Source: Mycolicibacterium baixiangningiae (GTDB taxonomy: Bacteria; Actinomycetota; Actinomycetes; Mycobacteriales; Mycobacteriaceae). From it: 64,000 nt of DNA. Both the position numbers and the translations under genes were made by a program. Position 1 is the first letter of the stretch. Each line of letters starts with the position of its first letter. Positions 1 through 64,000 of this stretch are shown here, one piece after another. Location of the stretch: positions 62,001-126,000 of the forward strand of contig NZ_CP066218.1 in the NCBI RefSeq assembly GCF_016313185.1. The letters are read 5' to 3'. The notes under the pieces are model-generated. The model ran no database searches and was not told where the DNA came from. It saw only the letters and a list, made by a program, of their open reading frames with translations.

Positions 1-1
1 C

Positions 2-682
2 GCCGTCCTGGCCAAGATCAAAGACCACAGCGCACCGAAGATGGAGCACCTGCTAAGCAACGACCAGTTCCGCCTCCACGACAAACGGCTGCGGCGCATC
101 CTGCCCTACCTCATGGGTTACAACTCACGGCCCTTCTACGCACAAAGCGGGCATGGCAGGCCCCTGCTGGGTCGCTCACGCAACCAAGTGGTGAAGGTCA
201 AGCTGGTCTGCCCGGCGGCGCTGGGGAACGTCAGCTGCCCACTCAAACCAGAATCCATGCAATACGGCCGTCGCGGTGTCCCCGTCGCGGAGCCGACCTG
301 GCAAGCCCACGAACGAGGATGCTGCGCCAAGTCCAGCGTCATGGTCACCCTCACCCCGGACCAGTTCAAACGAGCTCAATGGGATCTGGTACCCGGGAGC
401 TGGGAACACGCGGTGTACTTCGAGGCAGCTCGCGCGCTCACCGAGCAGCGGTTCAGCCATCTGAAGTCGGCCCACGTGACGGGGCTGAGGCAGCTCACCG
501 ATGGTCCGCGACGTGACCCGATGATCAAGCTGATCCTGGCCATGGCCGTCGTCGCTTCCAACCGGGAAAGCCAAGCAAACTTCGACCCTGCCAAGGTCAG
601 AGAAGAGTCCATCGACATCCGGATGCGTCAGCTCGCCGCCGACCTCGGCCACGAACCCGCCCGCACACCGCCACGAACCTAG
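2..682 (+). CDS. Transposase-like protein, 3' part, truncated by window edge
   Basis: The reading frame is open to the left edge, so the true start lies outside; the first internal ATG is at 41. The C-terminal half contains a paired-cysteine segment (GCCAKS), then SWEHAVYFEAARA, TEQRFSHLKSAH and GPRRDPM. This order (aromatic-rich strand, Arg-Ala helix, Glu followed by a Lys-Ser) resembles the last part of DDE-type transposases, although I cannot name the IS family. The same C-terminal segment recurs at about 7650-8059, roughly 60 percent identical by eye. I see no catalytic DDE triad with certainty. The protein may be a full-length hypothetical protein or a remnant of a mobile element; the decayed neighbourhood favours the latter. 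Confidence 0.5.
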   Translation, partial: AVLAKIKDHSAPKMEHLLSNDQFRLHDKRLRRILPYLMGYNSRPFYAQSGHGRPLLGRSRNQVVKVKLVCPAALGNVSCPLKPESMQYGRRGVPVAEPTWQAHERGCCAKSSVMVTLTPDQFKRAQWDLVPGSWEHAVYFEAARALTEQRFSHLKSAHVTGLRQLTDGPRRDPMIKLILAMAVVASNRESQANFDPAKVREESIDIRMRQLAADLGHEPARTPPRT

Positions 683-696
683 AAGCACTCCCGCAC

Positions 697-727
697 GATG
701 GGCCGCGCCCAACAGGCGCGGTCCATC
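697..727 (+). terminator. Hairpin terminator after the transposase-like gene
   Basis: GATGG followed by CCGCGCC pairs with GGCGCGG followed by CCATC across a CAACA loop, with one internal mismatch. It begins 15 bases after the stop codon. There is no T-run, as is common in mycobacteria. Confidence 0.5.
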
Positions 728-746
728 GCCATGTCCGCACCAGGAA

Positions 747-947
747 AAAGTCGGTGGAATGAAACGGCACAAATTCACCAAACCGCCACAGAACGCCGGC
801 TGCCAGCGGAAACGCCTGCCTAGCATTCTGCGAGGACGAGCGTTGATGCCACCAGACGCGACCAACCGAAGGGCAGAGCGGCACCACTGAACTCGGACCC
901 TGACCCTGACTAAAGTCGGTGGAAAAAACGAAGAAAGTCGGTGGAAT
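747..947 (+). repeat. Three direct copies of AAAGTCGGTGGAA
   Basis: Copies lie at 747-760, 912-924 and 934-947. The first and third extend to AAAGTCGGTGGAAT. The last two are 22 bases apart, start to start. All are in the gene-free stretch downstream of the transposase-like gene, so they may be subterminal binding repeats of a mobile element. Confidence 0.6.
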
Positions 948-1017
948 CAACTTTCGAAACAACCCTCTGACCTGCCTTTGAGATCCGCACACAGTGAGCG
1001 GTTCTACGAACTGCGAC

Positions 1018-1057
1018 CACAAAGGTCACGAACTCGAAAGAGGTCGTGACCTTTGTG
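1018..1057. terminator. Perfect 14-bp inverted repeat hairpin
   Basis: CACAAAGGTCACGA at 1018-1031 is exactly complementary to 1044-1057, with a 12-base loop. The right arm is followed by TTT. It could be a bidirectional terminator or the end of a lost element; no gene abuts it. Confidence 0.55.
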
Positions 1058-1232
1058 TTTGGGTGGAGAGGGCGCTTTCGGGCCGGCTCGGCCTGGTGCG
1101 GGGGACTTCGCTGGATAAATCCCTGAAGTGACGGCAACGTCGTTAGCGTGCGGATTCGCAGCGGACTGAGGTCGGGCCCTCGCAAGACCCCGTATCGCCA
1201 GACACTCTCCCGATTGCCTGCAACGATGTGAC

Positions 1233-1267
1233 ATCTGTCGGCTTCGCGCAGGCACGCTCCGACAGAT
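1233..1267. repeat. 9-bp perfect inverted repeat
   Basis: ATCTGTCGG at 1233-1241 pairs with CCGACAGAT at 1259-1267. The function is unknown. It lies 200 bases from the larger hairpin in the same gene-free stretch. Confidence 0.4.
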
Positions 1268-2098
1268 TTGCAACAGGTGGGGGGTTATGAGAGTGGCACG
1301 TAAGTGGTGCTTTGTTGCGACAGTCCATAGGTGACCTAGATGGTCTCCGAAGTCGCGGAGCGGGTGCAGTGGTTCCCCTCCGCCTTGGGCTGCGAAATGG
1401 AGGGCAGACCGTGACGAATGAATCTGCTGGCGACAGCTTCCAGGAGACGCCTGAAGTCTTGAGCGGCTTCAACCAAAGCAGTCCTGCGCCACATGCGCGT
1501 GGAAACGCCGCGGACCAACCACCAGCGTGAGTGCGCGGCGCACCGCAAAGGCAAGAAGGCCCACCACCTTCTGGCCGGTGACACCCACCTCGTTGTCGTC
1601 GAAAACGACACGTCGTTTAGGTACTGCCCGGCGGCGGCCGCTGAAGTCCTCGACCTCGCTCAAAGCGATCTCGACCGTCTGCGACGACAGCTGGGCATTT
1701 AAACTCGCAAACCGCGGTGACGACGTCACGGCGCACACCTCTCGACGTCGGACCCACCATTCTGCAGGGATGACGGTGATGTCAGCGAGTTGACTCGTCG
1801 GGCGTCGTTGTTCGTGCACGCCGGTGCGGACCGATAAATATGACTTTGCGGTCGCAGGGGACGGATGCCGCAACCTCTTTATTACAGACGGGGTCAAATT
1901 CCGCCGGAGCAGGGCAAGCTCCCGGTAGCGCACCACAGCGGCTTTGGTAACGAGGACATCGTCGAAGGTGACGACGATGCGCCGGCGCTGTGTCGACCCC
2001 CTCCCGGAGTGTGCGCGAAATAATTTGGCGTTCGCCCGAATCCATATTTGCCGTCGCTTCACTAGGACGGTCTAACCCAATGACACAGCGGCTCTGAC

Positions 2099-2731
2099 TC
2101 AGCTTTCGGCGTCGATGACCGCCGGGAACGGGATGTCGTCACTTGCCAGATTGCCGGGGAAGCACGGCGTGGAACCCTCAAACCCAGGTGCCTGGCCGGT
2201 TACTGCACGTGCTACGACGCGGAATCGGTAGCCATCCGGGCTGACCCCGAACTGATTGGGCTTGCGGAATTCGTCGTCGGTATACACATGCCAACCCCAG
2301 CTCCGCCAGACCTCGCCGAATGCTTCGGCGATCGCAGCGTTGTCGACGCCCGGTGGCACTGTGAGGTCGCCGGTGGCGTTGAAGCGCGTCGGGGCGTCGG
2401 GTCTGGTGGCGTTGTCGTCGCAGCCCACGTTGCCGCTTCCGGTGCCACCGAAGCGGGTGGCATCGAGCGCGTAGCCCGGAGGGAGTGCTCGCAGGGTTTG
2501 TCTGATGTAGCCGAGAAGGGTGTCCTGGGCTTGCTGCTGGTTTTGGGGCGGGACCTCTTTGGGCTCTCCGCCTACAGGTGTGGACATGTTCGGCCCTCCA
2601 ATGTCGGTTGCACCGGTCGGGTTGGGTGGCCCGAGGTCCCCGCCGTTGCCGCATCCGGACAGGGCCAAGACCGCGGCCAAGCAGGCGATCGGTGCGAGGG
2701 TTCGGTGCATCAGCGAAGTCTTTGTGGTCAT
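2099..2731 (-). CDS. Predicted lipoprotein, last gene of the hydrolase operon
   Basis: The 210-residue protein has a type II signal peptide: basic start, hydrophobic stretch at about 12-24 and lipobox LSGC with the lipidated Cys at 27. A Gly/Pro/Asn-rich linker follows, then a globular region from about 60 with a Cys pair (VGCDD and STPCFPG) that could form a disulfide. It starts with ATGA overlapping the stop of the upstream alpha/beta hydrolase by 4 bases, so the two are probably translationally coupled. Mycobacterial operons of this layout (small WXG100-like gene, DUF1023 hydrolase, lipoprotein) are known, but the lipoprotein's function is not. Confidence 0.75.
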   Translation of the reverse strand: MTTKTSLMHRTLAPIACLAAVLALSGCGNGGDLGPPNPTGATDIGGPNMSTPVGGEPKEVPPQNQQQAQDTLLGYIRQTLRALPPGYALDATRFGGTGSGNVGCDDNATRPDAPTRFNATGDLTVPPGVDNAAIAEAFGEVWRSWGWHVYTDDEFRKPNQFGVSPDGYRFRVVARAVTGQAPGFEGSTPCFPGNLASDDIPFPAVIDAES

Positions 2732-4401
2732 GATCCCGGCGCAACTCCACCTTCCGGTGTCACGATCTGCGACGGTGGCAGACCGGCGATGATCGCGCCC
2801 ATGTTTTCCAGGGCGGGGTTGGACTGGCTGTCCCAGTAGCTGCTGTGGGCGTCCACGCTTCCGATGATGCCCGTTGGGTCCCAGCTGGGGCCGGGATCGG
2901 CAACCAGGCGCGTGGCGCCGAAATCCGTGGCAAAGGGGTCAGCCCCGAGGGTGGCATCAGTGGCCAGGCTGATGATGTCGTTTCGGGCAGTCATCGAGTA
3001 GACGTTGGCACCTTCGGTCAGGCTCAGGTTGCTCGCGTGCTCGGTGAGCATGCCAGGACTGCCGACAGCGATGACGTTGTCAGCGGCGAGGTGATTGCCA
3101 CCGGTCGCGGCGCCACCAACCAGTGTCGACCCGTAGCTGTGCCCGATGACGGTGTCGACGGCGGGCACCGCGCCGGTGTGCGAAGCGTGCATACCGTTGA
3201 TGAAGGAGTCCAGTCCAGCACCTCCGGTCTCGGCGCGGCCGGGGAATGCCGCCTCGCCAAGGTTCATCGGCCGGTCATAACCCATCCAGGTTGTCACGGC
3301 TACGTCATTGGCGGTGAGGTCTGTATTGGCATTGAGGGTCGCGCGGAACATTTCCTCGGACTTGCGATCGCTGCCTTGGAAGGCTCCCAGATCTTGGCCG
3401 GTCCCAGGCACGAAAGTCGCTGTGTGACTGGCGGTGTCCGGATTGCCGATGGACACTGCCGCATGACCTTGGTCGTCGACCATGGCCAGCAGCCGGGGAG
3501 CGCCGTTCTTGTTCTCGATAACACCGTTGACGGCCTTATACCCGTCCATCTGATGGCGTGCCGCAGCCAGCTGTGGCCCCAGCGCTGCCATTTCGTTGCC
3601 GGTCGCGGCGGTGTGGTCACCCATGTACACCTGCCGCGCCAGTTCGTCATAGCGCTGCTGCATCTGATCGATGTTGCCTTGCGTGGTCTGCATCAGCTCG
3701 TCGAGATGCTGGCGGTTGTAGATGTTCTTGTCCACGAACGGCATTCCTGGGTGATTGCCGATGCTGTGATCGCGCTCGTAGAGCCAGTCCTTCTGCTCGG
3801 TGGTCAGCTGTTCCCAGAGGTCGTTGAACTGCTGCGGATCCTCGGGCAGCGGCTTGCCTAGCGCCTCTTGGATTTCGGGCCGATTGTCGTGCGGCGCGTC
3901 CGGGATCGGTGATTCTCCGATCGCCATGTTGATCGCCCGGGCCAGTTCCTGATCGACCCGGGCGGCCTCGGCGATGATGGCGTCGAGCTCCGGTTGCAGC
4001 TGCATCTGCTTGAGCGTGATCTCCATCGGAGCGGCCCCGACGGCGCCGGGCCCCGGCTCAACGGTGTTCGTGACGGGATCGACGATCATGCCCAACCGAT
4101 CGGCCTCGTCGCGAAGCTGCGACAACCTGGATTTGACCTGTTCGATATCGTCGGCGGCCGCCCCGGCCGCCTGGGCGACGGCCAGTGACTCGTTGCCGTG
4201 TGCGTCGAGATCGCGCCGGGTGCGCCCGATGGCGTCTTTGGCGGCGTCGGACGCGTCGCCACCCCATGAGCCGAAGGCGGGTAGGTCGGCTATCCCGTTT
4301 GCGGCTTCGCGGGCCGCTTCTGCTCGGCTGCGGGTCGCGTGGAACACCTCACGTACATCGCCGGCATCCCAGCGATCGATCTCCTCGACGGAAACGGTCA
4401 C
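2728..4401 (-). CDS. Alpha/beta hydrolase (DUF1023 type) with WXG-like N-terminus
   Basis: The protein has 557 residues. The N-terminal about 130 residues are helical with an SWGG motif (Trp46), like WXG100 secreted proteins. A long helical middle follows, then a C-terminal hydrolase domain with the nucleophile elbow GHSYGS (Ser422) and a likely catalytic His in VDAHSSYW near the C-terminus. DUF1023 proteins are predicted esterase/lipase-fold hydrolases; the substrate is unknown. A restored frame of the small upstream WXG100-like gene would end 12 bases before this start, and the downstream lipoprotein overlaps by 4 bases, giving a three-gene operon. An ESX-secretion link is inference from the WXG-like region. 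Confidence 0.8.
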   Translation of the reverse strand: MTVSVEEIDRWDAGDVREVFHATRSRAEAAREAANGIADLPAFGSWGGDASDAAKDAIGRTRRDLDAHGNESLAVAQAAGAAADDIEQVKSRLSQLRDEADRLGMIVDPVTNTVEPGPGAVGAAPMEITLKQMQLQPELDAIIAEAARVDQELARAINMAIGESPIPDAPHDNRPEIQEALGKPLPEDPQQFNDLWEQLTTEQKDWLYERDHSIGNHPGMPFVDKNIYNRQHLDELMQTTQGNIDQMQQRYDELARQVYMGDHTAATGNEMAALGPQLAAARHQMDGYKAVNGVIENKNGAPRLLAMVDDQGHAAVSIGNPDTASHTATFVPGTGQDLGAFQGSDRKSEEMFRATLNANTDLTANDVAVTTWMGYDRPMNLGEAAFPGRAETGGAGLDSFINGMHASHTGAVPAVDTVIGHSYGSTLVGGAATGGNHLAADNVIAVGSPGMLTEHASNLSLTEGANVYSMTARNDIISLATDATLGADPFATDFGATRLVADPGPSWDPTGIIGSVDAHSSYWDSQSNPALENMGAIIAGLPPSQIVTPEGGVAPGS

Positions 4402-4413
4402 CAGCGGAGACCG

Positions 4414-4741
4414 TCAGAGGCCAAGGTCGGGCGCCGGCGCCTGGCGTCCAGCCGCATCGAGATCGGCGGCCGCGCTCTCGTCGATGCGCGCGTATGCGTG
4501 TGCGCCGCTGCAGACTGTGCCCGTGCTCTACCAGTTGCCCGTACAAGGTCGATGTATCGGCCTGCCACTTCGTCACCGCGGCACCCAGTGCGACGGCACC
4601 GCCAGCGGGCACGCCACGGCTGGCGGCCGCGATCTTGTCGTCCGCCTCCGCGTGCCGTGCGCGCATCCCGTCAGCATGCGTGTCGACAGTTGCTGCCGAG
4701 ATCGTGAGGTCATCGGTGACGACCTGCAGTGCCTGCGGCAT
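4414..4741 (-). pseudogene. WXG100-like small protein gene, frameshifted
   Basis: The start (ATG at 4741) and the first about 76 codons encode a helical protein of WXG100/ESX-associated type: MPQALQVVTDDL, HADGMRARHAEAD, then KWQADTSTLYGQLVEHG. At about 4503-4510 the frame breaks. The original frame then becomes Arg-rich and runs on to 4349, while the alternative frame reads GAHAYARIDESAAADLD and stops at 4414, which is what this family looks like at its C-terminus. The restored protein would be about 109 residues and would sit 12 bases upstream of the hydrolase gene. It could be a genuine single-base indel or a sequencing error. Confidence 0.7.
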
Positions 4742-5295
4742 AGCGCCCCCTCGTCCTACAACCTGCGTCTATCTAGGATACTGCGGCACTCGGCGTGGTC
4801 CGTGCAGCATTCTCGACAGCGAAGGGCCTTTGCCCGGTGACCGCGCCGTATGCCTGCCGGCTCGAGTGGAATCCCGAGCGGAAGGGGTCCGGTCGAAAAT
4901 TGGCGGGGTTACCTGGCTGGATCTGCCGGGCGGGTTTCTGGCGACGGATTGCACCCCGCTGACCATCGAGATCGTTCTGCGAGTAGCCGATGCTGGCTGC
5001 TGAGTCGTGACCCCCGGGGGCCGATCATCCGAGCCAGGATGTTTTGCTTCAGCGGGATACCGCGGACCAAGATCACGAGCACTGACGTTCGGAGGGCACA
5101 GAGAGGGCGGCGGCGGAGGACAAGCCCGACGGTGAGCAGGTGGGCAATGGGGGGCGCCAGCCAATTCCTGCGCGGACGGCTCGAACTTCCTACACCGGCC
5201 CTTCGGGCGAGCCACATCCCGAGCCTACAAATCCGCCCATGATTCAGCGAGACCGAATCAGGCGCGTTGCTGGCGCTCCGCATCGTGGCGGTTCG
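4742..5295. other. 554-bp stretch with no supported gene
   Basis: Frames on both strands are Pro/Arg-rich with no domain. On the minus strand near 5180-5195 a TTCGAGC loop with four of five paired flanking bases resembles a tRNA T-arm, but no acceptor stem or anticodon arm can be built. The stretch should also hold the promoter of the minus-strand operon starting at 4741. Confidence 0.5.
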
Positions 5296-7001
5296 CTACC
5301 GGGTCAGTTCGACGAGTTGGCCTCGGATCGCCCAGCGGTGATTCTCGGCCAGTCCCTGTTCGGCAGTGAAATCGGGTGGGAGCAGTTCGCCGGCGACGCA
5401 CATCTCGTCTGATGGCTGCCATTGGACGCCCGCACCGAACGGCTTAACCAACTGTGGCACCGCGCAGATCACCGCGTTCCGTCGATCCAACAAGAGTTCA
5501 GCAATCTCCCGAGGATCTTCCCCGAGCGCCGATGCGATTCGTTGCGCCACTGCCGGCAGGACCTCCATGTCGGTGTGAGCCTGGTAAGCGCAATCACGCC
5601 GTCAAAGACGCGCTTCACCAGTGCGCCCCACACTGGGCGCTGGCCGGTCGGTGGACGGACCGCCACACGCAGCGCGAATGGCATGTCGAGCGCGCGAACC
5701 GGCCCGTAGACCTGACCCGGCTTGCGCGACAGCGCCAACCAAATCTGAGCCACCGTCGGAATCTTCTGCGGTCCGCCGATGTCGACCCACCCGAACGAGG
5801 CAAGCTCTCGACCAAGCCGCCAGTCGGCGAAGGCGCCGTCTCGTGATGAAAGTGCGTACCGGTAGCCGAACGGATACCCGAACCCATCTCGCGCTGCCGG
5901 CACACTCGCGCCGTGTTCAAAGCGAATCCCGTTGCTGCCGGCCACTTTGAAGGTGCCGACGTTGTAGAACAGGAGGTTCTCGACATCGGCGGTGGAGTGT
6001 TTGGCTCCGAAGTACATTGCGTGCAAGACCTCATCGGCCGCTGGTGTGAGCCGGTTGCATCGACTCCGGATCTCACCGCGCAGACTCTCTAACCATGCGG
6101 GCCGCCGCCCATGGGAAATGTAGTGCGAGGACCACGCCTCGACCACACGTCTATCCAGCGACGGACCGTGAACAACAGTGCGCCCCTCGGCTCCCGGCGC
6201 CGGCGAGTCTAAGTGGTCTACTCGGTTCGACTCGGCCGGGCCAGGTCTTCTATCCCACGAGCATGGGCCACGGTGCGGGTCTTGCTGGACGTCGCCGAGA
6301 AGCCCGCGGCCACTGTGGTCGCGGGTTGGGTGCACAGCGTCGTCGCCAGCGGGGATAGTTTCGTCGGTTCTGGGCCCAGTGCCGAGTTCGCCTGCGCACG
6401 ACTCGGTGTGGGCGGTCGTCGTCGAGGTGGCGAGGCCACTCGTGGGGCGGCAGGCCCCGCAGGGCTGGATCGCCTGCGTGACGGTGTCGGTGGGCCATCG
6501 ACTGAGGTCGGCCAGCAACTCTGCGCAGCGCTTTACGTAGGACTTGGTGAGCACTTTCCCAGGGCTACTTCGGCCGTTGATCCTCCCGCAGTCGGCACGG
6601 TGCAGGCGGGCATCGGCCGCGCTGTAGTTGCGTTGGATGTTGAGGACATAACCCCCGGGGTGGTCCGCGAGCCACTGCAGATAGCCGTCGTCATCGTCGC
6701 GGAACTCAACGGTCCGTGCCATAGCCCGCCATTGTGCCTCCGCCAACGTTGCTGACGCGAGCGGATTCGCTCCGACGGTAAAGCTGGGCTGCCGACTACC
6801 AAAATAGACAAAGGCCGTCGCTTCGCTGGGAACGAATTGCAGGGCGCTAACGAATTGGCGGTCGTGGTGCCGGAATGATCGTGGGACAGGGGCTCCAGTC
6901 CGGGAGGCGCTCATCACGCTCGTCCCCCCTAGCCCGTTTCTGACGTCGGGCGGCGAAGACGTCCGATCAACGGCCATAACGCACCGTTGCGTTAACTGCA
7001 A
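5296..7001 (-). pseudogene. Hypothetical two-domain protein, single-base frameshift near the 3' end
   Basis: One frame runs from 7001 to 5469, but its last about 35 residues are non-native. At about 5580-5590 the frame should change, after which codons read AYQAHTDMEVLPAVAQRIA and continue to a stop at 5296. GTG ATT GC then GCT TAC suggests one missing base. The N-terminal domain has GGYVLNIQR, LHRADC, YVKRC and CGAC, a cysteine pattern that could bind a metal. A low-complexity linker follows, then a second domain (VVEAWSSHYI, YGYRYALSSRDG). I do not recognise the family. The restored length is about 568 residues. Confidence 0.55.
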
Positions 7002-7059
7002 ACTATCCGCCGCCGCGTGGACTCGAGCGCGTTCCTCCTGCTGATGTCATCCTGCAGAA

Positions 7060-8059
7060 GTGCGCCGCAACGAGCCGCTAACCGTTCGCCAGGTCGAGGT
7101 GTTGCAGTGGATCGGCGAGGGCTGCCCGGACGGGGTCTGGCGAGACTTCTCCTATAAGACCACCGCCTACGCGTTGGCTTCGCGGGGCTTGGTGACGGTG
7201 AATCGCCGCCGCAAGCAATGGTCTGCGACCCTCACCGATGAGGGCCGGTTGGTTCTACCTCGCGCACGGCCACCACCGTTCGGGGCGGGATCCGGTCAGC
7301 ACCACCCATGCCTCCTCCGAGTCGGAACCGGTGGCAAACGATCTCGCATCAGCTCTCCTCGCAGAACTCACCTCCGCAGGCGGCCACGTCGCCGTGGCAT
7401 CCCCATCGCAGCAGCAGCGGGCGCGGTATCGGCGGGCCATCCACCGCCTGAAAACCGAGCACCGCGTCCCCGACGGCTACGTCCTTCGCCACACAGGCCG
7501 TGATCACGGTGACCTCACCATCCGGCTCATCCGCGAGGCCGACGAACCACGACCGCAGCCCCCGGTGACGATCGCCGTGCCTCAGACGACGGGGGCGGTG
7601 TCGGATGCGGTGCGGGCCATGGCCGCCCAGGTGAGGATGGCGGTAGCCTTCGGCGCCCCAACAGCAGCGCCGACCTGGCAACCAAGCGATCGGCAATGCT
7701 GCGCCCAGTCGATCGTCACCGTGACTCTGACACCCACTCAGCTCAAGAAGACGCAATGGGGACCGGTTGGCGGGAGCTGGGAACACACGCTGTACTTCGA
7801 GACAGCGCGCGCCCGAACCGAGCAGACGTTCAGCATGCCCAAATCCGCCCACATCACCAAGCTCGTCGACCTCAAATGGGGCCCGCGACGCGAACCGATG
7901 GTCAAGCTCCTGATGGCCCTCGCCGTGGCCAGCACTAATCACCGCATTCAGAAGACCTACCGGTTACGCCAGGCCCGTGAGGAATCCATCGACATCCGGC
8001 GGCGCCAGCGCTGCCACCACCTCGGACATGAACCCGCCAAGACACCGCCCCTGACCTGA
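7060..8059 (+). pseudogene. Chimeric, frameshifted gene: actinobacterial HTH-like protein fused to transposase-like C-terminus
   Basis: The GTG start at 7060 gives LTVRQVEVLQWIGEGCPDG, a winged-helix-like N-terminus found in many actinobacterial hypothetical proteins. The frame breaks at about 7248-7252: removing one base restores GRWFYLAHGHH and continues through YRRAIHRLKTEHRVPDG and LRHTGRDHGDLTIRL in the frame that ends at 8059. From about 7650 the protein changes family and becomes homologous to the C-terminal part of the gene at 2-682 (APTWQ, CCAQS, SWEHTLYFETARA, GPRREPM). An insertion or recombination probably joined a transposase-like 3' end to a truncated host gene, and a later indel broke the frame. 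Confidence 0.6.
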
Positions 8060-8070
8060 CGAAACCCAAC

Positions 8071-8110
8071 CCGAAGCGGGCCGCGCGAACACCGCGCCGG
8101 CCCGCTTCGG
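8071..8110 (+). terminator. Perfect 12-bp stem terminator
   Basis: CCGAAGCGGGCC at 8071-8082 pairs exactly with GGCCCGCTTCGG at 8099-8110 around a 16-base loop. It lies 12 bases after the stop of the chimeric gene. Confidence 0.75.
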
Positions 8111-8273
8111 CGTGCCCGACGAGCCAGATAAATCCCGCGCGAGATCTCCCAACCATGGCAACCGCGCCCACCGAGCTGTCTCCGCCACAGATCGGCAAGC
8201 CCGACTCGAGGCTGAACTCGCCGATGAAATCGGCGCCAAGGACTCGTCAAGCGCATTGACTGGTAGTGCCGGG

Positions 8274-9041
8274 CTACTGGAGTGCGGGTCCGAGGAGCAG
8301 ACCGCCGTCGATGACGAGTTCGGAGCCGGTGGCGAAGGCGGCTTCGGGGGAGGTGAGGTAGAGCAGCGCGTTGCTGATCTCTTCGGGCTGGGCGAGTCGG
8401 GGCACGGCGAACGGGTCGGGGGAGAAGGACTCGGCGATGCTGGGCTGACCGGGCACGGTCGGTTCGTTGATCAATGGGGTGGACACCACGCCGGGGTGGA
8501 TGGCGTTGACCCGGATGTTGTCGCGGCCCAGCTCTAGGGCGGCGGTCTTGGTCAGTCCGCGGAGCGCCCATTTGCTGGCGACATAGGGTGCGAAGAAGGC
8601 AGTGCCGCCGTAGGCCATCGCCGACCCGATCGTGACGATCGATCCTCCGCCGGCCCTGCGTAGCGAGGGGGCGACGTGCTTGATCGCCAGGAAGTGGCCG
8701 GTCACGTTGACCGCGAGGATCTGCTGCCACACCTGCAGATCGGTGTCCTCGATCAGGGCGGCGGGGTTCTGGACTCCGGCGTTGCTAACCAGGATGGTGA
8801 CGGGGCCGAAGTGATCCTCGGCGTCGGCAACCGCCCTCTGCCAGGCAGTCTCGTCGGTGACGTCCAGCGGGAGGAATGCTGCCCGCTCGCCAATCTCCCG
8901 GGCCAGCGCCTGGCCCGCCTCTTCGTTGCGGCCGCCGATGATGACGCGGGCCCCGTGGGCGGCATAGGCGCGAACGTGGCTGGACCCCATCCCGCTGGTC
9001 CCTCCGGTGACCAGGACGACGGCGTCGTCGAATTGCGACAT
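8274..9041 (-). CDS. Short-chain dehydrogenase/reductase (classical SDR)
   Basis: The 255-residue protein has the Rossmann motif TGGTSGMG near residue 12, NAG at about 89, catalytic Ser in TIGSAM and YVASK as the Tyr-Lys pair. It would be a cytosolic NAD(P)-dependent oxidoreductase of unknown substrate. It diverges from a TetR gene, and a perfect 19-bp palindrome lies 36 bases upstream of its start. TetR/SDR divergons of this kind are usually self-regulated with the SDR as target; that is inference here. Confidence 0.85.
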   Translation of the reverse strand: MSQFDDAVVLVTGGTSGMGSSHVRAYAAHGARVIIGGRNEEAGQALAREIGERAAFLPLDVTDETAWQRAVADAEDHFGPVTILVSNAGVQNPAALIEDTDLQVWQQILAVNVTGHFLAIKHVAPSLRRAGGGSIVTIGSAMAYGGTAFFAPYVASKWALRGLTKTAALELGRDNIRVNAIHPGVVSTPLINEPTVPGQPSIAESFSPDPFAVPRLAQPEEISNALLYLTSPEAAFATGSELVIDGGLLLGPALQ

Positions 9042-9077
9042 TTCTGCTCCTTCAGGGATCTGGCGACCCGATATGGT

Positions 9078-9096
9078 GAGGTGAGTAACTCACCTC
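9078..9096. promoter_or_regulatory. 19-bp perfect palindrome, candidate TetR operator
   Basis: The half-site GAGGTGAGT and its exact complement flank a central A between the SDR (start 9041) and the TetR gene (start 9169). GGTAAG and CTTACC repeats follow at 9099 and 9118-9141, possibly a second weaker site. Confidence 0.65.
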
Positions 9097-9168
9097 AAGG
9101 TAAGCCCGAGGCCGCAGGTAAGTCAATGCACTCGCCTTACCGTGGCCCCGGGGTGTATACCGGAAGCC

Positions 9169-9795
9169 ATGACGGCCCCGCCGCAGACCTATCACCAGCG
9201 CGTTGCCGGAGAGAAGCGCGCCGCGATCATCGCCGCGGCGGCCTCGCTGTTTCTGGAGCGGGGATACGCCGACACATCCCTGGCACGGATCGCCGAGGTG
9301 GCCGCGGTGTCGACCGCGACGCTGTTCAAGCAGTTCCCCACCAAGGCCGAACTGTTCGCCGCAATGGTCGTCCAGTATTGGCAGCTGTCAGGCGCGGACC
9401 TGCAAGCACCTGCGATCGGGGATCCCGCCGCCGGCCTTCAGGTGCTGGGCAATCGCTACGTGGAGTTGATGTCTCGCGACGAGATGGTGGCCTTGTTCCG
9501 GATCGTGATTGCCGAGGCACCACGATTCCCCGATCTCGCCGAGGCTCAGTTCACCTTGGGCAAGGCGCCGTTCTTCAACTCGGTCAAAGGCTATCTGAGC
9601 GACGAGCACTCGGCGGGGACCCTCGACTGTGGTGATCCCGAGTTGGCGGCCACCCAATTCCTGGGCATGATCTCCAACTTCGCGTTCTGGCCACGCCTGC
9701 TCCTGATGGATTGGCATCCGAGCAACGACGACCTACAACACACGGTCGACGAGGCGGTGCGCGTCATCATCGCCCGATACGGCTCGCCGACCTGA
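9169..9795 (+). CDS. TetR family transcriptional regulator
   Basis: The protein has 208 residues from ATG 9169; an in-frame upstream start at 9142 would add nine residues without homology. The N-terminal HTH is clear: AAASLFLERGYADTSLARIAEVAAVSTATLF, here described by its pieces AAASLFLERGY and VSTATLFKQFPTKAELF. The C-terminal ligand domain has the FFNSVKGYL and FWPRLLLMDW segments common in mycobacterial TetR proteins. It probably represses the divergent SDR through the palindrome at 9078-9096 and may also control the SnoaL-like gene 34 bases downstream. Confidence 0.85.
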   Translation: MTAPPQTYHQRVAGEKRAAIIAAAASLFLERGYADTSLARIAEVAAVSTATLFKQFPTKAELFAAMVVQYWQLSGADLQAPAIGDPAAGLQVLGNRYVELMSRDEMVALFRIVIAEAPRFPDLAEAQFTLGKAPFFNSVKGYLSDEHSAGTLDCGDPELAATQFLGMISNFAFWPRLLLMDWHPSNDDLQHTVDEAVRVIIARYGSPT

Positions 9796-9829
9796 CACCT
9801 ATCCACTTTGCCGACCCACGGAGACCGCA

Positions 9830-10282
9830 GTGAGCAACAGCGACAACACCATCGAGACCATCGAGACCATCGAGACCATCTTGCGTGAGGCGACGGCTGC
9901 CGTGGCACGCCACGACATCGACGGTCTGATGGCGATGTTTCACGACGTGCCGCAGACCTTCGTCTACGACTTCTCCCCACCCCGTCGCATCGACCTAACC
10001 GAACTTCGCGAAAGCTTCACCGCCATGACCGAGGCCGCCCAGGGGCCGCTGACATGCGAAGTCGTCGAGGTCGCGACCGACGTCCTCGCCGACGACATCG
10101 CCTGGACCGCGGCCATCATGCACGTCACGGCGTCCATGAAAGACGAATCCGAGCTGAACATCACCTACCGGGCAACCGACCTCTGGCGCAAAATCGACGG
10201 CCGCTGGGCAGTCATCCACGAACACGCCTCCATGCCCGTCAATCCCCTCACCGGACAAGCCGACCTGCAATCCACCCCATGA
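9830..10282 (+). CDS. SnoaL/NTF2-like fold protein
   Basis: The 150-residue protein has the NTF2-like layout: N-terminal helix with VARHDIDGLMAMF, a FVYDFSPPRRI strand pair, and a C-terminal ATDLWRKIDGRWAVIHEHASMP that is typical of SnoaL-like or DUF4440-like ketosteroid-isomerase folds. No specific activity can be assigned. It follows the TetR gene by 34 bases on the same strand. The N-terminus carries a nine-base tandem repeat giving IETIETIET, which can vary in length by slippage without breaking the frame. Confidence 0.75.
   Translation: MSNSDNTIETIETIETILREATAAVARHDIDGLMAMFHDVPQTFVYDFSPPRRIDLTELRESFTAMTEAAQGPLTCEVVEVATDVLADDIAWTAAIMHVTASMKDESELNITYRATDLWRKIDGRWAVIHEHASMPVNPLTGQADLQSTP
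9851..9877 (+). repeat. Three in-frame copies of ATCGAGACC
   Basis: A 9-bp unit is repeated three times at codons 8-16 of the SnoaL-like gene, encoding Ile-Glu-Thr three times. Confidence 0.8.
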
Positions 10283-10432
10283 CACCGATGGCCGTCGCAC
10301 CGCGGGCGACCCATGCACCGGCAGAGCCCGGCACCACACCACCCGATGTCACCCAACCTCACCTGAACTCCCGCCGACCCGGTCTGCCTGGCCCACAGCT
10401 GAGACAAGAACTGGTCAACCCTCAATCTCAAG

Positions 10433-10452
10433 TCTCTAGAACCGAGACAGCA
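10433..10452 (+). repeat. Copy 1 of a 20-bp quasi-repeat flanking an adh-SDR-tetR cassette
   Basis: TCTCTAGAACCGAGACAGCA matches 13251-13270 at 17 of 20 positions. Each copy has a short GTCTC/GAGAC-type inverted core. See the matching copy and the finding. Confidence 0.5.
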
Positions 10453-10458
10453 TGGGGC

Positions 10459-10482
10459 CCTGCTTATTTCAAGTAGAGCAGG
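10459..10482 (-). terminator. Hairpin after the alcohol dehydrogenase gene
   Basis: CCTGCT at 10459-10464 pairs with AGCAGG at 10477-10482, immediately beyond the minus-strand stop at 10486. It is a weak but well-placed terminator candidate. Confidence 0.4.
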
Positions 10483-10485
10483 CTC

Positions 10486-11502
10486 TTACTGCGCTGCTAC
10501 GACAGCCCGATAGCGGACGTCTCCTGAGCGCACCCGGCCGATTGCCTCGTTGATGTTGGGCATCGGGAAAACGTCGACTTGTGGCCGCACTCCGGTGCGG
10601 GCAGCGAAATCGAGCATTTGCATGGTCTCGCCGGGGGATGCGACCAGTCCACCGGCGATCCGTTTTTCGGAGAAGACCAGCGATAGGGCGCTGAGCTGCA
10701 TTGCGCTTTCCGGTACGCCAACTGTGATGAGGGTTCCCTGCGGCTTCAAGGCGGCCAAGTAGTCATCCCAGGGGATGTCGGCGGACACGGTGCTGATGAT
10801 GAAGTCCAATGTGCCTGACGCCATGGCCAATTCGTGTGTGCCGCGAGTAGTGATGAAGTGGTCGGCGCCCAGTTCGAGGGCGTCGTTGCGCTTGTCCGGT
10901 GACGACGAGATGGCGGTAACCTCGCACCCCCAGGCGCGGGCGAACTGGATGGCCAGATGGCCGAGACCGCCGATGCCCACTATGCCCACGTGATCGGTCG
11001 GCTTGATGCTGTGCCGGATGAACGGTGCGTACACCGTGACACCTCCGCAGAGCAGCGGACCAGCGTGCAGCAGTTCAATGGCCTCAGGTAGGGGGTAGGC
11101 GAAGCGCCAGTCGCTGGCCCGCACCGAGGACGCGAACCCGCCTCGATCACCGCGGAATGCGGTGCTGTCTCTGCTGGCGCAGAGTTGTTGGCGACCGGTT
11201 ACACAGTATTGGCAGCTCATGCAGGATCCGGCGACCCCACCGACAACGACACGTTGGCCGACCGCGAGGCGTCCGGTGTCGACCAGCGTCCCAACGGCCC
11301 TCACGATGCCTGCGACCTCATGGCCTGCGACGACCGGAACCCCTGCGCCCCAGTCATTGTCGATCACCATCAGATCGGTGTGGCATACCCCGCAGTGAGT
11401 GACCTCGACGTCGACTTCTAACGGTCCTGGTTCGCCGGCGTCGTACTCGTAGAGCGTGAGATCGGCGCCTGGGGCGAGGGCGGCGTAGGCATTGACTCGC
11501 AT
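10486..11502 (-). CDS. Zinc-dependent alcohol dehydrogenase
   Basis: The 338-residue medium-chain dehydrogenase has catalytic zinc ligands in CGVCHTD (Cys37) and GHE (His62 region), a structural zinc lobe CMSCQYC with a further Cys in QQLC, and a nucleotide-binding GIGGLGHLAIQ motif at about 177. The pattern resembles the cinnamyl-alcohol/AdhC-like branch common in mycobacteria, usually NADP-dependent. It is followed upstream on the same strand by an SDR 49 bases away, so the two probably form an operon for alcohol/aldehyde or ketone metabolism, with the divergent TetR as likely regulator. Confidence 0.88.
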   Translation of the reverse strand: MRVNAYAALAPGADLTLYEYDAGEPGPLEVDVEVTHCGVCHTDLMVIDNDWGAGVPVVAGHEVAGIVRAVGTLVDTGRLAVGQRVVVGGVAGSCMSCQYCVTGRQQLCASRDSTAFRGDRGGFASSVRASDWRFAYPLPEAIELLHAGPLLCGGVTVYAPFIRHSIKPTDHVGIVGIGGLGHLAIQFARAWGCEVTAISSSPDKRNDALELGADHFITTRGTHELAMASGTLDFIISTVSADIPWDDYLAALKPQGTLITVGVPESAMQLSALSLVFSEKRIAGGLVASPGETMQMLDFAARTGVRPQVDVFPMPNINEAIGRVRSGDVRYRAVVAAQ

Positions 11503-11551
11503 GCGATTTACCTTCCGGGTTGGCTATCGAGGAGGTCGGAGGGCTGCGGAC

Positions 11552-12448
11552 TCAACGGCGAGTAGGAGCGGAGTCGAGTTGGGCGTTTTCCTTCGGCAAG
11601 TGAGGCCGTAGAGCGGCGGCGAAGATGCGGTCGAGTAGACGATCGGGCAGTAGTCGCATCACCGGGAGCAGCGCGGCTTCGCGGTCGACGGTGTAACGCG
11701 TGCGTGGCTTGCGTGCGGTGATGGCCTTGGCGATCACCGCGGCCGCGGCCTCGGCGGGTACTCCCGATTTCGTCGACGCTTCAGCCTGAGCGTTGACTGC
11801 GTGCACCAGCCCGCCGTATCGGTGGCGCTGCGCAGGTGTCATCGCGGCGAGCGGATCGTGGGCGCTGGCGATGGCTCTGCCGAGCATCTCCGTGCGCACA
11901 GCGCCAGGTTCGATCACGACCACCTGCACCCCGTGGGGGGCCACCTCGCGTCGCAGCGAGTCGCTCATCGCTTCGAGCGCGAATTTCGTGCCCGCGTACG
12001 GACCGTAGGTGGCCATCGCGATCTTGCCTCCCACCGAACTGATATTGACCACCCGGCCCCCGCTCTCGATCAGCGTCGGCAAGAGCGCCTGAATCACCGC
12101 GACGTGGCCGAACAGGTTGACCTCGAACATGTCTCGCCACTGATCAATCCCGAAGACCTCGATCGGAACGTTGGCCTGCACCGCGGCGTTGTTCACCAAC
12201 GCCCGCAGTGGCCGGCCCCGCGGATCCTCAGACACCCGACTGGCAAGCGCTCGGATCTGGTCGGAATTGGTGATGTCCAGAATCAGCGGCTCGACATTCG
12301 CCGCCTGGATGGCGTCGGCGTCGCGTTCGCGCCGAACACCGGCGAGCACGTGGAACCCCCGCTGGGCCATCTCGCGGGCCGTGGCCGCCCCGATACCGGT
12401 AGAGGCACCGGTGATCACAATCAGCTCATTTTCAGTTGACATCGTCAT
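11552..12448 (-). CDS. Short-chain dehydrogenase/reductase
   Basis: The 298-residue SDR has TGASTGIG near residue 14, NNAAV at about 86, NISSVGG and YAGTK as catalytic Ser, Tyr and Lys. The longer C-terminus after VIEPGAVRT (helical, Arg-rich) is usual for SDRs of the retinol/steroid-dehydrogenase-like branch. Translation starts at ATG 12448; the second ATG is two codons later. It is divergent from the TetR gene at 12500, with a palindrome between them. Confidence 0.85.
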   Translation of the reverse strand: MTMSTENELIVITGASTGIGAATAREMAQRGFHVLAGVRRERDADAIQAANVEPLILDITNSDQIRALASRVSEDPRGRPLRALVNNAAVQANVPIEVFGIDQWRDMFEVNLFGHVAVIQALLPTLIESGGRVVNISSVGGKIAMATYGPYAGTKFALEAMSDSLRREVAPHGVQVVVIEPGAVRTEMLGRAIASAHDPLAAMTPAQRHRYGGLVHAVNAQAEASTKSGVPAEAAAAVIAKAITARKPRTRYTVDREAALLPVMRLLPDRLLDRIFAAALRPHLPKENAQLDSAPTRR

Positions 12449-12471
12449 CTCACAAGCCTTGCGGAGTCAGA

Positions 12472-12482
12472 TGACAGTGTCA
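12472..12482. promoter_or_regulatory. 11-bp perfect palindrome, candidate TetR operator
   Basis: TGACA-G-TGTCA lies in the 51-bp gap between the divergent SDR and TetR starts, 17 bases from the TetR ATG, where binding would cover both promoters. Confidence 0.55.
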
Positions 12483-12499
12483 ACTAGGATGGTCGGACT

Positions 12500-13081
12500 A
12501 TGAGTCGCGAGGAATCAGCGGCTGCCACCCGCCGCACCCTGCTCGACCAGGCCGCCCTGCTGCTGGACGTTGGCGGTCTCGACGCGGTGACGTTGCGCGA
12601 GGTCGGTGCTCGCGCGGGTGTGAGTCGGGGTGCGCCGTACCGGCACTTCGCGGACAAGGAGGGTCTCCTGACCGCGGTGGCTGCGGAGGGCTGGAAACGC
12701 CTCGGTGATCACATGCAGGAGTTGCAAACCGAAGTTGGGCTTTCATCTGTCGACAAGCTGCGCGCGGCGCTGAATCACGTCATCACCGTCAGCCGACAAC
12801 AGCCCCACCTGTACCGGCTGATGTTCAGCCCCCCAGCAGGGGACCCAACCGCAGTGGTCCGCGCCGCGCAACGCATGTGCGACGAGTTCCTCGCCATCGT
12901 CGCCGGCGTCGCCGGCAATGATCGCGCTGAGCGCTACGCCGCCATACTCCTGACTGGTGCACATGGTGCCGTAGGCCTGGAAATGAGTGGCCTTCTGCAC
13001 ACCGACAAGTGGCAGACCACGGCCGAAGAACTCACCGACAACCTGCTCGCCCTCATGAACGACGCCGACCATCGAGCCTGA
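12500..13081 (+). CDS. TetR family transcriptional regulator
   Basis: The protein has 193 residues. The N-terminal HTH reads LREVGARAGVSRGAPYRHFADKEGL in pieces LREVGARAGVSRGAPYRHF, matching the tetracycline-repressor HTH. The C-terminal domain (LYRLMFSPPAGD, GLEMSGLL) is of the TetR_C_33/WHG type seen in many actinobacterial regulators. It likely autoregulates and represses the divergent SDR-ADH pair through 12472-12482. Confidence 0.85.
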   Translation: MSREESAAATRRTLLDQAALLLDVGGLDAVTLREVGARAGVSRGAPYRHFADKEGLLTAVAAEGWKRLGDHMQELQTEVGLSSVDKLRAALNHVITVSRQQPHLYRLMFSPPAGDPTAVVRAAQRMCDEFLAIVAGVAGNDRAERYAAILLTGAHGAVGLEMSGLLHTDKWQTTAEELTDNLLALMNDADHRA

Positions 13082-13481
13082 CTGAAACTGGCCACACCCC
13101 TCGGCTCATACTGATCGACGTGTTCTCACGGTTGCCTCTTCGGCATCATGTCATGGTGATCTGAGGCCGACCCTGAGCTTCACAGACGCTTACGACAGAG
13201 CATCCGATAAAGCTGCACTCCCAATGAGACTGGATGTGATCGGTCCCGTTTCTCTAGGAATGAGACAGCAGCTATATCGGGGGGTCGTCCACAAGGACCG
13301 GCTCCGGAGGCTCCCGGAACGGGCGGCGCCAGAGGTCGCCCGTCTCATCTGCGAACTGCATCTGCGAACTGGATGTCGGCTCGGACCTCACCGGGGCCCG
13401 CGACGTTGACGGTTCTGGAACGCGGGGCCGATTGCTTCAGAAGCCATGGGGATCGGGCGCGGCCGCCGCGATGATCAGTCG
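13082..13481. other. 400-bp stretch without a supported gene
   Basis: It holds the second 20-bp quasi-repeat (13251-13270) and a tandem 13-bp repeat (CATCTGCGAACTG twice, 13346-13371). Small frames here have no recognisable content. The 3' part should contain the LysR promoter. Confidence 0.5.
13251..13270 (+). repeat. Copy 2 of the 20-bp quasi-repeat
   Basis: TCTCTAGGAATGAGACAGCA, 17 of 20 bases identical to 10433-10452. A third partial copy, TCTCTAGG, is at 14420-14427. Confidence 0.5.
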
Positions 13482-14414
13482 ATGACGCACGACGGGATCA
13501 AAGACGTCACTTTCGTTGATCTGGAGACGTTCGTGGCGTTTGCGCGCTCGGAGCATTTTGGGCACACGGCGGCCGACCTGGGGGTCAGCGTCGCCACCGT
13601 GCAGCGCGTCGTCCGGTCGCTGGAGCGCAAACTGGGGGTGTCACTGATCGAGCAGTCGGGTCGACGGGTCCGCATGCTGCCGGCTGGGCGGGTGCTCGAG
13701 CGGGAGGCGCACGCCGTACTGCGCGGCAGGCAGGACGCGATCTCCAACACACGCGCCGACGCCGGCCACACGAGTCTGCTGCGGACAGCCCACACCTTCT
13801 CACTCGGGCTCGGTTTCGTCCCCGACGTGCTCGCCGAACTGCTCGAGCAGGTCCCCGGAGTGCGGTTCCGCTGCTGGCAGGGGTCGGCGACCGACGTCAT
13901 CGCAGCGCTGCTGCGCGGTGAGGCGGACGTCGCCTTCACTTCGGTGGCTCCCTCTGAGCGCGACTTCGTGGTCGAGCCGTTGTTCACCGAGGCGCTGCTG
14001 CTCGCCCTGCCCGCAGACGATCCGTTGGCGTCGGCTGGCAGCGCCTCGCTCGACGATGTGCGCGACCGCCCGTTCGTAGCCATGGAGCTTGGCGCGAGCA
14101 GCCGCACATCGATGGTGAATGCCTGTGCCAGAGCAGGATTCGTGCCACGTATTGCCGCGGAAGGCAATGATCTGTTTGTTGTCGAGTCGATGGTGGGTGC
14201 GGGTATCGGCGTCTCCCTGGTGCCGCAGGGGATGACCGACCATCAGCACCCCCGCGTGGTGCGGGTACCGATCGCCCACCCGCTGATCCCGGACCGGACG
14301 GTCCTGCTGGTGTACCCGCGGGCGAGCGCCCAGTTCGCCAACGTGCAGGTGCTGAGCAAGATCGCGCTTCTGCGCGGCCGGATGCGCCAGGAATCGTTCC
14401 AGAAATTGCAATGA
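13482..14414 (+). CDS. LysR family transcriptional regulator
   Basis: The protein has 310 residues from ATG 13482; an in-frame start at 13446 adds 12 basic residues outside the family pattern. The HTH is clear (FGHTAADLGVSVATVQRVV, LERKLGVSLIEQSGR), followed by the usual effector domain with ALLRGEADVAFTS and GIGVSLVPQGM. Many LysR regulators sense a carboxylic acid. It lies 54 bases upstream of, and in the same direction as, the PrpD/TTT operon, and is therefore a likely activator of it, although LysR genes are more often divergent from their targets. Confidence 0.85.
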   Translation: MTHDGIKDVTFVDLETFVAFARSEHFGHTAADLGVSVATVQRVVRSLERKLGVSLIEQSGRRVRMLPAGRVLEREAHAVLRGRQDAISNTRADAGHTSLLRTAHTFSLGLGFVPDVLAELLEQVPGVRFRCWQGSATDVIAALLRGEADVAFTSVAPSERDFVVEPLFTEALLLALPADDPLASAGSASLDDVRDRPFVAMELGASSRTSMVNACARAGFVPRIAAEGNDLFVVESMVGAGIGVSLVPQGMTDHQHPRVVRVPIAHPLIPDRTVLLVYPRASAQFANVQVLSKIALLRGRMRQESFQKLQ

Positions 14415-14468
14415 TCCTGTCTCTAGGCGGCGTTGTTCGGCCCGATCGGCCTTCGTAGCGTTCACCGC

Positions 14469-15827
14469 ATGTCCACCTCTGTGTCTCAGCGCACATCTCG
14501 ATTCAGCCATGACCTGGCTCACGCTGCCTCCCGCCCGCTACCCGACGGTGCCAACCGCGCCGCGCGACGGTCGTTGTTCAACGTCCTCGGCACCACCATC
14601 GGCGCGGCCACCTCACCGGCCGTGGAGGTGATGCTCGCGACCGCGAGCGGACTCGAGGTCAGCGGGCCGGTGCCCGTTCTGGGCCGACGCGACACCGTCG
14701 ACCGGCACTGGGGTGCGCTGATCGCAGGAACGGCCGGTCACTACGACGATTTCGACGACACCCACCTGGCCACGGTGATCCACCCCGGCGCGGCGACACT
14801 CGGCGCGCTCGTCGCCCTGTCCGACACGCCCGTGTCCTCGGGTGAGGTGTTTTTGCGCGCGTTGGCGCTCGGGTGTGAGGCCCAACTGCGGATCGGCAAC
14901 GCCATCTCGCCGAACCACTACGACCGTGGGTGGCACATCACCGGCACCTGCGGGGTCTTCGGCGCGACCGTGGCCGCTGCGGTGATCCTCGGCTACGACG
15001 CCGACCAGTTGGAAGCCGCCTTGGCTGCGGCATCGACGATGACGCTGGGTCACCGTGAGGCATTCGGGTCGATGACCAAGCCGTTCCACGCGGGTAAGGC
15101 CGCCGCGAACGGGATCCTCGCGGCCCAGCGTGCTGCCGACGGCGCTGCCGCCTTCCATGCCCTCGGTGACGACGGCATCCTGACGATGTTCGCCGACGCC
15201 GTCGACGACGTGGAGCTGTTCGGATCGTGGGATCGTGACTGGGAGTTGGAGCGCAACGCGTTCAAGCCGTACCCGTGCGGAATCGTGGCGCACCCGGCGA
15301 TCGACGCGGCGATCGAAGCCAGCGCGCAGGTAACTGCCGACACCATCGTCGGAATCGACGTGAGCTGCCACCCCCTGGTGCCGGAGCTGATGGGGATCGA
15401 GCAACCCGCCGACGGGCTGCAGGCGCGGTTCTCGGCCCGGCACGGCGTCGCCGTCGGACTGCTCGACGGCATCGTCGGCCTGGCACAGTTCAGCGACACG
15501 CGGGCCACGTCGGCCGACGCCACCCGGTTGCGGGCCGTCACCAGGTTGGTCCCGGGCGACGACTGTGCCCGCGACGCGGCGACGGTCACGGTGCACTCGT
15601 CCGACCGCCACGACGTCGTCGCGCACGTCCCGCACGCCCGGGGCAGCCTGGCCCGCCCGCTCACCGACGCCGAGTTGCTGGCGAAGGTGAGCGCTCTCAC
15701 CGAGCCGGTGCTCGGGGACGGCAGCGGTGCCGCACTTCTGCGTGCGGTCGAAAACATCGGGACACCGACAGGATTCGCCGACGTGCTGTCCGCAGCGCTC
15801 CCGGCACACGAGAGGGAACAGGTATGA
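14469..15827 (+). CDS. MmgE/PrpD family protein
   Basis: The 452-residue protein is of full MmgE/PrpD length. Seen are the N-terminal helical domain with HYDDFDDTHL (family consensus for the active-site Asp/His loop), WHITGTCGVFGA, and SMTKPFHAGKAAANG, then the lid domain from about 270 (KPYPCGIVAHPAID). Family members include 2-methylcitrate dehydratase and cis-aconitate decarboxylase, acting on tricarboxylates. ATG 14469 was chosen over the TTG at 14433. The stop overlaps the next start by 4 bases (ATGA). Coupled to a tricarboxylate transporter, it probably acts on an imported polycarboxylate. Confidence 0.85.
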   Translation: MSTSVSQRTSRFSHDLAHAASRPLPDGANRAARRSLFNVLGTTIGAATSPAVEVMLATASGLEVSGPVPVLGRRDTVDRHWGALIAGTAGHYDDFDDTHLATVIHPGAATLGALVALSDTPVSSGEVFLRALALGCEAQLRIGNAISPNHYDRGWHITGTCGVFGATVAAAVILGYDADQLEAALAAASTMTLGHREAFGSMTKPFHAGKAAANGILAAQRAADGAAAFHALGDDGILTMFADAVDDVELFGSWDRDWELERNAFKPYPCGIVAHPAIDAAIEASAQVTADTIVGIDVSCHPLVPELMGIEQPADGLQARFSARHGVAVGLLDGIVGLAQFSDTRATSADATRLRAVTRLVPGDDCARDAATVTVHSSDRHDVVAHVPHARGSLARPLTDAELLAKVSALTEPVLGDGSGAALLRAVENIGTPTGFADVLSAALPAHEREQV

Positions 15828-16378
15828 CCTACATCGACGACATCGTGACGTTCATTGCGACCGCTGAATCGAAGGCCGACGATCAGTCGCCCGAACTCGA
15901 ATGGGGCGCGGTACGGGCCGCCGTCGACGCCGCGGCCGAGCACCTCCCGGGGGCCGACACGTCGCTGGCCTACGCGGTTGGCTGCGTAGTCGCCGAAGAG
16001 GTTGCGGCGGTTCTGGATTCGGCGAAGGCCGCAGACGGGTGGAGTCGACGCAGCGTCGCCGGAGTGATCGGCGCGGGCGCGGCGGTCGGCCGTCTGCTGG
16101 ACTTCGACGACGCCAAGCTGCGCCACCTACTGGGCCTGTGCGCGACACAGGCGACGGGTCTGCGGAGCCTCGACGACACCGACACCGGCTCGCTGCAGGT
16201 TGCCAAGGCCGCCGTCGACGCGGTGGAGGCCGCGTTGCTGGTGTCCAACGGCTTCACCTCCTCGGCAGACGGACTGACGGGCCGCAGAGGCCTCTTCGCA
16301 CTGATGGCGCCGGGTGCCACGCCGCCGTCGACGTTCGACGGAGGAACTCGAACCGAGGGGGTGCGCCATCGTGAGTGA
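15824..16378 (+). CDS. Short MmgE/PrpD-like protein
   Basis: The 184-residue protein matches only the central helical segment of MmgE/PrpD proteins: GVIGAGAAVGRLLDFDDAK, then LGLCATQATGLRSLDDTD and GFTSSADGLTGRRGLFALM line up with GHIGAAAAAGRVLKL, TQAAGLKSVYGTDG and GITSSSDIIEGPRGILAVM of the PrpD protein at 19575-20942. The active-site loop and lid domain are missing. It overlaps its neighbours by 4 bases upstream and 8 bases downstream, so it is an integral operon member. It may be a non-catalytic partner subunit of a neighbouring PrpD protein; that is inference. Confidence 0.7.
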   Translation: MTYIDDIVTFIATAESKADDQSPELEWGAVRAAVDAAAEHLPGADTSLAYAVGCVVAEEVAAVLDSAKAADGWSRRSVAGVIGAGAAVGRLLDFDDAKLRHLLGLCATQATGLRSLDDTDTGSLQVAKAAVDAVEAALLVSNGFTSSADGLTGRRGLFALMAPGATPPSTFDGGTRTEGVRHRE

Positions 16379-16961
16379 CTCGAGCGGGACGGTCGATGCT
16401 CGACAGAAGTTCCCCGAGCCGAATCTCCCCGAGTCGCCCCTCGACCTCGAGGCTGACAAGGAACCGCCGACGGAGGAGGAGCTTCGGCTGACCCGACGGG
16501 TGCACGTAGTGCTCGGCACCGTCGTGGCGGCGCTGGGTGCGTGGCTGCTGTACCTCAGCTCGACGGATCTGCCGTTCCGCGGTGACAACGGTGAGCCAGG
16601 GCCGGGGTTGCTCCCGGTGCTGTTGACGATCTGCCTCATTGCACTCGGGTTGTTGCTGTCCGTGGTCTCGGCGTTCGGACCCCGCGCGCGCAGTAGCGAG
16701 GCGCCGACGCTCTCGTTCGGCCGGACCGAGATCAGCCGGGCACTCATGGTCTGGCTGGCGCTGGCGGTCTCCACAGCACTGCTCGAGCCCGCAGGCTTCC
16801 TGGTGGCGGGTGAGGTGCTGATCCTGGCGATCATCCTCGTCGTCGAACGGATGCGCTCCATCCCGCAGGTCATCGCCCTTGTGCTGTTGCCGCCGGCGAT
16901 GTACCTGCTGTTCGACGTGCTGCTCGAGGTCCACCTCCCGATCGGAACCATCTGGCAATGA
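16371..16961 (+). CDS. tctB: TctB-type small membrane subunit of a tripartite tricarboxylate transporter
   Basis: The 196-residue protein (GTG start at 16371, overlapping the preceding stop by 8 bases) has a hydrophilic N-terminus of about 40 residues and then about four hydrophobic segments: VVLGTVVAALGAWLLYL, LLPVLLTICLIALGLLL, a third beginning RALMVWLALAVSTALL, and a fourth with MRSIPQVIALVLLPPAMY. The GPGLLPVL motif after the first pair is typical of TctB. It sits before TctA, and with TctC completes a TTT secondary transporter. Confidence 0.8.
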   Translation: MSDSSGTVDARQKFPEPNLPESPLDLEADKEPPTEEELRLTRRVHVVLGTVVAALGAWLLYLSSTDLPFRGDNGEPGPGLLPVLLTICLIALGLLLSVVSAFGPRARSSEAPTLSFGRTEISRALMVWLALAVSTALLEPAGFLVAGEVLILAIILVVERMRSIPQVIALVLLPPAMYLLFDVLLEVHLPIGTIWQ

Positions 16962-17013
16962 ACACATTCGAAGGTTTACCCGGGCAACGCCCAACCGTGA
17001 TCGGAGGTAGTCG

Positions 17014-18528
17014 ATGGACGCGGTGAACGGTCTGCTGTCGGGCCTCGAGGCCGCGCTCACGCCGACGAACCTGATGTGGCTCGTGGTGGGCTGCCTTTTG
17101 GGCACATTGGTCGGGATCCTGCCCGGCCTCGGCCCCCCCGCGACGATCTCGATCCTGCTGCCGTTGGCCACCGGCTTCGACCCGGCCACGGGCCTGATCA
17201 TGATGGCCGGGATCTACTACGGCGCCAAGTACGGCGGATCGACCACCTCGATCCTGATGAACATCCCCGGCGAGTCATCCTCGGTCGTCACGTGTCTCGA
17301 CGGCTACCAGATGGCCAAGAAGGGGCGGGCAGGCCAGGCACTGGGCATCGCGGCGATCGCCTCGTTCGTCGCAGGCACCATCGGCGTCATCGGGCTGACG
17401 TTCCTGGCGCCGGTGGCGGCCGACGTTGCGGTCAACTTCGGTCCGCCCGAGTATTCGGCGTTGATGATCTTCGCCTTGCTGTTGGTGATCATGCTGGCGG
17501 GCGACTCGCTGATCAAGGGGTTCATCTCGATGTTCCTCGGGCTGTTCCTCGCCACGATCGGTACCGACCTCTTCTCCGGCGAGCAGCGCTTCACCGGCGG
17601 CCAGATCGAGTTGGCCGGCGGGGTCGAGTTCATCGCGCTGTCGATCGGAATCTTCGCCATCGGCGAAGTGCTGGTCAACATCGAGCAGAAGACGCAGAAG
17701 CCGTTGTTCGCGGCTCCCAAGAAATTTCGCGAGATGTTGCCGTCGGGCAAGGACATCAAGCGGTCGACGCCGGCCATGTTGCAGGGCGGCATCGTCGGCT
17801 TCGTCATCGGGATCCTGCCCGGCGCCGGTTCGACCGTGGCTTCGTTCGTGTCATACATCATCGCCAAGCGGACGTCGAAGCACCCGGAGGAGTTCGGCAA
17901 GGGCGCCATCGAGGGCGTTGCGGCACCGGAGGCGGCGAACAACTCTGAGACCGGCGGGGCGATGGTGCCGTTGCTCACCATGGGTATACCCGGATCCGGC
18001 ACCGGCGCAGTGCTTTTAGGTGCCTTGGTGCTGTACGGACTCAACCCGGGGCCGCTGCTGTTCCACGAGCACGCCGACGTGGTCTGGCCGATCATCGCGA
18101 GCATGTACTTGGGCAATATCGTCCTGGTCATCATGAACCTGCCGATGGTGCCGTTCTTCGCGAAGCTGTTGAACACGCCGTACAAGGTGCTCTACCCGGG
18201 CATCCTGCTGATCTCGGTGATCGGCGTGTTCAGCGTGAACTTCTCGGTGTTCGACGTCTGGCTGCTGGTGATCTTCGGACTGCTCGGCTACGCCATGCGC
18301 AAGCTCGACATACCGCCTGCCCCATTGGTTCTCGCCTTCGTTCTCGGCCCGATCGCCGAGAACTCGATCCGCCAGTCGCTGCTGCTTTCGGACAACAGCC
18401 CGATCATCTACCTACAACGGCCCATCTCAGCGGTGCTGATCGGCCTGTCGGTAGTGCTGCTGGTGGTGCTGTCCTTCGGCCGCCGGACTCGCAAGGTCCG
18501 CGAACAGATGGTCGATGTCGATTCCTGA
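17014..18528 (+). CDS. tctA: TctA-type large permease of a tripartite tricarboxylate transporter
   Basis: The 504-residue permease has the TctA hallmarks: GILPGLGPPATISILLPL near residue 35, YYGAKYGGSTTSILMNIPGE at about 68, and a second related loop with GILPGAGSTVASF and GGAMVPLLTMGIPGSGTGA. About 11-12 membrane segments are visible. TTT systems use a cation gradient to import citrate, tartrate or other carboxylates. It starts 52 bases after tctB with SD-like GGAGG 8 bases upstream of ATG. Confidence 0.92.
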   Translation: MDAVNGLLSGLEAALTPTNLMWLVVGCLLGTLVGILPGLGPPATISILLPLATGFDPATGLIMMAGIYYGAKYGGSTTSILMNIPGESSSVVTCLDGYQMAKKGRAGQALGIAAIASFVAGTIGVIGLTFLAPVAADVAVNFGPPEYSALMIFALLLVIMLAGDSLIKGFISMFLGLFLATIGTDLFSGEQRFTGGQIELAGGVEFIALSIGIFAIGEVLVNIEQKTQKPLFAAPKKFREMLPSGKDIKRSTPAMLQGGIVGFVIGILPGAGSTVASFVSYIIAKRTSKHPEEFGKGAIEGVAAPEAANNSETGGAMVPLLTMGIPGSGTGAVLLGALVLYGLNPGPLLFHEHADVVWPIIASMYLGNIVLVIMNLPMVPFFAKLLNTPYKVLYPGILLISVIGVFSVNFSVFDVWLLVIFGLLGYAMRKLDIPPAPLVLAFVLGPIAENSIRQSLLLSDNSPIIYLQRPISAVLIGLSVVLLVVLSFGRRTRKVREQMVDVDS

Positions 18529-18579
18529 TCTGCAACAAAACCTCAACAACTCTCAACAACGATTCCCAAGGTGGATTTC

Positions 18580-19578
18580 ATGATTCGTGTCAGCAAAGTT
18601 CTCACCGTCACGGCCACGGCCCTGTCTGTGCTCGGCGTAGCTGCGTGCGGTAGCAGTACTGAGCAGGCAGAGGGGAGCCGGTCGGATTCGGTCGAGGTGG
18701 TCACGCATACCGCCGTCGGTGGCGGATCGGACGTGTTCACCCGCCAGATCATCAAGGTGATGTACGACAGCAAGATCATCTCCAAGCAGTGGCCGGTGCG
18801 CAACGTCCCCGCAGGCGATGCGATCGGCGCCATGTCGTATCTCATCGATCGGCCGGGGAACGCGGGCTTGATCGCTCAGGTGACGCCGACGTGGTTGGCC
18901 ACCCCGATGACCATCGCCGACAGCCCGGTGAACCTGGACCAGCTGACCCCCATCTCGCTGGTCGCCACCGAACCACAGGTCGTCGTGACCAAAGCGGGCG
19001 GTGAATTCGGCTCGTTCGCCGATTTCGTCGACGCCGCCAAGGCCGCGCCGGACACGCTGGTGCAGGCCGGCGGCTCCAGTACCGCCAACGATGCGCTGAC
19101 CCGGTCGGTGCTGCAGGACACCGTGGACGCCAAGTGGAAGTTCCTGTCGTTCGAGGACACCGGTTCCCGCATCACCGCGTTGCTGCGCGGCGACGCCGAC
19201 ATCATGCTGGGCAGCGCCTCCGATGTCGCCGAACAGGTCCGCGCGAACGAACTCTCAGTGATCGCCGTGGTCGGCAAGGACCGCCTGGAGGCCTTCCCCG
19301 ACGTAGCGACCACCGAAGAGCAGGGCATCGACTCCTCACAGGTGCCCGTGCAGTTCCGCGCCATCATGGGCGCACCCGACATGCCCGAGGACGCCGTTCA
19401 GGGATACCAGGACGACCTGTCGAAACTGGTCGAGACCGATGGCTGGAAGTCCCTGGCCACCAACGACGGTCTGGTGACCCAGAACCTGCAGGACGCGGAA
19501 CTCACCGAGTATCTGGCGCAGCAGAAGGAGATCGTCGGCACCCTCCTCGGCGATCTGGGTCTGAGGAAGGATCAGTGA
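18580..19578 (+). CDS. tctC: TctC/Bug-type solute-binding lipoprotein
   Basis: ATG 18580 (332 residues) is preceded by AGGTGG at proper spacing; a GTG three codons earlier is the alternative. The signal peptide ends in lipobox VAAC with Cys23. The mature part follows the Bug fold: THTAVGGGSDVFTRQI near the start, VVVTKAGGEF, and VQAGGSSTANDALT as the ligand-loop region. It would capture a carboxylate outside the membrane and deliver it to TctAB. Its stop overlaps the following PrpD start by 4 bases. The gene order B-A-C differs from the common C-B-A. Confidence 0.88.
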   Translation: MIRVSKVLTVTATALSVLGVAACGSSTEQAEGSRSDSVEVVTHTAVGGGSDVFTRQIIKVMYDSKIISKQWPVRNVPAGDAIGAMSYLIDRPGNAGLIAQVTPTWLATPMTIADSPVNLDQLTPISLVATEPQVVVTKAGGEFGSFADFVDAAKAAPDTLVQAGGSSTANDALTRSVLQDTVDAKWKFLSFEDTGSRITALLRGDADIMLGSASDVAEQVRANELSVIAVVGKDRLEAFPDVATTEEQGIDSSQVPVQFRAIMGAPDMPEDAVQGYQDDLSKLVETDGWKSLATNDGLVTQNLQDAELTEYLAQQKEIVGTLLGDLGLRKDQ

Positions 19579-20942
19579 CCGAAGCTGCCCGAGCGTCCGG
19601 CTTGACGTCGGCGCTGGCGGGGTATGCGGCGGACCTGCAGTTCGTCGATCTGCCCGACGCGGTGGTGCATGAGGCCAAGCGCGCGTTGATCGACCACGTC
19701 GGGGTGGCGGTCGCCGCGTCCGGCCATGCCTCTGTCGATGCCCTGATGCGGGTATCGGCCCGGCTGACCGGGCCCGGCCCGTACACAGTGGTCGGTCGCG
19801 GGGAGACCGCGACCATGCCCTACGCGGCGCTGACCAACGGGTTCGCCGCGCACCTGCTCGATTACGACGACACCTTCAACCCCGGTGACACCACCGTGCA
19901 CGGAAGCGCCCCGGTCTGGCCGGTGATCTTCGCGCTCGCCGAGGATCGTGCGGTTACGGGGCGGGAGGCGTTGACGGCTTTCGTCGCGGGTTTCGAAACG
20001 GAGTGCCGGCTGGGTCGCGCGGCGGGTGATGCGCATTACGAAATCGGTTGGCACGTCACGGGAACGGTCGGCCACATCGGCGCCGCGGCTGCTGCGGGCC
20101 GGGTGCTGAAACTCTCCCCGCACGTTCTCACCATGGCGTTGGGCAGCGCTGGCACCCAGGCAGCGGGACTGAAGTCGGTGTACGGCACCGACGGCAAGCC
20201 GCTGCACGCCGGCAAGGCGGCGATGGACGGTTTACTGTCGGCGGTAATGGCCCAGGAGGGCATCACGTCGTCGTCTGACATCATCGAGGGCCCGCGCGGC
20301 ATCCTCGCCGTGATGTCGACCGATCCGGCGCCGGTGAAGCTGCTCGAGGACCTCGGCGCGCGGTGGCACCTGTTGGCCAACGGGTACAAGGCGTACCCCA
20401 ACGGATCGCTCACGCATCCCGCGATCGACGCGGTGCTCCAGCTGCGAGCGCACCACGGATTCGTCGCAGCCGACGTCAAACGTGTTCGCGCGAGGGTGAA
20501 CTCGAAGGCGGCGACGGTCACCGGCAAGGTAGATCCGCGTACCGGGCTCGACGCCAAGTTCAGCTTGACGCATGCGGTCGCGGTGGCGCTTCTTGCCCGT
20601 CGTCCTCAACCCGAGCACTTCACCGACTCGGCGGCGCTGGATCCCGAGATCGCCGCCGTCCGTGAGCTCGTCGACGTGGTGTCCGACGCCGCGATCGGCA
20701 AGCGTGCGGCCGAGGTGACAGTGGAGTTGGCGGACGGCGCAGCGTTGACGTGCCGCATCGACGACAACAAGGGCACCCCGAACAACCCGCTCTCCGACGA
20801 GGAACTGACCGAGAAGTTCACCGACAACGTCACACCGCGCCTTGGCGCCGAAACCGCTGATGTATTGGCCGCGGCGTGCTGGGCAGCAGAGGATGCCGAG
20901 GACTTCGCGGCGATCGTGCGGCTCACGAAGCTGCCGTCGTGA
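19575..20942 (+). CDS. MmgE/PrpD family protein
   Basis: The 455-residue protein starts at GTG 19575 (GTGA overlap with tctC). It has LLDYDDTFNPGDTTVHGSAP, the full active-site loop of this family, WHVTGTVGHIGAAAAAGRV, DGKPLHAGKAAMDG, and the lid-domain NGYKAYPNGSLTHPAID. It is a second full-length PrpD in one operon and is the more canonical of the two in its active-site loop. A dehydratase, decarboxylase or isomerase acting on the TTT substrate is likely; the exact reaction cannot be read from sequence. Confidence 0.87.
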   Translation: MTEAARASGLTSALAGYAADLQFVDLPDAVVHEAKRALIDHVGVAVAASGHASVDALMRVSARLTGPGPYTVVGRGETATMPYAALTNGFAAHLLDYDDTFNPGDTTVHGSAPVWPVIFALAEDRAVTGREALTAFVAGFETECRLGRAAGDAHYEIGWHVTGTVGHIGAAAAAGRVLKLSPHVLTMALGSAGTQAAGLKSVYGTDGKPLHAGKAAMDGLLSAVMAQEGITSSSDIIEGPRGILAVMSTDPAPVKLLEDLGARWHLLANGYKAYPNGSLTHPAIDAVLQLRAHHGFVAADVKRVRARVNSKAATVTGKVDPRTGLDAKFSLTHAVAVALLARRPQPEHFTDSAALDPEIAAVRELVDVVSDAAIGKRAAEVTVELADGAALTCRIDDNKGTPNNPLSDEELTEKFTDNVTPRLGAETADVLAAACWAAEDAEDFAAIVRLTKLPS

Positions 20943-21622
20943 GCGGTGTCGCAGTGGTGACGGGCGGCGCCCGAAATCTCGGCCGCTCCTTGGTGCTGGC
21001 GTTGGCGCGCTCCGGCTACGACGTCGTCGTCAACGCGAAGACCGATGCCGAGGGCGCCGAGAAGACTGCAGCACAGGCCCGCGCCCTCGGCGTGTCAGCG
21101 ACCGCTGCGCTCGCCGACGTCGCTGACCCGGACGAGGTCACGCGCTTGTTCGAGGCCGTCGACCGGCTCGGCCCGCTGCGGGTCTTGGTCAACAACGCCG
21201 CACTGCGCACCCGGGTCCCCGTGTCGGAGCTGACGATCGAGGACTGGCAGGCGGTCCGTTCGGTGACGCTGGACGGCGCGATGTACTGCGCTTTGGCGGC
21301 GCTACCGAGGCTGCGCGCCACGGGCGACGGCCGAATCGTCACGATGATCGGCGGCAACGCGCTGCGGGGCGACCCGGGCCGTGTGCACGTATCCGCGGCC
21401 AAGCACGGCCTGATCGGGTTGACGAAGGCGCTTGCGGCGGCGTGCGCCGACGACGGCATCACCGTCAACGCCGTGTCCCCGGGAAAGATGCGGCCTGACA
21501 ACGCAAGCGAGCCGGAAGCCGAACGCCGCCGCGGCATGGTCGCGGAGACCGTCGCGTTCCTGGCCTCACCGGCCGCATTCGGTGTCACCGGGCAGGTCAT
21601 CGAGGTCGGTCCCGCAACCTGA
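20939..21622 (+). CDS. SDR-like protein lacking the catalytic Ser and Tyr
   Basis: The 227-residue protein starts at GTG 20939, overlapping the PrpD stop by 4 bases. The Rossmann motif TGGARNLG and VNNAAL are present, so NAD(P) binding is likely. The expected catalytic Ser region reads TMIGGNALRG with no Ser, and the expected YxxxK reads VSAAK, so Tyr is Val while Lys remains. The loop after NAVSPGKM is also shortened. It may be a degenerate or moonlighting SDR, or use a different mechanism. It ends the TTT/PrpD operon. Confidence 0.75.
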   Translation: MSGVAVVTGGARNLGRSLVLALARSGYDVVVNAKTDAEGAEKTAAQARALGVSATAALADVADPDEVTRLFEAVDRLGPLRVLVNNAALRTRVPVSELTIEDWQAVRSVTLDGAMYCALAALPRLRATGDGRIVTMIGGNALRGDPGRVHVSAAKHGLIGLTKALAAACADDGITVNAVSPGKMRPDNASEPEAERRRGMVAETVAFLASPAAFGVTGQVIEVGPAT

Positions 21623-21725
21623 GTCGGTAAACAGGGGAAAGCACGATGTCGAGACGCGTCGCATCAAGGGTCACTTGAACATTCGAACCCCGAACGTAAG
21701 ACTTCGGCGCCTGTAGCCTTCTTGA

Positions 21726-22517
21726 GTGCAGAAAGCAAGGCCGGAGAGCGAAACGGGCCCTGCCTACCCGATCGCCTCGGTGAACAACGCGCTGTTGCTA
21801 CTGCTGTTGTTCCGGGACCAGCAGCGCGTGCGCCTGACCGAGGCGTGCAAGTACCTTGGCGTCGCCCATTCGACTGCCCATCGACTGCTGGCCATGTTGG
21901 CCCACCACGGTTTCGTTCAGCAGGATCCCGTGACTCGCGCCTACGTCGCGGGACCGGCACTGGTGGAAGTCGGGCTGGCCGTCGTGGGTTCGCTGGACAT
22001 TCGTGAACAGGCTCGACCGGTGATGGAGAATCTGAACGCCGCGCTCGGCGAGACAGTGCACCTCGGCGTGCTGGAGGGCGTCAACGTGCGGTACGTCGAC
22101 GCGGTGGAATCCGAACGCGCTCTTCGCGTCGTGGCGCGCACCGGCACGCTGGTGCCCGCCCACTGCACCTCGCTCGGCAAAGCACTCCTGTCTCAGATGA
22201 CCGATCGGGAGGTCGCCGATTTGTACCCGACCTCGGCCGAGCCCTTCGCGTCCCGCACCGACCGGTCGATCACCACTCAGGCGGCGCTGATGAAGGAGAT
22301 CGTCAAGGCCAGGAATCGCGGATACGCAGTGAACTCCGGTGAGACCGAGGACGACGTGGGTTCGATAGCCGTGGCGTTTCGCGACCTGGCTGGGCGGATG
22401 GCGGCAATTGCGGTGGCTGCCCCGTCCAGCCGGCTGAGCAGGCAACGCATCGCGCGTATCGGCGAGTTGTTGATCGAGACCATCGCCAAGGCGCCAGACT
22501 CCCCTCGCCGGATCTAG
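21726..22517 (+). CDS. IclR family transcriptional regulator
   Basis: The 263-residue protein begins at GTG 21726. A winged HTH is seen at about 20-80 (LTEACKYLGVAHSTAHRLL, HHGFVQQDPVTRAYVAG), followed by the IclR effector domain (GETVHLGVLEGVNVRYVD, CTSLGKALLSQM, SGETEDDVGSIAVAFRD). It is 103 bases downstream of the TTT/PrpD operon and overlaps the convergent MFS gene by 4 bases. A role in controlling this carboxylate operon or the MFS/VOC pair is plausible; no operator was fixed. Confidence 0.87.
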   Translation: MQKARPESETGPAYPIASVNNALLLLLLFRDQQRVRLTEACKYLGVAHSTAHRLLAMLAHHGFVQQDPVTRAYVAGPALVEVGLAVVGSLDIREQARPVMENLNAALGETVHLGVLEGVNVRYVDAVESERALRVVARTGTLVPAHCTSLGKALLSQMTDREVADLYPTSAEPFASRTDRSITTQAALMKEIVKARNRGYAVNSGETEDDVGSIAVAFRDLAGRMAAIAVAAPSSRLSRQRIARIGELLIETIAKAPDSPRRI

Positions 22518-23737
22518 AGGTCGGCCGCCGGGGCGTCGGGCCCATGCCGGGCACTGGTCAGTCCGGCGACGGCGGTGGCGAGCATGACGACGGCCAGCAG
22601 GACGAAGGCGGTCTGAATACCGAGCCACCCCGACACGGCTCCTGCGGCGGCCAGGCTGACGGTCTGGCCGAGACGATTCGTCGCCACGCGTAAGCCGAGC
22701 GCGGAACCGCGGCTGGTGTCGTCGACGAGGTTGACCACCCAGTCCATGGTCGTCGTCTGGGACAGGCCGAGGGCGAAGCCCAGCACCGACATCGCCATGA
22801 TCATCACTACGAGGTTGTCGCTCACCGCCAGAATCACCATGCAAGCGGATCCGCTGACGGTTGCGATCACGGTGAGCCGCAGCGTCGGTACCCGACGGAC
22901 GAGGGCGGGCGTGCCGGCCCGTGCGAGCAGCGCGCCCGTCGAGCTGATCCCGAGCAGCAGGCCGACCTGAGACGAGGTGAGCCCGATCGCCGCGCCGAGG
23001 AGTGGCACGTAAACCAGGAGTAAGTCGATGCCGCTCTTGGCGGAGAAGCTCGTCATGAGGGCTGCCGGCATCCCTCGTCGGCGCACCAGGTGCCACACCC
23101 GCTCGGCGCGGCCGGCGCGGACCGTCGACGCGGAGATCCGCGTCCGGAGGGCCAGAAGTGCGGGCGGTAGTCCGGCGACGAAGACGAAGGCGGCGACCAG
23201 CAGGGCCGTTGATGTGGCACCCACCGTGGGTTCCTCGGTCCGGCCGATGACGACGCCGCCGAGCACGGGTCCGACGATCTGGCCGAGCGCCGACACGGTA
23301 GTCAAGATGCCGAACCGGTTGATGCGCGGAAGCGGGCTCAGAGCCTGGGCCATGATGCTCTGCGCACCTATGGTGCCTGACATGTGGCCGACACCCAGAA
23401 CCATTGTGGCGAGTGCGATCAGCGGGATGGCCTCGGCCACCACAAGCGCAAAGGACGCGGCTGCCGCAACGACCACGCCAGACCCGAGAAGTACGGCGGG
23501 ATGGTGCTTGTCGGCCCAGCGCCCGAAAGCCACGGCCAGCAGCACCGGCGGGATGGCGAAGCAGGCTGCGGTCAGACCGACGGTCGCGCCGTCCGCACCG
23601 AGCGCAAGAAGGCGGTAGGTCGAGACCGGCCGAGCCAGTGTGACCGCGACTTGCAGCAAGAAGATTCCGGCGACCGTACCAACGAGCCACCAGGGTGGCG
23701 GGGCATGCCCCCGGAGGGATCCGGTCGAGCCTCCCAT
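22514..23737 (-). CDS. Major facilitator superfamily transporter
   Basis: The 407-residue protein from ATG 23737 has about 12 hydrophobic segments. The frame is open further upstream, but that part overlaps the VOC gene and is not protein-like. Seen are AVAFGRWADKH (loop 2-3 GxxxDxxG-like motif), GGVVIGRTEE, and the mirrored LLARAGTPALVRR in the second half. Substrate unknown; the company of carboxylate genes suggests an organic acid or aromatic compound. It is 50 bases downstream of the VOC gene, probably co-transcribed. Confidence 0.82.
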   Translation of the reverse strand: MGGSTGSLRGHAPPPWWLVGTVAGIFLLQVAVTLARPVSTYRLLALGADGATVGLTAACFAIPPVLLAVAFGRWADKHHPAVLLGSGVVVAAAASFALVVAEAIPLIALATMVLGVGHMSGTIGAQSIMAQALSPLPRINRFGILTTVSALGQIVGPVLGGVVIGRTEEPTVGATSTALLVAAFVFVAGLPPALLALRTRISASTVRAGRAERVWHLVRRRGMPAALMTSFSAKSGIDLLLVYVPLLGAAIGLTSSQVGLLLGISSTGALLARAGTPALVRRVPTLRLTVIATVSGSACMVILAVSDNLVVMIMAMSVLGFALGLSQTTTMDWVVNLVDDTSRGSALGLRVATNRLGQTVSLAAAGAVSGWLGIQTAFVLLAVVMLATAVAGLTSARHGPDAPAADL

Positions 23738-23787
23738 GAAGCAGCCGATCCCTCGGTCGGTCGAGAGCGGGTGGTCGTTGCCCGTGA

Positions 23788-24180
23788 TCAGAACTTCCAG
23801 CCCCGCTCCGGCGTGGCAACGTCCACCTCGACACCGTCGGGGTCGCGGAACTTGAAGAACCGCGGCGGGTCGGCCTGCTCCGAGCCGTAGACCTCGATGC
23901 CCCGTTCCTTGAGGGCGGCGATGACGGTGCCGGTGTCCTCGATCGTCACACCAATGTGGTTGGGGCCCATGGCACCGTAGGTCCACGCCGAGCGTTCGAT
24001 TTCCGGATCCGGTTCTAGCAGAGAGAAATTGACCTCTCCGTCGCTCAGGTCGATCGCCTTGCCGGGGTAGTGCCCGGGGGTGCGGACGTCGCCGAGACGC
24101 TTGAACCCGAGCACGTTCTCGTAGAATTCCGCTGTGGTCTCGAGATTCTGGACGACGATTCCAAGGTGTCGGATGCGCAC
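23788..24180 (-). CDS. VOC (glyoxalase/bleomycin-resistance) family protein
   Basis: The 130-residue protein starts at GTG 24180, with AGAGG 7 bases upstream; earlier codons are not protein-like. Two babab repeats are seen: IRHLGIVVQNLETTAEFYENVLGF opens the first (described by pieces IRHLGIVVQ and FYENVLGF) and HIGVTIEDTGTVIAALKERG the second. Candidate metal ligands are His in RHLG, Glu in GEVNFSLLE, His in NHIGVT and Glu in GVEVDV. Typical activities are lyase, epimerase or dioxygenase. It leads a minus-strand operon with the MFS gene and has an inverted-repeat array directly upstream. Confidence 0.82.
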   Translation of the reverse strand: MRIRHLGIVVQNLETTAEFYENVLGFKRLGDVRTPGHYPGKAIDLSDGEVNFSLLEPDPEIERSAWTYGAMGPNHIGVTIEDTGTVIAALKERGIEVYGSEQADPPRFFKFRDPDGVEVDVATPERGWKF

Positions 24181-24209
24181 CTGCAGTCCTCTCTCACTCT
24201 GACCGCCAG

Positions 24210-24272
24210 CACTGTCCGTAATGGAGAAATGCTGTCTGCAAAACAGACTGTAAGGGCTGGTCACGGACAGTG
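24210..24272. promoter_or_regulatory. Nested inverted repeats in a divergent promoter
   Basis: CACTGTCCGT at 24210-24219 and its exact complement ACGGACAGTG at 24263-24272 flank a second palindrome, GTCTG (24234-24238) with CAGAC (24244-24248). All four arms share a GTCYG/CRGAC core. The site covers the start region of the VOC gene and faces the HbpS-like gene. It looks like a cooperative repressor or activator array, perhaps for the nearby IclR protein. Confidence 0.6.
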
Positions 24273-24416
24273 TCAATGCGACTCGGTCCACCCCATGCCG
24301 GGGGTGATCGCTCAACACCTTGGCCGTCGAACATCCACCGACCGGTTCGAACGCCTGATCTCGGCACCATCGCACGGTGTGCCTGGTGGACGTATGTTGT
24401 CGTCGTGCTGAGCGCG

Positions 24417-24842
24417 ATGAACGTAGACCTCTCGACGGCGTCACGCATCGTCGCCGCGGTCCATGCCGAAGCCGTACGGCGGTCGGTTCTGGTCTCCGCG
24501 GCGGTGGTGGACGCAGGCGGTCATCTCGTGGCCTTCGGCAGGATGGACGGAGCTGAGATCGCCGGCCCCGTCCTCGCTGTCGACAAGGCGTTCACCGCTG
24601 TTGCCAACAGAGTCGCGACCTCGGAGCTTGCCCGCCTTGCCGCACCCGGCGGAGACCTCTTCGGCCTGCACGCCAATGGTGGCGGGCGGTTCGTGATCTT
24701 CGGCGGTGGCGTTCCGATCTTCGCCAAGGGCGACATCGTGGGTGGTGTCGGCGTCAGCGGTGCGAGCGCGGCCGATGACGAAGGCTGCGCTCTTGCCGGT
24801 GTCGCCGTTGTCGATCTCGGCGCCCTTCCAGGCCAGTCGTAG
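24417..24842 (+). CDS. HbpS/GlcG-like (DUF336) protein
   Basis: The 141-residue protein has the family features: SVLVSAAVVDAGGHLVAFGRMDGA, given here by its key parts VVDAGGHLVAFGRMDGA, then DKAFTAVANRVATSELA and GDIVGGVGVSGASAADDEGCA near the C-terminus. Members bind heme or are encoded with carboxylate and glycolate catabolism genes; the reaction is undefined. ATG 24417 was chosen; GTG 24405 is an alternative, and neither has a clear SD. It is divergent from the VOC-MFS operon. Confidence 0.75.
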   Translation: MNVDLSTASRIVAAVHAEAVRRSVLVSAAVVDAGGHLVAFGRMDGAEIAGPVLAVDKAFTAVANRVATSELARLAAPGGDLFGLHANGGGRFVIFGGGVPIFAKGDIVGGVGVSGASAADDEGCALAGVAVVDLGALPGQS

Positions 24843-24950
24843 ACCGCGTCGAGCCCCGCAGCTCGCCAATGATTCTCAGCACTGACCGAGGACAACCGGC
24901 GGGCGAGTTGACCTACACGACCGGCGCGCTGGACCTCGAGCGCGGCACCT

Positions 24951-25308
24951 TCACCTACGCAGGCGATCTTGACCGCCGTTGTAGTCGACCTGCCAGTGTT
25001 TGACGCCGTTGATCATGCTTGATCGCAAGCGCTCGGGAGTTCCGACGGACTTCAGGTCGGGAAGGTGATCGGCGATCGCGTTGAACATCAAGTCGATGGT
25101 CATCCTCGCCAGGTTCGCGGAACGGTAGAACAGCACCAACCGCTGACCCTTCTCGATCGGAACGTCGCCGAGTCGGGTATCGGCCAGCGCGGTGCGCTGA
25201 GAGCGGCTCCGAGCGGCGCAACTCGGCCAGTTCCTGCACGGGCAGACGGTAGGCGTTGACGTCGGGATCGGTGAAGTCGAAGCCGGGCGGCAGTAATGGA
25301 GTGGGCAT
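24951..25308 (-). pseudogene. Cytochrome P450 remnant, CYP125-like
   Basis: The first 35 codons (MPTPLLPPGFDFTDP, RLPVQELAELRRSEP) match the N-terminus of CYP125-type steroid P450s. At about 25203 the sequence jumps, with a frame change, to the region near residue 310 (SQRTALADTRLGDVPIEKG, LVLFYRSAN). At about 25113 it jumps again, removing the heme-binding Cys loop, to LARMTIDLMFNAIADHLPD and KHWQVDYNG. Some 290 codons and then about 35 codons are missing. Without the Cys ligand no P450 activity is possible. The two ends are well preserved, so loss is recent. Confidence 0.8.
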
Positions 25309-25646
25309 CACAGCTCCTCTCGATCTCTTCCGCTCAGGAGTACCTCAGCCCGGCGCTGGGGTGTCCGGTACCAACAGAATGCCCGCGTGCCACACCGCGC
25401 CGAACCGCATTGCGTGGACATGCCCCGCGCTGTCGATGCGGACAACACCGAAGCGACCGGGAGCCGCCGGCAATGCAGTCGCCCGTCAGAGGTTTGGGAA
25501 CTATGAGGTGGGTCACACTCACAACGTCGGGTGCTGGTGCCTGCCTCTCAGGGGCCGCGCACCGAGGGACGTGAACCTCCCCCACCGCGCCCGTCGTGAA
25601 GTGACCGATTCCGAGGTGGTGACTCCGCCTCGACAATGGAGGACCA
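25309..25646. other. 338-bp stretch upstream of hspX, no gene seen
   Basis: It should hold the hspX promoter. GAGGGACGTGAACCTCCC at about 25564-25581 is the nearest thing to a DosR box (GGGAC half-site plus a degenerate partner) but it departs from the consensus. GGAGGA precedes the hspX ATG. Confidence 0.4.
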
Positions 25647-26078
25647 ATGACCAACGTTCCCGCTCAGCGCACACGCTCGCTGTTCCCCGACCTCGCCGAG
25701 ATCTTCTCCGGCTTCCCTTCGTGGGGCAATATGCGGCCGCTGCTCGATACCAACCTGATGCGTCTGGAAGAAGAGTTAGGCGACGGAAAGTACGAAGTTC
25801 GCGCCGAGATTCCTGGGGTGGACCCGGCCAAGGACATCGACATCTCGGTCAATGACGGACGGCTGACCATCAAAGCCGAACGCACCGAGAAGACCGAGCA
25901 GACCGGACGTTCGGAGTTCAGCTACGGATCGTTCACCCGCAGCATCACGCTGCCCAAAGGCGCCGATGAGGACGCCGTGAAGGCCAGCTACGACCAGGGC
26001 ATCCTCACCGTGACGGTACCCATGTCCGATAAGGAGCCCCAGGCCAAACGCATCGAGATCGAAACGAAGTCGTCCTGA
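25647..26078 (+). CDS. hspX: Alpha-crystallin-type small heat-shock protein HspX
   Basis: The 143-residue protein is within one residue of the usual HspX/Acr length. The N-terminus has RSLFPDLAEIF and LLDTNLMRLEEEL; the alpha-crystallin domain has YEVRAEIPGVDPAKDIDI, GRLTIKAERTEK, SEFSYGSFTR, LPKGADEDAVKA and YDQGILTVTVP. These match M. tuberculosis HspX closely from memory. It is an ATP-independent chaperone, in mycobacteria usually induced by hypoxia and NO through DosR. A good SD (GGAGGACC) lies 5 bases before ATG. It is a single-gene unit ending in a hairpin. Confidence 0.88.
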   Translation: MTNVPAQRTRSLFPDLAEIFSGFPSWGNMRPLLDTNLMRLEEELGDGKYEVRAEIPGVDPAKDIDISVNDGRLTIKAERTEKTEQTGRSEFSYGSFTRSITLPKGADEDAVKASYDQGILTVTVPMSDKEPQAKRIEIETKSS

Positions 26079-26082
26079 CCGT

Positions 26083-26110
26083 CGGAGGCGCACCAAGAGG
26101 TGTGCCTCCG
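26083..26110 (+). terminator. Terminator of hspX
   Basis: CGGAGGCGCACC (26083-26094) pairs with GGTGTGCCTCCG (26099-26110) with one G-T pair and an AAGA loop, five bases after the hspX stop codon. Confidence 0.75.
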
Positions 26111-26137
26111 AGGTATCGGGCTTAGTTGTGCGACTTC

Positions 26138-26932
26138 TCATCGGCGATGCCGGTGACCTGATATCGCCGATGTGGCAGTGAGATTCGCGGCAGCCTGGGT
26201 CACCGCGCTGATCATGGCCCCGAGCCGTGCGCGCGAGACATGCCGCACGGTGACAGCGCTCAGAGCCGCGATAACGGCGCCGTCGCCGTCGAAGATGGGT
26301 GCCGCGACGCCGGTGACGTCGGGGTCGACTTCGGCGTGTCCCACGCAGTATCCAAGACGCCGGATGTCGGCAAGGCGAGCGATCAGTGCCTCGACATCGG
26401 TGAGCGTCTTGGCGGTGAACTGTGTCAGCGGTTCTCGTGTGAGGGCAGCCCGGGCCTGCTCTTCCGGTAACCAGGCCAACAACACCAAAGCGGACGCGCC
26501 GGCGTTGATCGGCATGCGGGAGCCGCGTTCATAGCTGAGTCGCAGGCGCTGGGTCGGGGATTCGGATCGTTCCAGGCATACAGCAGCGCCGTCAACGTAT
26601 TTGGTGAGCAGGATGGTGTCGTCGAGTTCCTCGGCCAGAGCCCGCATGACGGGCACCGCGGTTTCGCTGAGGTCGTACGACCGTAGCGCGAGCCGTGAGA
26701 GCTCTATTACGCGGGCTCCCAGCCGAAATCCACCCCCAGGAGCCTCTTCGAGGAAGGACGCTGCGACCAACGTCTGCAGGTAGCGGTAGGCCGTGGACCG
26801 CGCGACACCCAGAGCTTGGGCCACTTCGGCGGCCTGGATCCGCAAGTGATTGTCGCTGAAGAGACCGAGGATGGTCAGCGCCCGATCGGCGGTGCTGTTG
26901 CTTTCTCGATAGCTGCCTGCCGTTGACGCCAC
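26138..26932 (-). CDS. IclR family transcriptional regulator
   Basis: The 264-residue protein from GTG 26932 has a winged HTH (DRALTILGLFSDN, AAEVAQALGVARSTAYRYL) and an IclR effector domain (ALAEELDDTILLTKYVDG, INAGASALVLLAWL, YCVGHAEVDPDVTGVAAPI). The frame is open farther upstream to 27091 but that part contains the operator repeats. It is divergent from an SDR at 27078 with two matching near-palindromes in the gap, so autoregulation and control of the SDR pair are likely. Confidence 0.87.
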   Translation of the reverse strand: MASTAGSYRESNSTADRALTILGLFSDNHLRIQAAEVAQALGVARSTAYRYLQTLVAASFLEEAPGGGFRLGARVIELSRLALRSYDLSETAVPVMRALAEELDDTILLTKYVDGAAVCLERSESPTQRLRLSYERGSRMPINAGASALVLLAWLPEEQARAALTREPLTQFTAKTLTDVEALIARLADIRRLGYCVGHAEVDPDVTGVAAPIFDGDGAVIAALSAVTVRHVSRARLGAMISAVTQAAANLTATSAISGHRHRR

Positions 26933-26945
26933 GCCGCCGACCCTA

Positions 26946-27018
26946 GTCCTGACATCCAGGAAATAGCTGCCAGCAGGGTGTGCTTTCGATGCGTTATCAA
27001 CGTCCTGATATCTAGGAC
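26946..27018. promoter_or_regulatory. Two related IclR-type boxes
   Basis: GTCCTGACATCCAGGA at 26946-26961 and GTCCTGATATCTAGGAC at 27002-27018 share TCCTGAYATCYAGGA with inverted TCCT/AGGA ends. A half-site GATAGGACAT follows at about 27032. They lie between the divergent IclR and SDR starts, 41 bases apart centre to edge, as expected for a dimer-of-dimers regulator. Confidence 0.65.
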
Positions 27019-27077
27019 TTGTGCTCTGAAAGATAGGACATAAGATCAGCTGTGACCGATGTTCAGAGACCCAGGAG

Positions 27078-27830
27078 ATGGCGATGACCACACCCGAGGG
27101 AGCCGCCCAGCGCGTGGCAATCGTGACTGGAGGCTCGCGCGGTATTGGCCGGGAGACCGCTGAGAGACTTTCGGCTGACGGTTTTGCCGTGGCTGTGATC
27201 TATGGCGGGAACAAGGCGGACGCCGACGATGTGGTGGCCACCATCAGCGCCGGTGGCGGCCAGGCGCTGGCCATTCAGGCTGACGTCGCTGATGAGAACG
27301 CGGCCGCGGCGGCGTTCGACACCGTGGAGCAGCATTTTGGCGGTGTCGACGTTGTCGTGCACGCCGCAGGAATCATGGTGCTCGCACCCCTTGTCGACAT
27401 GAGCTTCGACGACTTCGACCGGATGCACCGGGTCAACGTGCGCGGAACGTTTGTCATCGACCAGCTGGCAGCGCGTCGGCTGCGCCCAGGCGGCGCCATC
27501 ATCAACTTCGCCAGCTCGGTGCTCCACCTGGCGCTGCCCACATATTCGGCCTACGCCGCCACGAAGGGCGCAGTCGAGGCGATCACGCTGATCCTGGCCC
27601 GGGAGTTGCGTGGCCGCGACATCACCGTCAACGCGGTAGCGCCCGGCCCGACCGCGACGGCGTTGTTCCTCGACGGCAAGAGCGAGGAGGTCATCTCCCG
27701 GATGGCCGCCCAGCCACCGCTGGAGCGGCTGGGAACACCCACCGACATCGCCGAAGTCGTCGCATTCCTCGCCGGACCAGGCCGGTGGATCAACGGTCAG
27801 GTGATCCTGGCCAATGGCGGCATCGTCTAA
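27078..27830 (+). CDS. Short-chain dehydrogenase/reductase (FabG-like)
   Basis: The 250-residue classical SDR has TGGSRGIG near residue 17, HAAGI at about 95, NFASSV and YAATK as catalytic Ser, Tyr and Lys, and the NGQVILANGGIV C-terminus. The substrate is unknown. It is the first gene of a plus-strand unit with a second SDR 41 bases downstream, likely under the divergent IclR regulator. Confidence 0.85.
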   Translation: MAMTTPEGAAQRVAIVTGGSRGIGRETAERLSADGFAVAVIYGGNKADADDVVATISAGGGQALAIQADVADENAAAAAFDTVEQHFGGVDVVVHAAGIMVLAPLVDMSFDDFDRMHRVNVRGTFVIDQLAARRLRPGGAIINFASSVLHLALPTYSAYAATKGAVEAITLILARELRGRDITVNAVAPGPTATALFLDGKSEEVISRMAAQPPLERLGTPTDIAEVVAFLAGPGRWINGQVILANGGIV

Positions 27831-27871
27831 CCCCCGGCGCACGGCAAACCACGGACAGCAAGGGACAATTC

Positions 27872-28774
27872 ATGAGTAAGACCATCGTCATCAGCGGCGC
27901 CTCCAGTGGATTCGGCGCACTGAGCGCACGGGCCCTCGCGCACGCCGGCCACACCGTCTACGCAGGCATGCGCGGCATCACGGACCGCAACGCCGAACAG
28001 GCCGACGCCGCCGCCGAGTACGCCGCCGAACACCATGTCGACTTACGCACCGTCGAGCTGGATATCGCGTCGCAGGATTCCGCTGACAGCGCCGTGGCGA
28101 CCATCCTTGACCAGTCCGGCCGCCTCGATGTCGTGATCCACAACGCCGGACACATGGTGACCGGCCCCACCGAGGCGTTCACCCCCGAAGAAATCGATGC
28201 CGTATACGACACCAATGTCCTTGGTACGCAACGGCTCAATCGCGCAGCGCTGCCCGTCCTACGCCGCCAGGGTCAGGGCCTGCTGCTCTGGGTGGGCAGC
28301 ACCAGCACTCGCGGCGGAACCCCGCCGTACCTCGGCCCCTACTTCGCCGCCAAAGCAGCCATGGACGCCCTGGCCGTGAGCTACGCCGGTGAGGTCGCCC
28401 GCTTCGGCATCGAATCCACCATCGTCGTTCCCGGCTCGTTCACCCATGGCACCAACCACTTCGCCAAGAGCGCCCGACCCGCCGACACCGCGACAATCGC
28501 CGACTACGACGTGCTGTACCCCAACCTGATGCAACAGATCGGCGAACGCCTCGCTGAGATAGCTCCCGCCGATGCCGACGTCGCCGACGTTGCCGCGGCA
28601 ATTGTCGAGGTCGTCGACACCGCGCATGGCAAGCGGCCTTTCCGCGTGCACATCGACCCGGCCGACGACGGCGCGGCCGTCGTCAACGCGGTCGCAGACC
28701 GAATCCGCACCGAATTCCTCACCAGGATCGGGCTCGAGGACCTCCTGCATCCGTCACAGGCCGTCACCATCTAA
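27872..28774 (+). CDS. Short-chain dehydrogenase/reductase
   Basis: The 300-residue SDR starts at ATG 27872 with AAGGGA 6-7 bases upstream. It has SGASSGFG near residue 8, HNAGH at about 90, VGSTSTRGG as the Ser segment and YFAAK as the Tyr-Lys pair, with a long C-terminal extension (IEVVDTAHGKRPFRVHIDP region) as in oxidoreductases of the 17-beta-HSD-like branch. It probably works with the preceding SDR on a related alcohol/ketone pair. Confidence 0.83.
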   Translation: MSKTIVISGASSGFGALSARALAHAGHTVYAGMRGITDRNAEQADAAAEYAAEHHVDLRTVELDIASQDSADSAVATILDQSGRLDVVIHNAGHMVTGPTEAFTPEEIDAVYDTNVLGTQRLNRAALPVLRRQGQGLLLWVGSTSTRGGTPPYLGPYFAAKAAMDALAVSYAGEVARFGIESTIVVPGSFTHGTNHFAKSARPADTATIADYDVLYPNLMQQIGERLAEIAPADADVADVAAAIVEVVDTAHGKRPFRVHIDPADDGAAVVNAVADRIRTEFLTRIGLEDLLHPSQAVTI

Positions 28775-28796
28775 TGGCCGGCCGGTAACGGCCACC

Positions 28797-29102
28797 ATGT
28801 CGACTCCGAGCAGACCGGTGGCGATGGTTTCCGGGATCGTCGCCGGCACTCTGCTCGTGGCTATGGTGGCCTTCGTCTTCACGCCTATCAACGTCGGAGG
28901 CGCCGACTGCGGGACGCTGCTCACATCGTCGGATGAGTGGGCCGGCCTTTCACGCGGCGGCCCACATCCCGACGCCGTGCAACTGATCTGCCATAACGGG
29001 CACACGAGCCGACTGGTGTGGGTTGTCGCGCTGGTGATACCCGCCCTGGCTCTGCTGTGCTTGCCCGCGGCCAGATACCTCAGCGCGCGAGGAGGTCCTT
29101 GA
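28797..29102 (+). CDS. Small membrane protein with two transmembrane segments
   Basis: The 101-residue protein starts at ATG 28797. Segment one is MVSGIVAGTLLVAMVAFVF (about 10-28), segment two VWVVALVIPALALLCLPAA (about 73-91). The loop between them contains two Cys (GGADCGTLL, LICHNGH) that may pair on the outer face. I recognise no family. It overlaps the convergent hydrolase gene by 23 bases. Confidence 0.6.
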   Translation: MSTPSRPVAMVSGIVAGTLLVAMVAFVFTPINVGGADCGTLLTSSDEWAGLSRGGPHPDAVQLICHNGHTSRLVWVVALVIPALALLCLPAARYLSARGGP

Positions 29103-30108
29103 GGGCGGCGTCGATGAATAGGTTGTCGACGGGGTTGGCGTCCCCGCCGGCGAAGTGACCGTAAACCCCTGGAATGACGCGTAATTCGGCATCCGGGATG
29201 TGGCTGACGGCGAACTCCTCGTCCTCGGGCGGGAAGTAGAGATCCTTCTCGGCCGGCACCACGATCATCTTCGCCTTGATGGTCTTCAGCGCGGCGATCT
29301 GGTCGCCGTCGAATCCTCGGCCGGGTGTGGCGCCGACGTTGCCGTTCTGCCAGGTCCACAGCATCGCCAAGAGGTTGTTGGGATCGCGGCGGTCGAGGAA
29401 GAAGCCTTCCCAGAAGCCGACGAGGAAGTCCTCGAGCGAGGAGTAGCCCATCTTCTTGTACTCCTGCTGCCAGTAGAACGCCTGCGAGAAGCCCCATCCG
29501 GCGTAGACCCGGGCGGCCGCACGTAGCCCCTTGGTGGGCTTCTCGGTGTACCAGCCCTCCTTGAACGTGGCGTCGGCCGTGAGCGCCGACTTGACGCCTT
29601 CGAGGAACACGATGTTGTGCTCGCTGGTCTTGGACGAGCCGCAGAACGGCAACGCCCGCTGCACCATGTCCGGATAGCTGACGGCCCACTGGTAGGTCTG
29701 CCCGGCCCCCATCGACCAGCCGGTGACGAGGGGGAGGGTTTCGATCCCGAACGACGTGACGAGCTTGTGTTGCTGCTCGACCTGATCGTAGAAAGTGACG
29801 TGCGGGAAGCGCGCGCCGTCGTACGGCGGCGGTGTGTTCGACGGCGACGACGAGAGCCCGTTGCCGAGCATGTTGGGGACGATGATGAAGTACTTGGCCG
29901 GGTCGAGGGCCATGCCCTCACCGATCAGCCATTCGTTGTCCCAGTGCCGCCCGGAATACCAGGTCGGATAGACGATCGCGTTGGACTTGTCGGCGTTCAG
30001 CTCGCCGTAGGTCTTGTACGCGAGCTTCGCGCCGCGCAGCGTGGCGCCGTGCTGCAACGTCACGTCGCCGAGATCGAAGATTTCGTAGTCTTGCGGGAAC
30101 TCATCCAT
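29080..30108 (-). CDS. Alpha/beta hydrolase, MetX (homoserine O-acetyltransferase)-like
   Basis: The 342-residue protein has the MetX-like layout: N-terminal LKLAYKTYGELNADKSN-type strand (seen as KLAYKTYGELNADK), VPNMLGNGLSSSPSN oxyanion region, nucleophile elbow GWSMGAGQ, Asp in VPAEKDLYFPP and His in GVYGHFAGGD. Mycobacteria carry several such paralogues besides the true MetX, and this shorter one may be an esterase or acyltransferase rather than the methionine-pathway enzyme. It is a single-gene unit. Confidence 0.8.
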   Translation of the reverse strand: MDEFPQDYEIFDLGDVTLQHGATLRGAKLAYKTYGELNADKSNAIVYPTWYSGRHWDNEWLIGEGMALDPAKYFIIVPNMLGNGLSSSPSNTPPPYDGARFPHVTFYDQVEQQHKLVTSFGIETLPLVTGWSMGAGQTYQWAVSYPDMVQRALPFCGSSKTSEHNIVFLEGVKSALTADATFKEGWYTEKPTKGLRAAARVYAGWGFSQAFYWQQEYKKMGYSSLEDFLVGFWEGFFLDRRDPNNLLAMLWTWQNGNVGATPGRGFDGDQIAALKTIKAKMIVVPAEKDLYFPPEDEEFAVSHIPDAELRVIPGVYGHFAGGDANPVDNLFIDAALKDLLAR

Positions 30109-30481
30109 CGGAACGGCACCTCTTCCTCATCGAATGCACCCGCACGAGCATCATCAGCATGTCCGACACTTGGTGGTGTCCGCATGGCCGGACACCCGAA
30201 TTGCCTTGGCTGAGCGGATCTTAACGAACTGGAGCAGTTGGCGCTGAGTAACAGCTAGTTAGGGTCTCCCGCCCGTCGACGGGTGGGCCGCCGCTTCGGG
30301 TGCGCCATCGCGCAGATCGATCGATCTCGCGGTGGCAACTTGATCGGGCTTCGCCCGGTGGCTCGAAGGCTTCCGCTCGCACTTCGAGCCGAGCTCGTAA
30401 TCGCAATGGGTTGGCGGACGCTGTAAACCCCTGCTGTACCGAAACGGTGCCTGACAGAGAGGGTGGCGGCACCTGCGTGCT
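30109..30481. other. 373-bp stretch without a gene, upstream of parDE
   Basis: No frame has a recognisable domain. It contains the hydrolase promoter on the left and a short GGGC-TTC-GCCC stem near 30347. Nothing else stands out. Confidence 0.5.
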
Positions 30482-30498
30482 ATACCAAATATTGGTAT
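30482..30498. promoter_or_regulatory. ParD operator candidate
   Basis: ATACCAA and its exact complement TTGGTAT flank ATA, 10 bases upstream of the parD ATG. It is AT-rich in a GC-rich genome, so it probably overlaps the -10 region, as expected for autoregulation by the antitoxin. Confidence 0.65.
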
Positions 30499-30508
30499 CG
30501 TGCCTTCT

Positions 30509-30760
30509 ATGGGTAAGAACACCTCGTTCAGCCTGGACACTCACTTCAATGAGTTCATCGAGGGCGAGGTTGCCTCAGGCCGGTACGGCTCCGCCAGCGA
30601 GGTGGTGCGCGCCGCGTTGCGACTCCTCGAGGATCGCGAAACGCGCCTCGATGCGCTGCGCCAGGCCCTGGGACGCGGCGAAAATAGTGGTGAGGCAACG
30701 GCCATCGACTTCGACGCGTTCGTAGAGCGAAAGGCCGTGGAATCGCGCGCAGCGCAGTGA
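30509..30760 (+). CDS. parD: ParD-type antitoxin (ribbon-helix-helix)
   Basis: The 83-residue protein starts at ATG 30509. The N-terminus is the RHH fold: KNTSFSLDTHFNEFIEGEV, then GRYGSASEVVRAALRLLEDRE, the family signature. The C-terminal helix with LRQALGRGE would mask the toxin. Its TGA overlaps the GTG start of the toxin gene (GTGA), so translation is coupled. It should bind the palindrome at 30482-30498. Confidence 0.88.
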   Translation: MGKNTSFSLDTHFNEFIEGEVASGRYGSASEVVRAALRLLEDRETRLDALRQALGRGENSGEATAIDFDAFVERKAVESRAAQ

Positions 30761-31050
30761 ATCGGGTCGTCTTCTCGCCGGCGGCCCAGGTTGATTTGGA
30801 ACAGATCTGGGACTGCACCTGCGACCGCTGGGATGCCGATCAGGCGGAAAGATACATCCGCGTTCTTCAGCGTGCAGTCGAGCGTGTCGCGGACAATCCT
30901 TTGATCGGTCGCGCGTGTGACGAGGTTCGGGTCGGGTACCGCCGGCATGCCGTGGGGTCACACACGTTGTACTACCGCGTCGCTGGCGACCTCATCGTCG
31001 TGGTGCGCGTGCTACACAAACGCATGGACGTAGATCAGCACCTCGACTGA
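30757..31050 (+). CDS. parE: ParE/RelE-fold toxin
   Basis: The 97-residue protein starts at GTG 30757. It has the ParE pattern: FSPAAQVDLEQIWDCTCDRW, then AERYIRVLQRAVERVADNP, GRACDEVRVGYRRHAVGSH, YYRVAGDLIVVVRVLHKRMD. ParE toxins usually inhibit DNA gyrase. No RelE catalytic triad is evident, consistent with ParE. It ends the two-gene operon. Confidence 0.87.
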   Translation: MNRVVFSPAAQVDLEQIWDCTCDRWDADQAERYIRVLQRAVERVADNPLIGRACDEVRVGYRRHAVGSHTLYYRVAGDLIVVVRVLHKRMDVDQHLD

Positions 31051-31409
31051 CGATGCGCGCCCGAGTCGACGGGCTGTGTGTTGCGTGCCGCTCGGATAGC
31101 TGGTCATGGACGTGTGTTTGTTCCGCAGGTGACCACGCTGGTATTGCGCCCACGGCGACACCGATCCCGGTCAGCCGCTTCTTCTCGCGGCGCTGCGGGA
31201 CCCGCAGGCCCTCTTCACGCCACAGCGGCGGATGCGTTTGTTGTCGACCTGTGGGGGCCAGCCCGCCGAAGCGCTACTCGTCAATCTGTTGCACCCCATC
31301 AGCCCGTACCGGAACCCGCTTCCGGTCCACATAGCCGCAGCGAACAGCCGCTAAACGGCACACGAGGCGGGTGGTTTAAATCCTGGAGCGGACGGCAATG
31401 CCTTAACCT
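31051..31409. other. 359-bp stretch with a possible gene remnant
   Basis: A frame at 31133-31354 (no ATG; stop TAA at 31352-31354) encodes about 73 residues including YCAHGDTDPGQPLLLAALRD and PAEALLVNLLHPISPY. It has normal protein composition and may be the 3' end of a lost gene; I cannot name it. The rest, to 31409, should hold the promoter of the collagen-like gene. Confidence 0.4.
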
Positions 31410-31898
31410 ATGCGAAACATAACGAGTAAAGCCGCCCCGGCCCTTTTCGCAGGCGTTGCCGCGACTGCGATCGCGCTGGCCCCCGCGGCATTCGGTAGCA
31501 CAGGAAACTTCGTGACCCAGCCTCCGCCGCCGTGCGTCGCCGTCGACGGGACCGTGTGTGCAGCGGTGCCGGGTGGCCCCGGCGGAGTCGCCGGTCCCGG
31601 CGGTGCCACGGGCGCCGTTCCGGGTGGTCCGGGCGGAGTCGCCGGCCCCGGTGGTGCCGGCGGCGTGATTCCCGGTGGCCCCGCCGGTACGGCAGGCCCT
31701 GACGGTGCCGGCGGCGTGATTCCCGGTGGTCCGGGCGGAGTCGCCGGCCCTGACGGTGCCAGCGGCGCCATCCCCGGCGGCCCGGCGGGTACTGCCGGTC
31801 CCGGTGGCGTGACCGGCACGATCCCCGGCGGCCCCAGCGGCTCGGCCGGCCCGGGTGGAGTCGAAGGCTGCATCCCCGCCCTCGGCTGCATCGGGTGA
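31410..31898 (+). CDS. Secreted collagen-like repeat protein
   Basis: The 162-residue protein has a signal peptide (MRNITSKAAPALFAGVAATA, cleavage near AFGS at 29-30), a short Pro-rich spacer with Cys42 and Cys50, six tandem 17-residue repeats of consensus xIPGGPxGxAGPxGAxG (residues 52-153), and a short tail with Cys154 and Cys160. The repeat has Gly every third or fourth residue in a collagen-like but not strict Gly-X-Y pattern. The paired cysteines at both ends suggest disulfide-capped repeats on the cell surface. Function unknown. A strong terminator follows. Confidence 0.7.
   Translation: MRNITSKAAPALFAGVAATAIALAPAAFGSTGNFVTQPPPPCVAVDGTVCAAVPGGPGGVAGPGGATGAVPGGPGGVAGPGGAGGVIPGGPAGTAGPDGAGGVIPGGPGGVAGPDGASGAIPGGPAGTAGPGGVTGTIPGGPSGSAGPGGVEGCIPALGCIG
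31563..31868 (+). repeat. Six tandem 51-bp coding repeats
   Basis: Units begin at 31563, 31614, 31665, 31716, 31767 and 31818. Unit boundaries are exact in length, so copy number can vary without a frameshift. Confidence 0.8.
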
Positions 31899-31916
31899 CC
31901 CATAACGACAACCACA

Positions 31917-31947
31917 GGGGCCGGGTCGGACAACGACCCGGCCCCTT
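31917..31947. terminator. Bidirectional terminator
   Basis: A perfect 13-bp stem (AGGGGCCGGGTCG and its complement) with a GACAA loop and a following TTT lies between two convergent genes. Confidence 0.85.
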
Positions 31948-32538
31948 TCAGCTGACCAGGCTCTCGACGATCAACCGGGCGGTCCGTTGCGCCCGCTCCC
32001 GCGAATAGGAACAGCCTTCGCGCTGGATGGCATAGACCACGCCGCCGACGACCGCCTCGGCCGCCGACTCCGCGTTCAGCTCGTCCACCCCCGCCGCAAG
32101 CAGCCGGTCACGCACCGAGAGGTGCAGCGGATCACCGAAACCCGCCCGCAACCGGGCCGCGGTGTCCTCGTGTTCCAGCGAGGCGACAGTGAGGATGCGC
32201 AACATCGCGTTACCCCGCTCGGTGGTCAGCGTCGCCGCCAATTTCCCGATCCACGCGACGACGTCGGCCACCACATCGGCGCTGTGCCGAACCGGCACCA
32301 GGATCTCGTGAGCATCTTCGAGCAGGACGTCGGCGACCAGAGCAGGCCGGCTCGGCCACCAGCGGTAGATCGTCTGCTTCCCGACGCCGGCCCGGGCAGC
32401 CACCGCCTCGATGCTCAGCCCGTCGAATCCCCGCTCCAGCAGCAGCTCGCGCGTCGCGGCGATGATCGCGACGCGTGACTTCTCGCTGCGTCGCCTCGGC
32501 GCAGTGGTCACCCGGTCGGGCGTTGCGGGCGGGGTCAT
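31948..32538 (-). CDS. TetR family transcriptional regulator
   Basis: The 196-residue protein from ATG 32538 has the [25 protein letters not shown] in pieces [15 protein letters not shown], and a C-terminal domain of the TetR_C_25-like type ([30 protein letters not shown]). Codons upstream of 32538 are not protein-like. It is divergent from the epimerase/FadE34 operon with a perfect 21-bp palindrome between them, and most likely represses it until an acyl-CoA or related ligand appears. Confidence 0.86.
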
Positions 32539-32557
32539 CGCCCCGTAGTCTGCCACA

Positions 32558-32578
32558 GACGAGACGGACCGTCTCGTC
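32558..32578. promoter_or_regulatory. 21-bp perfect palindrome, TetR operator
   Basis: GACGAGACGG and its exact complement flank a central A, within the 57-bp gap between the TetR ATG and the epimerase GTG. It is the strongest operator candidate in the window. Confidence 0.78.
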
Positions 32579-32595
32579 TCGACGGCGGGAGACCT

Positions 32596-33603
32596 GTGGG
32601 AAAGAAGCTCGTCATCGGGGCCAGTGGGTTTCTGGGTTCTCACGTCACGCGCCGACTGGTGGAGCGCGGCGAGGATGTGCGTGTGCTGATCCGCCGCACC
32701 AGCTCGACCCGCGGCATCGACGGCCTGCCGGTGGAGCGCCACTACGGGGACATCTTCGACGCCGATGCGGTGCGCGCCGCGGTGGACGGCTGTGACGTCG
32801 TCTACTACTGCGTGGTCGACGCCCGCGCCTGGCTGCGCGACGCCACGCCGTTGTGGCGCACCAATGTCGAAGGGCTGCAACGGGTCCTGGACGTGGCCGC
32901 CGCCGCCGACCTGCACCGCTTCGTGTTCACCAGTTCCATCGCCACGATCGGACTCGCCGACACCGGCCTGGCCACCGAGGAGCTCGCCAACAACTGGCTC
33001 GACCGGGCGGGGGAGTACATCAGGACCCGCGTCGCCGCGGAGAACCTCGTCCTGCGCTACCACCGCGAGAAGGCGCTACCCGCGGTCGCCATGTGCGTGT
33101 CGAACACCTACGGACCGGGCGACTATCTGCCGACCCCGCACGGTGGACTGGTCGCAGGCGCGGTGCGCGGCAAGCTGCCCTTCTACATCGACGGAGCCCA
33201 GGCGGAGGTCGTCGGCGTGCGCGATGCCGCCGAGGCGATGATCCTGGCGGGCGAACGCGGGAGACCGGGGGAGCGCTACATCATCTCCGAGCGATTCATG
33301 ACCGCCCGGGAGATCTACGAAACCGCGTGCGCCGCAGTCGGTGTCACACCACCTCGGCGAGGCGTGCCGATCCGCGCCCTGGCTGCCGCCGCCGTGCCCA
33401 GCGAGTGGTTCGCGCGGTTGCGCCGTCGTGACACCCGGTTGACGCCGCTGACCATCCGGCTCATGCACATCATGTCGCCGATGGACCACTCCAAGGCCGA
33501 ACGTGAACTCGGGTGGCGGCCGGCGCCCGCCACCGACGCACTGGCCGAGGCCGCGGAATTCTTCGCCGGCGCCCGCCGCCAACCCGCCGAGGACCGCCGC
33601 TGA
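32596..33603 (+). CDS. NAD-dependent epimerase/3-beta-HSD-like extended SDR
   Basis: The 335-residue protein starts at GTG 32596. It has the extended-SDR GASGFLG near residue 8, YYGDIFD-like acidic turn (HYGDIFDA), FTSSIATIG as the Ser/Thr segment, and SNTYGPGD. The expected YxxxK reads YIRTR, so the catalytic Lys is replaced by Arg; activity may be altered. Context with FadE34-like, thiolase and DUF35 genes suggests a hydroxysteroid or hydroxyacyl-CoA step. The stop overlaps the next start by one base (TGATG). Confidence 0.78.
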
Positions 33604-35819
33604 TGCCGATCGCCCTCACCCCGGAACAGAAGGCGCTGACCGAAGCCGTCCGTGAATTCACCGCCCGGCATGCGCCGGTCGACAAGACCAGACACGTTTT
33701 CGACGAGCTGGCCGCCGGTACCGTCCCGCACTGGTGGGATGAGCTGGTGGCCAGCGGCTTTCATGCCGTGCATCTGCCTGAACGGATCGGCGGCCAAGGG
33801 GGGGAGTTGGTGGACACCGCCTGTGTGATCGAGGCGGCCGCACGGTCACTGCTGCCGGGACCGTTGCTGTCCACGGTGAGCGCGGGCGCCGTCGCGCTGC
33901 TCGCCGAGACCTCTCCGGTGGCCGAACAACTACTGCGTGACCTCGCCGCCGGTGCCACCGCCGCCGTCGTCCTGCCGAACGATGCTGTGCGGGCCGTTCC
34001 CGTCGACGACGGCTGGCAGGTCACGGGCGTCTCTCCGGTGGCGCTCGGACTGTGCGCCGCACAGCTGATCCTCGCCGCCGCACACACCGACGACGGCGGT
34101 GTGCTCTGGTTCGTCACCGACGCCGACAGCGTGGTGATCGAACCCGAGCACGGCACCGACCTCACCACCGACGTGGGCAGGGCGCAGTTCGACGGACACC
34201 ACGTCGCGGCGGACCGGCGCCTGACCGGGATCGACACCGAGTCCGCACGGTGCGCGGTCGCGGCGCTGACCGCGTGCGCGGCAGCGGGCACCATCCGGTG
34301 GTGCGTCGACGCCGTGACCGAACACCTGCGCACCCGTGAACAGTTCGGCAAGCCGATCGGCACCTTCCAGGCGCTGCAACACCGCGCCGCGGATCTGCTG
34401 ATCAGCAGCGAGCTCGCCACCGCCGCAGCGTGGGACGCGGTGCGATCCGCCGGCGAATCTCCCGACCAGCACGCCATCGCCGCCGCGACCGCAGTGTTGA
34501 TGGCCGCGGCCCCCGCACCGGAACTCGTCCTCGACACGTTGACGATGTTCGGGGCCATCGGCTTCACCTGGGAACACGATCTGCACCTCTACTGGCGGCG
34601 CGCGACGGCGCTGGCCGCCTCGCTCGGGCCCGCCACCCGGTGGCGCCGGCGGCTCGGAGAGCTCACCCGAACCACAGCCCGGGACATGACCGTCCGGCTC
34701 GGCGACGCCGACGGCGACTTCCGCGCGCAGATCCGCGAGATCCTCGACGAGGCCATGGTTTTGCGCAACGACGGTCCCCGTCACCAGGGCGATTACGCGT
34801 ACTTCGCGACCGGCGCGCAGCGGACCGCCCTCGCCGACGCCGGATTGCTCGCCCCGCACTGGTCGGCACCCTGGGGACTGGACGCCACACCGCGGCAACA
34901 GCTGATCATCGACGAAGAGTTCGCGGCCCGCCCGGATCTGGTGCGACCCTCGCTCGGCATCTCCGAATGGATCCTGCCGTCGTTGATCAGCGCCGCCCGT
35001 CCCGAGGTCCGCGACCGCCTGATCCCGCCGACCCTGCGCGGCGAGTTCGCGTGGTGCCAGCTGTTCAGCGAGCCCTCAGCCGGATCGGACCTGGCCTCGT
35101 TGACCACCAGGGCGACCAAGGTGGACGGCGGATGGAAGATCAACGGCCACAAGATCTGGACGTCGTCGGCGCACCACGCGCATTTCGGCGCGCTGCTCGC
35201 CCGGACCGACCCCGACGCGAGAAAACACCGCGGCATCGGCTACTTCGTCGTCGACATGCAATCGGACGGCGTTGACGTGCAACCGATCCGGCAGGCCACC
35301 GGTGACGCGCACTTCAACGAGGTCTTCCTCACCGACGTCTTCGTCCCCGACGAGATGCTGCTCGGTGAGCCGACCGCCGGGTGGAGTCTGGCGATCGCCA
35401 CGATGGCCCAGGAGCGCGTGGCGATCGGGAACTACGTCCACAACGACCGGGCCGGGGCGCTGCGCATCCTGGCCGGCACCCCGGGGCCCGACCAGGACGC
35501 GGCGCTGTGCGCACTCGGCGGAATCGACGCCTACTCGAATGCGATCAAGGCCCTCGGCGTGCGCGAGACCCTGCGCCTGCTCGACGGTCAGCACTCCGGC
35601 CCGGCGTCGAGCATCGCGAAAGTCGCCACCGCCGCGATGTTGCGCCGCACCTTCGCGGCCACCCTCGAATTGACCGGCGAGACAGCGCTGTTGCAGGACA
35701 CCGAACCGCCGGTGGTGCAGCCGTACCTGCACCTGCCGGCCGAACTCGTCGGCGGGGGCACCCGAGAGATCCAGCTCAACATCATCGCCCAGATGGTGCT
35801 CGGGCTACCCCGTGGATGA
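33603..35819 (+). CDS. Fused double acyl-CoA dehydrogenase, FadE34 type
   Basis: The 738-residue protein starts at ATG 33603. Two ACAD modules are joined. Module one (about 1-370) has EQFGKPIGTFQALQHRAAD but lacks the FAD-loop signature. Module two (about 390-738) has FSEPSAGSDLASLTTRAT and NGHKIWTSSAHH, the normal ACAD signature, then AELVGGGTREIQLNIIAQ. M. tuberculosis FadE34 (about 711 residues) has the same fused layout and dehydrogenates steroid side-chain CoA esters. A related role in sterol or bile-acid side-chain oxidation is inferred from length, fusion and neighbours. Confidence 0.82.
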   Translation: MPIALTPEQKALTEAVREFTARHAPVDKTRHVFDELAAGTVPHWWDELVASGFHAVHLPERIGGQGGELVDTACVIEAAARSLLPGPLLSTVSAGAVALLAETSPVAEQLLRDLAAGATAAVVLPNDAVRAVPVDDGWQVTGVSPVALGLCAAQLILAAAHTDDGGVLWFVTDADSVVIEPEHGTDLTTDVGRAQFDGHHVAADRRLTGIDTESARCAVAALTACAAAGTIRWCVDAVTEHLRTREQFGKPIGTFQALQHRAADLLISSELATAAAWDAVRSAGESPDQHAIAAATAVLMAAAPAPELVLDTLTMFGAIGFTWEHDLHLYWRRATALAASLGPATRWRRRLGELTRTTARDMTVRLGDADGDFRAQIREILDEAMVLRNDGPRHQGDYAYFATGAQRTALADAGLLAPHWSAPWGLDATPRQQLIIDEEFAARPDLVRPSLGISEWILPSLISAARPEVRDRLIPPTLRGEFAWCQLFSEPSAGSDLASLTTRATKVDGGWKINGHKIWTSSAHHAHFGALLARTDPDARKHRGIGYFVVDMQSDGVDVQPIRQATGDAHFNEVFLTDVFVPDEMLLGEPTAGWSLAIATMAQERVAIGNYVHNDRAGALRILAGTPGPDQDAALCALGGIDAYSNAIKALGVRETLRLLDGQHSGPASSIAKVATAAMLRRTFAATLELTGETALLQDTEPPVVQPYLHLPAELVGGGTREIQLNIIAQMVLGLPRG

Positions 35820-35832
35820 CAGGGAGAGACGT

Positions 35833-37041
35833 ATGGGATTACGCGGTGAGGCCGCGATCGTCGGCTATGTCGAGCTGCCCCCGGAACGCCTGAACAAGGC
35901 CGGGCCGGCGCCGTTCCTGCTCGAGCAGTGGGCGGAGCTCAGCGCCGCCGCGCTCGCGGATGCTGGGCTGCCGGGGGAGTCGGTCAACGGCATCGTGACC
36001 TCACATATCGGGGAGTCCGAGATCTTCGTCCCGTCGACGGTGACGGAGTACCTCGGGGTCGATGCCAACTTCGCCGAGATGCTCGACCTCGGCGGGGCCA
36101 GCGCGGTCGGCATGGTCTGGCGGGCGGCGGCGGCGATCGAGTTGGGGTTGTGCGACGTGGTGCTGTGCGCACTCCCGGCGCGGTATCAAACGCCGACGTC
36201 GGAGAAGAAGCCGGCGCCGCTCGTCGACGCGATGTTCTTCGGCTCGTCGAGTAACCGGTTCGGCTCTCCGCAAGCCGAATTCGAGATCCCCTACGGCAAC
36301 CTCGGCCAGAACGGACCGTACGGCCAGGTCGCCCAGCGGTACGCCGCGGTATACGGGTACGACGAGCGGGCGATGGCGAAGATCGTGGTCGACCAGCGGG
36401 TCAACGCCAACCACACCGACGGTGCGGTCTGGAAGGACAAGCCGCTCACCATCGACGATGTGCTGGCCAGCCCGGTGATCGCCGATCCGCTGCACATGCT
36501 CGAGATCGTCATGCCGTGTGTCGGTGGGGCCGCGGTTGTGGTGGCCAGCGCGGATATGGCCAAGCGGGCGAAGCGACGGCCGGTGTGGATCAAGGGATTC
36601 GGCGAGCACGTGCCGTTCAAGACACCGACCTACGCGCGCGATCTGCTGCAAACCCCGATCACAAAAGCCGCCGACACCGCCTTCGCGATGTCCGGGCTGG
36701 GCCGCGCCGACATGGACATGGTCTCGATCTACGACTGCTACACGATCACCGTGCTGCTCAGCCTCGAAGACGCCGGCTTCTGCGAGAAGGGCAAGGGGAT
36801 GGCGTTCGTCAGCGATCACGACCTGACCTTCCGCGGCGACTTCCCGCTCAACACCGCCGGGGGACAGCTCGGGTTCGGGCAGGCGGGTCTCGCCGGCGGG
36901 ATGCACCACGTGTGTGACGCGACCCGCCAGATCATGGGCCGGGCGGGTGCCGCGCAGGTGGCGGACTGCGATCGGGCGTTCGTCTCCGGTAACGGCGGCA
37001 TCCTCTCCGAACAGACGACCCTCGTCCTGGAAGGCGACTGA
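35833..37041 (+). CDS. Thiolase-fold lipid-transfer-like protein (Ltp2/aldolase type)
   Basis: The 402-residue protein from ATG 35833 (SD AGGGAGA) has a thiolase fold: DLGGASAVGMVWRAA replaces the nucleophilic-Cys loop with Ala, YDCYTITVLLSLEDAGFCEKG is the Ltp hallmark, and NTAGGQLGFGQAGLAGG with MHHVC ends the fold. Loss of the thiolase Cys and pairing with a DUF35 protein are features of Ltp2-type retro-aldolases that remove steroid side-chain fragments. The exact substrate is inference. Confidence 0.8.
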   Translation: MGLRGEAAIVGYVELPPERLNKAGPAPFLLEQWAELSAAALADAGLPGESVNGIVTSHIGESEIFVPSTVTEYLGVDANFAEMLDLGGASAVGMVWRAAAAIELGLCDVVLCALPARYQTPTSEKKPAPLVDAMFFGSSSNRFGSPQAEFEIPYGNLGQNGPYGQVAQRYAAVYGYDERAMAKIVVDQRVNANHTDGAVWKDKPLTIDDVLASPVIADPLHMLEIVMPCVGGAAVVVASADMAKRAKRRPVWIKGFGEHVPFKTPTYARDLLQTPITKAADTAFAMSGLGRADMDMVSIYDCYTITVLLSLEDAGFCEKGKGMAFVSDHDLTFRGDFPLNTAGGQLGFGQAGLAGGMHHVCDATRQIMGRAGAAQVADCDRAFVSGNGGILSEQTTLVLEGD

Positions 37042-37045
37042 GCCG

Positions 37046-37480
37046 ATGACCACCTTCGAGCGGCCGATGCCCGTCAAGACACCCACCACCGCACCGTTCT
37101 GGGATGCGTTGGCCGAACACACGATCCGCATCCAGTATTCGCCGTCGTCGGAGGCGTATGTGTTCTATCCGCGGGTTCGGGCACCCCGGACCCTGGCCGA
37201 CGACCTCGAGTGGCGCGAGATCTCCGGCCTGGGCAGCCTCTACTCGTTCACCGTGGCGCGCAGGCCCGTCGGACCGCACTTCGCCGACGCCGTGCCCCTG
37301 CTGACGGCGATCGTGGAATGGGACGAGGGGCCGCGGTTCTCGACGGAGTTGGTGAATGTGGCGCCCGACGACATTCGCGTCGGGATGCGGGTACGACCGG
37401 TGTTCTTCGACTATCCCGACCACGACGTCACGATGCTGCGTTACGAGCCGGACCTCCCGGGATCGACCGGCGGCACGTAA
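37046..37480 (+). CDS. DUF35 OB-fold protein without zinc-ribbon cysteines
   Basis: The 144-residue protein lies 4 bases after the thiolase-like gene. The OB-fold part is clear (SLYSFTVARRPVGPHFADAVP, ELVNVAPDDIRVGMRVRPVF). The N-terminal rubredoxin-like zinc ribbon normally has four Cys, but here the region reads IRIQYSPSSEAYVFYPR with no Cys at all. DUF35 proteins act as partners of Ltp-type aldolases or thiolases and help bind acyl-CoA. It ends the operon 3 bases before the convergent modA gene. Confidence 0.8.
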   Translation: MTTFERPMPVKTPTTAPFWDALAEHTIRIQYSPSSEAYVFYPRVRAPRTLADDLEWREISGLGSLYSFTVARRPVGPHFADAVPLLTAIVEWDEGPRFSTELVNVAPDDIRVGMRVRPVFFDYPDHDVTMLRYEPDLPGSTGGT

Positions 37481-37483
37481 CGG

Positions 37484-38215
37484 TCACGGCGGGCCGAACC
37501 CCGCCGTGCGCAGGATCTCCTGACCGACACGGCCTGTCACGGTGGTCACGAACTCCCTGGCCAACGCGGGCTTCACGGATTCGGCGAGCGCCGCGATCGG
37601 ATACGTGTTGACCGCTTGGGCAGCCTCGGGGATGTCGACCGCGGACACCGCACCGCCGGCGCCGAGGACGTCGGTGACGTACACCAGACCGGCGTCGGCC
37701 TGGCCGCTGATCACCTTGTTGAGCACGTCGGCGACCGACGTCTCCTCACTCACGGGTCGCAACTCCACCCCGGCGGCCTGTTCGGCGGTTCTGCTCGCCG
37801 CGCCGCACGGCACCTGGGGCGCGCACAACACCACCGCCGTGTCCCTTCGGGTCAGATCCCGCAGCGAGCCAATGCCTTTGGGGTTGCCCGCGGCGACGGC
37901 AATGGTCAGCCGGTTCGTCGCGAACGTCACCGGCACGCCGTCGAGCAGCCCGGCCGCGGCCGCCCGGTCCATGTTGCGGGCGTCGGCGGAGGCGAAGACG
38001 TCGGCGGGTGCGCCCTGCGTCAGTTGCGTGACGAGATCCGAAGAGCCGGCGAACGAGAACTCCACGTCGAGGCCGGGGTGAGTGGCCTCGAAGCGCTCCC
38101 CGATGCCGGTGAACGCGTTCTTCAGCGACGCCGCGGCGAACACCGTGAGCGTGTCGTCCGGTGCGGGCGAGCTGCATGCGGTGAGCGCCGCGCTGAGCAG
38201 CACGACGCCCCCCAA
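37484..38215 (-). CDS. modA: Molybdate ABC transporter substrate-binding lipoprotein
   Basis: The protein has about 243 residues. ModA features are LTVFAAASLKNAFTGIGERF, FAGSSDLVTQLTQGAPADVFASAD, and GLVYVTDVLGAGG near the C-terminus. A lipobox LTAC follows a hydrophobic stretch. The start is unclear: TTG 38215 leaves a very short n-region, while a non-canonical CTG at 38224 would keep an Arg-Arg pair. It follows the mop gene closely. modB and modC, the permease and ATPase, are not beside it. Confidence 0.85.
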   Translation of the reverse strand: MGGVVLLSAALTACSSPAPDDTLTVFAAASLKNAFTGIGERFEATHPGLDVEFSFAGSSDLVTQLTQGAPADVFASADARNMDRAAAAGLLDGVPVTFATNRLTIAVAAGNPKGIGSLRDLTRRDTAVVLCAPQVPCGAASRTAEQAAGVELRPVSEETSVADVLNKVISGQADAGLVYVTDVLGAGGAVSAVDIPEAAQAVNTYPIAALAESVKPALAREFVTTVTGRVGQEILRTAGFGPP

Positions 38216-38220
38216 TCGCC

Positions 38221-38622
38221 TCAGGGCTGCGCTCCCGGTGTCTCGACGATCACCGTGGTCGCCTTGACGACGGCCACCGCGACGCTGCCCGGGCGCAGGT
38301 TGAGTTCGCGCACCGCATCGGTACTCATCAGGGACACCACGCTGAACGGTCCGCACTGCATTTCGACCTGCGACATGACGGTGTCGCTGACGACGTTCGT
38401 CACCAGCCCCGCGAAGCGGTTGCGGGCGGAGCTGGGGGTGCCGAGCGGATCCTTGGGCGCGGTCGCCGCGTGCGCGCGGGCGAATGTGGCGAGCGCCGCG
38501 CCGTCGATGACTTTGCGTCCGGACCCGTCGCTGCCGGCCGGCAGGCTGCCGTCGTCGATCCATCGGCGCACGGTGTCGTCGCTCACACCCAGCAGATCGG
38601 CGGCTTCACGCACCCGGAGCAT
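38221..38622 (-). CDS. Mop-type molybdate-binding protein with N-terminal HTH
   Basis: The 133-residue protein from ATG 38622 has a MerR/excisionase-like HTH (LRVREAADLLGVSDDTVRRWI) and a C-terminal TOBE/Mop domain (SSARNRFAGLVTNVV, VMSQVEMQCGPFSVVSLMS, LRPGSVAVAVVKATTVIVE). It probably binds molybdate and regulates transport. An in-frame GTG at 38628 is an alternative start. Its stop abuts modA, so the two are one operon. Confidence 0.85.
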   Translation of the reverse strand: MLRVREAADLLGVSDDTVRRWIDDGSLPAGSDGSGRKVIDGAALATFARAHAATAPKDPLGTPSSARNRFAGLVTNVVSDTVMSQVEMQCGPFSVVSLMSTDAVRELNLRPGSVAVAVVKATTVIVETPGAQP

Positions 38623-38870
38623 TGGCACTCGGCCGATCCTACAGCCGCATCTGCGGTGATATCTACCACTTGTATCCGAGTCTGCGGATCGGCTCTGGCA
38701 TCGCCTCGCGTCGCGCGGCCTGACACCCATCACGATCAGATCTCCTCGACGGGATCGGTGGAAAAGTCGTTGCTGGGGATGGTGGAATCTGACGCGATGC
38801 ACATGTGCGGGGGTGACGGCGTGCCGGGTGGGCGCGCGGCGCGCCGGCGTGCCCGGGTGGTGTCGCCGCG

Positions 38871-40916
38871 ATGACCGAACAACCGCATGCCGAGGACGAT
38901 CCGCGGCTGGGCGCGCTGCTCGAATGGCGTCAACGGCTGATCGACTCCGGGGCTGTGTCGGCGCGCAGTTTCAAGGAGGCGCACCTGCGGCTGGTGCTGC
39001 GCTCCGGGCGCACCGACGTCGAGCAGATCCGCGCCATGCTGCCCGGATCGGTCTCCGAGCACGCCGACGATATGGCGCGGGTCCTGGCCGAACTGCCCGC
39101 GCAGCCGACTTCTCCAGCAGACGAGGAGATCACCTCCGCGACCAATCCGGCGGGCCGGCACCGCGAAGACGACCCGATCGCCGACGGCACACCGGCGCCA
39201 CCGCAGCTCGGTGAGCCGCTCATCGAGACTTTCTCCGGTACTGAGGAATTCGCGCCCTACCTGGCTGAGACACCGGCCGGTCCGGAACACAGCGTGACGT
39301 TGCACCGCCGCCGCGACACCGGGGCCCTCGAACTGCGCTGGCCGCCCGTCGCCACCACCGACCCAGCTGTCGTCTACCGGGTGGTGAGCGGCGAAGACGC
39401 CACCCCGAGATCACCCGAAACCGGCGACCTGCTCGCGGTCACCACCACGACGTCGGAGACCGACGACCGGCCACCGGTGGCCGCGGTCCGGCACTTCCAG
39501 GTGTGGGCGAACGTCGGTGCGTCGCGCACCGAAGCGCTGGCCGCACAACCGGTCCTGCACGCCGGTGGCGTATTGATCAGCCGGATCACCGACCTCATGC
39601 TGCGCGAGGACTCCGGACGGGTGGTCGGCCGCTACACCGTCCCGCCCGGGGTGAGCGCGGTCTACGTGTACCGGATGCGCGCCGACGAGGCGCACCGCGA
39701 CGGCCCGCAGTACCGCATCCTGACCGGACAGGACAACCTGGCGGGCTTCGTCGACATCGACCTCGAACGGGGCCACCGCTACGTCTACCGTGTGCGCTGC
39801 GCGGCGCCCGTCGGCGGGGTGCTGCGGCTGTCCGAGGCCGCGGAAGGCGAGGTGGAGGTCACGGCGGTGCTGGCGCCGGTCACCGACCTGGCGATCACCG
39901 GGAGCAGCGCCGACGCGACCGTGCTCGACCTCGCGTGGACCACGCCCCCCGGCGGACGGGTCGTCGTCTACCGCACGCCCACCGGACCGAGCGCGGGCGC
40001 CGAAGCCGACGAACTGCCGGAGGATGCGCTCGATCAGGTGGGGCTCCCCCCGGAATTGCTTCTGGCACAACCGGTTACCGAATACACGGACGACGACGGG
40101 CGGATCTACACGGCGATGCCCGGTGTGGCGTGGCCGGACCAGTGGAGCCGCGCGTACTTCACCCCGGTCACCGTCATCGGTGGCCGCGCGATGCTGGGCA
40201 AGACCTTCTCGACCGTGCGGACCGGCGTGATCCGCGACATCGAACTCGCGGAGTACTGCAACAAGCAGGTGCTCACCTTCGACTGGCCCGACGGCGCCGC
40301 AGCCGTCGTCGTCCATCTCGCCCCCCGAGGCCACGACCCACGCACCGGACTCACCGGCCAGTCGTACGAGATCACCCTCGAGGAGTACGAGAAGTACGGC
40401 GGTCTGCAACTGGCCACGCCCCTGCCCGTGCACGGCTGCTCCCTGCACCTGGCCCCGATCGCGTTCACCGGGGGCCGCCGCGTCATGGGCGCGATCGCCA
40501 GCGCCGAATACCAGGGACTGCTGCGGCTGCAGTACGCGGTGCGAGTGGGCCGCGATACCGACGGCCGGCCGTTCACCGCGACGCTGGCGGTGCGCTCCGA
40601 ATACGATCTGCCGGGTTCGCCGGCCTTCGTGCTGGTCAACAACCCGAACCGGATTCCGTTGAGCGTGCACGACGGTGATCTCGTCGACGTGGCGCCGCTC
40701 AACGAGCACGGCCAACTCGCCGCCCCACCCGCCAAGGAGCTGCGGTGGTCACAGCTCACCACGACCGGAGGCAGTGAACTGTGGGCGGCGAACGTCCGTA
40801 ACCGCCAGGGTTGGATCCGGCTGTTCGTCAACACGCCCTCGCCGGACAGCCTGCGGCTGATCGCCCTGCTCGACCCGCCGGTGGAGCATCTACGGCTGAC
40901 CCCGGCGGCGATATGA
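38871..40916 (+). CDS. Fibronectin-III-like protein of a GTPase-associated cassette
   Basis: The 681-residue protein has an N-terminal helical domain (about 10-75: RLGALLEWRQRLIDSGAVS, RAMLPGSVSEHADDMARVL), an acidic linker, and then a series of beta domains. One segment at about 340-375 (APVTDLAITGSSADATVLD, then LAWTTPPGGRVVVYR) reads like a fibronectin type III repeat. No signal peptide or membrane segment is seen, so it is probably cytosolic. It is first in a run ending with a GAP1-type protein and a zinc-ribbon GTPase, with ATGA overlap to the next gene. I do not recognise the full architecture. Confidence 0.65.
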   Translation: MTEQPHAEDDPRLGALLEWRQRLIDSGAVSARSFKEAHLRLVLRSGRTDVEQIRAMLPGSVSEHADDMARVLAELPAQPTSPADEEITSATNPAGRHREDDPIADGTPAPPQLGEPLIETFSGTEEFAPYLAETPAGPEHSVTLHRRRDTGALELRWPPVATTDPAVVYRVVSGEDATPRSPETGDLLAVTTTTSETDDRPPVAAVRHFQVWANVGASRTEALAAQPVLHAGGVLISRITDLMLREDSGRVVGRYTVPPGVSAVYVYRMRADEAHRDGPQYRILTGQDNLAGFVDIDLERGHRYVYRVRCAAPVGGVLRLSEAAEGEVEVTAVLAPVTDLAITGSSADATVLDLAWTTPPGGRVVVYRTPTGPSAGAEADELPEDALDQVGLPPELLLAQPVTEYTDDDGRIYTAMPGVAWPDQWSRAYFTPVTVIGGRAMLGKTFSTVRTGVIRDIELAEYCNKQVLTFDWPDGAAAVVVHLAPRGHDPRTGLTGQSYEITLEEYEKYGGLQLATPLPVHGCSLHLAPIAFTGGRRVMGAIASAEYQGLLRLQYAVRVGRDTDGRPFTATLAVRSEYDLPGSPAFVLVNNPNRIPLSVHDGDLVDVAPLNEHGQLAAPPAKELRWSQLTTTGGSELWAANVRNRQGWIRLFVNTPSPDSLRLIALLDPPVEHLRLTPAAI

Positions 40917-43405
40917 CCTCGCGCTACGGGCAGCTCACCTACACCTCGTTCGACACCGCGACGCACACGGGCGGATGGCAGGTCAAGGAAACCTCCGCCG
41001 ACCTCACCCCCGACGAGGTGCACGCGCTGACTTCCGGGGTCCGCACCGTCTTCCGCCCGGCGCAGCCACTGCCCACCTACCCGACACCCGAACAACTCGA
41101 GCACGGTCCGCGTCGGCTCGCCTATGGCCGCCTGGATCGCCAGCGCGCCGGGTATTGGCACACCGTGCCGGCCGGGTCCGACAGCACCGGCCGACCCGGA
41201 AACGTGTTCGCCCATGCGCTTCTCGACCGCGCGGCGGGGGAGCGGTCCCACCGTCCCATCGAATGGTGGCGCTCCGACGGGTGGCTGTGTCCGTACGGCC
41301 CCCTCGCGGTGGCCGCGGCCGCGCTGCCCGGCGAGCCTCCCACCCCGGGGGCGGTGGTGACCAAGGACAGCGTTGTGCGGTTCGCACTCGACCCCGGCGC
41401 CTGGCGGCTGGCGACGCTGTTCGGATTGCTCGACGCGGTCGCCGGCGCGCTGGACGGCGGCCCGCCGGTGGTGCTGGGTGTGGAATCGGCGGATTCGGCC
41501 GCACAGTGGATCGGATTGGTCAGCTTCCTGATGTCGGCGGGAACCGCTGCGGGACTGAACTTCTCGACGTTCGACCGCGCCGATCAGCTGACCCTGGCAC
41601 GGCAGAGCATGCAGCACCTGACCGCCGTGCCCGTCGACGACCTGGAGTACCTGCCCGACGACGTCGTCGCGATCAGTGAGCACGCCACCCTGTCGCTGGG
41701 CGAACTCGACCGCGAACCCCACCGCACCGCCGACGGGCAGGCAATCACCGTCACCCCGTGGTCGGCGATGGCGCAGGTGGTGCTGCTCGACGCCGAATCA
41801 GCGCGGTCGGTGCTCGACGACATCGACCACTACGCCGCCGAGGTGGCCGATGCGGGGTTGCACCCGGCCTGGCCCCTTGCGATGTCGGTGGCCCACCGCG
41901 ACACGTTCGCCGACGCGCTCACCGAGGCGCACGCGGTGATCGCCGCGCACTCGCCGCGGGCCGCCGGGGACTCCGTCGTCGCCCGCACCATCGCCGAGGT
42001 GATGCGCGGTGCGGTGGGTACCAGCACCGCCGATGCCTGGAAGGCGGTGCAGGACACTCCGGACGGTCCGGCGGCCGACCTGGCCACGGTGTCCTATCTG
42101 TGCCGCGCCGTCGCGGACTCCGAGTGGTTGAACCGGCCCGGCCTGATCCCGGCCCGTGCTCGCCGGTTCGAGCGGCACTCGGCGCCCCGGGAACTGCGCG
42201 ACGCCCTCGACCCGGCGCTGGCCGCGGCCCGGGCCGACGGTCCACTTCGGGTGGCACGGCTGGCGGATCTGCTGCTGCGTTGCGGGGTCGACGACGACCG
42301 GGTGCTCGACGCGCTCAGCCACGAGGTGGTGCCCGGGTTGACCGATCCGCAGGCCGCCCCCGCGTTGGTGCACGGGCTGCGCGAGAATGTCGGTGCGCCA
42401 ACCCGATTGGCGTTGGCGGCCGCCCTGCTGCGGGACTGCGGTGAGGCGCCCGCCGTCCCCGGTGAGGTGCTGGACTGGCTGGCGGAGGGCGTCACGGCGC
42501 CGGCGCCCCAGGAGTTGTGGCAAGCCGAGGAGTGGGATCCGGTCTGGACGCGCGCGGCGCTGCGCGGGGTGCGCACGGTGCAGCGCGGCGCCAGCGATCC
42601 GGCCGACCGCTGGGCGAGTCTGTGGTGGCTGCGGGTCAGCGGGTCGGCGCGATTCGAGGAGTTCGCGGGCAACTCGGTGTGGCATCCCGACGAATTGTCC
42701 GCCGCCGTAGGGGATTCGGTGCTCCCGGGAGCCGCGGCGGTGCGCACCCTGATGGGGGCGCCGTCGTCGCCGGCCCTGGACAGGTTGGCCCAGACGGTGC
42801 TCCGCACCAACAACGACGACGTGGCGGTGGCCTGTGCCGCGATGCGGATCTTCGATCCGCGAACCTGGATCGAACAGGGCTACGCCGCCAGCCACCAGAC
42901 CGCCTACGCACCGCTGTGGGAGAAGGCCGTCGAGGTCACCGGCGTGGCCGGTGTCCACCGCGACGCCGCCGTCCGGCTCGTGACGTTCGCCGCGATCGCC
43001 GCCACGGCCGGGCAGCCCTATCCACCGGCGAGCGCGATGATGACGTCCGATGCGCAGGTGGCGGCCGATGCGTTCGGCCACCTGGCCGTGCTGCTCGACG
43101 GCTATGTCCTCAACGCGATGTCGGTGCTGGCGGTGGCCGCCCTGCGGTTCGGGCACAACGGTGACGACCTGCCGGTGCTCGCGGACGGGATCGAGGACCT
43201 CATCTGGCAGACCGCGCGCCACATCCTGGCCACCCGCCCGCCGGAGACCCTCGACGTCGGCATGGTGGCCGCGACCATGGCGCAACTCTCCGGCGAACCG
43301 AGTGACGCGGCGCTGCGCCGGCACCGCAAGACCGTGCTGAAACTGCTGGCCCGCCGACCGGAGGCGCAACCCGCACCTTCGGCCCGAACCCGCTGGAGTC
43401 GTTGA
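40913..43405 (+). CDS. GTPase-associated protein 1 (GAP1)-type protein
   Basis: The 830-residue protein starts at ATG 40913, overlapping the upstream stop by 4 bases. Its N-terminus has the GAP1-N-type pattern (RYGQLTYTSFDTATHTGGW, LTSGVRTVFRPAQPLP, LAYGRLDRQRAGYWHTVPAG, GNVFAHALLD), followed by GAP1-M-like (SGPPVVLGVE, FLMSAGTAAGLNFSTFDR) and a long alpha-helical C-terminal region. From family knowledge, GAP1 proteins partner with DO-GTPases in GTPase-centred systems predicted to act in biological conflict. It lies directly before such a GTPase. The biochemical role is not established. Confidence 0.78.
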   Translation: MTSRYGQLTYTSFDTATHTGGWQVKETSADLTPDEVHALTSGVRTVFRPAQPLPTYPTPEQLEHGPRRLAYGRLDRQRAGYWHTVPAGSDSTGRPGNVFAHALLDRAAGERSHRPIEWWRSDGWLCPYGPLAVAAAALPGEPPTPGAVVTKDSVVRFALDPGAWRLATLFGLLDAVAGALDGGPPVVLGVESADSAAQWIGLVSFLMSAGTAAGLNFSTFDRADQLTLARQSMQHLTAVPVDDLEYLPDDVVAISEHATLSLGELDREPHRTADGQAITVTPWSAMAQVVLLDAESARSVLDDIDHYAAEVADAGLHPAWPLAMSVAHRDTFADALTEAHAVIAAHSPRAAGDSVVARTIAEVMRGAVGTSTADAWKAVQDTPDGPAADLATVSYLCRAVADSEWLNRPGLIPARARRFERHSAPRELRDALDPALAAARADGPLRVARLADLLLRCGVDDDRVLDALSHEVVPGLTDPQAAPALVHGLRENVGAPTRLALAAALLRDCGEAPAVPGEVLDWLAEGVTAPAPQELWQAEEWDPVWTRAALRGVRTVQRGASDPADRWASLWWLRVSGSARFEEFAGNSVWHPDELSAAVGDSVLPGAAAVRTLMGAPSSPALDRLAQTVLRTNNDDVAVACAAMRIFDPRTWIEQGYAASHQTAYAPLWEKAVEVTGVAGVHRDAAVRLVTFAAIAATAGQPYPPASAMMTSDAQVAADAFGHLAVLLDGYVLNAMSVLAVAALRFGHNGDDLPVLADGIEDLIWQTARHILATRPPETLDVGMVAATMAQLSGEPSDAALRRHRKTVLKLLARRPEAQPAPSARTRWSR

Positions 43406-43406
43406 C

Positions 43407-44564
43407 GTGACGAAATGCCCGCGGTGCTTCTCCGTGCTGGATCCCAACCAGCATCTGTGGACGCTGCCGCCCCAGGCCGGCGGGACCCGCTACCGCGACG
43501 ACCTCGCCTCGGCGTACCTGGGTGCGCCGGCGGATTCGGGGGCGCTCTACACGTGGGCCCGGCCGCCCGGCTACGCCGGCCCGCCGCCGCCGCTGAGCGA
43601 AGCCAGCCAGGCGCTGCAGGGTCCGGCGGTGGAGATCTGCCCGGTCTGCCACTTCATGCTGCCCGACGAGTGGCGCAGCGGGCACGCCATCTGCATCGCG
43701 ATGGCCGGCGCCCGCGCCACGGGTAAGAGCCTCTACATCGGCGTGCTGGTCAAACAGCTCGAGCTGCTGTGCGAACACCTCGGGGTCTCCATGCAGCCGG
43801 CCACCCGCGCGACCGCGGTGGCCTACACCATGAACTACGAGACACCGCTCTACGTACAGCGCGGGCTCGTGCCGCCGACCCCGACGGTGCAGACCCAGGC
43901 GTCGCATCAACGCGAACCGCTGATCTACGGGATCGGGGTGTGGCACGGCGTCCGGCGGTACCTCGTCCTGCGTGACGTCGCGGGTGAGGACCTGGAGTCC
44001 GGCGATCTGTACACCCCGCCGTTCCGGTTCTTCGGCAACGCCGACGCGGTGTTCTTCATGTTCGATCCGTTGCGGATCAAGGGGATTCGCGATCAACTCC
44101 ACGACCTGCTCCCGGCGCAGGCGTTCAGCGGCGGCGACCCCCGTGCGGTGCTGAACAACGTGCTGCACGCGGTCGGCCCCGCGCAGCCCAAACTCGCCGT
44201 CATCGTGTCGAAGTTCGACGCGCTGCGGGTGCTGCGCGACGTCGAGGGTTCCGAGTGGAGCCTGATCATGTCCAACGCCGGCGCGGCGTATCTGCGCGAC
44301 CCGTCGGATGCGCAGCAGTACGACGAGACCGACGGCCAGCTGCTGCACGAGGAGGTGCGCAGCCTGCTCACCCGGTTGCACGGCGGGGCCATCGTCGCGG
44401 CGGTGGAGAACCCGTCCACGGGCACCCGCCTGCCGCACCGGTACTTCGCCGTCTCCGCCCTCGGCGCGCCGCCCAGCGGCAACCGGCTGCATTCGCGCGG
44501 GATCGCGCCGTTCCGGACGGTCGACCCGGTGAGGTGGGTGACCGCGCCCTACGGCTTCCTCTGA
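43407..44564 (+). CDS. Zinc-ribbon GTPase of the DO-GTPase type
   Basis: The 385-residue protein starts at GTG 43407, one base after the GAP1 stop. Two CxxC pairs form a zinc ribbon (CPRC at 4-7, CPVC near 78). The P-loop is GARATGKS (101-108), the switch-II/Walker B strand reads LVLRDVAGEDL, and the base-recognition loop reads VSKFD. The GAxxTGKS P-loop with zinc ribbon matches DO-GTPase2-type proteins found with GAP1. It probably switches with GTP and acts with the two upstream proteins. No membrane segment is seen. Confidence 0.8.
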   Translation: MTKCPRCFSVLDPNQHLWTLPPQAGGTRYRDDLASAYLGAPADSGALYTWARPPGYAGPPPPLSEASQALQGPAVEICPVCHFMLPDEWRSGHAICIAMAGARATGKSLYIGVLVKQLELLCEHLGVSMQPATRATAVAYTMNYETPLYVQRGLVPPTPTVQTQASHQREPLIYGIGVWHGVRRYLVLRDVAGEDLESGDLYTPPFRFFGNADAVFFMFDPLRIKGIRDQLHDLLPAQAFSGGDPRAVLNNVLHAVGPAQPKLAVIVSKFDALRVLRDVEGSEWSLIMSNAGAAYLRDPSDAQQYDETDGQLLHEEVRSLLTRLHGGAIVAAVENPSTGTRLPHRYFAVSALGAPPSGNRLHSRGIAPFRTVDPVRWVTAPYGFL

Positions 44565-44604
44565 GCGGTTAGCATCGCAGGGCGAACCGATCGCAGGGGG
44601 GTCC

Positions 44605-45660
44605 ATGGTGCAGGTGGCTGGCGAAGCCGTTCCCGCGCTGCGGATCCGATGCGGTGACGATCCGTACAGCATCGGCCCGGGCGACGCGCCGATACTGATC
44701 GGGCGGGAACTGCCGGCGCAGATCAGGGTCGACGACCCGTGCATCTCGCGCATCCACGCCCGGGTCGACGTCAGCGGCGGCCACTGGGTGGTGACCGACG
44801 CGGGCAGCACCAACGGCATGTTCGTCGACGGTCGACGCGTCGATTCGGTCGATGTCCACGACACGGCGACCGTGCGGTTGGGCCACGCCGAGGGGACGGC
44901 GGTGACGTTGACGGTGGACGACACGGGGGCAGGCACCGCGACAGCCGTCGACATCGACATCGACATCGACGTCGGCATCGCGCGCGCCGGTGCTGCCGTC
45001 GCCGACCGTCGCGAGGAACTCGGCCACTCCCGGCGCCGCCTCGAGGCCGACGGGATCATCGACCAGCAGGCGTTGGCGGATTTCGAGGCCGGGCGACTGT
45101 GGCCGTCCGAGGACGTGCGGGCCCGCATCGAGCAGTTCCTGAAATGGCCGGCGGGCGTCGTCGCCGCGGTGCGCGCCGGCAGCGCGGCACCCGAGGACGA
45201 GAGCACCGAGATCCTGTCCGACACCGTGCAGACGGCGGTCATGGTCGACGCCGCCGACATCGCGCTCGGCAACGTCAGGGCGCGTATCGAAAGCGCTCCG
45301 CCACAGCATGATTCGGGATACGACGACTACGTCACCGCGCTGCTGTTCGACCTGCGCGGGCTGGAGACCATGGCGCGCAACGCCGGGAAGACGACCCACC
45401 GACCGGACGCCGCGGTCGTGCTCAGCGACATCCGTCGCACCTACAACGAGCTGATGGTGCGGGCGGCGCAGGCCCCGGGCGCACCGTTGAGCCGGCGGCT
45501 CTATGCCGCGAGGCACAGCGCGGAGTTGACCGTCGAGGAGACCGCGGACGTCGCGGGGGTGAGCGTCGACGCCGTCACCGACGCCGAATCGGGGCGCTAC
45601 GTGGACCCGACGGAATCGGCCGCCCTCGAGGCGCTCGTCCGTCGGCTCGCCGCCCGCTGA
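44605..45660 (+). CDS. FHA domain protein with EspM-like C-terminal HTH regions
   Basis: The 351-residue protein has an FHA domain (about 25-100) with the phosphothreonine-binding residues in place: GR at 33-34, Ser48, His51 and Asn70-Gly71. Residues about 120-351 match the EspM homologue at 49610-50347 along their length: ARAGAAVADRREELG with ARAGSAAAARRRQLD, ADGIIDQQALADFEAGRLWP with ADGIINAGALIAFEKGRSWP, LYAARHSAELTVEETADVAGV with LYAARRRANLTIDETAQAAGV. It has two HTH-like regions. It follows the GTPase by 40 bases and likely couples a phosphorylation signal to transcription. Confidence 0.8.
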   Translation: MVQVAGEAVPALRIRCGDDPYSIGPGDAPILIGRELPAQIRVDDPCISRIHARVDVSGGHWVVTDAGSTNGMFVDGRRVDSVDVHDTATVRLGHAEGTAVTLTVDDTGAGTATAVDIDIDIDVGIARAGAAVADRREELGHSRRRLEADGIIDQQALADFEAGRLWPSEDVRARIEQFLKWPAGVVAAVRAGSAAPEDESTEILSDTVQTAVMVDAADIALGNVRARIESAPPQHDSGYDDYVTALLFDLRGLETMARNAGKTTHRPDAAVVLSDIRRTYNELMVRAAQAPGAPLSRRLYAARHSAELTVEETADVAGVSVDAVTDAESGRYVDPTESAALEALVRRLAAR

Positions 45661-45709
45661 ACGCCGCACTCCCGTGACGGCGGCGGCGCCGGCCTGATAG
45701 GCATACACC

Positions 45710-46219
45710 GTGGGCAAGAACGAACGGACGAAGATCGTGATGTCCGACGCCGAGATCGCAGAATTCATCGACCACAGCCGGACCGCGACGCTGGCCACCG
45801 TGCTGCCCGGCGGCCGGCCGCACCTGGTCGCGATGTGGTACGCGGTGCTCGACGGGGAGATCTGGTTCGAGACGAAGGCCAAATCGCAGAAGGCGGTCAA
45901 CCTCCGCCGCGACCCGACGCTGACGGTGATGATCGAGGACGGTCTGACCTACAACACGCTGCGCGGTGTCTCCATCGACGGCCGCGCGGAGATCGTCGAC
46001 TCGGACCCCGATCTGCTTCTGCGCGTGGGGATCAGCGTGTGGGAGCGCTACACCGGTCCCTACAGCGACGAGACGAAGCCGTTCGTCGACCAGATGATGC
46101 ACAACCGGATCGCGGTGCGCGTGGTGTCGGAACGGATGCGCAGCTGGGACCACCGCAAGCTCGGGATGCCCGAGATGCCGTTGAGCGGCAGCACCGCCCA
46201 GTACCTGGGGGAGCAGTGA
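45710..46219 (+). CDS. PPOX-class F420/flavin-dependent oxidoreductase
   Basis: The 169-residue protein from GTG 45710 has a split beta-barrel: RTATLATVLPGGRPHLVAMW, GEIWFETKAKSQKAVNLRRDP, VSIDGRAEIVD. The PHL-W and K-NLRRDP features are typical of mycobacterial PPOX-class proteins that bind F420 or FMN. Its stop overlaps the next gene by 4 bases (GTGA), so the two oxidoreductases are co-translated. Confidence 0.82.
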   Translation: MGKNERTKIVMSDAEIAEFIDHSRTATLATVLPGGRPHLVAMWYAVLDGEIWFETKAKSQKAVNLRRDPTLTVMIEDGLTYNTLRGVSIDGRAEIVDSDPDLLLRVGISVWERYTGPYSDETKPFVDQMMHNRIAVRVVSERMRSWDHRKLGMPEMPLSGSTAQYLGEQ

Positions 46220-46695
46220 ACACGCCCCCGCGCCCCAAGCAGCTGGACTCCCCGCTGCTGCCGAAGATCTTCAAGGTCGTGGGCAAGGCCCACGTGTGGG
46301 TGTACCGACGCACCGGCGGGCGGGTCGGCGGTAGGTGGCGCATCGGCGCCGGATTCCGCAAGCCGGTGCCGACCATGCTTCTCGAACACCGCGGCCGCAA
46401 GTCCGGCAAGGTGTTCGTCACCCCGCTGCTGTACATGCGCGACGGCGAAGACGTGGTGATCGTCGCGTCGCAGGGCGGACGGCCGGAGCATCCGCAGTGG
46501 TACCGCAACCTCGTCGCGAACCCGGAGGCCTTCGTCCAGATCGGCGCCGAGCGCCGCCCCGTGCGGGCCGTCGTCGCCGACGCCGAGCAGCGGGCCCGGC
46601 TGTGGCCCGAGCTGGTCGAGGTCTACGCGGACTTCGACACCTACCAGCGCTGGACCGAGCGGGAGATTCCCGTCATCCTCCTGCAGCCCCGCTGA
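46216..46695 (+). CDS. Deazaflavin (F420)-dependent nitroreductase family protein
   Basis: The 159-residue protein from GTG 46216 belongs to the Ddn-like family: VPTMLLEHRGRKSGKVFVTPLLYM, VVIVASQGGRPEHPQWYRNL, and a C-terminal YQRWTEREIPVILLQP. These F420-H2-using enzymes reduce quinones, nitroimidazoles and other electrophiles. It overlaps the convergent thioesterase gene by 23 bases. Confidence 0.88.
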   Translation: MNTPPRPKQLDSPLLPKIFKVVGKAHVWVYRRTGGRVGGRWRIGAGFRKPVPTMLLEHRGRKSGKVFVTPLLYMRDGEDVVIVASQGGRPEHPQWYRNLVANPEAFVQIGAERRPVRAVVADAEQRARLWPELVEVYADFDTYQRWTEREIPVILLQPR

Positions 46696-47506
46696 GCGCC
46701 GGCGAGAACCCGGGGTTGGCGAGCGCGGTCACCGTGGCGCTGCCGATCGGACCGAGATGGTCGAACACCGTGGCCACCCCGGTCGAGATGCCGTCGTCGC
46801 TCTGATGGGTGAGCGAGGCGAGGCCGAGGTGGGGTCCGGCGGGCAGTCGGCTCAGTGACAGCGTGTAGTCGGCGTTGATGAACGGCAGGCCGGTGGACCC
46901 GAAGTTGGTCAGCGAGCTGGCGTAGTCGCCGGCGACCGCGGCGCGCACGAAAGGGCTCAGTTCGACACCGTCGACCAGCGGCGTGATCTCCCGCACCCAC
47001 ACCGATTTCGGCCCGGCCTGCTGCCACCCGCGCAGGTCGGCGGTCGGGGTGGTGGGATCCGCGCCGCCGAACACCCACAGCACCGTGGTGCGGTCGCCGA
47101 TCTCGGCCGGATCAGGCGGTAGCGGCGGCATACTCACCGCACCCGGCCAGGCGTCGTCAGGTGGCTGGGGGCCGCGGCGCAGGAACAGCGCACTCGCGCG
47201 CGCGACGACGGTGCCGGCCTGAACCAGTTCCGCGTCGACCAGCCACAGCCTGCGCCCGCGCCGCACGACACTCGACCGGGTGTCGACCGGCGCCATCGCG
47301 ACCGGGCGCAGCAGGTCGACGGTGAAGCGGGCCGGGTGCACTTCGGGATCGGGGTCGGTGTCGCGTTCGACGACATGGCCGAGGAGACCGCCGACGTAGG
47401 TTCCGCTCACCGTCTCACCCCACGGGCCGCGGGCGATGGTGGTGGGGATGTAGGTGTCACCGTCTTGAACGAAGAACGCCGGCGCGCAGGGACGGTTCGT
47501 GGTCAC
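46673..47506 (-). CDS. Thioesterase-like superfamily (TesB-type) protein
   Basis: The 277-residue protein has a double hot-dog organisation: N-terminal RGPWGETVSGTYVGGLLGH and FTVDLLRPVAMAPVDTRSSV, then C-terminal AAVAGDYASSLTNFGSTGLPFINADYTL in which FGSTGLPFINADYTL is the second core helix and strand. It probably hydrolyses acyl-CoA thioesters; no substrate is evident. Single-gene unit. Confidence 0.78.
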   Translation of the reverse strand: MTTNRPCAPAFFVQDGDTYIPTTIARGPWGETVSGTYVGGLLGHVVERDTDPDPEVHPARFTVDLLRPVAMAPVDTRSSVVRRGRRLWLVDAELVQAGTVVARASALFLRRGPQPPDDAWPGAVSMPPLPPDPAEIGDRTTVLWVFGGADPTTPTADLRGWQQAGPKSVWVREITPLVDGVELSPFVRAAVAGDYASSLTNFGSTGLPFINADYTLSLSRLPAGPHLGLASLTHQSDDGISTGVATVFDHLGPIGSATVTALANPGFSPALSGAAGG

Positions 47507-47555
47507 CGCGCCGACCCTAACGGTGTGCGGCTACCGTGCGGCGCGGCGCGTCACG

Positions 47556-47861
47556 TCAGCCGTCGACGGGGTCGACGACGTCGGCGAATTCGTCGTGCTT
47601 CTCGACGTAGTCGGCGACCAGCGCGCACGCGGGGACGATCCGCTTGCCCGCCGAGCGCGTCTGCTCCAGCGCTTCGCCCACGAGGATGGTGGCCAGACCA
47701 CGGCCTTCGAATTCGCCCTCGACCTCGGTGTGGGTGAACACCCGCTGACCGTCGCGGTCGGTGAACTCGGCGAAACCGACCGTCTGCCCCTCCAGGCCGA
47801 TGGTGAAGCGGTCCGCCTCGGCGGTGACGGTGGTGGGCGCGCCGGTCTTGTCGGTGGTCAC
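47556..47861 (-). CDS. Small GNAT-like N-acetyltransferase
   Basis: The 101-residue protein from GTG 47861 (GGAGA 7 bases upstream) is of the short YjdJ/GCN5-like type: VGFAEFTDRDGQRVFTHTEV, the acetyl-CoA loop EGRGLATILVGEAL, and VPACALVADYVEKHDEF with the conserved Cys region. The acceptor is unknown. Confidence 0.8.
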   Translation of the reverse strand: MTTDKTGAPTTVTAEADRFTIGLEGQTVGFAEFTDRDGQRVFTHTEVEGEFEGRGLATILVGEALEQTRSAGKRIVPACALVADYVEKHDEFADVVDPVDG

Positions 47862-47874
47862 GGGGTCTCCTCGA

Positions 47875-48375
47875 TCAATCGGTGTCATTCGGCGGTGGTG
47901 CTGTCCGTGGGGGTACCCCGCCTGGCTCGTCGCTGATCGTCGCTGCCGCAACCAGTTGGCGTGCCCCGGTCATCGCGGCGCGGATGATCTCGAAGTCGTG
48001 ATCGTCGACGCGGAAGACGCCGAAGCGGAACTTGTAGCCCCACCGCTGCTTGTTCTCGACGAAGTCGAGGCTGTCGATCAGCGGGCGGATCGGTGTCTCC
48101 ACACAGTCGAGGAAGTCGACATTGCGCCGCCACCGCTCGACGTCCGGTGGGATGTCGACCGGATACGGCTCGTCGTCGACGACCTGTCCGATGGCGGTGA
48201 ACGCCTGCAGTGTCTCGCCGTCGGGATGGCTGACGCGGGGTGAGTAGAAGGCGATCCAGTCGCCGCGGGACATGCGCCTCAGGGCGTGGGGTTTGCCGTG
48301 ATTCGCTTGAGTGAAGCGGCCACGCACACCACGTTCGACGTGGTCGCGGCTCATGGTGCTGATCCAGTTCGTCAT
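47875..48375 (-). CDS. EVE domain protein (UPF0310)
   Basis: The 166-residue protein from ATG 48375 has NWISTMSRDHVERGVRGRFTQ, RGDWIAFYSPR, and FTAIGQVVDDEPY, the EVE/PUA-like fold. EVE proteins bind modified bases or RNA, and some take part in defence against phage. It lies 13 bases upstream of the acetyltransferase and is probably in one unit with it. Confidence 0.82.
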   Translation of the reverse strand: MTNWISTMSRDHVERGVRGRFTQANHGKPHALRRMSRGDWIAFYSPRVSHPDGETLQAFTAIGQVVDDEPYPVDIPPDVERWRRNVDFLDCVETPIRPLIDSLDFVENKQRWGYKFRFGVFRVDDHDFEIIRAAMTGARQLVAAATISDEPGGVPPRTAPPPNDTD

Positions 48376-48501
48376 GCCCCGCACGCTAAGCCGCGGGCCC
48401 GACAGCGGGAGGCTTCTGCGCGACGCCCTGTGGACAACCGGCGCGCTGGGGATGAGTGATGTGCCACGCGAACGAATTCCGCCGCTTTAACATCGCAGGC
48501 G

Positions 48502-48780
48502 ATGAGCGAGCCATCACGCGGGTTGACCGCTGACGCCCTCCGTAGCGCCACCTTCTCGACGCCACCGTGGGGTAAGCGGGGCTACGACCCGAAGTCGGTC
48601 AAGGATTTCCTGGCGCTGACCGCGCGCCGCCTCGAGGGCCGCGGCCACCTGTGCGCCGACGACGTGCGGGCGATCCGTTTTCCGAAGCCGCCGATCGGCC
48701 GGCGTGGTTTTCACGGCGGGGAGGTCGACGAGTTCATGGTCGCGGTCGCCGCGGCGATCGCCGCGCTCGACGGACGGTGA
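48502..48780 (+). CDS. DivIVA-like double-motif small protein
   Basis: The 92-residue protein has two copies of the DivIVA N-terminal lipid-binding motif: FSTPPWGKRGYDPKSVKDFL and FPKPPIGRRGFHGGEVDEFM. Each contains Phe, Pro, Gly-x-Arg-Gly-Tyr/Phe and a VxxF(L/M) end. No coiled coil follows, unlike Wag31/DivIVA. It may be a small membrane-curvature-associated factor or partner of polar growth proteins. Confidence 0.75.
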   Translation: MSEPSRGLTADALRSATFSTPPWGKRGYDPKSVKDFLALTARRLEGRGHLCADDVRAIRFPKPPIGRRGFHGGEVDEFMVAVAAAIAALDGR

Positions 48781-48958
48781 GAAGTTTGGGGACGGTGCCG
48801 CCTGCGCCTCTCGGCGAGTGGTCGCTCGAAGCGACTTTTCTGGTTTGGGGCCCGGGGCATGCCCGGCACCGTCGAATGATGTAACGGCCACCCCTGCCCA
48901 GGTATTCCGACCCGTCCGCCGCCGACCCCCGGGACGCGGCAGCGGAAGGGCGGTGCGG

Positions 48959-49252
48959 TCAGGCGGATTCGGGGAACACCCGGCGGATCGCGCGGACAGG
49001 GTAGCCGTTGCGCTCGGCCAGCGAACGAAGCTGCTTCAGCGCAAAGGTGCGCCCACGACCGGCTTCCGGGATCACGATGCCGGCCCACAGACCCTCGGCG
49101 CGGGGCAACTCCACCGCATCGCGGGCGCACATCCAGCGGCGCGGGCAGCCCCGGCAGATCGCCTTGGCCTCTTCGTCGGCCGTCGTGGTCCAACGCTCCG
49201 GATCGCGTGTGCAGGCGCCGACCGGGATCTCCAGAAAGGTCACGTTGCTCAT
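48959..49252 (-). CDS. whiB6: WhiB6 iron-sulfur regulator
   Basis: The 97-residue protein has four cluster-ligand Cys at 14, 33, 36 and 42 (C-x18-C-x2-C-x5-C) and the GLWAGI turn followed by a basic C-terminus. Its place next to an EspM homologue and just before the ESX-1 genes matches M. tuberculosis Rv3862c. WhiB6 responds to redox and NO and controls ESX-1 and DosR genes. It is slightly shorter than the M. tuberculosis protein. SD AGGAG lies 7 bases before ATG. Confidence 0.9.
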   Translation of the reverse strand: MSNVTFLEIPVGACTRDPERWTTTADEEAKAICRGCPRRWMCARDAVELPRAEGLWAGIVIPEAGRGRTFALKQLRSLAERNGYPVRAIRRVFPESA

Positions 49253-49609
49253 GGGTTACTCCTTTGGACAAGCCGTGCGGGCCAGCGCCTCGCGTTGAGG
49301 AGGAATCTATAGCAATAACCGTAGCGATGCAACGGTTTGAGCGCGACTGACCGAAGCGCTTCGACAACTGCGACGCTTTAGGGGCGGCTTAACAGCCCGG
49401 TGAACTCGATAAATAGCCGCCCGGTGCGTCGGGGTGCAACGGTTTGGTGCCCGCAAACTGAAGCGTTACGCCGCTACCTGCGTTCCCGAAGGTGTAGCTT
49501 CGATACGGATTCGTGGTCGGATCGCGAACCGAGTCATAGCGTTGGCGGTTCCCGCGGTTACTATTGCGGCACCGAGCCGCCGTCCAGCCAGCGAGGATTT
49601 GCGCCGTCC
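49253..49609. promoter_or_regulatory. whiB6-espM divergent control region with several repeats
   Basis: The 357-bp gap contains TGCAACGGTTTG twice (49328-49339 and 49435-49446), a 12-bp palindrome CGAAGCGCTTCG (49352-49363), and an 8-bp inverted repeat GGGCGGCT (49382-49389) with AGCCGCCC (49415-49422). From literature on M. marinum, EspM binds upstream of whiB6 and represses it; these elements are the candidate sites here. Confidence 0.6.
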
Positions 49610-50347
49610 ATGACCAACGCGGAGTCGATCGACGAGGCCACCGGCGTCCTCGACCCTGGGGTGGCGCGCGCCGGCTCCGCGGCGGCAGCGCGGCGCCGGC
49701 AGCTCGACATCAGTCAGCGCAGTCTCGCCGCCGACGGCATCATCAACGCCGGGGCCCTCATCGCCTTCGAAAAGGGCCGAAGCTGGCCGCGCGAACGCAC
49801 GCGGGCAAAGTTGGAAGAGGTCCTGCGCTGGCCCCCCGGAACCATCGCGAGGCTGCGCCGCGGTGAACCGATCAGCACCGGCGAACGCACCGAGGCCGTG
49901 ATCGCCACCGGTGGCGACGACGTACCGTTGATCGCGCAAGCGGTCGTGACCGCCGTCCACACGCTCGGCGGCACCGCGGAGACACTGCCGCCGGTCGACG
50001 ACGAGGACTTCACGCCCCGGGTGAGCGCGATCTTGTCCGACCTGCGGCAGCTCGAGGCCGTCGCCGCGCGTGCCGCGCGGATCAGCAAGGTGACCCCCGC
50101 ACTGATCAAAGCGCTCAGCGCGGTCCGCCGTCGCATCGACGAACTGACCATGCTGGCCGCGGCCGCACCGGGCGCCACCCTGGGGCAGCGGCTGTACGCA
50201 GCCCGGCGGCGCGCCAACCTGACGATCGACGAAACCGCTCAGGCCGCAGGGGTTTCCGACGACGACATCGCGGGCGCCGAGGCCGAGCGGCCGGTCACCC
50301 CCGCGGCGGCGGCTGCGATCGAGGCACTGATCGGTGAGCTCGACTGA
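49610..50347 (+). CDS. espM: EspM homologue lacking the N-terminal FHA-like part
   Basis: The 245-residue protein from ATG 49610 has DPGVARAGSAAAARRRQLDIS, ADGIINAGALIAFEKGRSWP, LEEVLRWPPGTIARLRRGEP and a second HTH LYAARRRANLTIDETAQAAGV. This segment is nearly identical, from memory, to the C-terminal part of Rv3863 (EspM), encoded divergently from whiB6. Rv3863 is about 390 residues with an FHA-like N-terminus, which is absent here even if the frame is read from 49400. A paralogue with the FHA domain is at 44605-45660. Role: regulation of whiB6 and ESX-1. Confidence 0.82.
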   Translation: MTNAESIDEATGVLDPGVARAGSAAAARRRQLDISQRSLAADGIINAGALIAFEKGRSWPRERTRAKLEEVLRWPPGTIARLRRGEPISTGERTEAVIATGGDDVPLIAQAVVTAVHTLGGTAETLPPVDDEDFTPRVSAILSDLRQLEAVAARAARISKVTPALIKALSAVRRRIDELTMLAAAAPGATLGQRLYAARRRANLTIDETAQAAGVSDDDIAGAEAERPVTPAAAAAIEALIGELD

Positions 50348-50456
50348 TGCGACAGCCCCGCCGCGGCGTGCGGCCCACTACGCTCTCATGGGTACGTTTC
50401 CCGGTTCGCCCGAGTGGGGGTCGTGAAGTGAATACGAGGCACGCGGAGGTCCGGAC

Positions 50457-51452
50457 ATGACGTGGCCGCCTCCGCCCCCGTCCTCGGATCCCTGGGCCAC
50501 CGGCCCCGCCCCCGACTCCGACGCAGTGAACGACGACGGCCCACCGGATGCCGGGCCCGTCTCGGAGCCGGTTCATGCGCCGCTGTGGGAGCCGCTGGCG
50601 GATCCGGTCGCGGAGTCCGAACCGGAGCCGCAGTTCGATCAGGAGCCCCCGGCCGACCCCGTCGACCAGCCGATCGACCAGCCGATCGACGCGGGGCAGA
50701 CCGTCGATCCCGATCCCGATCCTGATCCCGTCCCGGCGCCCGACCACTACACCCCACCCGCACCGCACGAGGCCGGTTACCCCCCGGCTGCGGCCGGTCC
50801 GCCCGCCCCCGACGGTGGCTGGTCGCCCGGTTACAGCACGCCGCCCCCTGTCGTCCCGCGGTCGCAGGTGGCGCCGCCGCAGGAGAAGAAACCGGTGTGG
50901 CTGGTGGCCGCCGCGATAGTGGGCGTCATCCTCGTCGGCGTGGTGGTTTGGCTGCTCCTGCCGTCCGGGGACGGCGGCGATTCGGCCGACGGCCCCACCA
51001 CCCCGTCACCCACCCGCAGCGCCGATCCGCGCGCCGAGGCCACGCTGCGCGGAGTGCTTCCGCGTGGCTACGCCGCCGACGCCTGCGAGATGCAGAGCCC
51101 GCCCACGGGGGCGCTCGCGGTGGCGTCGTGCGAGGCGAACGCGGACCCGGGTGGTCCGCCGTCGGCCACCTACACGATCGCCACCGACGACACCGCGCTG
51201 GACGCGGCGTTCAACGATGTCGTCGAGGCCTCCTCGATCGTCACGTGTCCGGGGAACATCCAATCGCCCGGACCGTGGCGGCGCATCGCCACACCGCAGA
51301 AGGTCGCCGGTGTGCTCTTCTGCGGACTGCAGGCCGATCGGCCGGTGGTTGCCTGGACCAACACCGACGCGGCGCTCGTGGCGGTCGTGAAGTCCGGTCC
51401 GCAGGGCCCCACCCTCGACCAGCTCTACACCTGGTGGACCTCACACTCCTGA
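50457..51452 (+). CDS. Proline-rich single-pass membrane protein
   Basis: The 331-residue protein has a Pro/Asp-rich cytoplasmic part (1-145, with DPDPDPDP and QPIDQPID repeats), one transmembrane helix (about 147-168, VWLVAAAIVGVILVGVVVWL) and an outer domain of about 160 residues with four Cys (DACEMQ, ASCEAN, VTCPGN, FCGLQ) likely in two disulfides. The layout resembles the tail of mycobacterial receptor-like or ESX-linked membrane proteins. No known family name can be given. It lies between espM and the ESX-1 operon. Confidence 0.65.
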   Translation: MTWPPPPPSSDPWATGPAPDSDAVNDDGPPDAGPVSEPVHAPLWEPLADPVAESEPEPQFDQEPPADPVDQPIDQPIDAGQTVDPDPDPDPVPAPDHYTPPAPHEAGYPPAAAGPPAPDGGWSPGYSTPPPVVPRSQVAPPQEKKPVWLVAAAIVGVILVGVVVWLLLPSGDGGDSADGPTTPSPTRSADPRAEATLRGVLPRGYAADACEMQSPPTGALAVASCEANADPGGPPSATYTIATDDTALDAAFNDVVEASSIVTCPGNIQSPGPWRRIATPQKVAGVLFCGLQADRPVVAWTNTDAALVAVVKSGPQGPTLDQLYTWWTSHS

Positions 51453-51472
51453 TCGACGGCCCGCAGACAGCA

Positions 51473-51514
51473 CAGCGGGGCTGACCGCGGCTTTCGCCGC
51501 AGGCCGCCCCGCTG
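51473..51514. terminator. Bidirectional terminator
   Basis: CAGCGGGGC at 51473-51481 pairs exactly with GCCCCGCTG at 51506-51514 between two convergent genes; TTT follows. Confidence 0.75.
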
Positions 51515-51532
51515 TTTGGTCGAAAAGCGGTG

Positions 51533-52546
51533 TCAGGGCACAGGGGTGGGCGTCGGCAGCACCAGTCCGCCGTGCGGCACCGGTGCCTGATCGCCGGTGC
51601 TCACCGGAATGGGCGCGGGGCCGTTGCTCGCGGGCTGCGGTGCCGGGACTGCGGGAGCTGCCGGGACTGCGGGAGCTGCCGGGACTGCGGGAGCTGCCGG
51701 GACTGCGGGAGCCGCAGGCGCCGGGGCCAGAGCCGGGGTGCCCTGGCTACCCGCCGGCACCGGGGTGCCCTGCGCGCCGACCGGAAGCGGCGTGCCCGCG
51801 CTGGTGGCCGGCAACGGGGTGCCCGCGCTGGTGGCAGGCAACGGAGTCCCTGCGCTGGTGGCCGGCAGCGGGGTGCCAGCGCTGGCGGGGGCCGGGACGA
51901 GCTCGGCGGAGGCAGGCGCGGGGGCGCCCGGAGCGCCGGGTTCGACCGGTTCGACGGCTTCGGCGGCAGCCGGCGGAGTCGCCTCGGCGGCCTGCGGCGC
52001 CGACGAGGTGGCGCTGCCCGACGGTGAGGAGCTCGACCGAGGGCTGGACGGCGTGCTCGACGGAGCCGGCTGCACCCACAGCAGCAGGTCCTGCCCGCCG
52101 TCGTTGTAGACGACGCTGTCCGGCTGGGCGCCGGTGACGTCGAAGTACAGCTTGCCGGTGGTCTCCTGGCCCTGGCCGAGGGTGGCCGGGTTGACGCCCT
52201 GCGGGGTGGCGACCTGCCACAGCGCCCGGTAGGTCTCACCGTTCTTCGCCCGCGCGTTGAAGTTCGAGACGATCGGGATGGCCGCTCCCTGGACCGCCTC
52301 GTCGGTGGCGGTGGCCTCCCACAGCGTTCCGCGCACGGTGTAGGGGATGGTATCGGTGCTGGCCTTCAAATCGGTGACGGTCCAGCCCTGCACGACGGCA
52401 CCGTTGACCAGGTCGGCCTGCTGGCCGATCTCGTGGACTGCGGGGCCCGCCGGCGCCCCGGCTTCCGCTCCGGCGATCGGCGCGGCGATGACCGCACCTG
52501 CTGCCGCTGCCGCGGCGGTTGCTACAAAAACAGTGGTGATCTTCAA
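51533..52546 (-). CDS. MPT63-like secreted protein (DUF1942) with Pro/Ala repeat tail
   Basis: The 337-residue protein has a signal peptide (1-28, ending IAGAEA), an MPT63-type immunoglobulin-like beta domain (about 35-165: IGQQADLVNGAVVQGWTVTD, SNFNARAKNGETYRALWQVA, KLYFDVTGAQPDSVVYNDGG), and a long tail of two repeat sets: three 9-residue TPLPATSAG units and four 6-residue VPAAPA units. M. tuberculosis MPT63 is about 159 residues and has no such tail. The tail may span the cell wall. Function unknown. Confidence 0.78.
   Translation of the reverse strand: MKITTVFVATAAAAAAGAVIAAPIAGAEAGAPAGPAVHEIGQQADLVNGAVVQGWTVTDLKASTDTIPYTVRGTLWEATATDEAVQGAAIPIVSNFNARAKNGETYRALWQVATPQGVNPATLGQGQETTGKLYFDVTGAQPDSVVYNDGGQDLLLWVQPAPSSTPSSPRSSSSPSGSATSSAPQAAEATPPAAAEAVEPVEPGAPGAPAPASAELVPAPASAGTPLPATSAGTPLPATSAGTPLPATSAGTPLPVGAQGTPVPAGSQGTPALAPAPAAPAVPAAPAVPAAPAVPAAPAVPAPQPASNGPAPIPVSTGDQAPVPHGGLVLPTPTPVP
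51643..51714 (-). repeat. Four tandem 18-bp coding repeats
   Basis: Units at 51643, 51661, 51679 and 51697, nearly identical, encode VPAAPA repeats of the MPT63-like protein. Confidence 0.85.
51801..51881 (-). repeat. Three tandem 27-bp coding repeats
   Basis: Units at 51801, 51828 and 51855 encode nine-residue TPLPATSAG-type repeats in the same tail, with a few base differences. Confidence 0.8.
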
Positions 52547-52664
52547 CGTGGTTCACTCCTCAGTCGTCCTACGGCCGACTCCCCCCGTTCCTGGAGGAGG
52601 TCCCTGTAGCGAACGTAGCAAATGATGACGTTGCTGGGCACCCCCGGGCGCCAGGTCGCCGGCC

Positions 52665-54041
52665 TCAGCCGCGTTCCCGGGAGCGGTCGTCCGTCGACGG
52701 GAAGTGCTCGGCCAGCGCTGCTGCGAGTTCGAGGAACTTCCGGCGCACGGCGGGCGACATCTCCCGCGTCCCGCCGATCACCCCGCCCGGCCGCAGATGC
52801 CCGTCGAACGGGATCTCGATGACCCGCTGGCCGTGTCCCGCAAACTGTTGCGCCAGGATCGACCGGGTTCGCTTGTCGGCGTGGCCGTCAGAGTCGTTGA
52901 GCACCACCACGGTTCGCTGGAGTAGTCCGGTCATGCTCCTGGCCGCCAGCCAGTCCAGCGTCTGACCGGCCGCGGCCGCGCCGTCCACCCAGGGGGAGGA
53001 GACCACGATCAACGCGTCGAGATCACGCAGCACCTCTTGGGTGACGGGGGAGTCCATGGTGGAACTGCAGTCCACGACCGAGATGGAGAAGTACCGGTCG
53101 AGGCGCGAGGTGGCTTCGCGGTAGATCGCCGGATCGAGCACCCGCCGACGTGCCGGAGAGCCCTCGCCGGCGAGGACGAACAGCCCGGCCGCATTGTTGC
53201 CGACGCGGTTGCGCACATCGGCGAACGATTCGATGTGTTGATCGGACGCGAGTTCCCAGTAAGAGCCTTGCGCATGAGGATCGACCCGGCTGCCCAATTT
53301 GCCGAAGGCGGTGTCGGCGTCGATGGCGACCACGCGGTCGTCCTGCCGGAGTTCGGCGAACACCGAGCCGATGCTGGCCGAGACGGTCGTCTTACCGACG
53401 CCGCCCTTGCCCATCACGCCGACCTTGAAATGCCCGCGGAGCATGCCCCGGATCTGGTTCTCGAGGTGGATCTGGGCGAGCTCGTCGGGGGATTGGCCGG
53501 GGTTGATCAGACCGAAGCTGAGGGTGAACACCCAGCGGCGCCATCCCCGTGCCGGTGGGGTGCGGCGCGGCGGCACCAGGTCGTTGACCCGGATGCGGTC
53601 GGCATAGGAGCCGGGGGGTGCGCCCATCGGGCCGGGTGGCCCGTATCCCTCCTGAGGCCACGCCTGCTGCGGCGGGGGCCCCATCGGCGGTGGACCGGGC
53701 GGCGGCGGACCGGCAGACGGCCGCGGACCGCGCGGGGGGACCTGCCAGTCCGGCGGCGGACCCCATCCGGTCGGCTGCTGGCGCGGGGGTGGGGGCGGCC
53801 CCTGCCGCATCTGCTGGGTCTCCCGGAAGCTGGCGCGCCGTTCCGGGTCACCGACCACGGTGGGCACGTCATCGGGCGGTGACACGTGGGGAACCGCGGG
53901 CGGCGGCCCGTCGACGGGAGGCCGGTGCGGGATCGGCGGTGCCGGGCGCGGTCTCGACGGTCCGGTGTCCGGTTCGAAGGCCTCTTCCTCCGGACCGGTC
54001 CAGCCGAGCTCCCTCCGCAGGGCGTCATCACGGTCGGTCAC
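52665..54041 (-). CDS. EspI-like MinD/ParA-family ATPase with Pro-rich N-terminus
   Basis: The 458-residue protein from GTG 54041 (GGAGA 9 bases upstream) has a Pro-rich N-terminal half (about 1-170), then a MinD-type ATPase with KGGVGKT (212-218), AIDADTAFGKLGSRVD, and DCSSTMDSPVTQEVL as switch region. ESX-1 EspI has this same Pro-rich-plus-ATPase design and modulates ESX-1 in response to ATP level. Here it is on the opposite strand upstream of espG rather than after esxA. It may be the EspI orthologue or a paralogue; the right part of the locus is outside the window. Confidence 0.75.
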   Translation of the reverse strand: MTDRDDALRRELGWTGPEEEAFEPDTGPSRPRPAPPIPHRPPVDGPPPAVPHVSPPDDVPTVVGDPERRASFRETQQMRQGPPPPPRQQPTGWGPPPDWQVPPRGPRPSAGPPPPGPPPMGPPPQQAWPQEGYGPPGPMGAPPGSYADRIRVNDLVPPRRTPPARGWRRWVFTLSFGLINPGQSPDELAQIHLENQIRGMLRGHFKVGVMGKGGVGKTTVSASIGSVFAELRQDDRVVAIDADTAFGKLGSRVDPHAQGSYWELASDQHIESFADVRNRVGNNAAGLFVLAGEGSPARRRVLDPAIYREATSRLDRYFSISVVDCSSTMDSPVTQEVLRDLDALIVVSSPWVDGAAAAGQTLDWLAARSMTGLLQRTVVVLNDSDGHADKRTRSILAQQFAGHGQRVIEIPFDGHLRPGGVIGGTREMSPAVRRKFLELAAALAEHFPSTDDRSRERG

Positions 54042-54595
54042 TAGGGGTCTCCTCCGGATGTCAGACGAGCCGGACGTCGGCCTGTCCAGTAAACCAACCG
54101 GGCCGCGATTCCCGCAGCCCCGATCACGGCGCAACATCAGCAAAGTTATGGAGTCCGGGGGTTGGCTGCGTAGTCACGAAAACGCCCGACCCGGACACGG
54201 GCTATACCGGGTGCACAACCAGCGCGGCACCGCATTTGCGTGCCGGCCGGCCGCGGATCCGCGCCGACGGCCCAGGGCCCGCCCTGAGCGTTCGCTGAGA
54301 AATTGATTTCACAGAGTTGAGCGGGATAAGCGGCAGCGGTTGTATATTGCTGACCAACCGAAACCCGCACCGGGCGATACGGTGGTCCGGCTCGGAAAAT
54401 CATGCGCTGGAGGTGCATGGTGCGCTGGTACGCTCACTTGCGGCGAAGTGATGCACGGCCCGGCGTTCCGCCGACGCTGTCGCTGGATGCGGCAAATGTC
54501 GAAGGATGCAGGACGGAAGCCGGCCCGCACGCCGCGCCGATCGGCTGAAGAGGAGTTGGGGAACCGATGGGTGATCTGCGCGTCGCGGGAGTTCG
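54042..54595. promoter_or_regulatory. ESX-1 operon upstream region
   Basis: No gene is seen except a 10-codon leader at 54567-54599. TATATT at 54343-54348 is a good -10 candidate with GGTTG/CAACC arms on either side (54338-54342, 54355-54359). espE and espF, which stand here in M. tuberculosis, are absent. Confidence 0.45.
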
Positions 54596-54599
54596 ATGA
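54567..54599 (+). CDS. Possible 10-residue leader peptide before espG1
   Basis: ATG 54567 follows AGAGGAG (54549-54555) and encodes MGDLRVAGVR, ending in TGA at 54597-54599, which overlaps both candidate espG1 starts (ATGATG at 54596-54601). The strong SD is on the leader, not on espG1 (GGGAG only). Termination-reinitiation coupling is possible. Confidence 0.4.
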   Translation: MGDLRVAGVR

Positions 54600-55444
54600 T
54601 GGCCAGTGCGCCGGCCGCCGCCGGCGGCACCCACTACGACGACGTCGTGGCCGTCGAAGTCACGATCGACGGCATGCTGGTGATCGCCGACCGCATGAAC
54701 GTGATCGACTTTCCGCCGTCGCTCGGCATCCGGCTCAACATTCCGCAGCCCGACCTCCGAAAGATCGTCTGGGAACAGGTCGCACGCGATCTCACCGAAC
54801 AGGGTGTCCTGAACTTCTACGGTGACCCGCACCCCGAGGTGGCCTCGATGGTCGACACCCTGAGCCGGCCCGACCGGGTCCTCGAGGGGCGCTGGTGGCG
54901 TCGCGATGTCGGCGGCAAGATGGTGCGCTTCGTCGTGTGCCGCAAGGGCGACCGGCACGTCGTCGCCGCCCGGGACGACGAGATGCTGGTGCTGCAGCGC
55001 GTCGCCCCCCAGATCGGGCTGGCCAACATGGTGACGACGGTGCTCGGCGGCGCCGCGCCCGCCGACGTCGAACCGCTGACCGGGGTGGCCAGCAAGCTGG
55101 CGCAGTGCCGGACGGCGAACGAGCTGCAGGCCTACGGCATACCGCTGACGTCTGCGCGCGCCTACGCCGAGATCATCAGCGAGCCGGCGAGCTGGGTGGA
55201 ACTCACTGCGACAGAACGCCACCCCGGTGGCACGCAGACCACCGCGGACGTCGCCGCCGGTGTGCTCGACTCCCCGCACGGCCGCATCGTGTCGATCCCG
55301 CGCCGGGTCAGCGGCGAGCTCTACGGCAGCTTCCTGCCCGGCACTCAGGAGAACCTGCAGCGGGCGCTCGACGGGCTGATCGCTTTCCTCCCGTCGCAGA
55401 CGTGGTTCGACCAGAGCGACGCCGACGCCTTCCACGGGGAGTGA
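54596..55444 (+). CDS. espG1: ESX-1 chaperone EspG1
   Basis: The 282-residue protein matches EspG family layout: VEVTIDGMLVIADRMNVIDF, PPSLGIRLNIPQP, RFVVCRKGDRHVVAARDDEML, and SGELYGSFLPGTQENLQRALDG. EspG proteins bind PE-PPE heterodimers in the cytosol and bring them to their own ESX system. ATG 54599, second of two adjacent ATGs, has better SD spacing. It heads the ESX-1 core operon; espH follows 12 bases later. Confidence 0.9.
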   Translation: MMASAPAAAGGTHYDDVVAVEVTIDGMLVIADRMNVIDFPPSLGIRLNIPQPDLRKIVWEQVARDLTEQGVLNFYGDPHPEVASMVDTLSRPDRVLEGRWWRRDVGGKMVRFVVCRKGDRHVVAARDDEMLVLQRVAPQIGLANMVTTVLGGAAPADVEPLTGVASKLAQCRTANELQAYGIPLTSARAYAEIISEPASWVELTATERHPGGTQTTADVAAGVLDSPHGRIVSIPRRVSGELYGSFLPGTQENLQRALDGLIAFLPSQTWFDQSDADAFHGE

Positions 55445-55456
55445 GCGGAACCCTCC

Positions 55457-55981
55457 ATGGTGGGTGATTCGCCGCGCAACCCCGATGACGACGCCGACGA
55501 CCTGTCGGCGCTCGACTTCTACCAACCCGTCGCCGCTGACGACGAGTCCGACCTCACCGCGCTCGACGCGTTCGTCGCCTACGTCCCGGCCGACGACGGC
55601 GCCGAATCGTTCGTCACGGTGCCCACCGAGGATCCGGAGGCCGAAGCAGAGCCACTGTTCACGGTGACCAACCCGCCCGGCACGGTCACCGTCTCCACCT
55701 ACCTCGACGGCCGGGTTCAGCACATCGATCTGTCACCGCGGGTGACGCACATGTCGGAAAAGGAACTCGCCGAGGAGATCGTCGTGATCGCGGGACTGGC
55801 CACCCAGGACGCCAAGTCGGCGCAGTACGAGTTCATGCTCGACGGACTGCGCGACCACGGGCACGACGATCCGGCCACCCGGGACTTCCTGCAGCGCGAC
55901 CTCGATCTGCCCACACCCGAAGAAGCCCGGGCACGCCGCGCCGAGGTCTTCGCCACCAGGTATGCAGGTAGCCATGAGTGA
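55457..55981 (+). CDS. espH: ESX-1 associated protein EspH
   Basis: The 174-residue acidic protein has an Asp-rich N-terminus (DDDADDLSALDFYQP) and a C-terminal half with RVTHMSEKELAEEIVVIAGLA and FMLDGLRDHGHDDPATRDFL. This matches EspH (Rv3867, 183 residues) in length and position. EspH is needed for secretion of certain ESX-1 substrates. It overlaps eccA1 by 8 bases if eccA1 starts at 55974. Confidence 0.9.
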   Translation: MVGDSPRNPDDDADDLSALDFYQPVAADDESDLTALDAFVAYVPADDGAESFVTVPTEDPEAEAEPLFTVTNPPGTVTVSTYLDGRVQHIDLSPRVTHMSEKELAEEIVVIAGLATQDAKSAQYEFMLDGLRDHGHDDPATRDFLQRDLDLPTPEEARARRAEVFATRYAGSHE

Positions 55982-57695
55982 TCACCTGGCCAGCCTGTTC
56001 GGCAGCGCGGTCGGCATGCTGCCCAACGCGCCCGCTCGTTCCTACGAGTTGTTCACCGACATCACCAACTACGACGAGACCGCCTGTGACGCATGGGTGG
56101 GCCGCATCCGGTGCGGCGACATGGACCGGGTGACGCTGTTCCGGGCGTGGTACTCCCGCAACAACTTCGGGCAGCTGGCCGGTGCCGCCGAGATCTCGAT
56201 GAACGCGCTGGCCGCCCGCGTCCCGATCGGCGGGTTGTTCGGGGAGATCACCTACCCGATCACCTCGCCGCTCGCGATCACGCTCGGGTTCGCCGTCCAC
56301 GAGGCGAAGGAGGGCAACTTCGCCGACGCCATGGAGGCGCTCGACAATGTGCCGCCCGGCGGTGCCGACCACCTGATCGCGTGGGTGAAGGCCGTCATCT
56401 ACGGTGCGGCGGAACGCTGGACCGACGTGATCGACCAGGTTCGTGGCGCGAACACCTGGCCCGACAAGTTCCTCGCCGCGGCCGCCGGGGTGGCGCACGG
56501 CGTGGCCGCCGCCAACCTCGGACTGTTCACCGAAGCCGAACGGCGGCTGACGGAGATGAACACCTCACCCGCCGGTCAGGCGTGCGCGCCGACCATCGCC
56601 TGGTTCCTGGCCATGACGTACCGCAGCCAGGGGAACGAGGACGGCGCCCGCGCGCTGTTGGAGTGGCTGCAGGCCACCCATCCGGAACCGAAGGTGACTG
56701 CCGCACTGCGGGATCCGTCGTACCGGGTGGTGACCACCACCGCCGAGAAGATTGCGGCGCGGACCGATCCGTGGGATCCGGCCAGCGTGGTGGCCGACAC
56801 CTCCGGGCGGGAGAAACTGCTCACCGAGGCACAGGCCGAACTCGACCGCCAGATCGGGCTGAGCCGGGTCAAGGAGCAGATCGAGGCCTACCGCGCCGCC
56901 ACCCAGATGGCCAAGATCCGGGCGGCCCGCGGGATGAAGGTGGCCCAGACCTCCAAGCACATGATCTTCGCAGGGCCGCCCGGTACCGGCAAGACGACGA
57001 TCGCGCGGGTGGTGGCCAACATCCTGGCCGGGCTGGGCGTGATCTCCGAACCCAAGCTCGTCGAGACCTCGCGCAAGGATTTCGTCGCCGAATACGAAGG
57101 GCAGTCCGCGGTGAAGACCGCACGCACCATCGACCGTGCTGTCGGTGGAGTGCTGTTCATCGACGAGGCCTACACCCTGGTGCAGGAGCGTGACGGCCGC
57201 GCCGACCCGTTCGGCACGGAAGCGCTCGACACCCTGCTGGCGCGCATGGAGAACGACCGCGACCGCCTGGTGGTGATCATCGCCGGCTACAGCGCCGACA
57301 TCGACCGCCTGCTGGAGACCAACGACGGCCTGCGGTCGCGCTTCGCCACCCGCATCGAATTCGACTCGTACTCCGCCGAGGAAATCGTGGAAATTGCGAA
57401 AGTGATTGCGGTGGCCAACGATTCGAGCGTCGACGAAGACGCCGCCAAACTCGTGCTCGAGGCGGCGACACTGCTCGGCCAGCGCACGCTGAACGGTAAG
57501 CCGGCGCTGGACATCGCCGGCAACGGTCGCTATGCCCGCCAGCTGGTCGAGGCAGGCGAGCAGAGCCGCGACATGCGGTTGGCACGGTCCCTGGACTTCG
57601 AGAGCCTCGGGGTCGAGCAGTTGAGCGAAATCAACGGTGAGGACATGGCGTCGGCGATCGCTGCCGTCCATGCCCGCCTGAACATCAGCGGGTGA
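55974..57695 (+). CDS. eccA1: ESX-1 AAA+ ATPase EccA1
   Basis: The 573-residue protein equals the M. tuberculosis length when started at ATG 55974; ATG 55962 is four codons longer. An N-terminal TPR-like domain ([40 protein letters not shown]) precedes a CbbX-type AAA+ domain with Walker A GPPGTGKT (334-341), Walker [10 protein letters not shown] and sensor-like [12 protein letters not shown]. EccA is the cytosolic ATPase thought to disassemble EspG-substrate complexes. Confidence 0.95.
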
Positions 57696-57699
57696 AGCG

Positions 57700-59187
57700 A
57701 TGGCGAGTTTCCGGCTTACCACCAAGGTGCAGGTCAGCGGATGGCGGTTCCTGCTGCGCCGCGTCGAGCACGCGATCGTGCGCCGCGACACCCGCATGTT
57801 CGACGATCCGCTGCAGTTCTACAGCCGCGCGGTCGGTGCCGGCATCATCATCGCGGTCCTGATCTGCCTGGGGGCAGCGCTGATGGCGTACTTCAAACCG
57901 CTGGGTAAGCGCGGCGGTGACCAGCTGCTCGTCGACCGCACCACCAACCAGCTCTACGTGGTGATGCCCGGCGGCGGCGAACTGCGGCCGGTGTACAACC
58001 TGACCTCGGCGCGGCTCGTGCTCGGCAATCCGGGCACCCCCGTCGCGGTGAAATCCGACGAACTGAACCGGATGTCGAAGGGGCAGCCGATCGGCATCCC
58101 CGGTGCGCCGTATGCGACGCCGGTATCCGGTGCGGCCGAATCGATGTGGACGCTGTGCGACACCGTCACCAAACCCGAGAGCGTGGTGCCGACGGTGGAG
58201 ACCTCGGTGCTGGTGCGTCCGCTCGTGGTCGACTCGACGGTCGGGCCGCTGCGGCCGGACCAGGGGATGCTGGTGTCGTTCAAGGGCGCCAACTGGCTGG
58301 TCACCGAGGGCGGGCGGCATTCGATCGACCTGGCCGACCGGGCGGTGACCTCGGCGGTCGGCATCCCCGTCACCGCACGGGCGACGCCCATCTCCGACGG
58401 GCTGTTCAACGCGCTGCCGAACGCCGGTCCGTGGCAGCTGCCCCAGGTGGCGCGTGCCGGTGAACCCAACACCGCCGGCCTGCCCGCGAACCTGGTGATC
58501 GGATCGGTGTTCAAGACGGTCACCGAATCCGACGAGCAGCAGCACTACGTCGTGCTTCCCGACGGGGTGGCCCGGGTCAACGAACCGACCGCGGCGGCGT
58601 TGCGCGCCACCAACTCCTACGGCCTGATCGAGCCGCCGATGGTGGAAGCCAGTGTGGTGTCCCGTATTCCGGAGCAGGTGTACGTCTCACCACTGCCCGA
58701 CAAGGCGCTCGACATCCTGCTGCGTGAGGACGATCCGACGCTGTGCTGGTCGTGGCAGCGCGTCGCCGGTGACCAGGCGCCCCGCACCACGGTGATCGCC
58801 GGCAGGCGCCTGCCCATCGCCGCGTCGGCGCTGAACACCGGCATCCGGCAGATCACCGGCGATTCGACCGTGTACATCGACGGCGGGCAGTTCATCCGGT
58901 TGCAGTCCCCGGATCCGCGGTACGGCGAAAGCCTCTACTACATCGACCCGCAGGGCGTGCGGTACGGACTCCCCGACGAGGAGACCGCGAAGAACATCGG
59001 CCTGGTGGGGCCGTTGACCGCGCCGTGGCAGGTGGTCAGCCTGCTCGTCGACGGGCCGGTGCTGTCGAAACAGTCGGCGCTGCTCGAACACGACACCCTG
59101 CCCGCGAACCCCAACCCGCGCAAGGTCGGCGAGGACGGCGCGGCCGCCGGCGCCCAACCGGCCACATCACGCACCGGAGGCGGCTGA
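57700..59187 (+). CDS. eccB1: ESX-1 membrane component EccB1
   Basis: The 495-residue protein has a short cytosolic N-terminus ([20 protein letters not shown]), one membrane helix (about 46-64), and a large periplasmic domain with repeat-like R-domains ([49 protein letters not shown]). The two Cys in LCDTV and LCWSW fit the conserved disulfide. EccB is part of the ESX inner-membrane complex. It follows eccA1 by 4 bases. Confidence 0.95.
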
Positions 59188-59203
59188 TGACTGGAGACGA
59201 CAG

Positions 59204-61444
59204 ATGACGACGAAGAAGTTCACCCCGATCATCAAGCGGGGTCCACGCCTGACTCCAGGTGAGATCACCGTGACACCGCCGGACGACCTGGGCGTCGAGA
59301 TCCCGCCGTCGGGCATCCAGCGTGCGCTGCCGTGGGTGATGGGCGGCTGCATGCTCGGGATGATCGCGATCATGATGTTCACCGGTGTGCGGCAGCTGTC
59401 GCCGTACATGCTGATGATGCCGCTGATGATGGTCATGGCCACGGTCGGCTTCATGGCAGGCGGCGGATCGGGCGCCAAACGCGTGCCCGAGATCAACGCC
59501 GACCGCAAGGAGTACCTGCGGTACCTCTCGGGGCTGCGCACCCGGGTCACCTCGTCGGCGGCCGCGCAGGTGACGTTCTTCAACTACCACGCACCGCATC
59601 CCGAGGATCTGCTGTCGATCATCGGTACCAACCGGCAGTGGTCCCGGCAGGCCAACAGCGAGTTCTTCGCCGCGACGCGTATCGGGCTGGGGTCCGAACC
59701 GGCGGTGGACCGTCTACTCAAACCGTCCATCGGCGGCGACGTCAACGGCCTGTCCGGTGCGCAGGCCGCCCCGCAGCCGCACCTCGAACCGGTCAGCCAC
59801 ATGTGGGTGACGAAGTTCCTGCGCACCCACGGCCTCATCCACGACTGCCCGAAACTCCTTCAGCTGCGGACGTTTCCGACCATCGCGATCGGCGGCGACC
59901 CCGGCGGGTCCGCGGGCCTGCTGGCGGCGATGATCTGCCACCTGGCGGTGTTCCACCCGCCGGACCTGTTGCAGCTGCGCGTACTCACCGACAACCCGGA
60001 GGATCCGGACTGGAGCTGGCTCAAGTGGCTGCCGCACGTGCAGCACCAGAGCGACCTCGATGCCGCGGGCCCGACCCGCATGGTGTTCACCCGGCCGGAC
60101 GGGTTGAGCGATCTGACCGCGCGCGGGCCGCACACCGCCGACTCGGTGCCCAGCGGCCCGTACGTCGTCGTCATCGACCTCACCGGCGGGCGGGCCGGCT
60201 TCCCGGCCGACGGCCGCGCCGGCGTCACCGTGCTCACCCTCGGTAACCACAACGGCTCCACCTACCGGATCCGCGTGGCGGCCGACGGCACCGCCGACGA
60301 CCGGCTGCCCAACCAGCCCTTCCGGCTGGTCACCAACGGCACCGACCGGCTGACCGCCGGGCAGGCCGGGCGCATCGCTCGCAAGTTGGCGGGGTGGTCG
60401 ATCACCGGCGCGATCATCGACAAGAACGTGCGGGTGCAGAAGAAGGTGGCCACCGAGTGGCATCAGCTCGTCGGCGCCCAGACCGTCGAGGAGGTGACGC
60501 CGGCGCGCTGGCGGATGTTCGCCGACACCGACCGCGACCGGCTGAAGATCCCGTTCGGGCACGAACTGCGCACCGGCGACATCGAGTATCTCGACATCAA
60601 GGAGGGCGCCGAATTCGGTGCGGGCCCGCACGGCATGCTGATCGGCACCACAGGTTCGGGTAAGTCGGAATTCCTTCGGACACTGATCCTTTCGCTTGCC
60701 GCCACCCACCACCCCGACCAGGTGAACCTGCTGCTCACCGACTTCAAGGGTGGTTCGACATTCCTCGGGATGGAGAAGCTGCCGCACACCGCCGCGGTGG
60801 TCACGAACATGGAGGAGGAAGCGGAACTCGTCAGCCGGATGGGTGAGGTGCTCACCGGTGAACTCGACCGCCGCCAGTCGATCCTGCGGCAGGCCGGTAT
60901 GCAGGTCGGTGCGGCCGGCGCGCTGTCCGGGGTTGCGGAATACGAGAAGCACCGCGAACGCGGCGCCGACCTGCCGCCGCTACCCACGCTCTTCGTCGTC
61001 GTCGACGAGTTCGCCGAGCTCTTGCAGAACCATCCGGACTTCATCGCACTCTTCGACCGCATCTGCCGGGTGGGCCGGTCGCTGCGCGTGCACCTGCTGC
61101 TCGCCACCCAGTCGCTGAACACCGGCGGCGTGCGCATCGACAAACTCGAACCGAACCTGACCTACCGGATCGCGTTGCGCACCACCAGCTCCGCGGAATC
61201 CAAGGCGGTGATCGGGACGCCGGAGGCGCAGTACATCACCAACAAGGAGAGCGGCGTCGGCTTCCTGCGCGTCGGGATGGAGGATCCGGTGAAGTTCCAG
61301 AGCGTGTACACCGGCAATCCGTACGTCCCGGCGACGGCCGTCCAGGAGGACGGTGAGGTCAAACCCCGCCAGTCCAACCGCAACCGGGTGCGCATCCACA
61401 AGTTCACCGCGACACCGATCTTCGATACGGCGGTGAACTCATGA
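59204..61444 (+). CDS. eccCa1: ESX-1 FtsK/SpoIIIE ATPase EccCa1
   Basis: The 746-residue protein has two N-terminal membrane helices (about 40-61 and 65-87), a DUF domain, and an FtsK/SpoIIIE ATPase domain with Walker A GTTGSGKS (481-488) and Walker [13 protein letters not shown]. The split of EccC into Ca and Cb polypeptides is characteristic of ESX-1. It motors substrate recognition and export with EccCb1. The next gene overlaps by 4 bases. Confidence 0.95.
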
Positions 61445-63231
61445 CAGCGTCGAAGCAGGCCGATGAACAGAAGGTGCTGCGCGAAGTCGTCCTCGATCAG
61501 CTGACCACCGGGGAGACCCGTGCCTACCGGATGTGGCTGCCGCCGCTGACGGATCCGACGCCGGTCAACGAACTGGTCGCACGAGACCATCAGCGCCGGC
61601 CGCTGCGGTTCGGACTGGGCATCATGGACGAACCCCGACGGCACCGCCAGGAGGTCTGGGGTGTCGACGTGTCGGCGGCCGGTGGAAACATCGCCGTCGG
61701 CGGCGCCCCGCAGACCGGCAAGTCGACGTTCCTTCAGACACTGATGATGTCGGCGGCGGCCACCCATTCACCGCGTGACGTGCAGTTCTACTGCGTCGAC
61801 CTCGGCGGCGGCGGCCTGATGTACCTCGAGGATCTGCCGCATGTCGGCGGTGTCGCCACCCGCGCCGAACCCGACCGCGTCAACCGCGTCGTCGCGGAGG
61901 TGAAAGCCGTTCAGCGCCAACGAGAGCGGACGTTCAAGGAGTTGCGGGTCGGGTCGATCGCCGGGTACCGGCAGATGCGGGAGGATCCGACCAACCCGGC
62001 GGCCTCCGATCCGTTCGGCGACGTATTCCTGGTGATCGACGGGTGGCCGGCGTTCGTCGCGGAGTTCCCCGACCTCGAACCGGTCGTCCAGGATCTGGCC
62101 GGGCAGGGTCTGGCGTTCGGGGTGCACGTCATCATCTCGACACCGCGCTGGACCGAGTTGAAGTCACGCGTCCGCGACTACCTGGGCACCAAGATCGAGT
62201 TCCGGCTCGGTGATGTGAACGAGACGCAGATCGACCGCATCACCCGCGAGATCCCGGCCAACCGGCCGGGCCGGGCGATCTCGATGGAGAAGCACCACCT
62301 GATGATGGGCGTGCCCCGCCTCGACGGTGTGCACAGCCCCACCAACCTCGTTCCGGCGATCTCGGCGGCCGTCGCGCAGATCGCGGCCCAGCACACCGTG
62401 CAGGCGCCGCAGGTCCGGGTGCTCCCCGAACGCGTCTACCTGCACGAGCTCGACCCCGCCCCGCCGGGACCCGATTCCGACTACCGCACCCGGTGGCGCG
62501 TACCACTCGGGGTGCGCGAGTCGGACCTCAGCGTCGCCTACAACGAGATGCAGATGACGCCGCACCTGTTGATCTTCGGTGCGCCCAAGTCCGGCAAAAC
62601 GACGATCGCCCATGCGGTGGCGCAGGCCATCTGCCAGCGCAACAGCCCCCAGCAAGTGCGATTCATGCTGGCCGATTACCGCTCGGCGTTGCTGGATGCG
62701 GTGCCCCAGAGCCACCTGCTCGACGCCGGTGCGGTGAACCGCAACCACACCTCGTTGGAAGCGGCAATCAAGGCTTTAGCGGCCAACCTCCAGAAACGGC
62801 TGCCTCCGCCCGACCTGACGACGGCCCAACTCCGCGCCCGGTCGTGGTGGAGTGGGCCCGACGTGGTGCTGCTCGTCGACGACTGGCACATGATCGTGGC
62901 CGCGTCGGGCATGGTTCCGCCGATGGCGCCGCTGGCCCCGCTGCTGCCCGCGGCGGCCGATATCGGCCTGCACATCATCGTGACCTGCCAGATGAGCCAG
63001 GCGCATCGGGCCACGATGGACAAGTTCGTCGGGGCTGCGTACGGCGCCGGAACCCCGACGCTGTTCCTCTCCGGCGAGAAGACGGAGTTCCCGTCGAGCG
63101 AGATCAAGCTGCGCAAACGGCCGCCTGGCCAGGCTCTTCTGGTGTCGCCGGACGGTAAGGAGGTCGTCCAGGCCGCCTACGTCGATCCCCCCGAAGAAGA
63201 AGTGTTAGCACCACCCCCGCAGGGCGGTTAG
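61441..63231 (+). CDS. eccCb1: ESX-1 FtsK/SpoIIIE ATPase EccCb1
   Basis: The 596-residue protein has two ATPase domains: Walker A GAPQTGKS (88-95) with Walker [13 protein letters not shown], and GAPKSGKT (380-387) with [12 protein letters not shown]. It has no membrane helix and joins EccCa1 at the membrane; in M. tuberculosis its third domain binds the EsxB signal tail. ATGA start overlaps eccCa1. Confidence 0.95.
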
Positions 63232-63240
63232 TATCTAACC
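63226..63240. repeat. GGTTAG/CTAACC inverted repeat at the eccCb1 stop
   Basis: Perfect 6-bp arms flank TAT, with the stop codon inside the left arm. It precedes a 146-bp gap before PE35 and might reduce or modulate read-through, or be an operator for the PE35 promoter. Confidence 0.4.
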
Positions 63241-63377
63241 AGCGCGATACAGCAACGTTGGTGGATCTTCGCCAGCAAATACGTCGGGGGACGAGTCCGA
63301 GACGACGGGGCACCTGTGCCCGAGCCGTTCACGATCGCTTGTCCTGCTTATCAGGAACAAGTAAAGGAGATGCGCAA

Positions 63378-63671
63378 ATGCAACCTCTCGAACACAATCC
63401 GGGCGCAGCGGGCATCGGCGGCCAGGTCGTCGCAAACGGTGCGCGGGGCCTCGCCGGTGGGACGGCGGCGACCGCGGCGGTGACCGCGCTGGTGCCGGCC
63501 GGCGCCGACGAGGTGTCGGCGATGGCGTCGGCCATGTTCGCCGCGGAGGGTGCGCAGACCCTCGCGCTGAACACGTTCGCGCAGGAGGAGCTGTCTCGCG
63601 CGGGTGCGGCGTTCATGGAGATCTCAGGTATCTACGCCGCCGTCGACTCCGCCAACGCCAGCACCTTCTGA
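63378..63671 (+). CDS. pe35: PE family protein PE35
   Basis: The 97-residue protein starts at ATG 63378 after AAAGGAG. LVPAGADEVSAMASAMFAAE is the PE-domain core, shared with Rv3872. The ESX secretion signal YxxxD is Y86-D90 near the C-terminus. It pairs with PPE68 and is exported through ESX-1. Its place between eccCb1 and PPE68 is canonical. Confidence 0.93.
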   Translation: MQPLEHNPGAAGIGGQVVANGARGLAGGTAATAAVTALVPAGADEVSAMASAMFAAEGAQTLALNTFAQEELSRAGAAFMEISGIYAAVDSANASTF

Positions 63672-63722
63672 GCGGGCGCGGCGGATTCCCGGCGGATCTC
63701 CTAGCGGAGTGACTCACTCACC

Positions 63723-64000
63723 ATGGCACTGACGGGCATACCCCTCCCACCGACCTGGACGGCGCTGCCGCCCGAGGTCAACACCGGGCGGTTGATGGCT
63801 GGAGCCGGCCCTGCGCCGATGCTCCAGGCCGCCGCCGGGTGGGAGGCGCTCGCCGTGCTGTTGGAGACCCAGGCCGACGAACTGGCCGCCAGCCTGGCGA
63901 ACCTGACGTCGATGTGGTCGGGGTCGGCGAGCGAAACCGCTGTCTCCGCGACCATGCCGATGGTGGTGTGGCTGCGGACCACAGCAGCGCAGGCGATGAA
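63723..64000 (+). CDS. ppe68: PPE family protein PPE68, truncated by the window edge
   Basis: The first 92 codons are present from ATG 63723. LPPEVNTGRLMAGAGPAPML, then AAAGWEALAVLLETQADEL and SMWSGSASETAV with the WxG turn match the PPE domain of PPE68. Ahead of the PPE motif is a short MALTGIPLPPTWTA extension. It forms a heterodimer with PE35 that is recognised by EspG1. Confidence 0.93.
   Translation, partial: MALTGIPLPPTWTALPPEVNTGRLMAGAGPAPMLQAAAGWEALAVLLETQADELAASLANLTSMWSGSASETAVSATMPMVVWLRTTAAQAM

Follow-up and report, generated by a model that had tools for sequence, protein, structure and literature searches.

A SaeABC-like gene trio beside the ESX-1 locus of Mycolicibacterium baixiangningiae: a putative GTPase-switched scaffold

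Described systems and the setting of the locus

The ESX-1 system is a driver of virulence in pathogenic mycobacteria and serves in conjugation in M. smegmatis. The proteins SaeA, SaeB and SaeC of M. smegmatis were reportedly named by Wirth et al. in 2012 (Mol Microbiol 83:654) and are said to act in ESX-1 scaffolding and assembly, with a polar role; this presumed part as a polar scaffold is taken here from the title of that study and from database names. A GTPase, GAP1 or FN3 identity of the Sae proteins is not discussed in the literature found, whose subscription papers are mostly unsearchable.

The actinobacterial tubulin-type GAP1-N2 systems (Kaur et al. 2020, eLife 9:e52696) are described with FNIII repeats, a GAP1-N2 protein and a zinc-ribbon DO-GTPase, and their full relatives add a Tubulin_2 protein and a beta-vWA protein. 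The terms “ESX” and “type VII” are absent from the main text of that article, and among the titles and passages found on DO-GTPase, double-GTPase, GAP1-N2 or GTPase-associated protein 1, again with most subscription papers unsearchable, none concerns ESX. One M. litorale protein (P0248) carries the name “GAP1-N2 domain-containing” in NCBI, and UniRef lists it as “ESX-1 scaffolding and ass..”; since both names fall on one family, the Sae/GAP1-N2 link already exists as automatic annotation.

The locus considered here lies in a window of 64,000 nucleotides, the whole stretch of M. baixiangningiae DNA that was analysed (Table 1). The window shares the FNIII, GAP1-N2 and zinc-ribbon DO-GTPase components with the tubulin-type systems. 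Unlike the long (full) form of the locus, which consists of the trio together with a Tubulin_2 protein, a membrane protein (orf880) and a vWA protein (vWA309), it contains none of these three, and the locus is therefore not of the actinobacterial tubulin subtype (theme 1), which has tubulin, vWA and membrane components. In addition, where two ribbons are usual (Kaur et al. 2020), its SaeC has a single group of four N-terminal cysteines, and the system lies beside ESX-1. Relatives of the trio bear the same names as SaeABC of M. smegmatis, and, as in the genome G077, the trio is found beside whiB6, espM and ESX-1, a likeness drawn through these relatives.

Table 1. Features of the sae-like locus and its ESX-1 neighbourhood (window positions)
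Feature	Position	Strand	Details
Gene 1, saeA-like	38871..40916	+	681 aa
Gene 2, saeB-like	40913..43405	+	830 aa, ATG start
Gene 3, saeC-like	43407..44564	+	385 aa, GTG start
TAGCATCGC element, candidate promoter	44570..44578	+	upstream of gene 4
Gene 4, FHA-HTH, EspM family	44605..45660	+	351 aa, two HTH matches
F420-dependent PPOX-class oxidoreductase	45710..46219	+	TIGR03618 94.5 bits
whiB6, WhiB family, divergent from espM	48959..49252	-	PF02467 32 bits; name from position beside espM
espM, HTH part only	49610..50347	+	NF052403 362 bits, model positions 126-366
ESX-1 core: espG1, espH, eccA1, eccB1, eccCa1, eccCb1	54596..63231	+	

The neighbourhood of the trio is that of ESX-1, with genes for WhiB, EspM, EspG (PF14011, 172 bits), EccA, EccB, EccCa and EccCb (all four Ecc proteins above cut-off), as the initial annotation had indicated for ESX-1 control genes; espH is presumed from its position. 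In linked loci, the PPOX-class oxidoreductase gene is conserved as the neighbour on the downstream side. The EspM ORFs gave no FHA match, and the window EspM reaches only 362 of 550 bits because its FHA part is missing. The EspM of M. smegmatis is likewise reported without an FHA domain in a passage of PMC7002343.

All four ORFs are on the plus strand at coordinates that agree with the initial annotation, and their GC3 of 0.87-0.93 shows a strong coding bias. Genes 1-3 (38871-44564) form a single tight unit, with an overlap of 4 bases between genes 1 and 2 and a spacing of 1 base between genes 2 and 3. Among the 36 named mycobacterial loci in the range L078-L114, 35 have the same 4-base overlap of saeA and saeB, and the three-gene unit is therefore not due to chance. 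The values of dN/dS are low, indicating purifying selection: against five relatives, genes 1-3 give 0.06-0.23, and gene 4 gives 0.23-0.33 against four. Around genes 1-4, a sigma-70 scan returned no promoters and a terminator scan two terminator-like sites versus 1.5 expected.

Domain content of the trio and of gene 4

The gene 1 protein matched no family of the Pfam copy searched. In its predicted AF2 model (pLDDT 88.1, pTM 0.56), an N-terminal helical domain (residues 11-74), HRDC-like by position, is followed by a disordered linker (80-120) and a chain of tandem FN3 beta-sandwich domains, the top Foldseek match being the fibronectin FN3 repeats of 1fnf (E 7e-13). The fn3 profile is matched by 6 of the 33 aligned SaeA-family members (E up to 1, best 0.00095) and the HRDC profile by one (E up to 1); precomputed Pfam families PF25831-PF25836 are assigned to relatives of gene 1. 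By its model, gene 1 is predicted to encode the FNIII repeats characteristic of GAP1-N2/DO-GTPase systems.

The gene 2 protein matches GAP1-N2 (PF20013, 68.2 bits) and GAP1-M (PF20014, 35.6 bits), both above the cut-offs of 24, and the two domains occur together in all 27 aligned SaeB-family members, including that of the window. Its profile matches identify it as a predicted GAP1 protein with an N2-type N domain and an M domain in the sense of Kaur et al. (2020).

In the case of gene 3, the protein contains two CxxC knuckles (C4, C7, C78, C81) and the stretches GARATGKS, T158, DVAGED, SKFD and SA, which we take to be motifs G1 to G5, respectively. The protein is a predicted TRAFAC GTPase with a zinc ribbon, of the DO-GTPase2 kind, and its set of GTPase motifs is complete. 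The window sequence itself scores only 17.3 bits against the DO-GTPase2 profile, under the cut-off of 27; the profile is matched by 26 of the 31 aligned family members, the window's included (E up to 0.01, best 2.8e-12). G1, G3 and G4 are intact in all 28 linked three-gene SaeC proteins, and D190, G193, E194 and the four cysteines are retained in 28/28 linked SaeC copies. The protein would therefore carry the conserved Walker B Glu of the DO-GTPases of Kaur et al. (2020), together with the N-terminal zinc ribbon that these often have. Its own genome has one SaeC match (E up to 1), and with this single match the double-GTPase arrangement of two paralogous GTPases is not found there. A second GTPase is not required, because two copies are reported for 38% of systems (Kaur et al. 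2020, eLife 9:e52696).

Relatives of gene 3 are assigned to the precomputed Pfam family PF27062, and at 67-82% identity their UniRef names begin “ESX-1 scaffolding and assembly protein S”. As these names end at “S”, the letter C is taken from gene order and from a table row of PMC8525676, in which M. smegmatis A0QNH6 is SaeC. A M. mantenii relative 59% identical to the gene 1 protein bears the name SaeA, and a M. litorale relative 83% identical to the gene 2 protein the name SaeB. On this sequence evidence, genes 1-3 are putative orthologues of the proteins named SaeA, SaeB and SaeC, so that a pairing first annotated as having no worked-out function has relatives named for ESX-1 scaffolding and assembly.

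The gene 4 protein contains an FHA domain (PF00498, 58.6 bits) and an HTH (32 bits), the layout described for EspM of M. marinum and M. tuberculosis in passages of Sanchez et al. (2020, PMC7002343). It is a predicted FHA domain protein by profile and by retained residues. The latter are GR, SRIH and STNG, presumably the phosphopeptide motifs. It matches nearly the whole EspM model (NF052403), yet at 291 bits, under the equivalog cut-off of 550, and shows 43% identity over 231 aa to the EspM of its own genome. It is also placed after saeC, whereas EspM is divergent from whiB6, and the whiB6-adjacent EspM of the window is the one without FHA; gene 4 is thus not EspM proper. In PADLOC it matched CapH and RmrA weakly, which is possible for HTH proteins. 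Overall, the profiles and the SaeA model bear out the initial domain calls of Fn3-like, GAP1, zinc-ribbon DO-GTPase and FHA-HTH proteins.

Forms and distribution of the locus

A SaeC match was found in 45 of the 248 mycobacteria, two of them being 53-aa remnants. With “linked” loci defined by whiB6, the three-gene form accounts for 22 of the 25 linked loci and the long form for 19 of the 21 unlinked ones (Fisher p 1e-7, in a test that ignores shared ancestry). Tubulin_2, orf880 and vWA309 were searched for in the 27 genomes that have a three-gene locus or one linked to ESX-1 (E up to 1e-5): 21 genomes, including that of the window (G000), match none of them, and the same six match all, three having the full locus beside ESX-1 and three a separate second copy. 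In three genomes (G021, G119, G177) a linked three-gene copy coexists with an unlinked full one, which, together with the near confinement of the three-gene form to the ESX-1 place, suggests divided roles. In another genome (G077), the sae trio adjoins whiB6, espM and ESX-1. In a midpoint-rooted SaeC tree, the linked three-gene copies fall within a mycobacterial radiation that also holds long forms; the linked three-gene label needs at least two changes, and an unlinked long form (L046) belongs to the same 26-row set.

ESX-1 EccCb1 is present in all 24 three-gene genomes and in 25/25 linked genomes, the latter count being partly built in because linkage is defined by whiB6. Conversely, of the 136 genomes positive for EccCb1, 101 lack a SaeC match, and ESX-1 as such therefore does not need SaeC. 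EccCb1 occurs in 9 of 18 unlinked-only genomes versus 101 of 203 genomes without SaeC, and 43 further loci (L115-L157, of which L153 is a Mycobacterium MAG) showed no match to eight ESX-1 locus genes within at most 10 kb on each side. These two results rule out ESX linkage as a general rule.

Orthologues of gene 4 (at least 60% identity) were found in six of the 248 sampled mycobacteria, each after saeC; none follows saeC in 19 of the 25 ESX-1-linked and in all 21 unlinked loci. The gap between the two genes is 40 bases in the window and ranges up to 1,350 bp across loci, with an inserted ORF in the long gap. The element TAGCATCGC, which occurs once in the window and presumably fits the TANNNT -10 consensus, is found 29-36 bases upstream of the gene 4 start in all six loci. 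Its retention across a variable gap makes it a candidate promoter of gene 4's own. Gene 4 as part of a conserved core is ruled out by its counts and variable gap; by sequence it is a predicted lineage-specific EspM paralogue with a candidate promoter of its own, outside the Sae machine, and it probably tunes ESX-1 or sae transcription. The tight unit first proposed for four genes is supported for saeABC; the four-gene cassette is not.

A putative GTPase switch and the competing explanations

We propose, with a probability of roughly 0.6, that SaeA, SaeB and SaeC form a GTPase-switched scaffold which helps to assemble or place the ESX-1 machine. By comparison of its components, the trio is best read as putatively derived by reduction from the actinobacterial tubulin/GAP1-N2 system and exapted for ESX-1. 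GTP-bound SaeC and its constant partner SaeB would form the switch, and the FN3 chain of SaeA may grip a partner in the envelope or in ESX-1. Having lost its tubulin output, the switch would now be directed at ESX-1, where it would nucleate the apparatus or keep it in place at the cell pole, and the FHA domain of gene 4 may respond to a phosphothreonine signal.

A conflict role was proposed for GAP1/DO-GTPase loci in passages of Kaur et al. (2020, eLife 9:e52696), and an anti-invader system lying beside ESX-1 by chance, with FN3 domains as sensors of the invader and the GTPase as the trigger of an effector, would agree with membership of the GAP1-N2 class, with the patchy presence of SaeC and with SaeC relatives on two Rhodococcus plasmids (in the long form on the one examined). 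We consider it unlikely: genes 1-3 each matched no PADLOC family (E up to 0.1), no phage record matched SaeC, the trio has no recognised effector domain, and the linked short form is missing what are probably the output parts (tubulin, vWA, membrane protein). The naming after an ESX-1 role and the low dN/dS also speak against it. The trio might otherwise be a general envelope or polarity GTPase that hitch-hikes next to ESX-1, the ESX-1 effects of mutants being indirect; the same trio does stand away from ESX-1 in other mycobacteria, where EccCb1 is no commoner than in genomes without SaeC, and the loci L115-L157 match none of the eight ESX-1 locus genes within the at most 10 kb on each side. 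The near restriction of the three-gene form to the ESX-1-linked place, and the genomes in which both copies are kept, make this explanation rather improbable.

The initial proposal, with all four genes in one operon and the GTPase module gated by an FHA-HTH protein that reads phosphothreonine, appears very improbable. The short gap and common strand in the window, the retained FHA motifs and the adjacency to saeC in all six genomes having gene 4 fit such an arrangement, but the rarity of gene 4, the inserted ORF and the conserved promoter-like TAGCATCGC do not, and the family of gene 4 is that of EspM, described in passages of PMC7002343 as a whiB6/ESX-1 regulator. Nor is the reading of Ser/Thr kinase activity supported, as no kinase or phosphatase was found among the profiled neighbours of genes 1-4, which cover part of the window.

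The scaffold reading joins the Sae proteins, a name from cell biology, with the DO-GTPase systems and their predicted biochemistry, a link not found in the literature searched. In this manner “scaffold” would be recast as a specific mechanism, a GTPase cycle driven by SaeC together with SaeB. More tentatively, DO-GTPase/GAP1-N2/FNIII systems in general, the tubulin-bearing form included, might be polarity or assembly switches for envelope machines and not conflict systems, with SaeABC as a tubulin-less version rewired to type VII secretion. The link between the Sae proteins and the DO-GTPase systems would also offer a first handle on the role of the tubulin/DO-GTPase loci of actinobacteria.

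Gene order, constraint and names of the GTPase trio

Rechecked coordinates place four plus-strand genes where the initial annotation had located them (see the table), in a source genome that is a single contig of 6.18 Mb. They encode a SaeA-like FN3 protein, a SaeB-like GAP1-N2/GAP1-M protein, a SaeC-like zinc-ribbon DO-GTPase2 protein and an FHA-HTH protein of the EspM family (genes 1-4, respectively). The first two genes share 4 bases, 1 base lies between genes 2 and 3, and 40 bases separate genes 3 and 4. All four carry the codon signature typical of true genes in a coding-bias check, and dN/dS ratios of 0.13-0.17 (gene 1), 0.18-0.23 (gene 2) and 0.06-0.09 (gene 3) against five relatives, and of 0.23-0.33 (gene 4) against four, indicate that all of them evolve under constraint. 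The genes on their 3' side (F420-dependent PPOX, WhiB, EspM, EspG, EccA, EccB, EccCa and EccCb) form the ESX-1 locus. The presence there of a positioning ATPase (MinD/ParA-like) beside a scaffold GTPase is suggestive; this ATPase was matched in 23 of the 24 fetched SaeC-linked loci, the remaining locus being an incomplete stretch. The divergent pair upstream of saeA also has matches in the nearest relatives.

Features of the window and their positions
Feature	Position	Strand	Evidence or setting
Genes 1-4	38871-45660	+	
Solute-binding protein (SBP_bac_11, ModA-like) and HTH-TOBE regulator	37484-38802	-	divergent from saeA
MinD/ParA-like ATPase	52665-54143	-	CbiA 35 bits; antisense within ESX-1 locus

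The names of relatives were taken from 120 entries listed per protein, out of 669, 255 and 280 found for genes 1-3. Among those listed, a Mycobacterium mantenii protein 59% identical to gene 1 is called "putative ESX-1 scaffolding and assembly protein SaeA", an M. litorale protein 83% identical to gene 2 bears the same name as SaeB, and relatives of gene 3 in UniRef appear as "ESX-1 scaffolding and assembly protein S", with the last letter missing. Since relatives are already so named, the earlier statement that the system has no worked-out function no longer holds for this locus. The Sae proteins were reportedly named by Wirth et al. In a proteomics table, A0QNH6 of M. smegmatis is listed as SaeC (PMC8525676). 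The precomputed Pfam families PF25831-PF25836 and PF27062 already include proteins related to SaeA and SaeC; none of these families was matched in the Pfam copy used here.

Long and short forms of the locus

Gene maps were drawn for 127 SaeC-matching loci (L031-L157), which represent 100 distinct SaeC proteins, some genomes being included twice. SaeB was found in 120 of them and SaeA in 119; the eight without a full pair are short or truncated stretches, or remnants of saeC. Two forms were distinguished: a long form, composed of tubulin, orf880 (a membrane protein of some 900 aa that has two hydrophobic stretches), saeA, saeB, in most cases a beta-vWA protein, and saeC; and a short form consisting of saeA-saeB-saeC only. 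The long form occurs in Rhodococcus, Gordonia, Williamsia, Propionibacteriaceae, Arthrobacter, Corynebacterium and many mycobacteria; some loci outside the mycobacteria gave no match to the vWA query and show a gap of about 1 kb at that position. The tubulin assignment is based on PF13809 (Tubulin_2), which scores 154 bits in a copy on a Rhodococcus plasmid and lies above cut-off just upstream of orf880 in six mycobacterial genomes. Tubulin was matched in 69 of the 80 long-form loci and in none of the 47 scored short, a group that includes truncated loci and remnants.

The composition of the long form is consistent with the one that Kaur et al. (2020) describe for the tubulin theme of actinobacterial GAP1-N2 systems: FNIII with HRDC, GAP1-N2, zinc-ribbon DO-GTPase, vWA and tubulin. 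Taken alone, SaeC of the window scores under the DO-GTPase2 cut-off.

Several further features accompany these loci. On the Rhodococcus opacus plasmid pRho-G13 (L158), an ORF of at least 806 aa (2-2419) lies directly 5' of the long-form tubulin gene; by eye it is vWA-like and membrane-anchored, and the Pfam search returned no match for it. Proline-rich proteins follow saeC in long-form loci (L039, L045, L061 and others), that of L045 carrying DUF4190 and a PknH-like extracellular domain (PknH_C, 114 bits); these are possibly sensors that differ between species. The control genome of Corynebacterium glutamicum has a Tubulin_2 match above cut-off, from which the long form may exist in this tractable laboratory species. 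M. houstonense (L051/L089) has a shorter saeB of 694 aa, with another saeB-like stretch past the PPOX gene. At L076 and L077 (genomes G131 and G094) the SaeC match is limited to a 53-residue C-terminal piece, in one case with a stop, and these are possible remnants of a lost system.

Linkage to ESX-1 and proposed loss of the tubulin module

Among 248 genomes evenly drawn across the genus, 45 have a SaeC match, including two 53-aa remnants, and 136 an EccCb1 match (E <=1e-180). Placement was assessed in 46 loci (45 fetched plus the window, the two remnants excluded), a locus being called linked when a whiB6 match lay within about 9 kb. The short form accounts for 22 of the 25 linked loci and the long form for 3. 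Among the 21 unlinked loci the long form accounts for 19 and the short form for 2, of which one lies on a contig too short to reach the position of whiB6. Fisher tests of form against place are inflated by shared ancestry. EccCb1 occurs in all 25 linked genomes, which is partly built into the whiB6-based definition, and in 24/24 genomes with the short form (the G028 match holds a stop); genomes with only unlinked copies have it in 9 of 18 cases, equal to the 101 of 203 without SaeC. As 101 of the 136 EccCb1-positive mycobacteria of the sample have no SaeC match, the scaffold is accessory, or is replaced in those genomes.

In whole-genome searches, Tubulin_2, orf880 and the vWA query vWA309 co-occur in the same 6 of 27 genomes. 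Three of these carry the long form beside ESX-1, and their orf880 shares 98-99% identity with its M. aquaticum L081 counterpart; the other three have a second, unlinked long copy. The remaining 21, including that of the window, gave no match to any of the three; absences from draft genomes are not proof, and completeness is 87% for one of the 27. In the midpoint-rooted SaeC tree the linked copies fall within the mycobacterial radiation. The set that contains them (26 rows, support 99/85) also includes long forms, namely the ESX-1-adjacent one of M. aquaticum and the unlinked L046; three changes, at least two of them forced, are needed to explain the linked three-gene label. The simplest history is an arrival of the long form beside ESX-1, followed by one or more losses of tubulin, orf880 and vWA.

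The FHA-HTH neighbor and the proposed mechanism

Full-length matches to gene 4 at >=60% identity occur in 6 of the 248 genomes, directly 3' of saeC in each; weaker matches (E <=1e-12), EspM itself included, occur in 245. Among the matches listed, full-length FHA-HTH paralogues about 40-50% identical lie at other places. The gap from saeC, 40 bp in the window, measures 102-131 bp in four relatives; in a fifth (L034/L105) it reaches 1,350 bp, and an ORF of 425 aa is inserted there. By eye this ORF resembles a 13E12/HNH repeat protein, and the frame of gene 4 is shortened there. The sequence TAGCATCGC stands 29-36 bases 5' of the gene 4 start in 6/6 loci, with no second occurrence anywhere in the window. 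The varying gap and this retained element make a putative separate promoter for gene 4 most likely. The initial observation is correct, and its interpretation is so in part: of the four-gene unit first proposed, the GTPase trio is real and conserved but corresponds to a reduced version of the already known Sae set, and the FHA protein is a neighbor specific to this lineage.

None of the EspM ORFs found at linked loci has an FHA match (EspM is incomplete in L034 and L105), and M. smegmatis EspM is likewise reported without FHA (PMC7002343). Gene 4 is 43% identical to EspM of the same genome over 231 residues, and in this genome it may supply the FHA function missing from EspM. The houstonense/setense group (L051, L052, L089, L090) has a second, diverged FHA-HTH EspM-like gene of about 380 aa a few kb past EspM.

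The computed parts of the Sae reading are folds, motifs, gene order and absences; the scaffold role in ESX-1 comes from database names and background literature. SaeC would be a GTP switch with a presumed nucleotide cycle, SaeB its constant partner, and SaeA an FN3 arm holding a partner, the contacts of both being putative. The output of the long form would probably be a tubulin-based assembly at the membrane, and that of the short form the ESX-1 apparatus, with a presumed direction of control; this apparatus is polar in M. smegmatis (PMC9118679). The findings connect the Sae scaffold with the DO-GTPase systems and bring to light an ESX-1-linked short form without tubulin.
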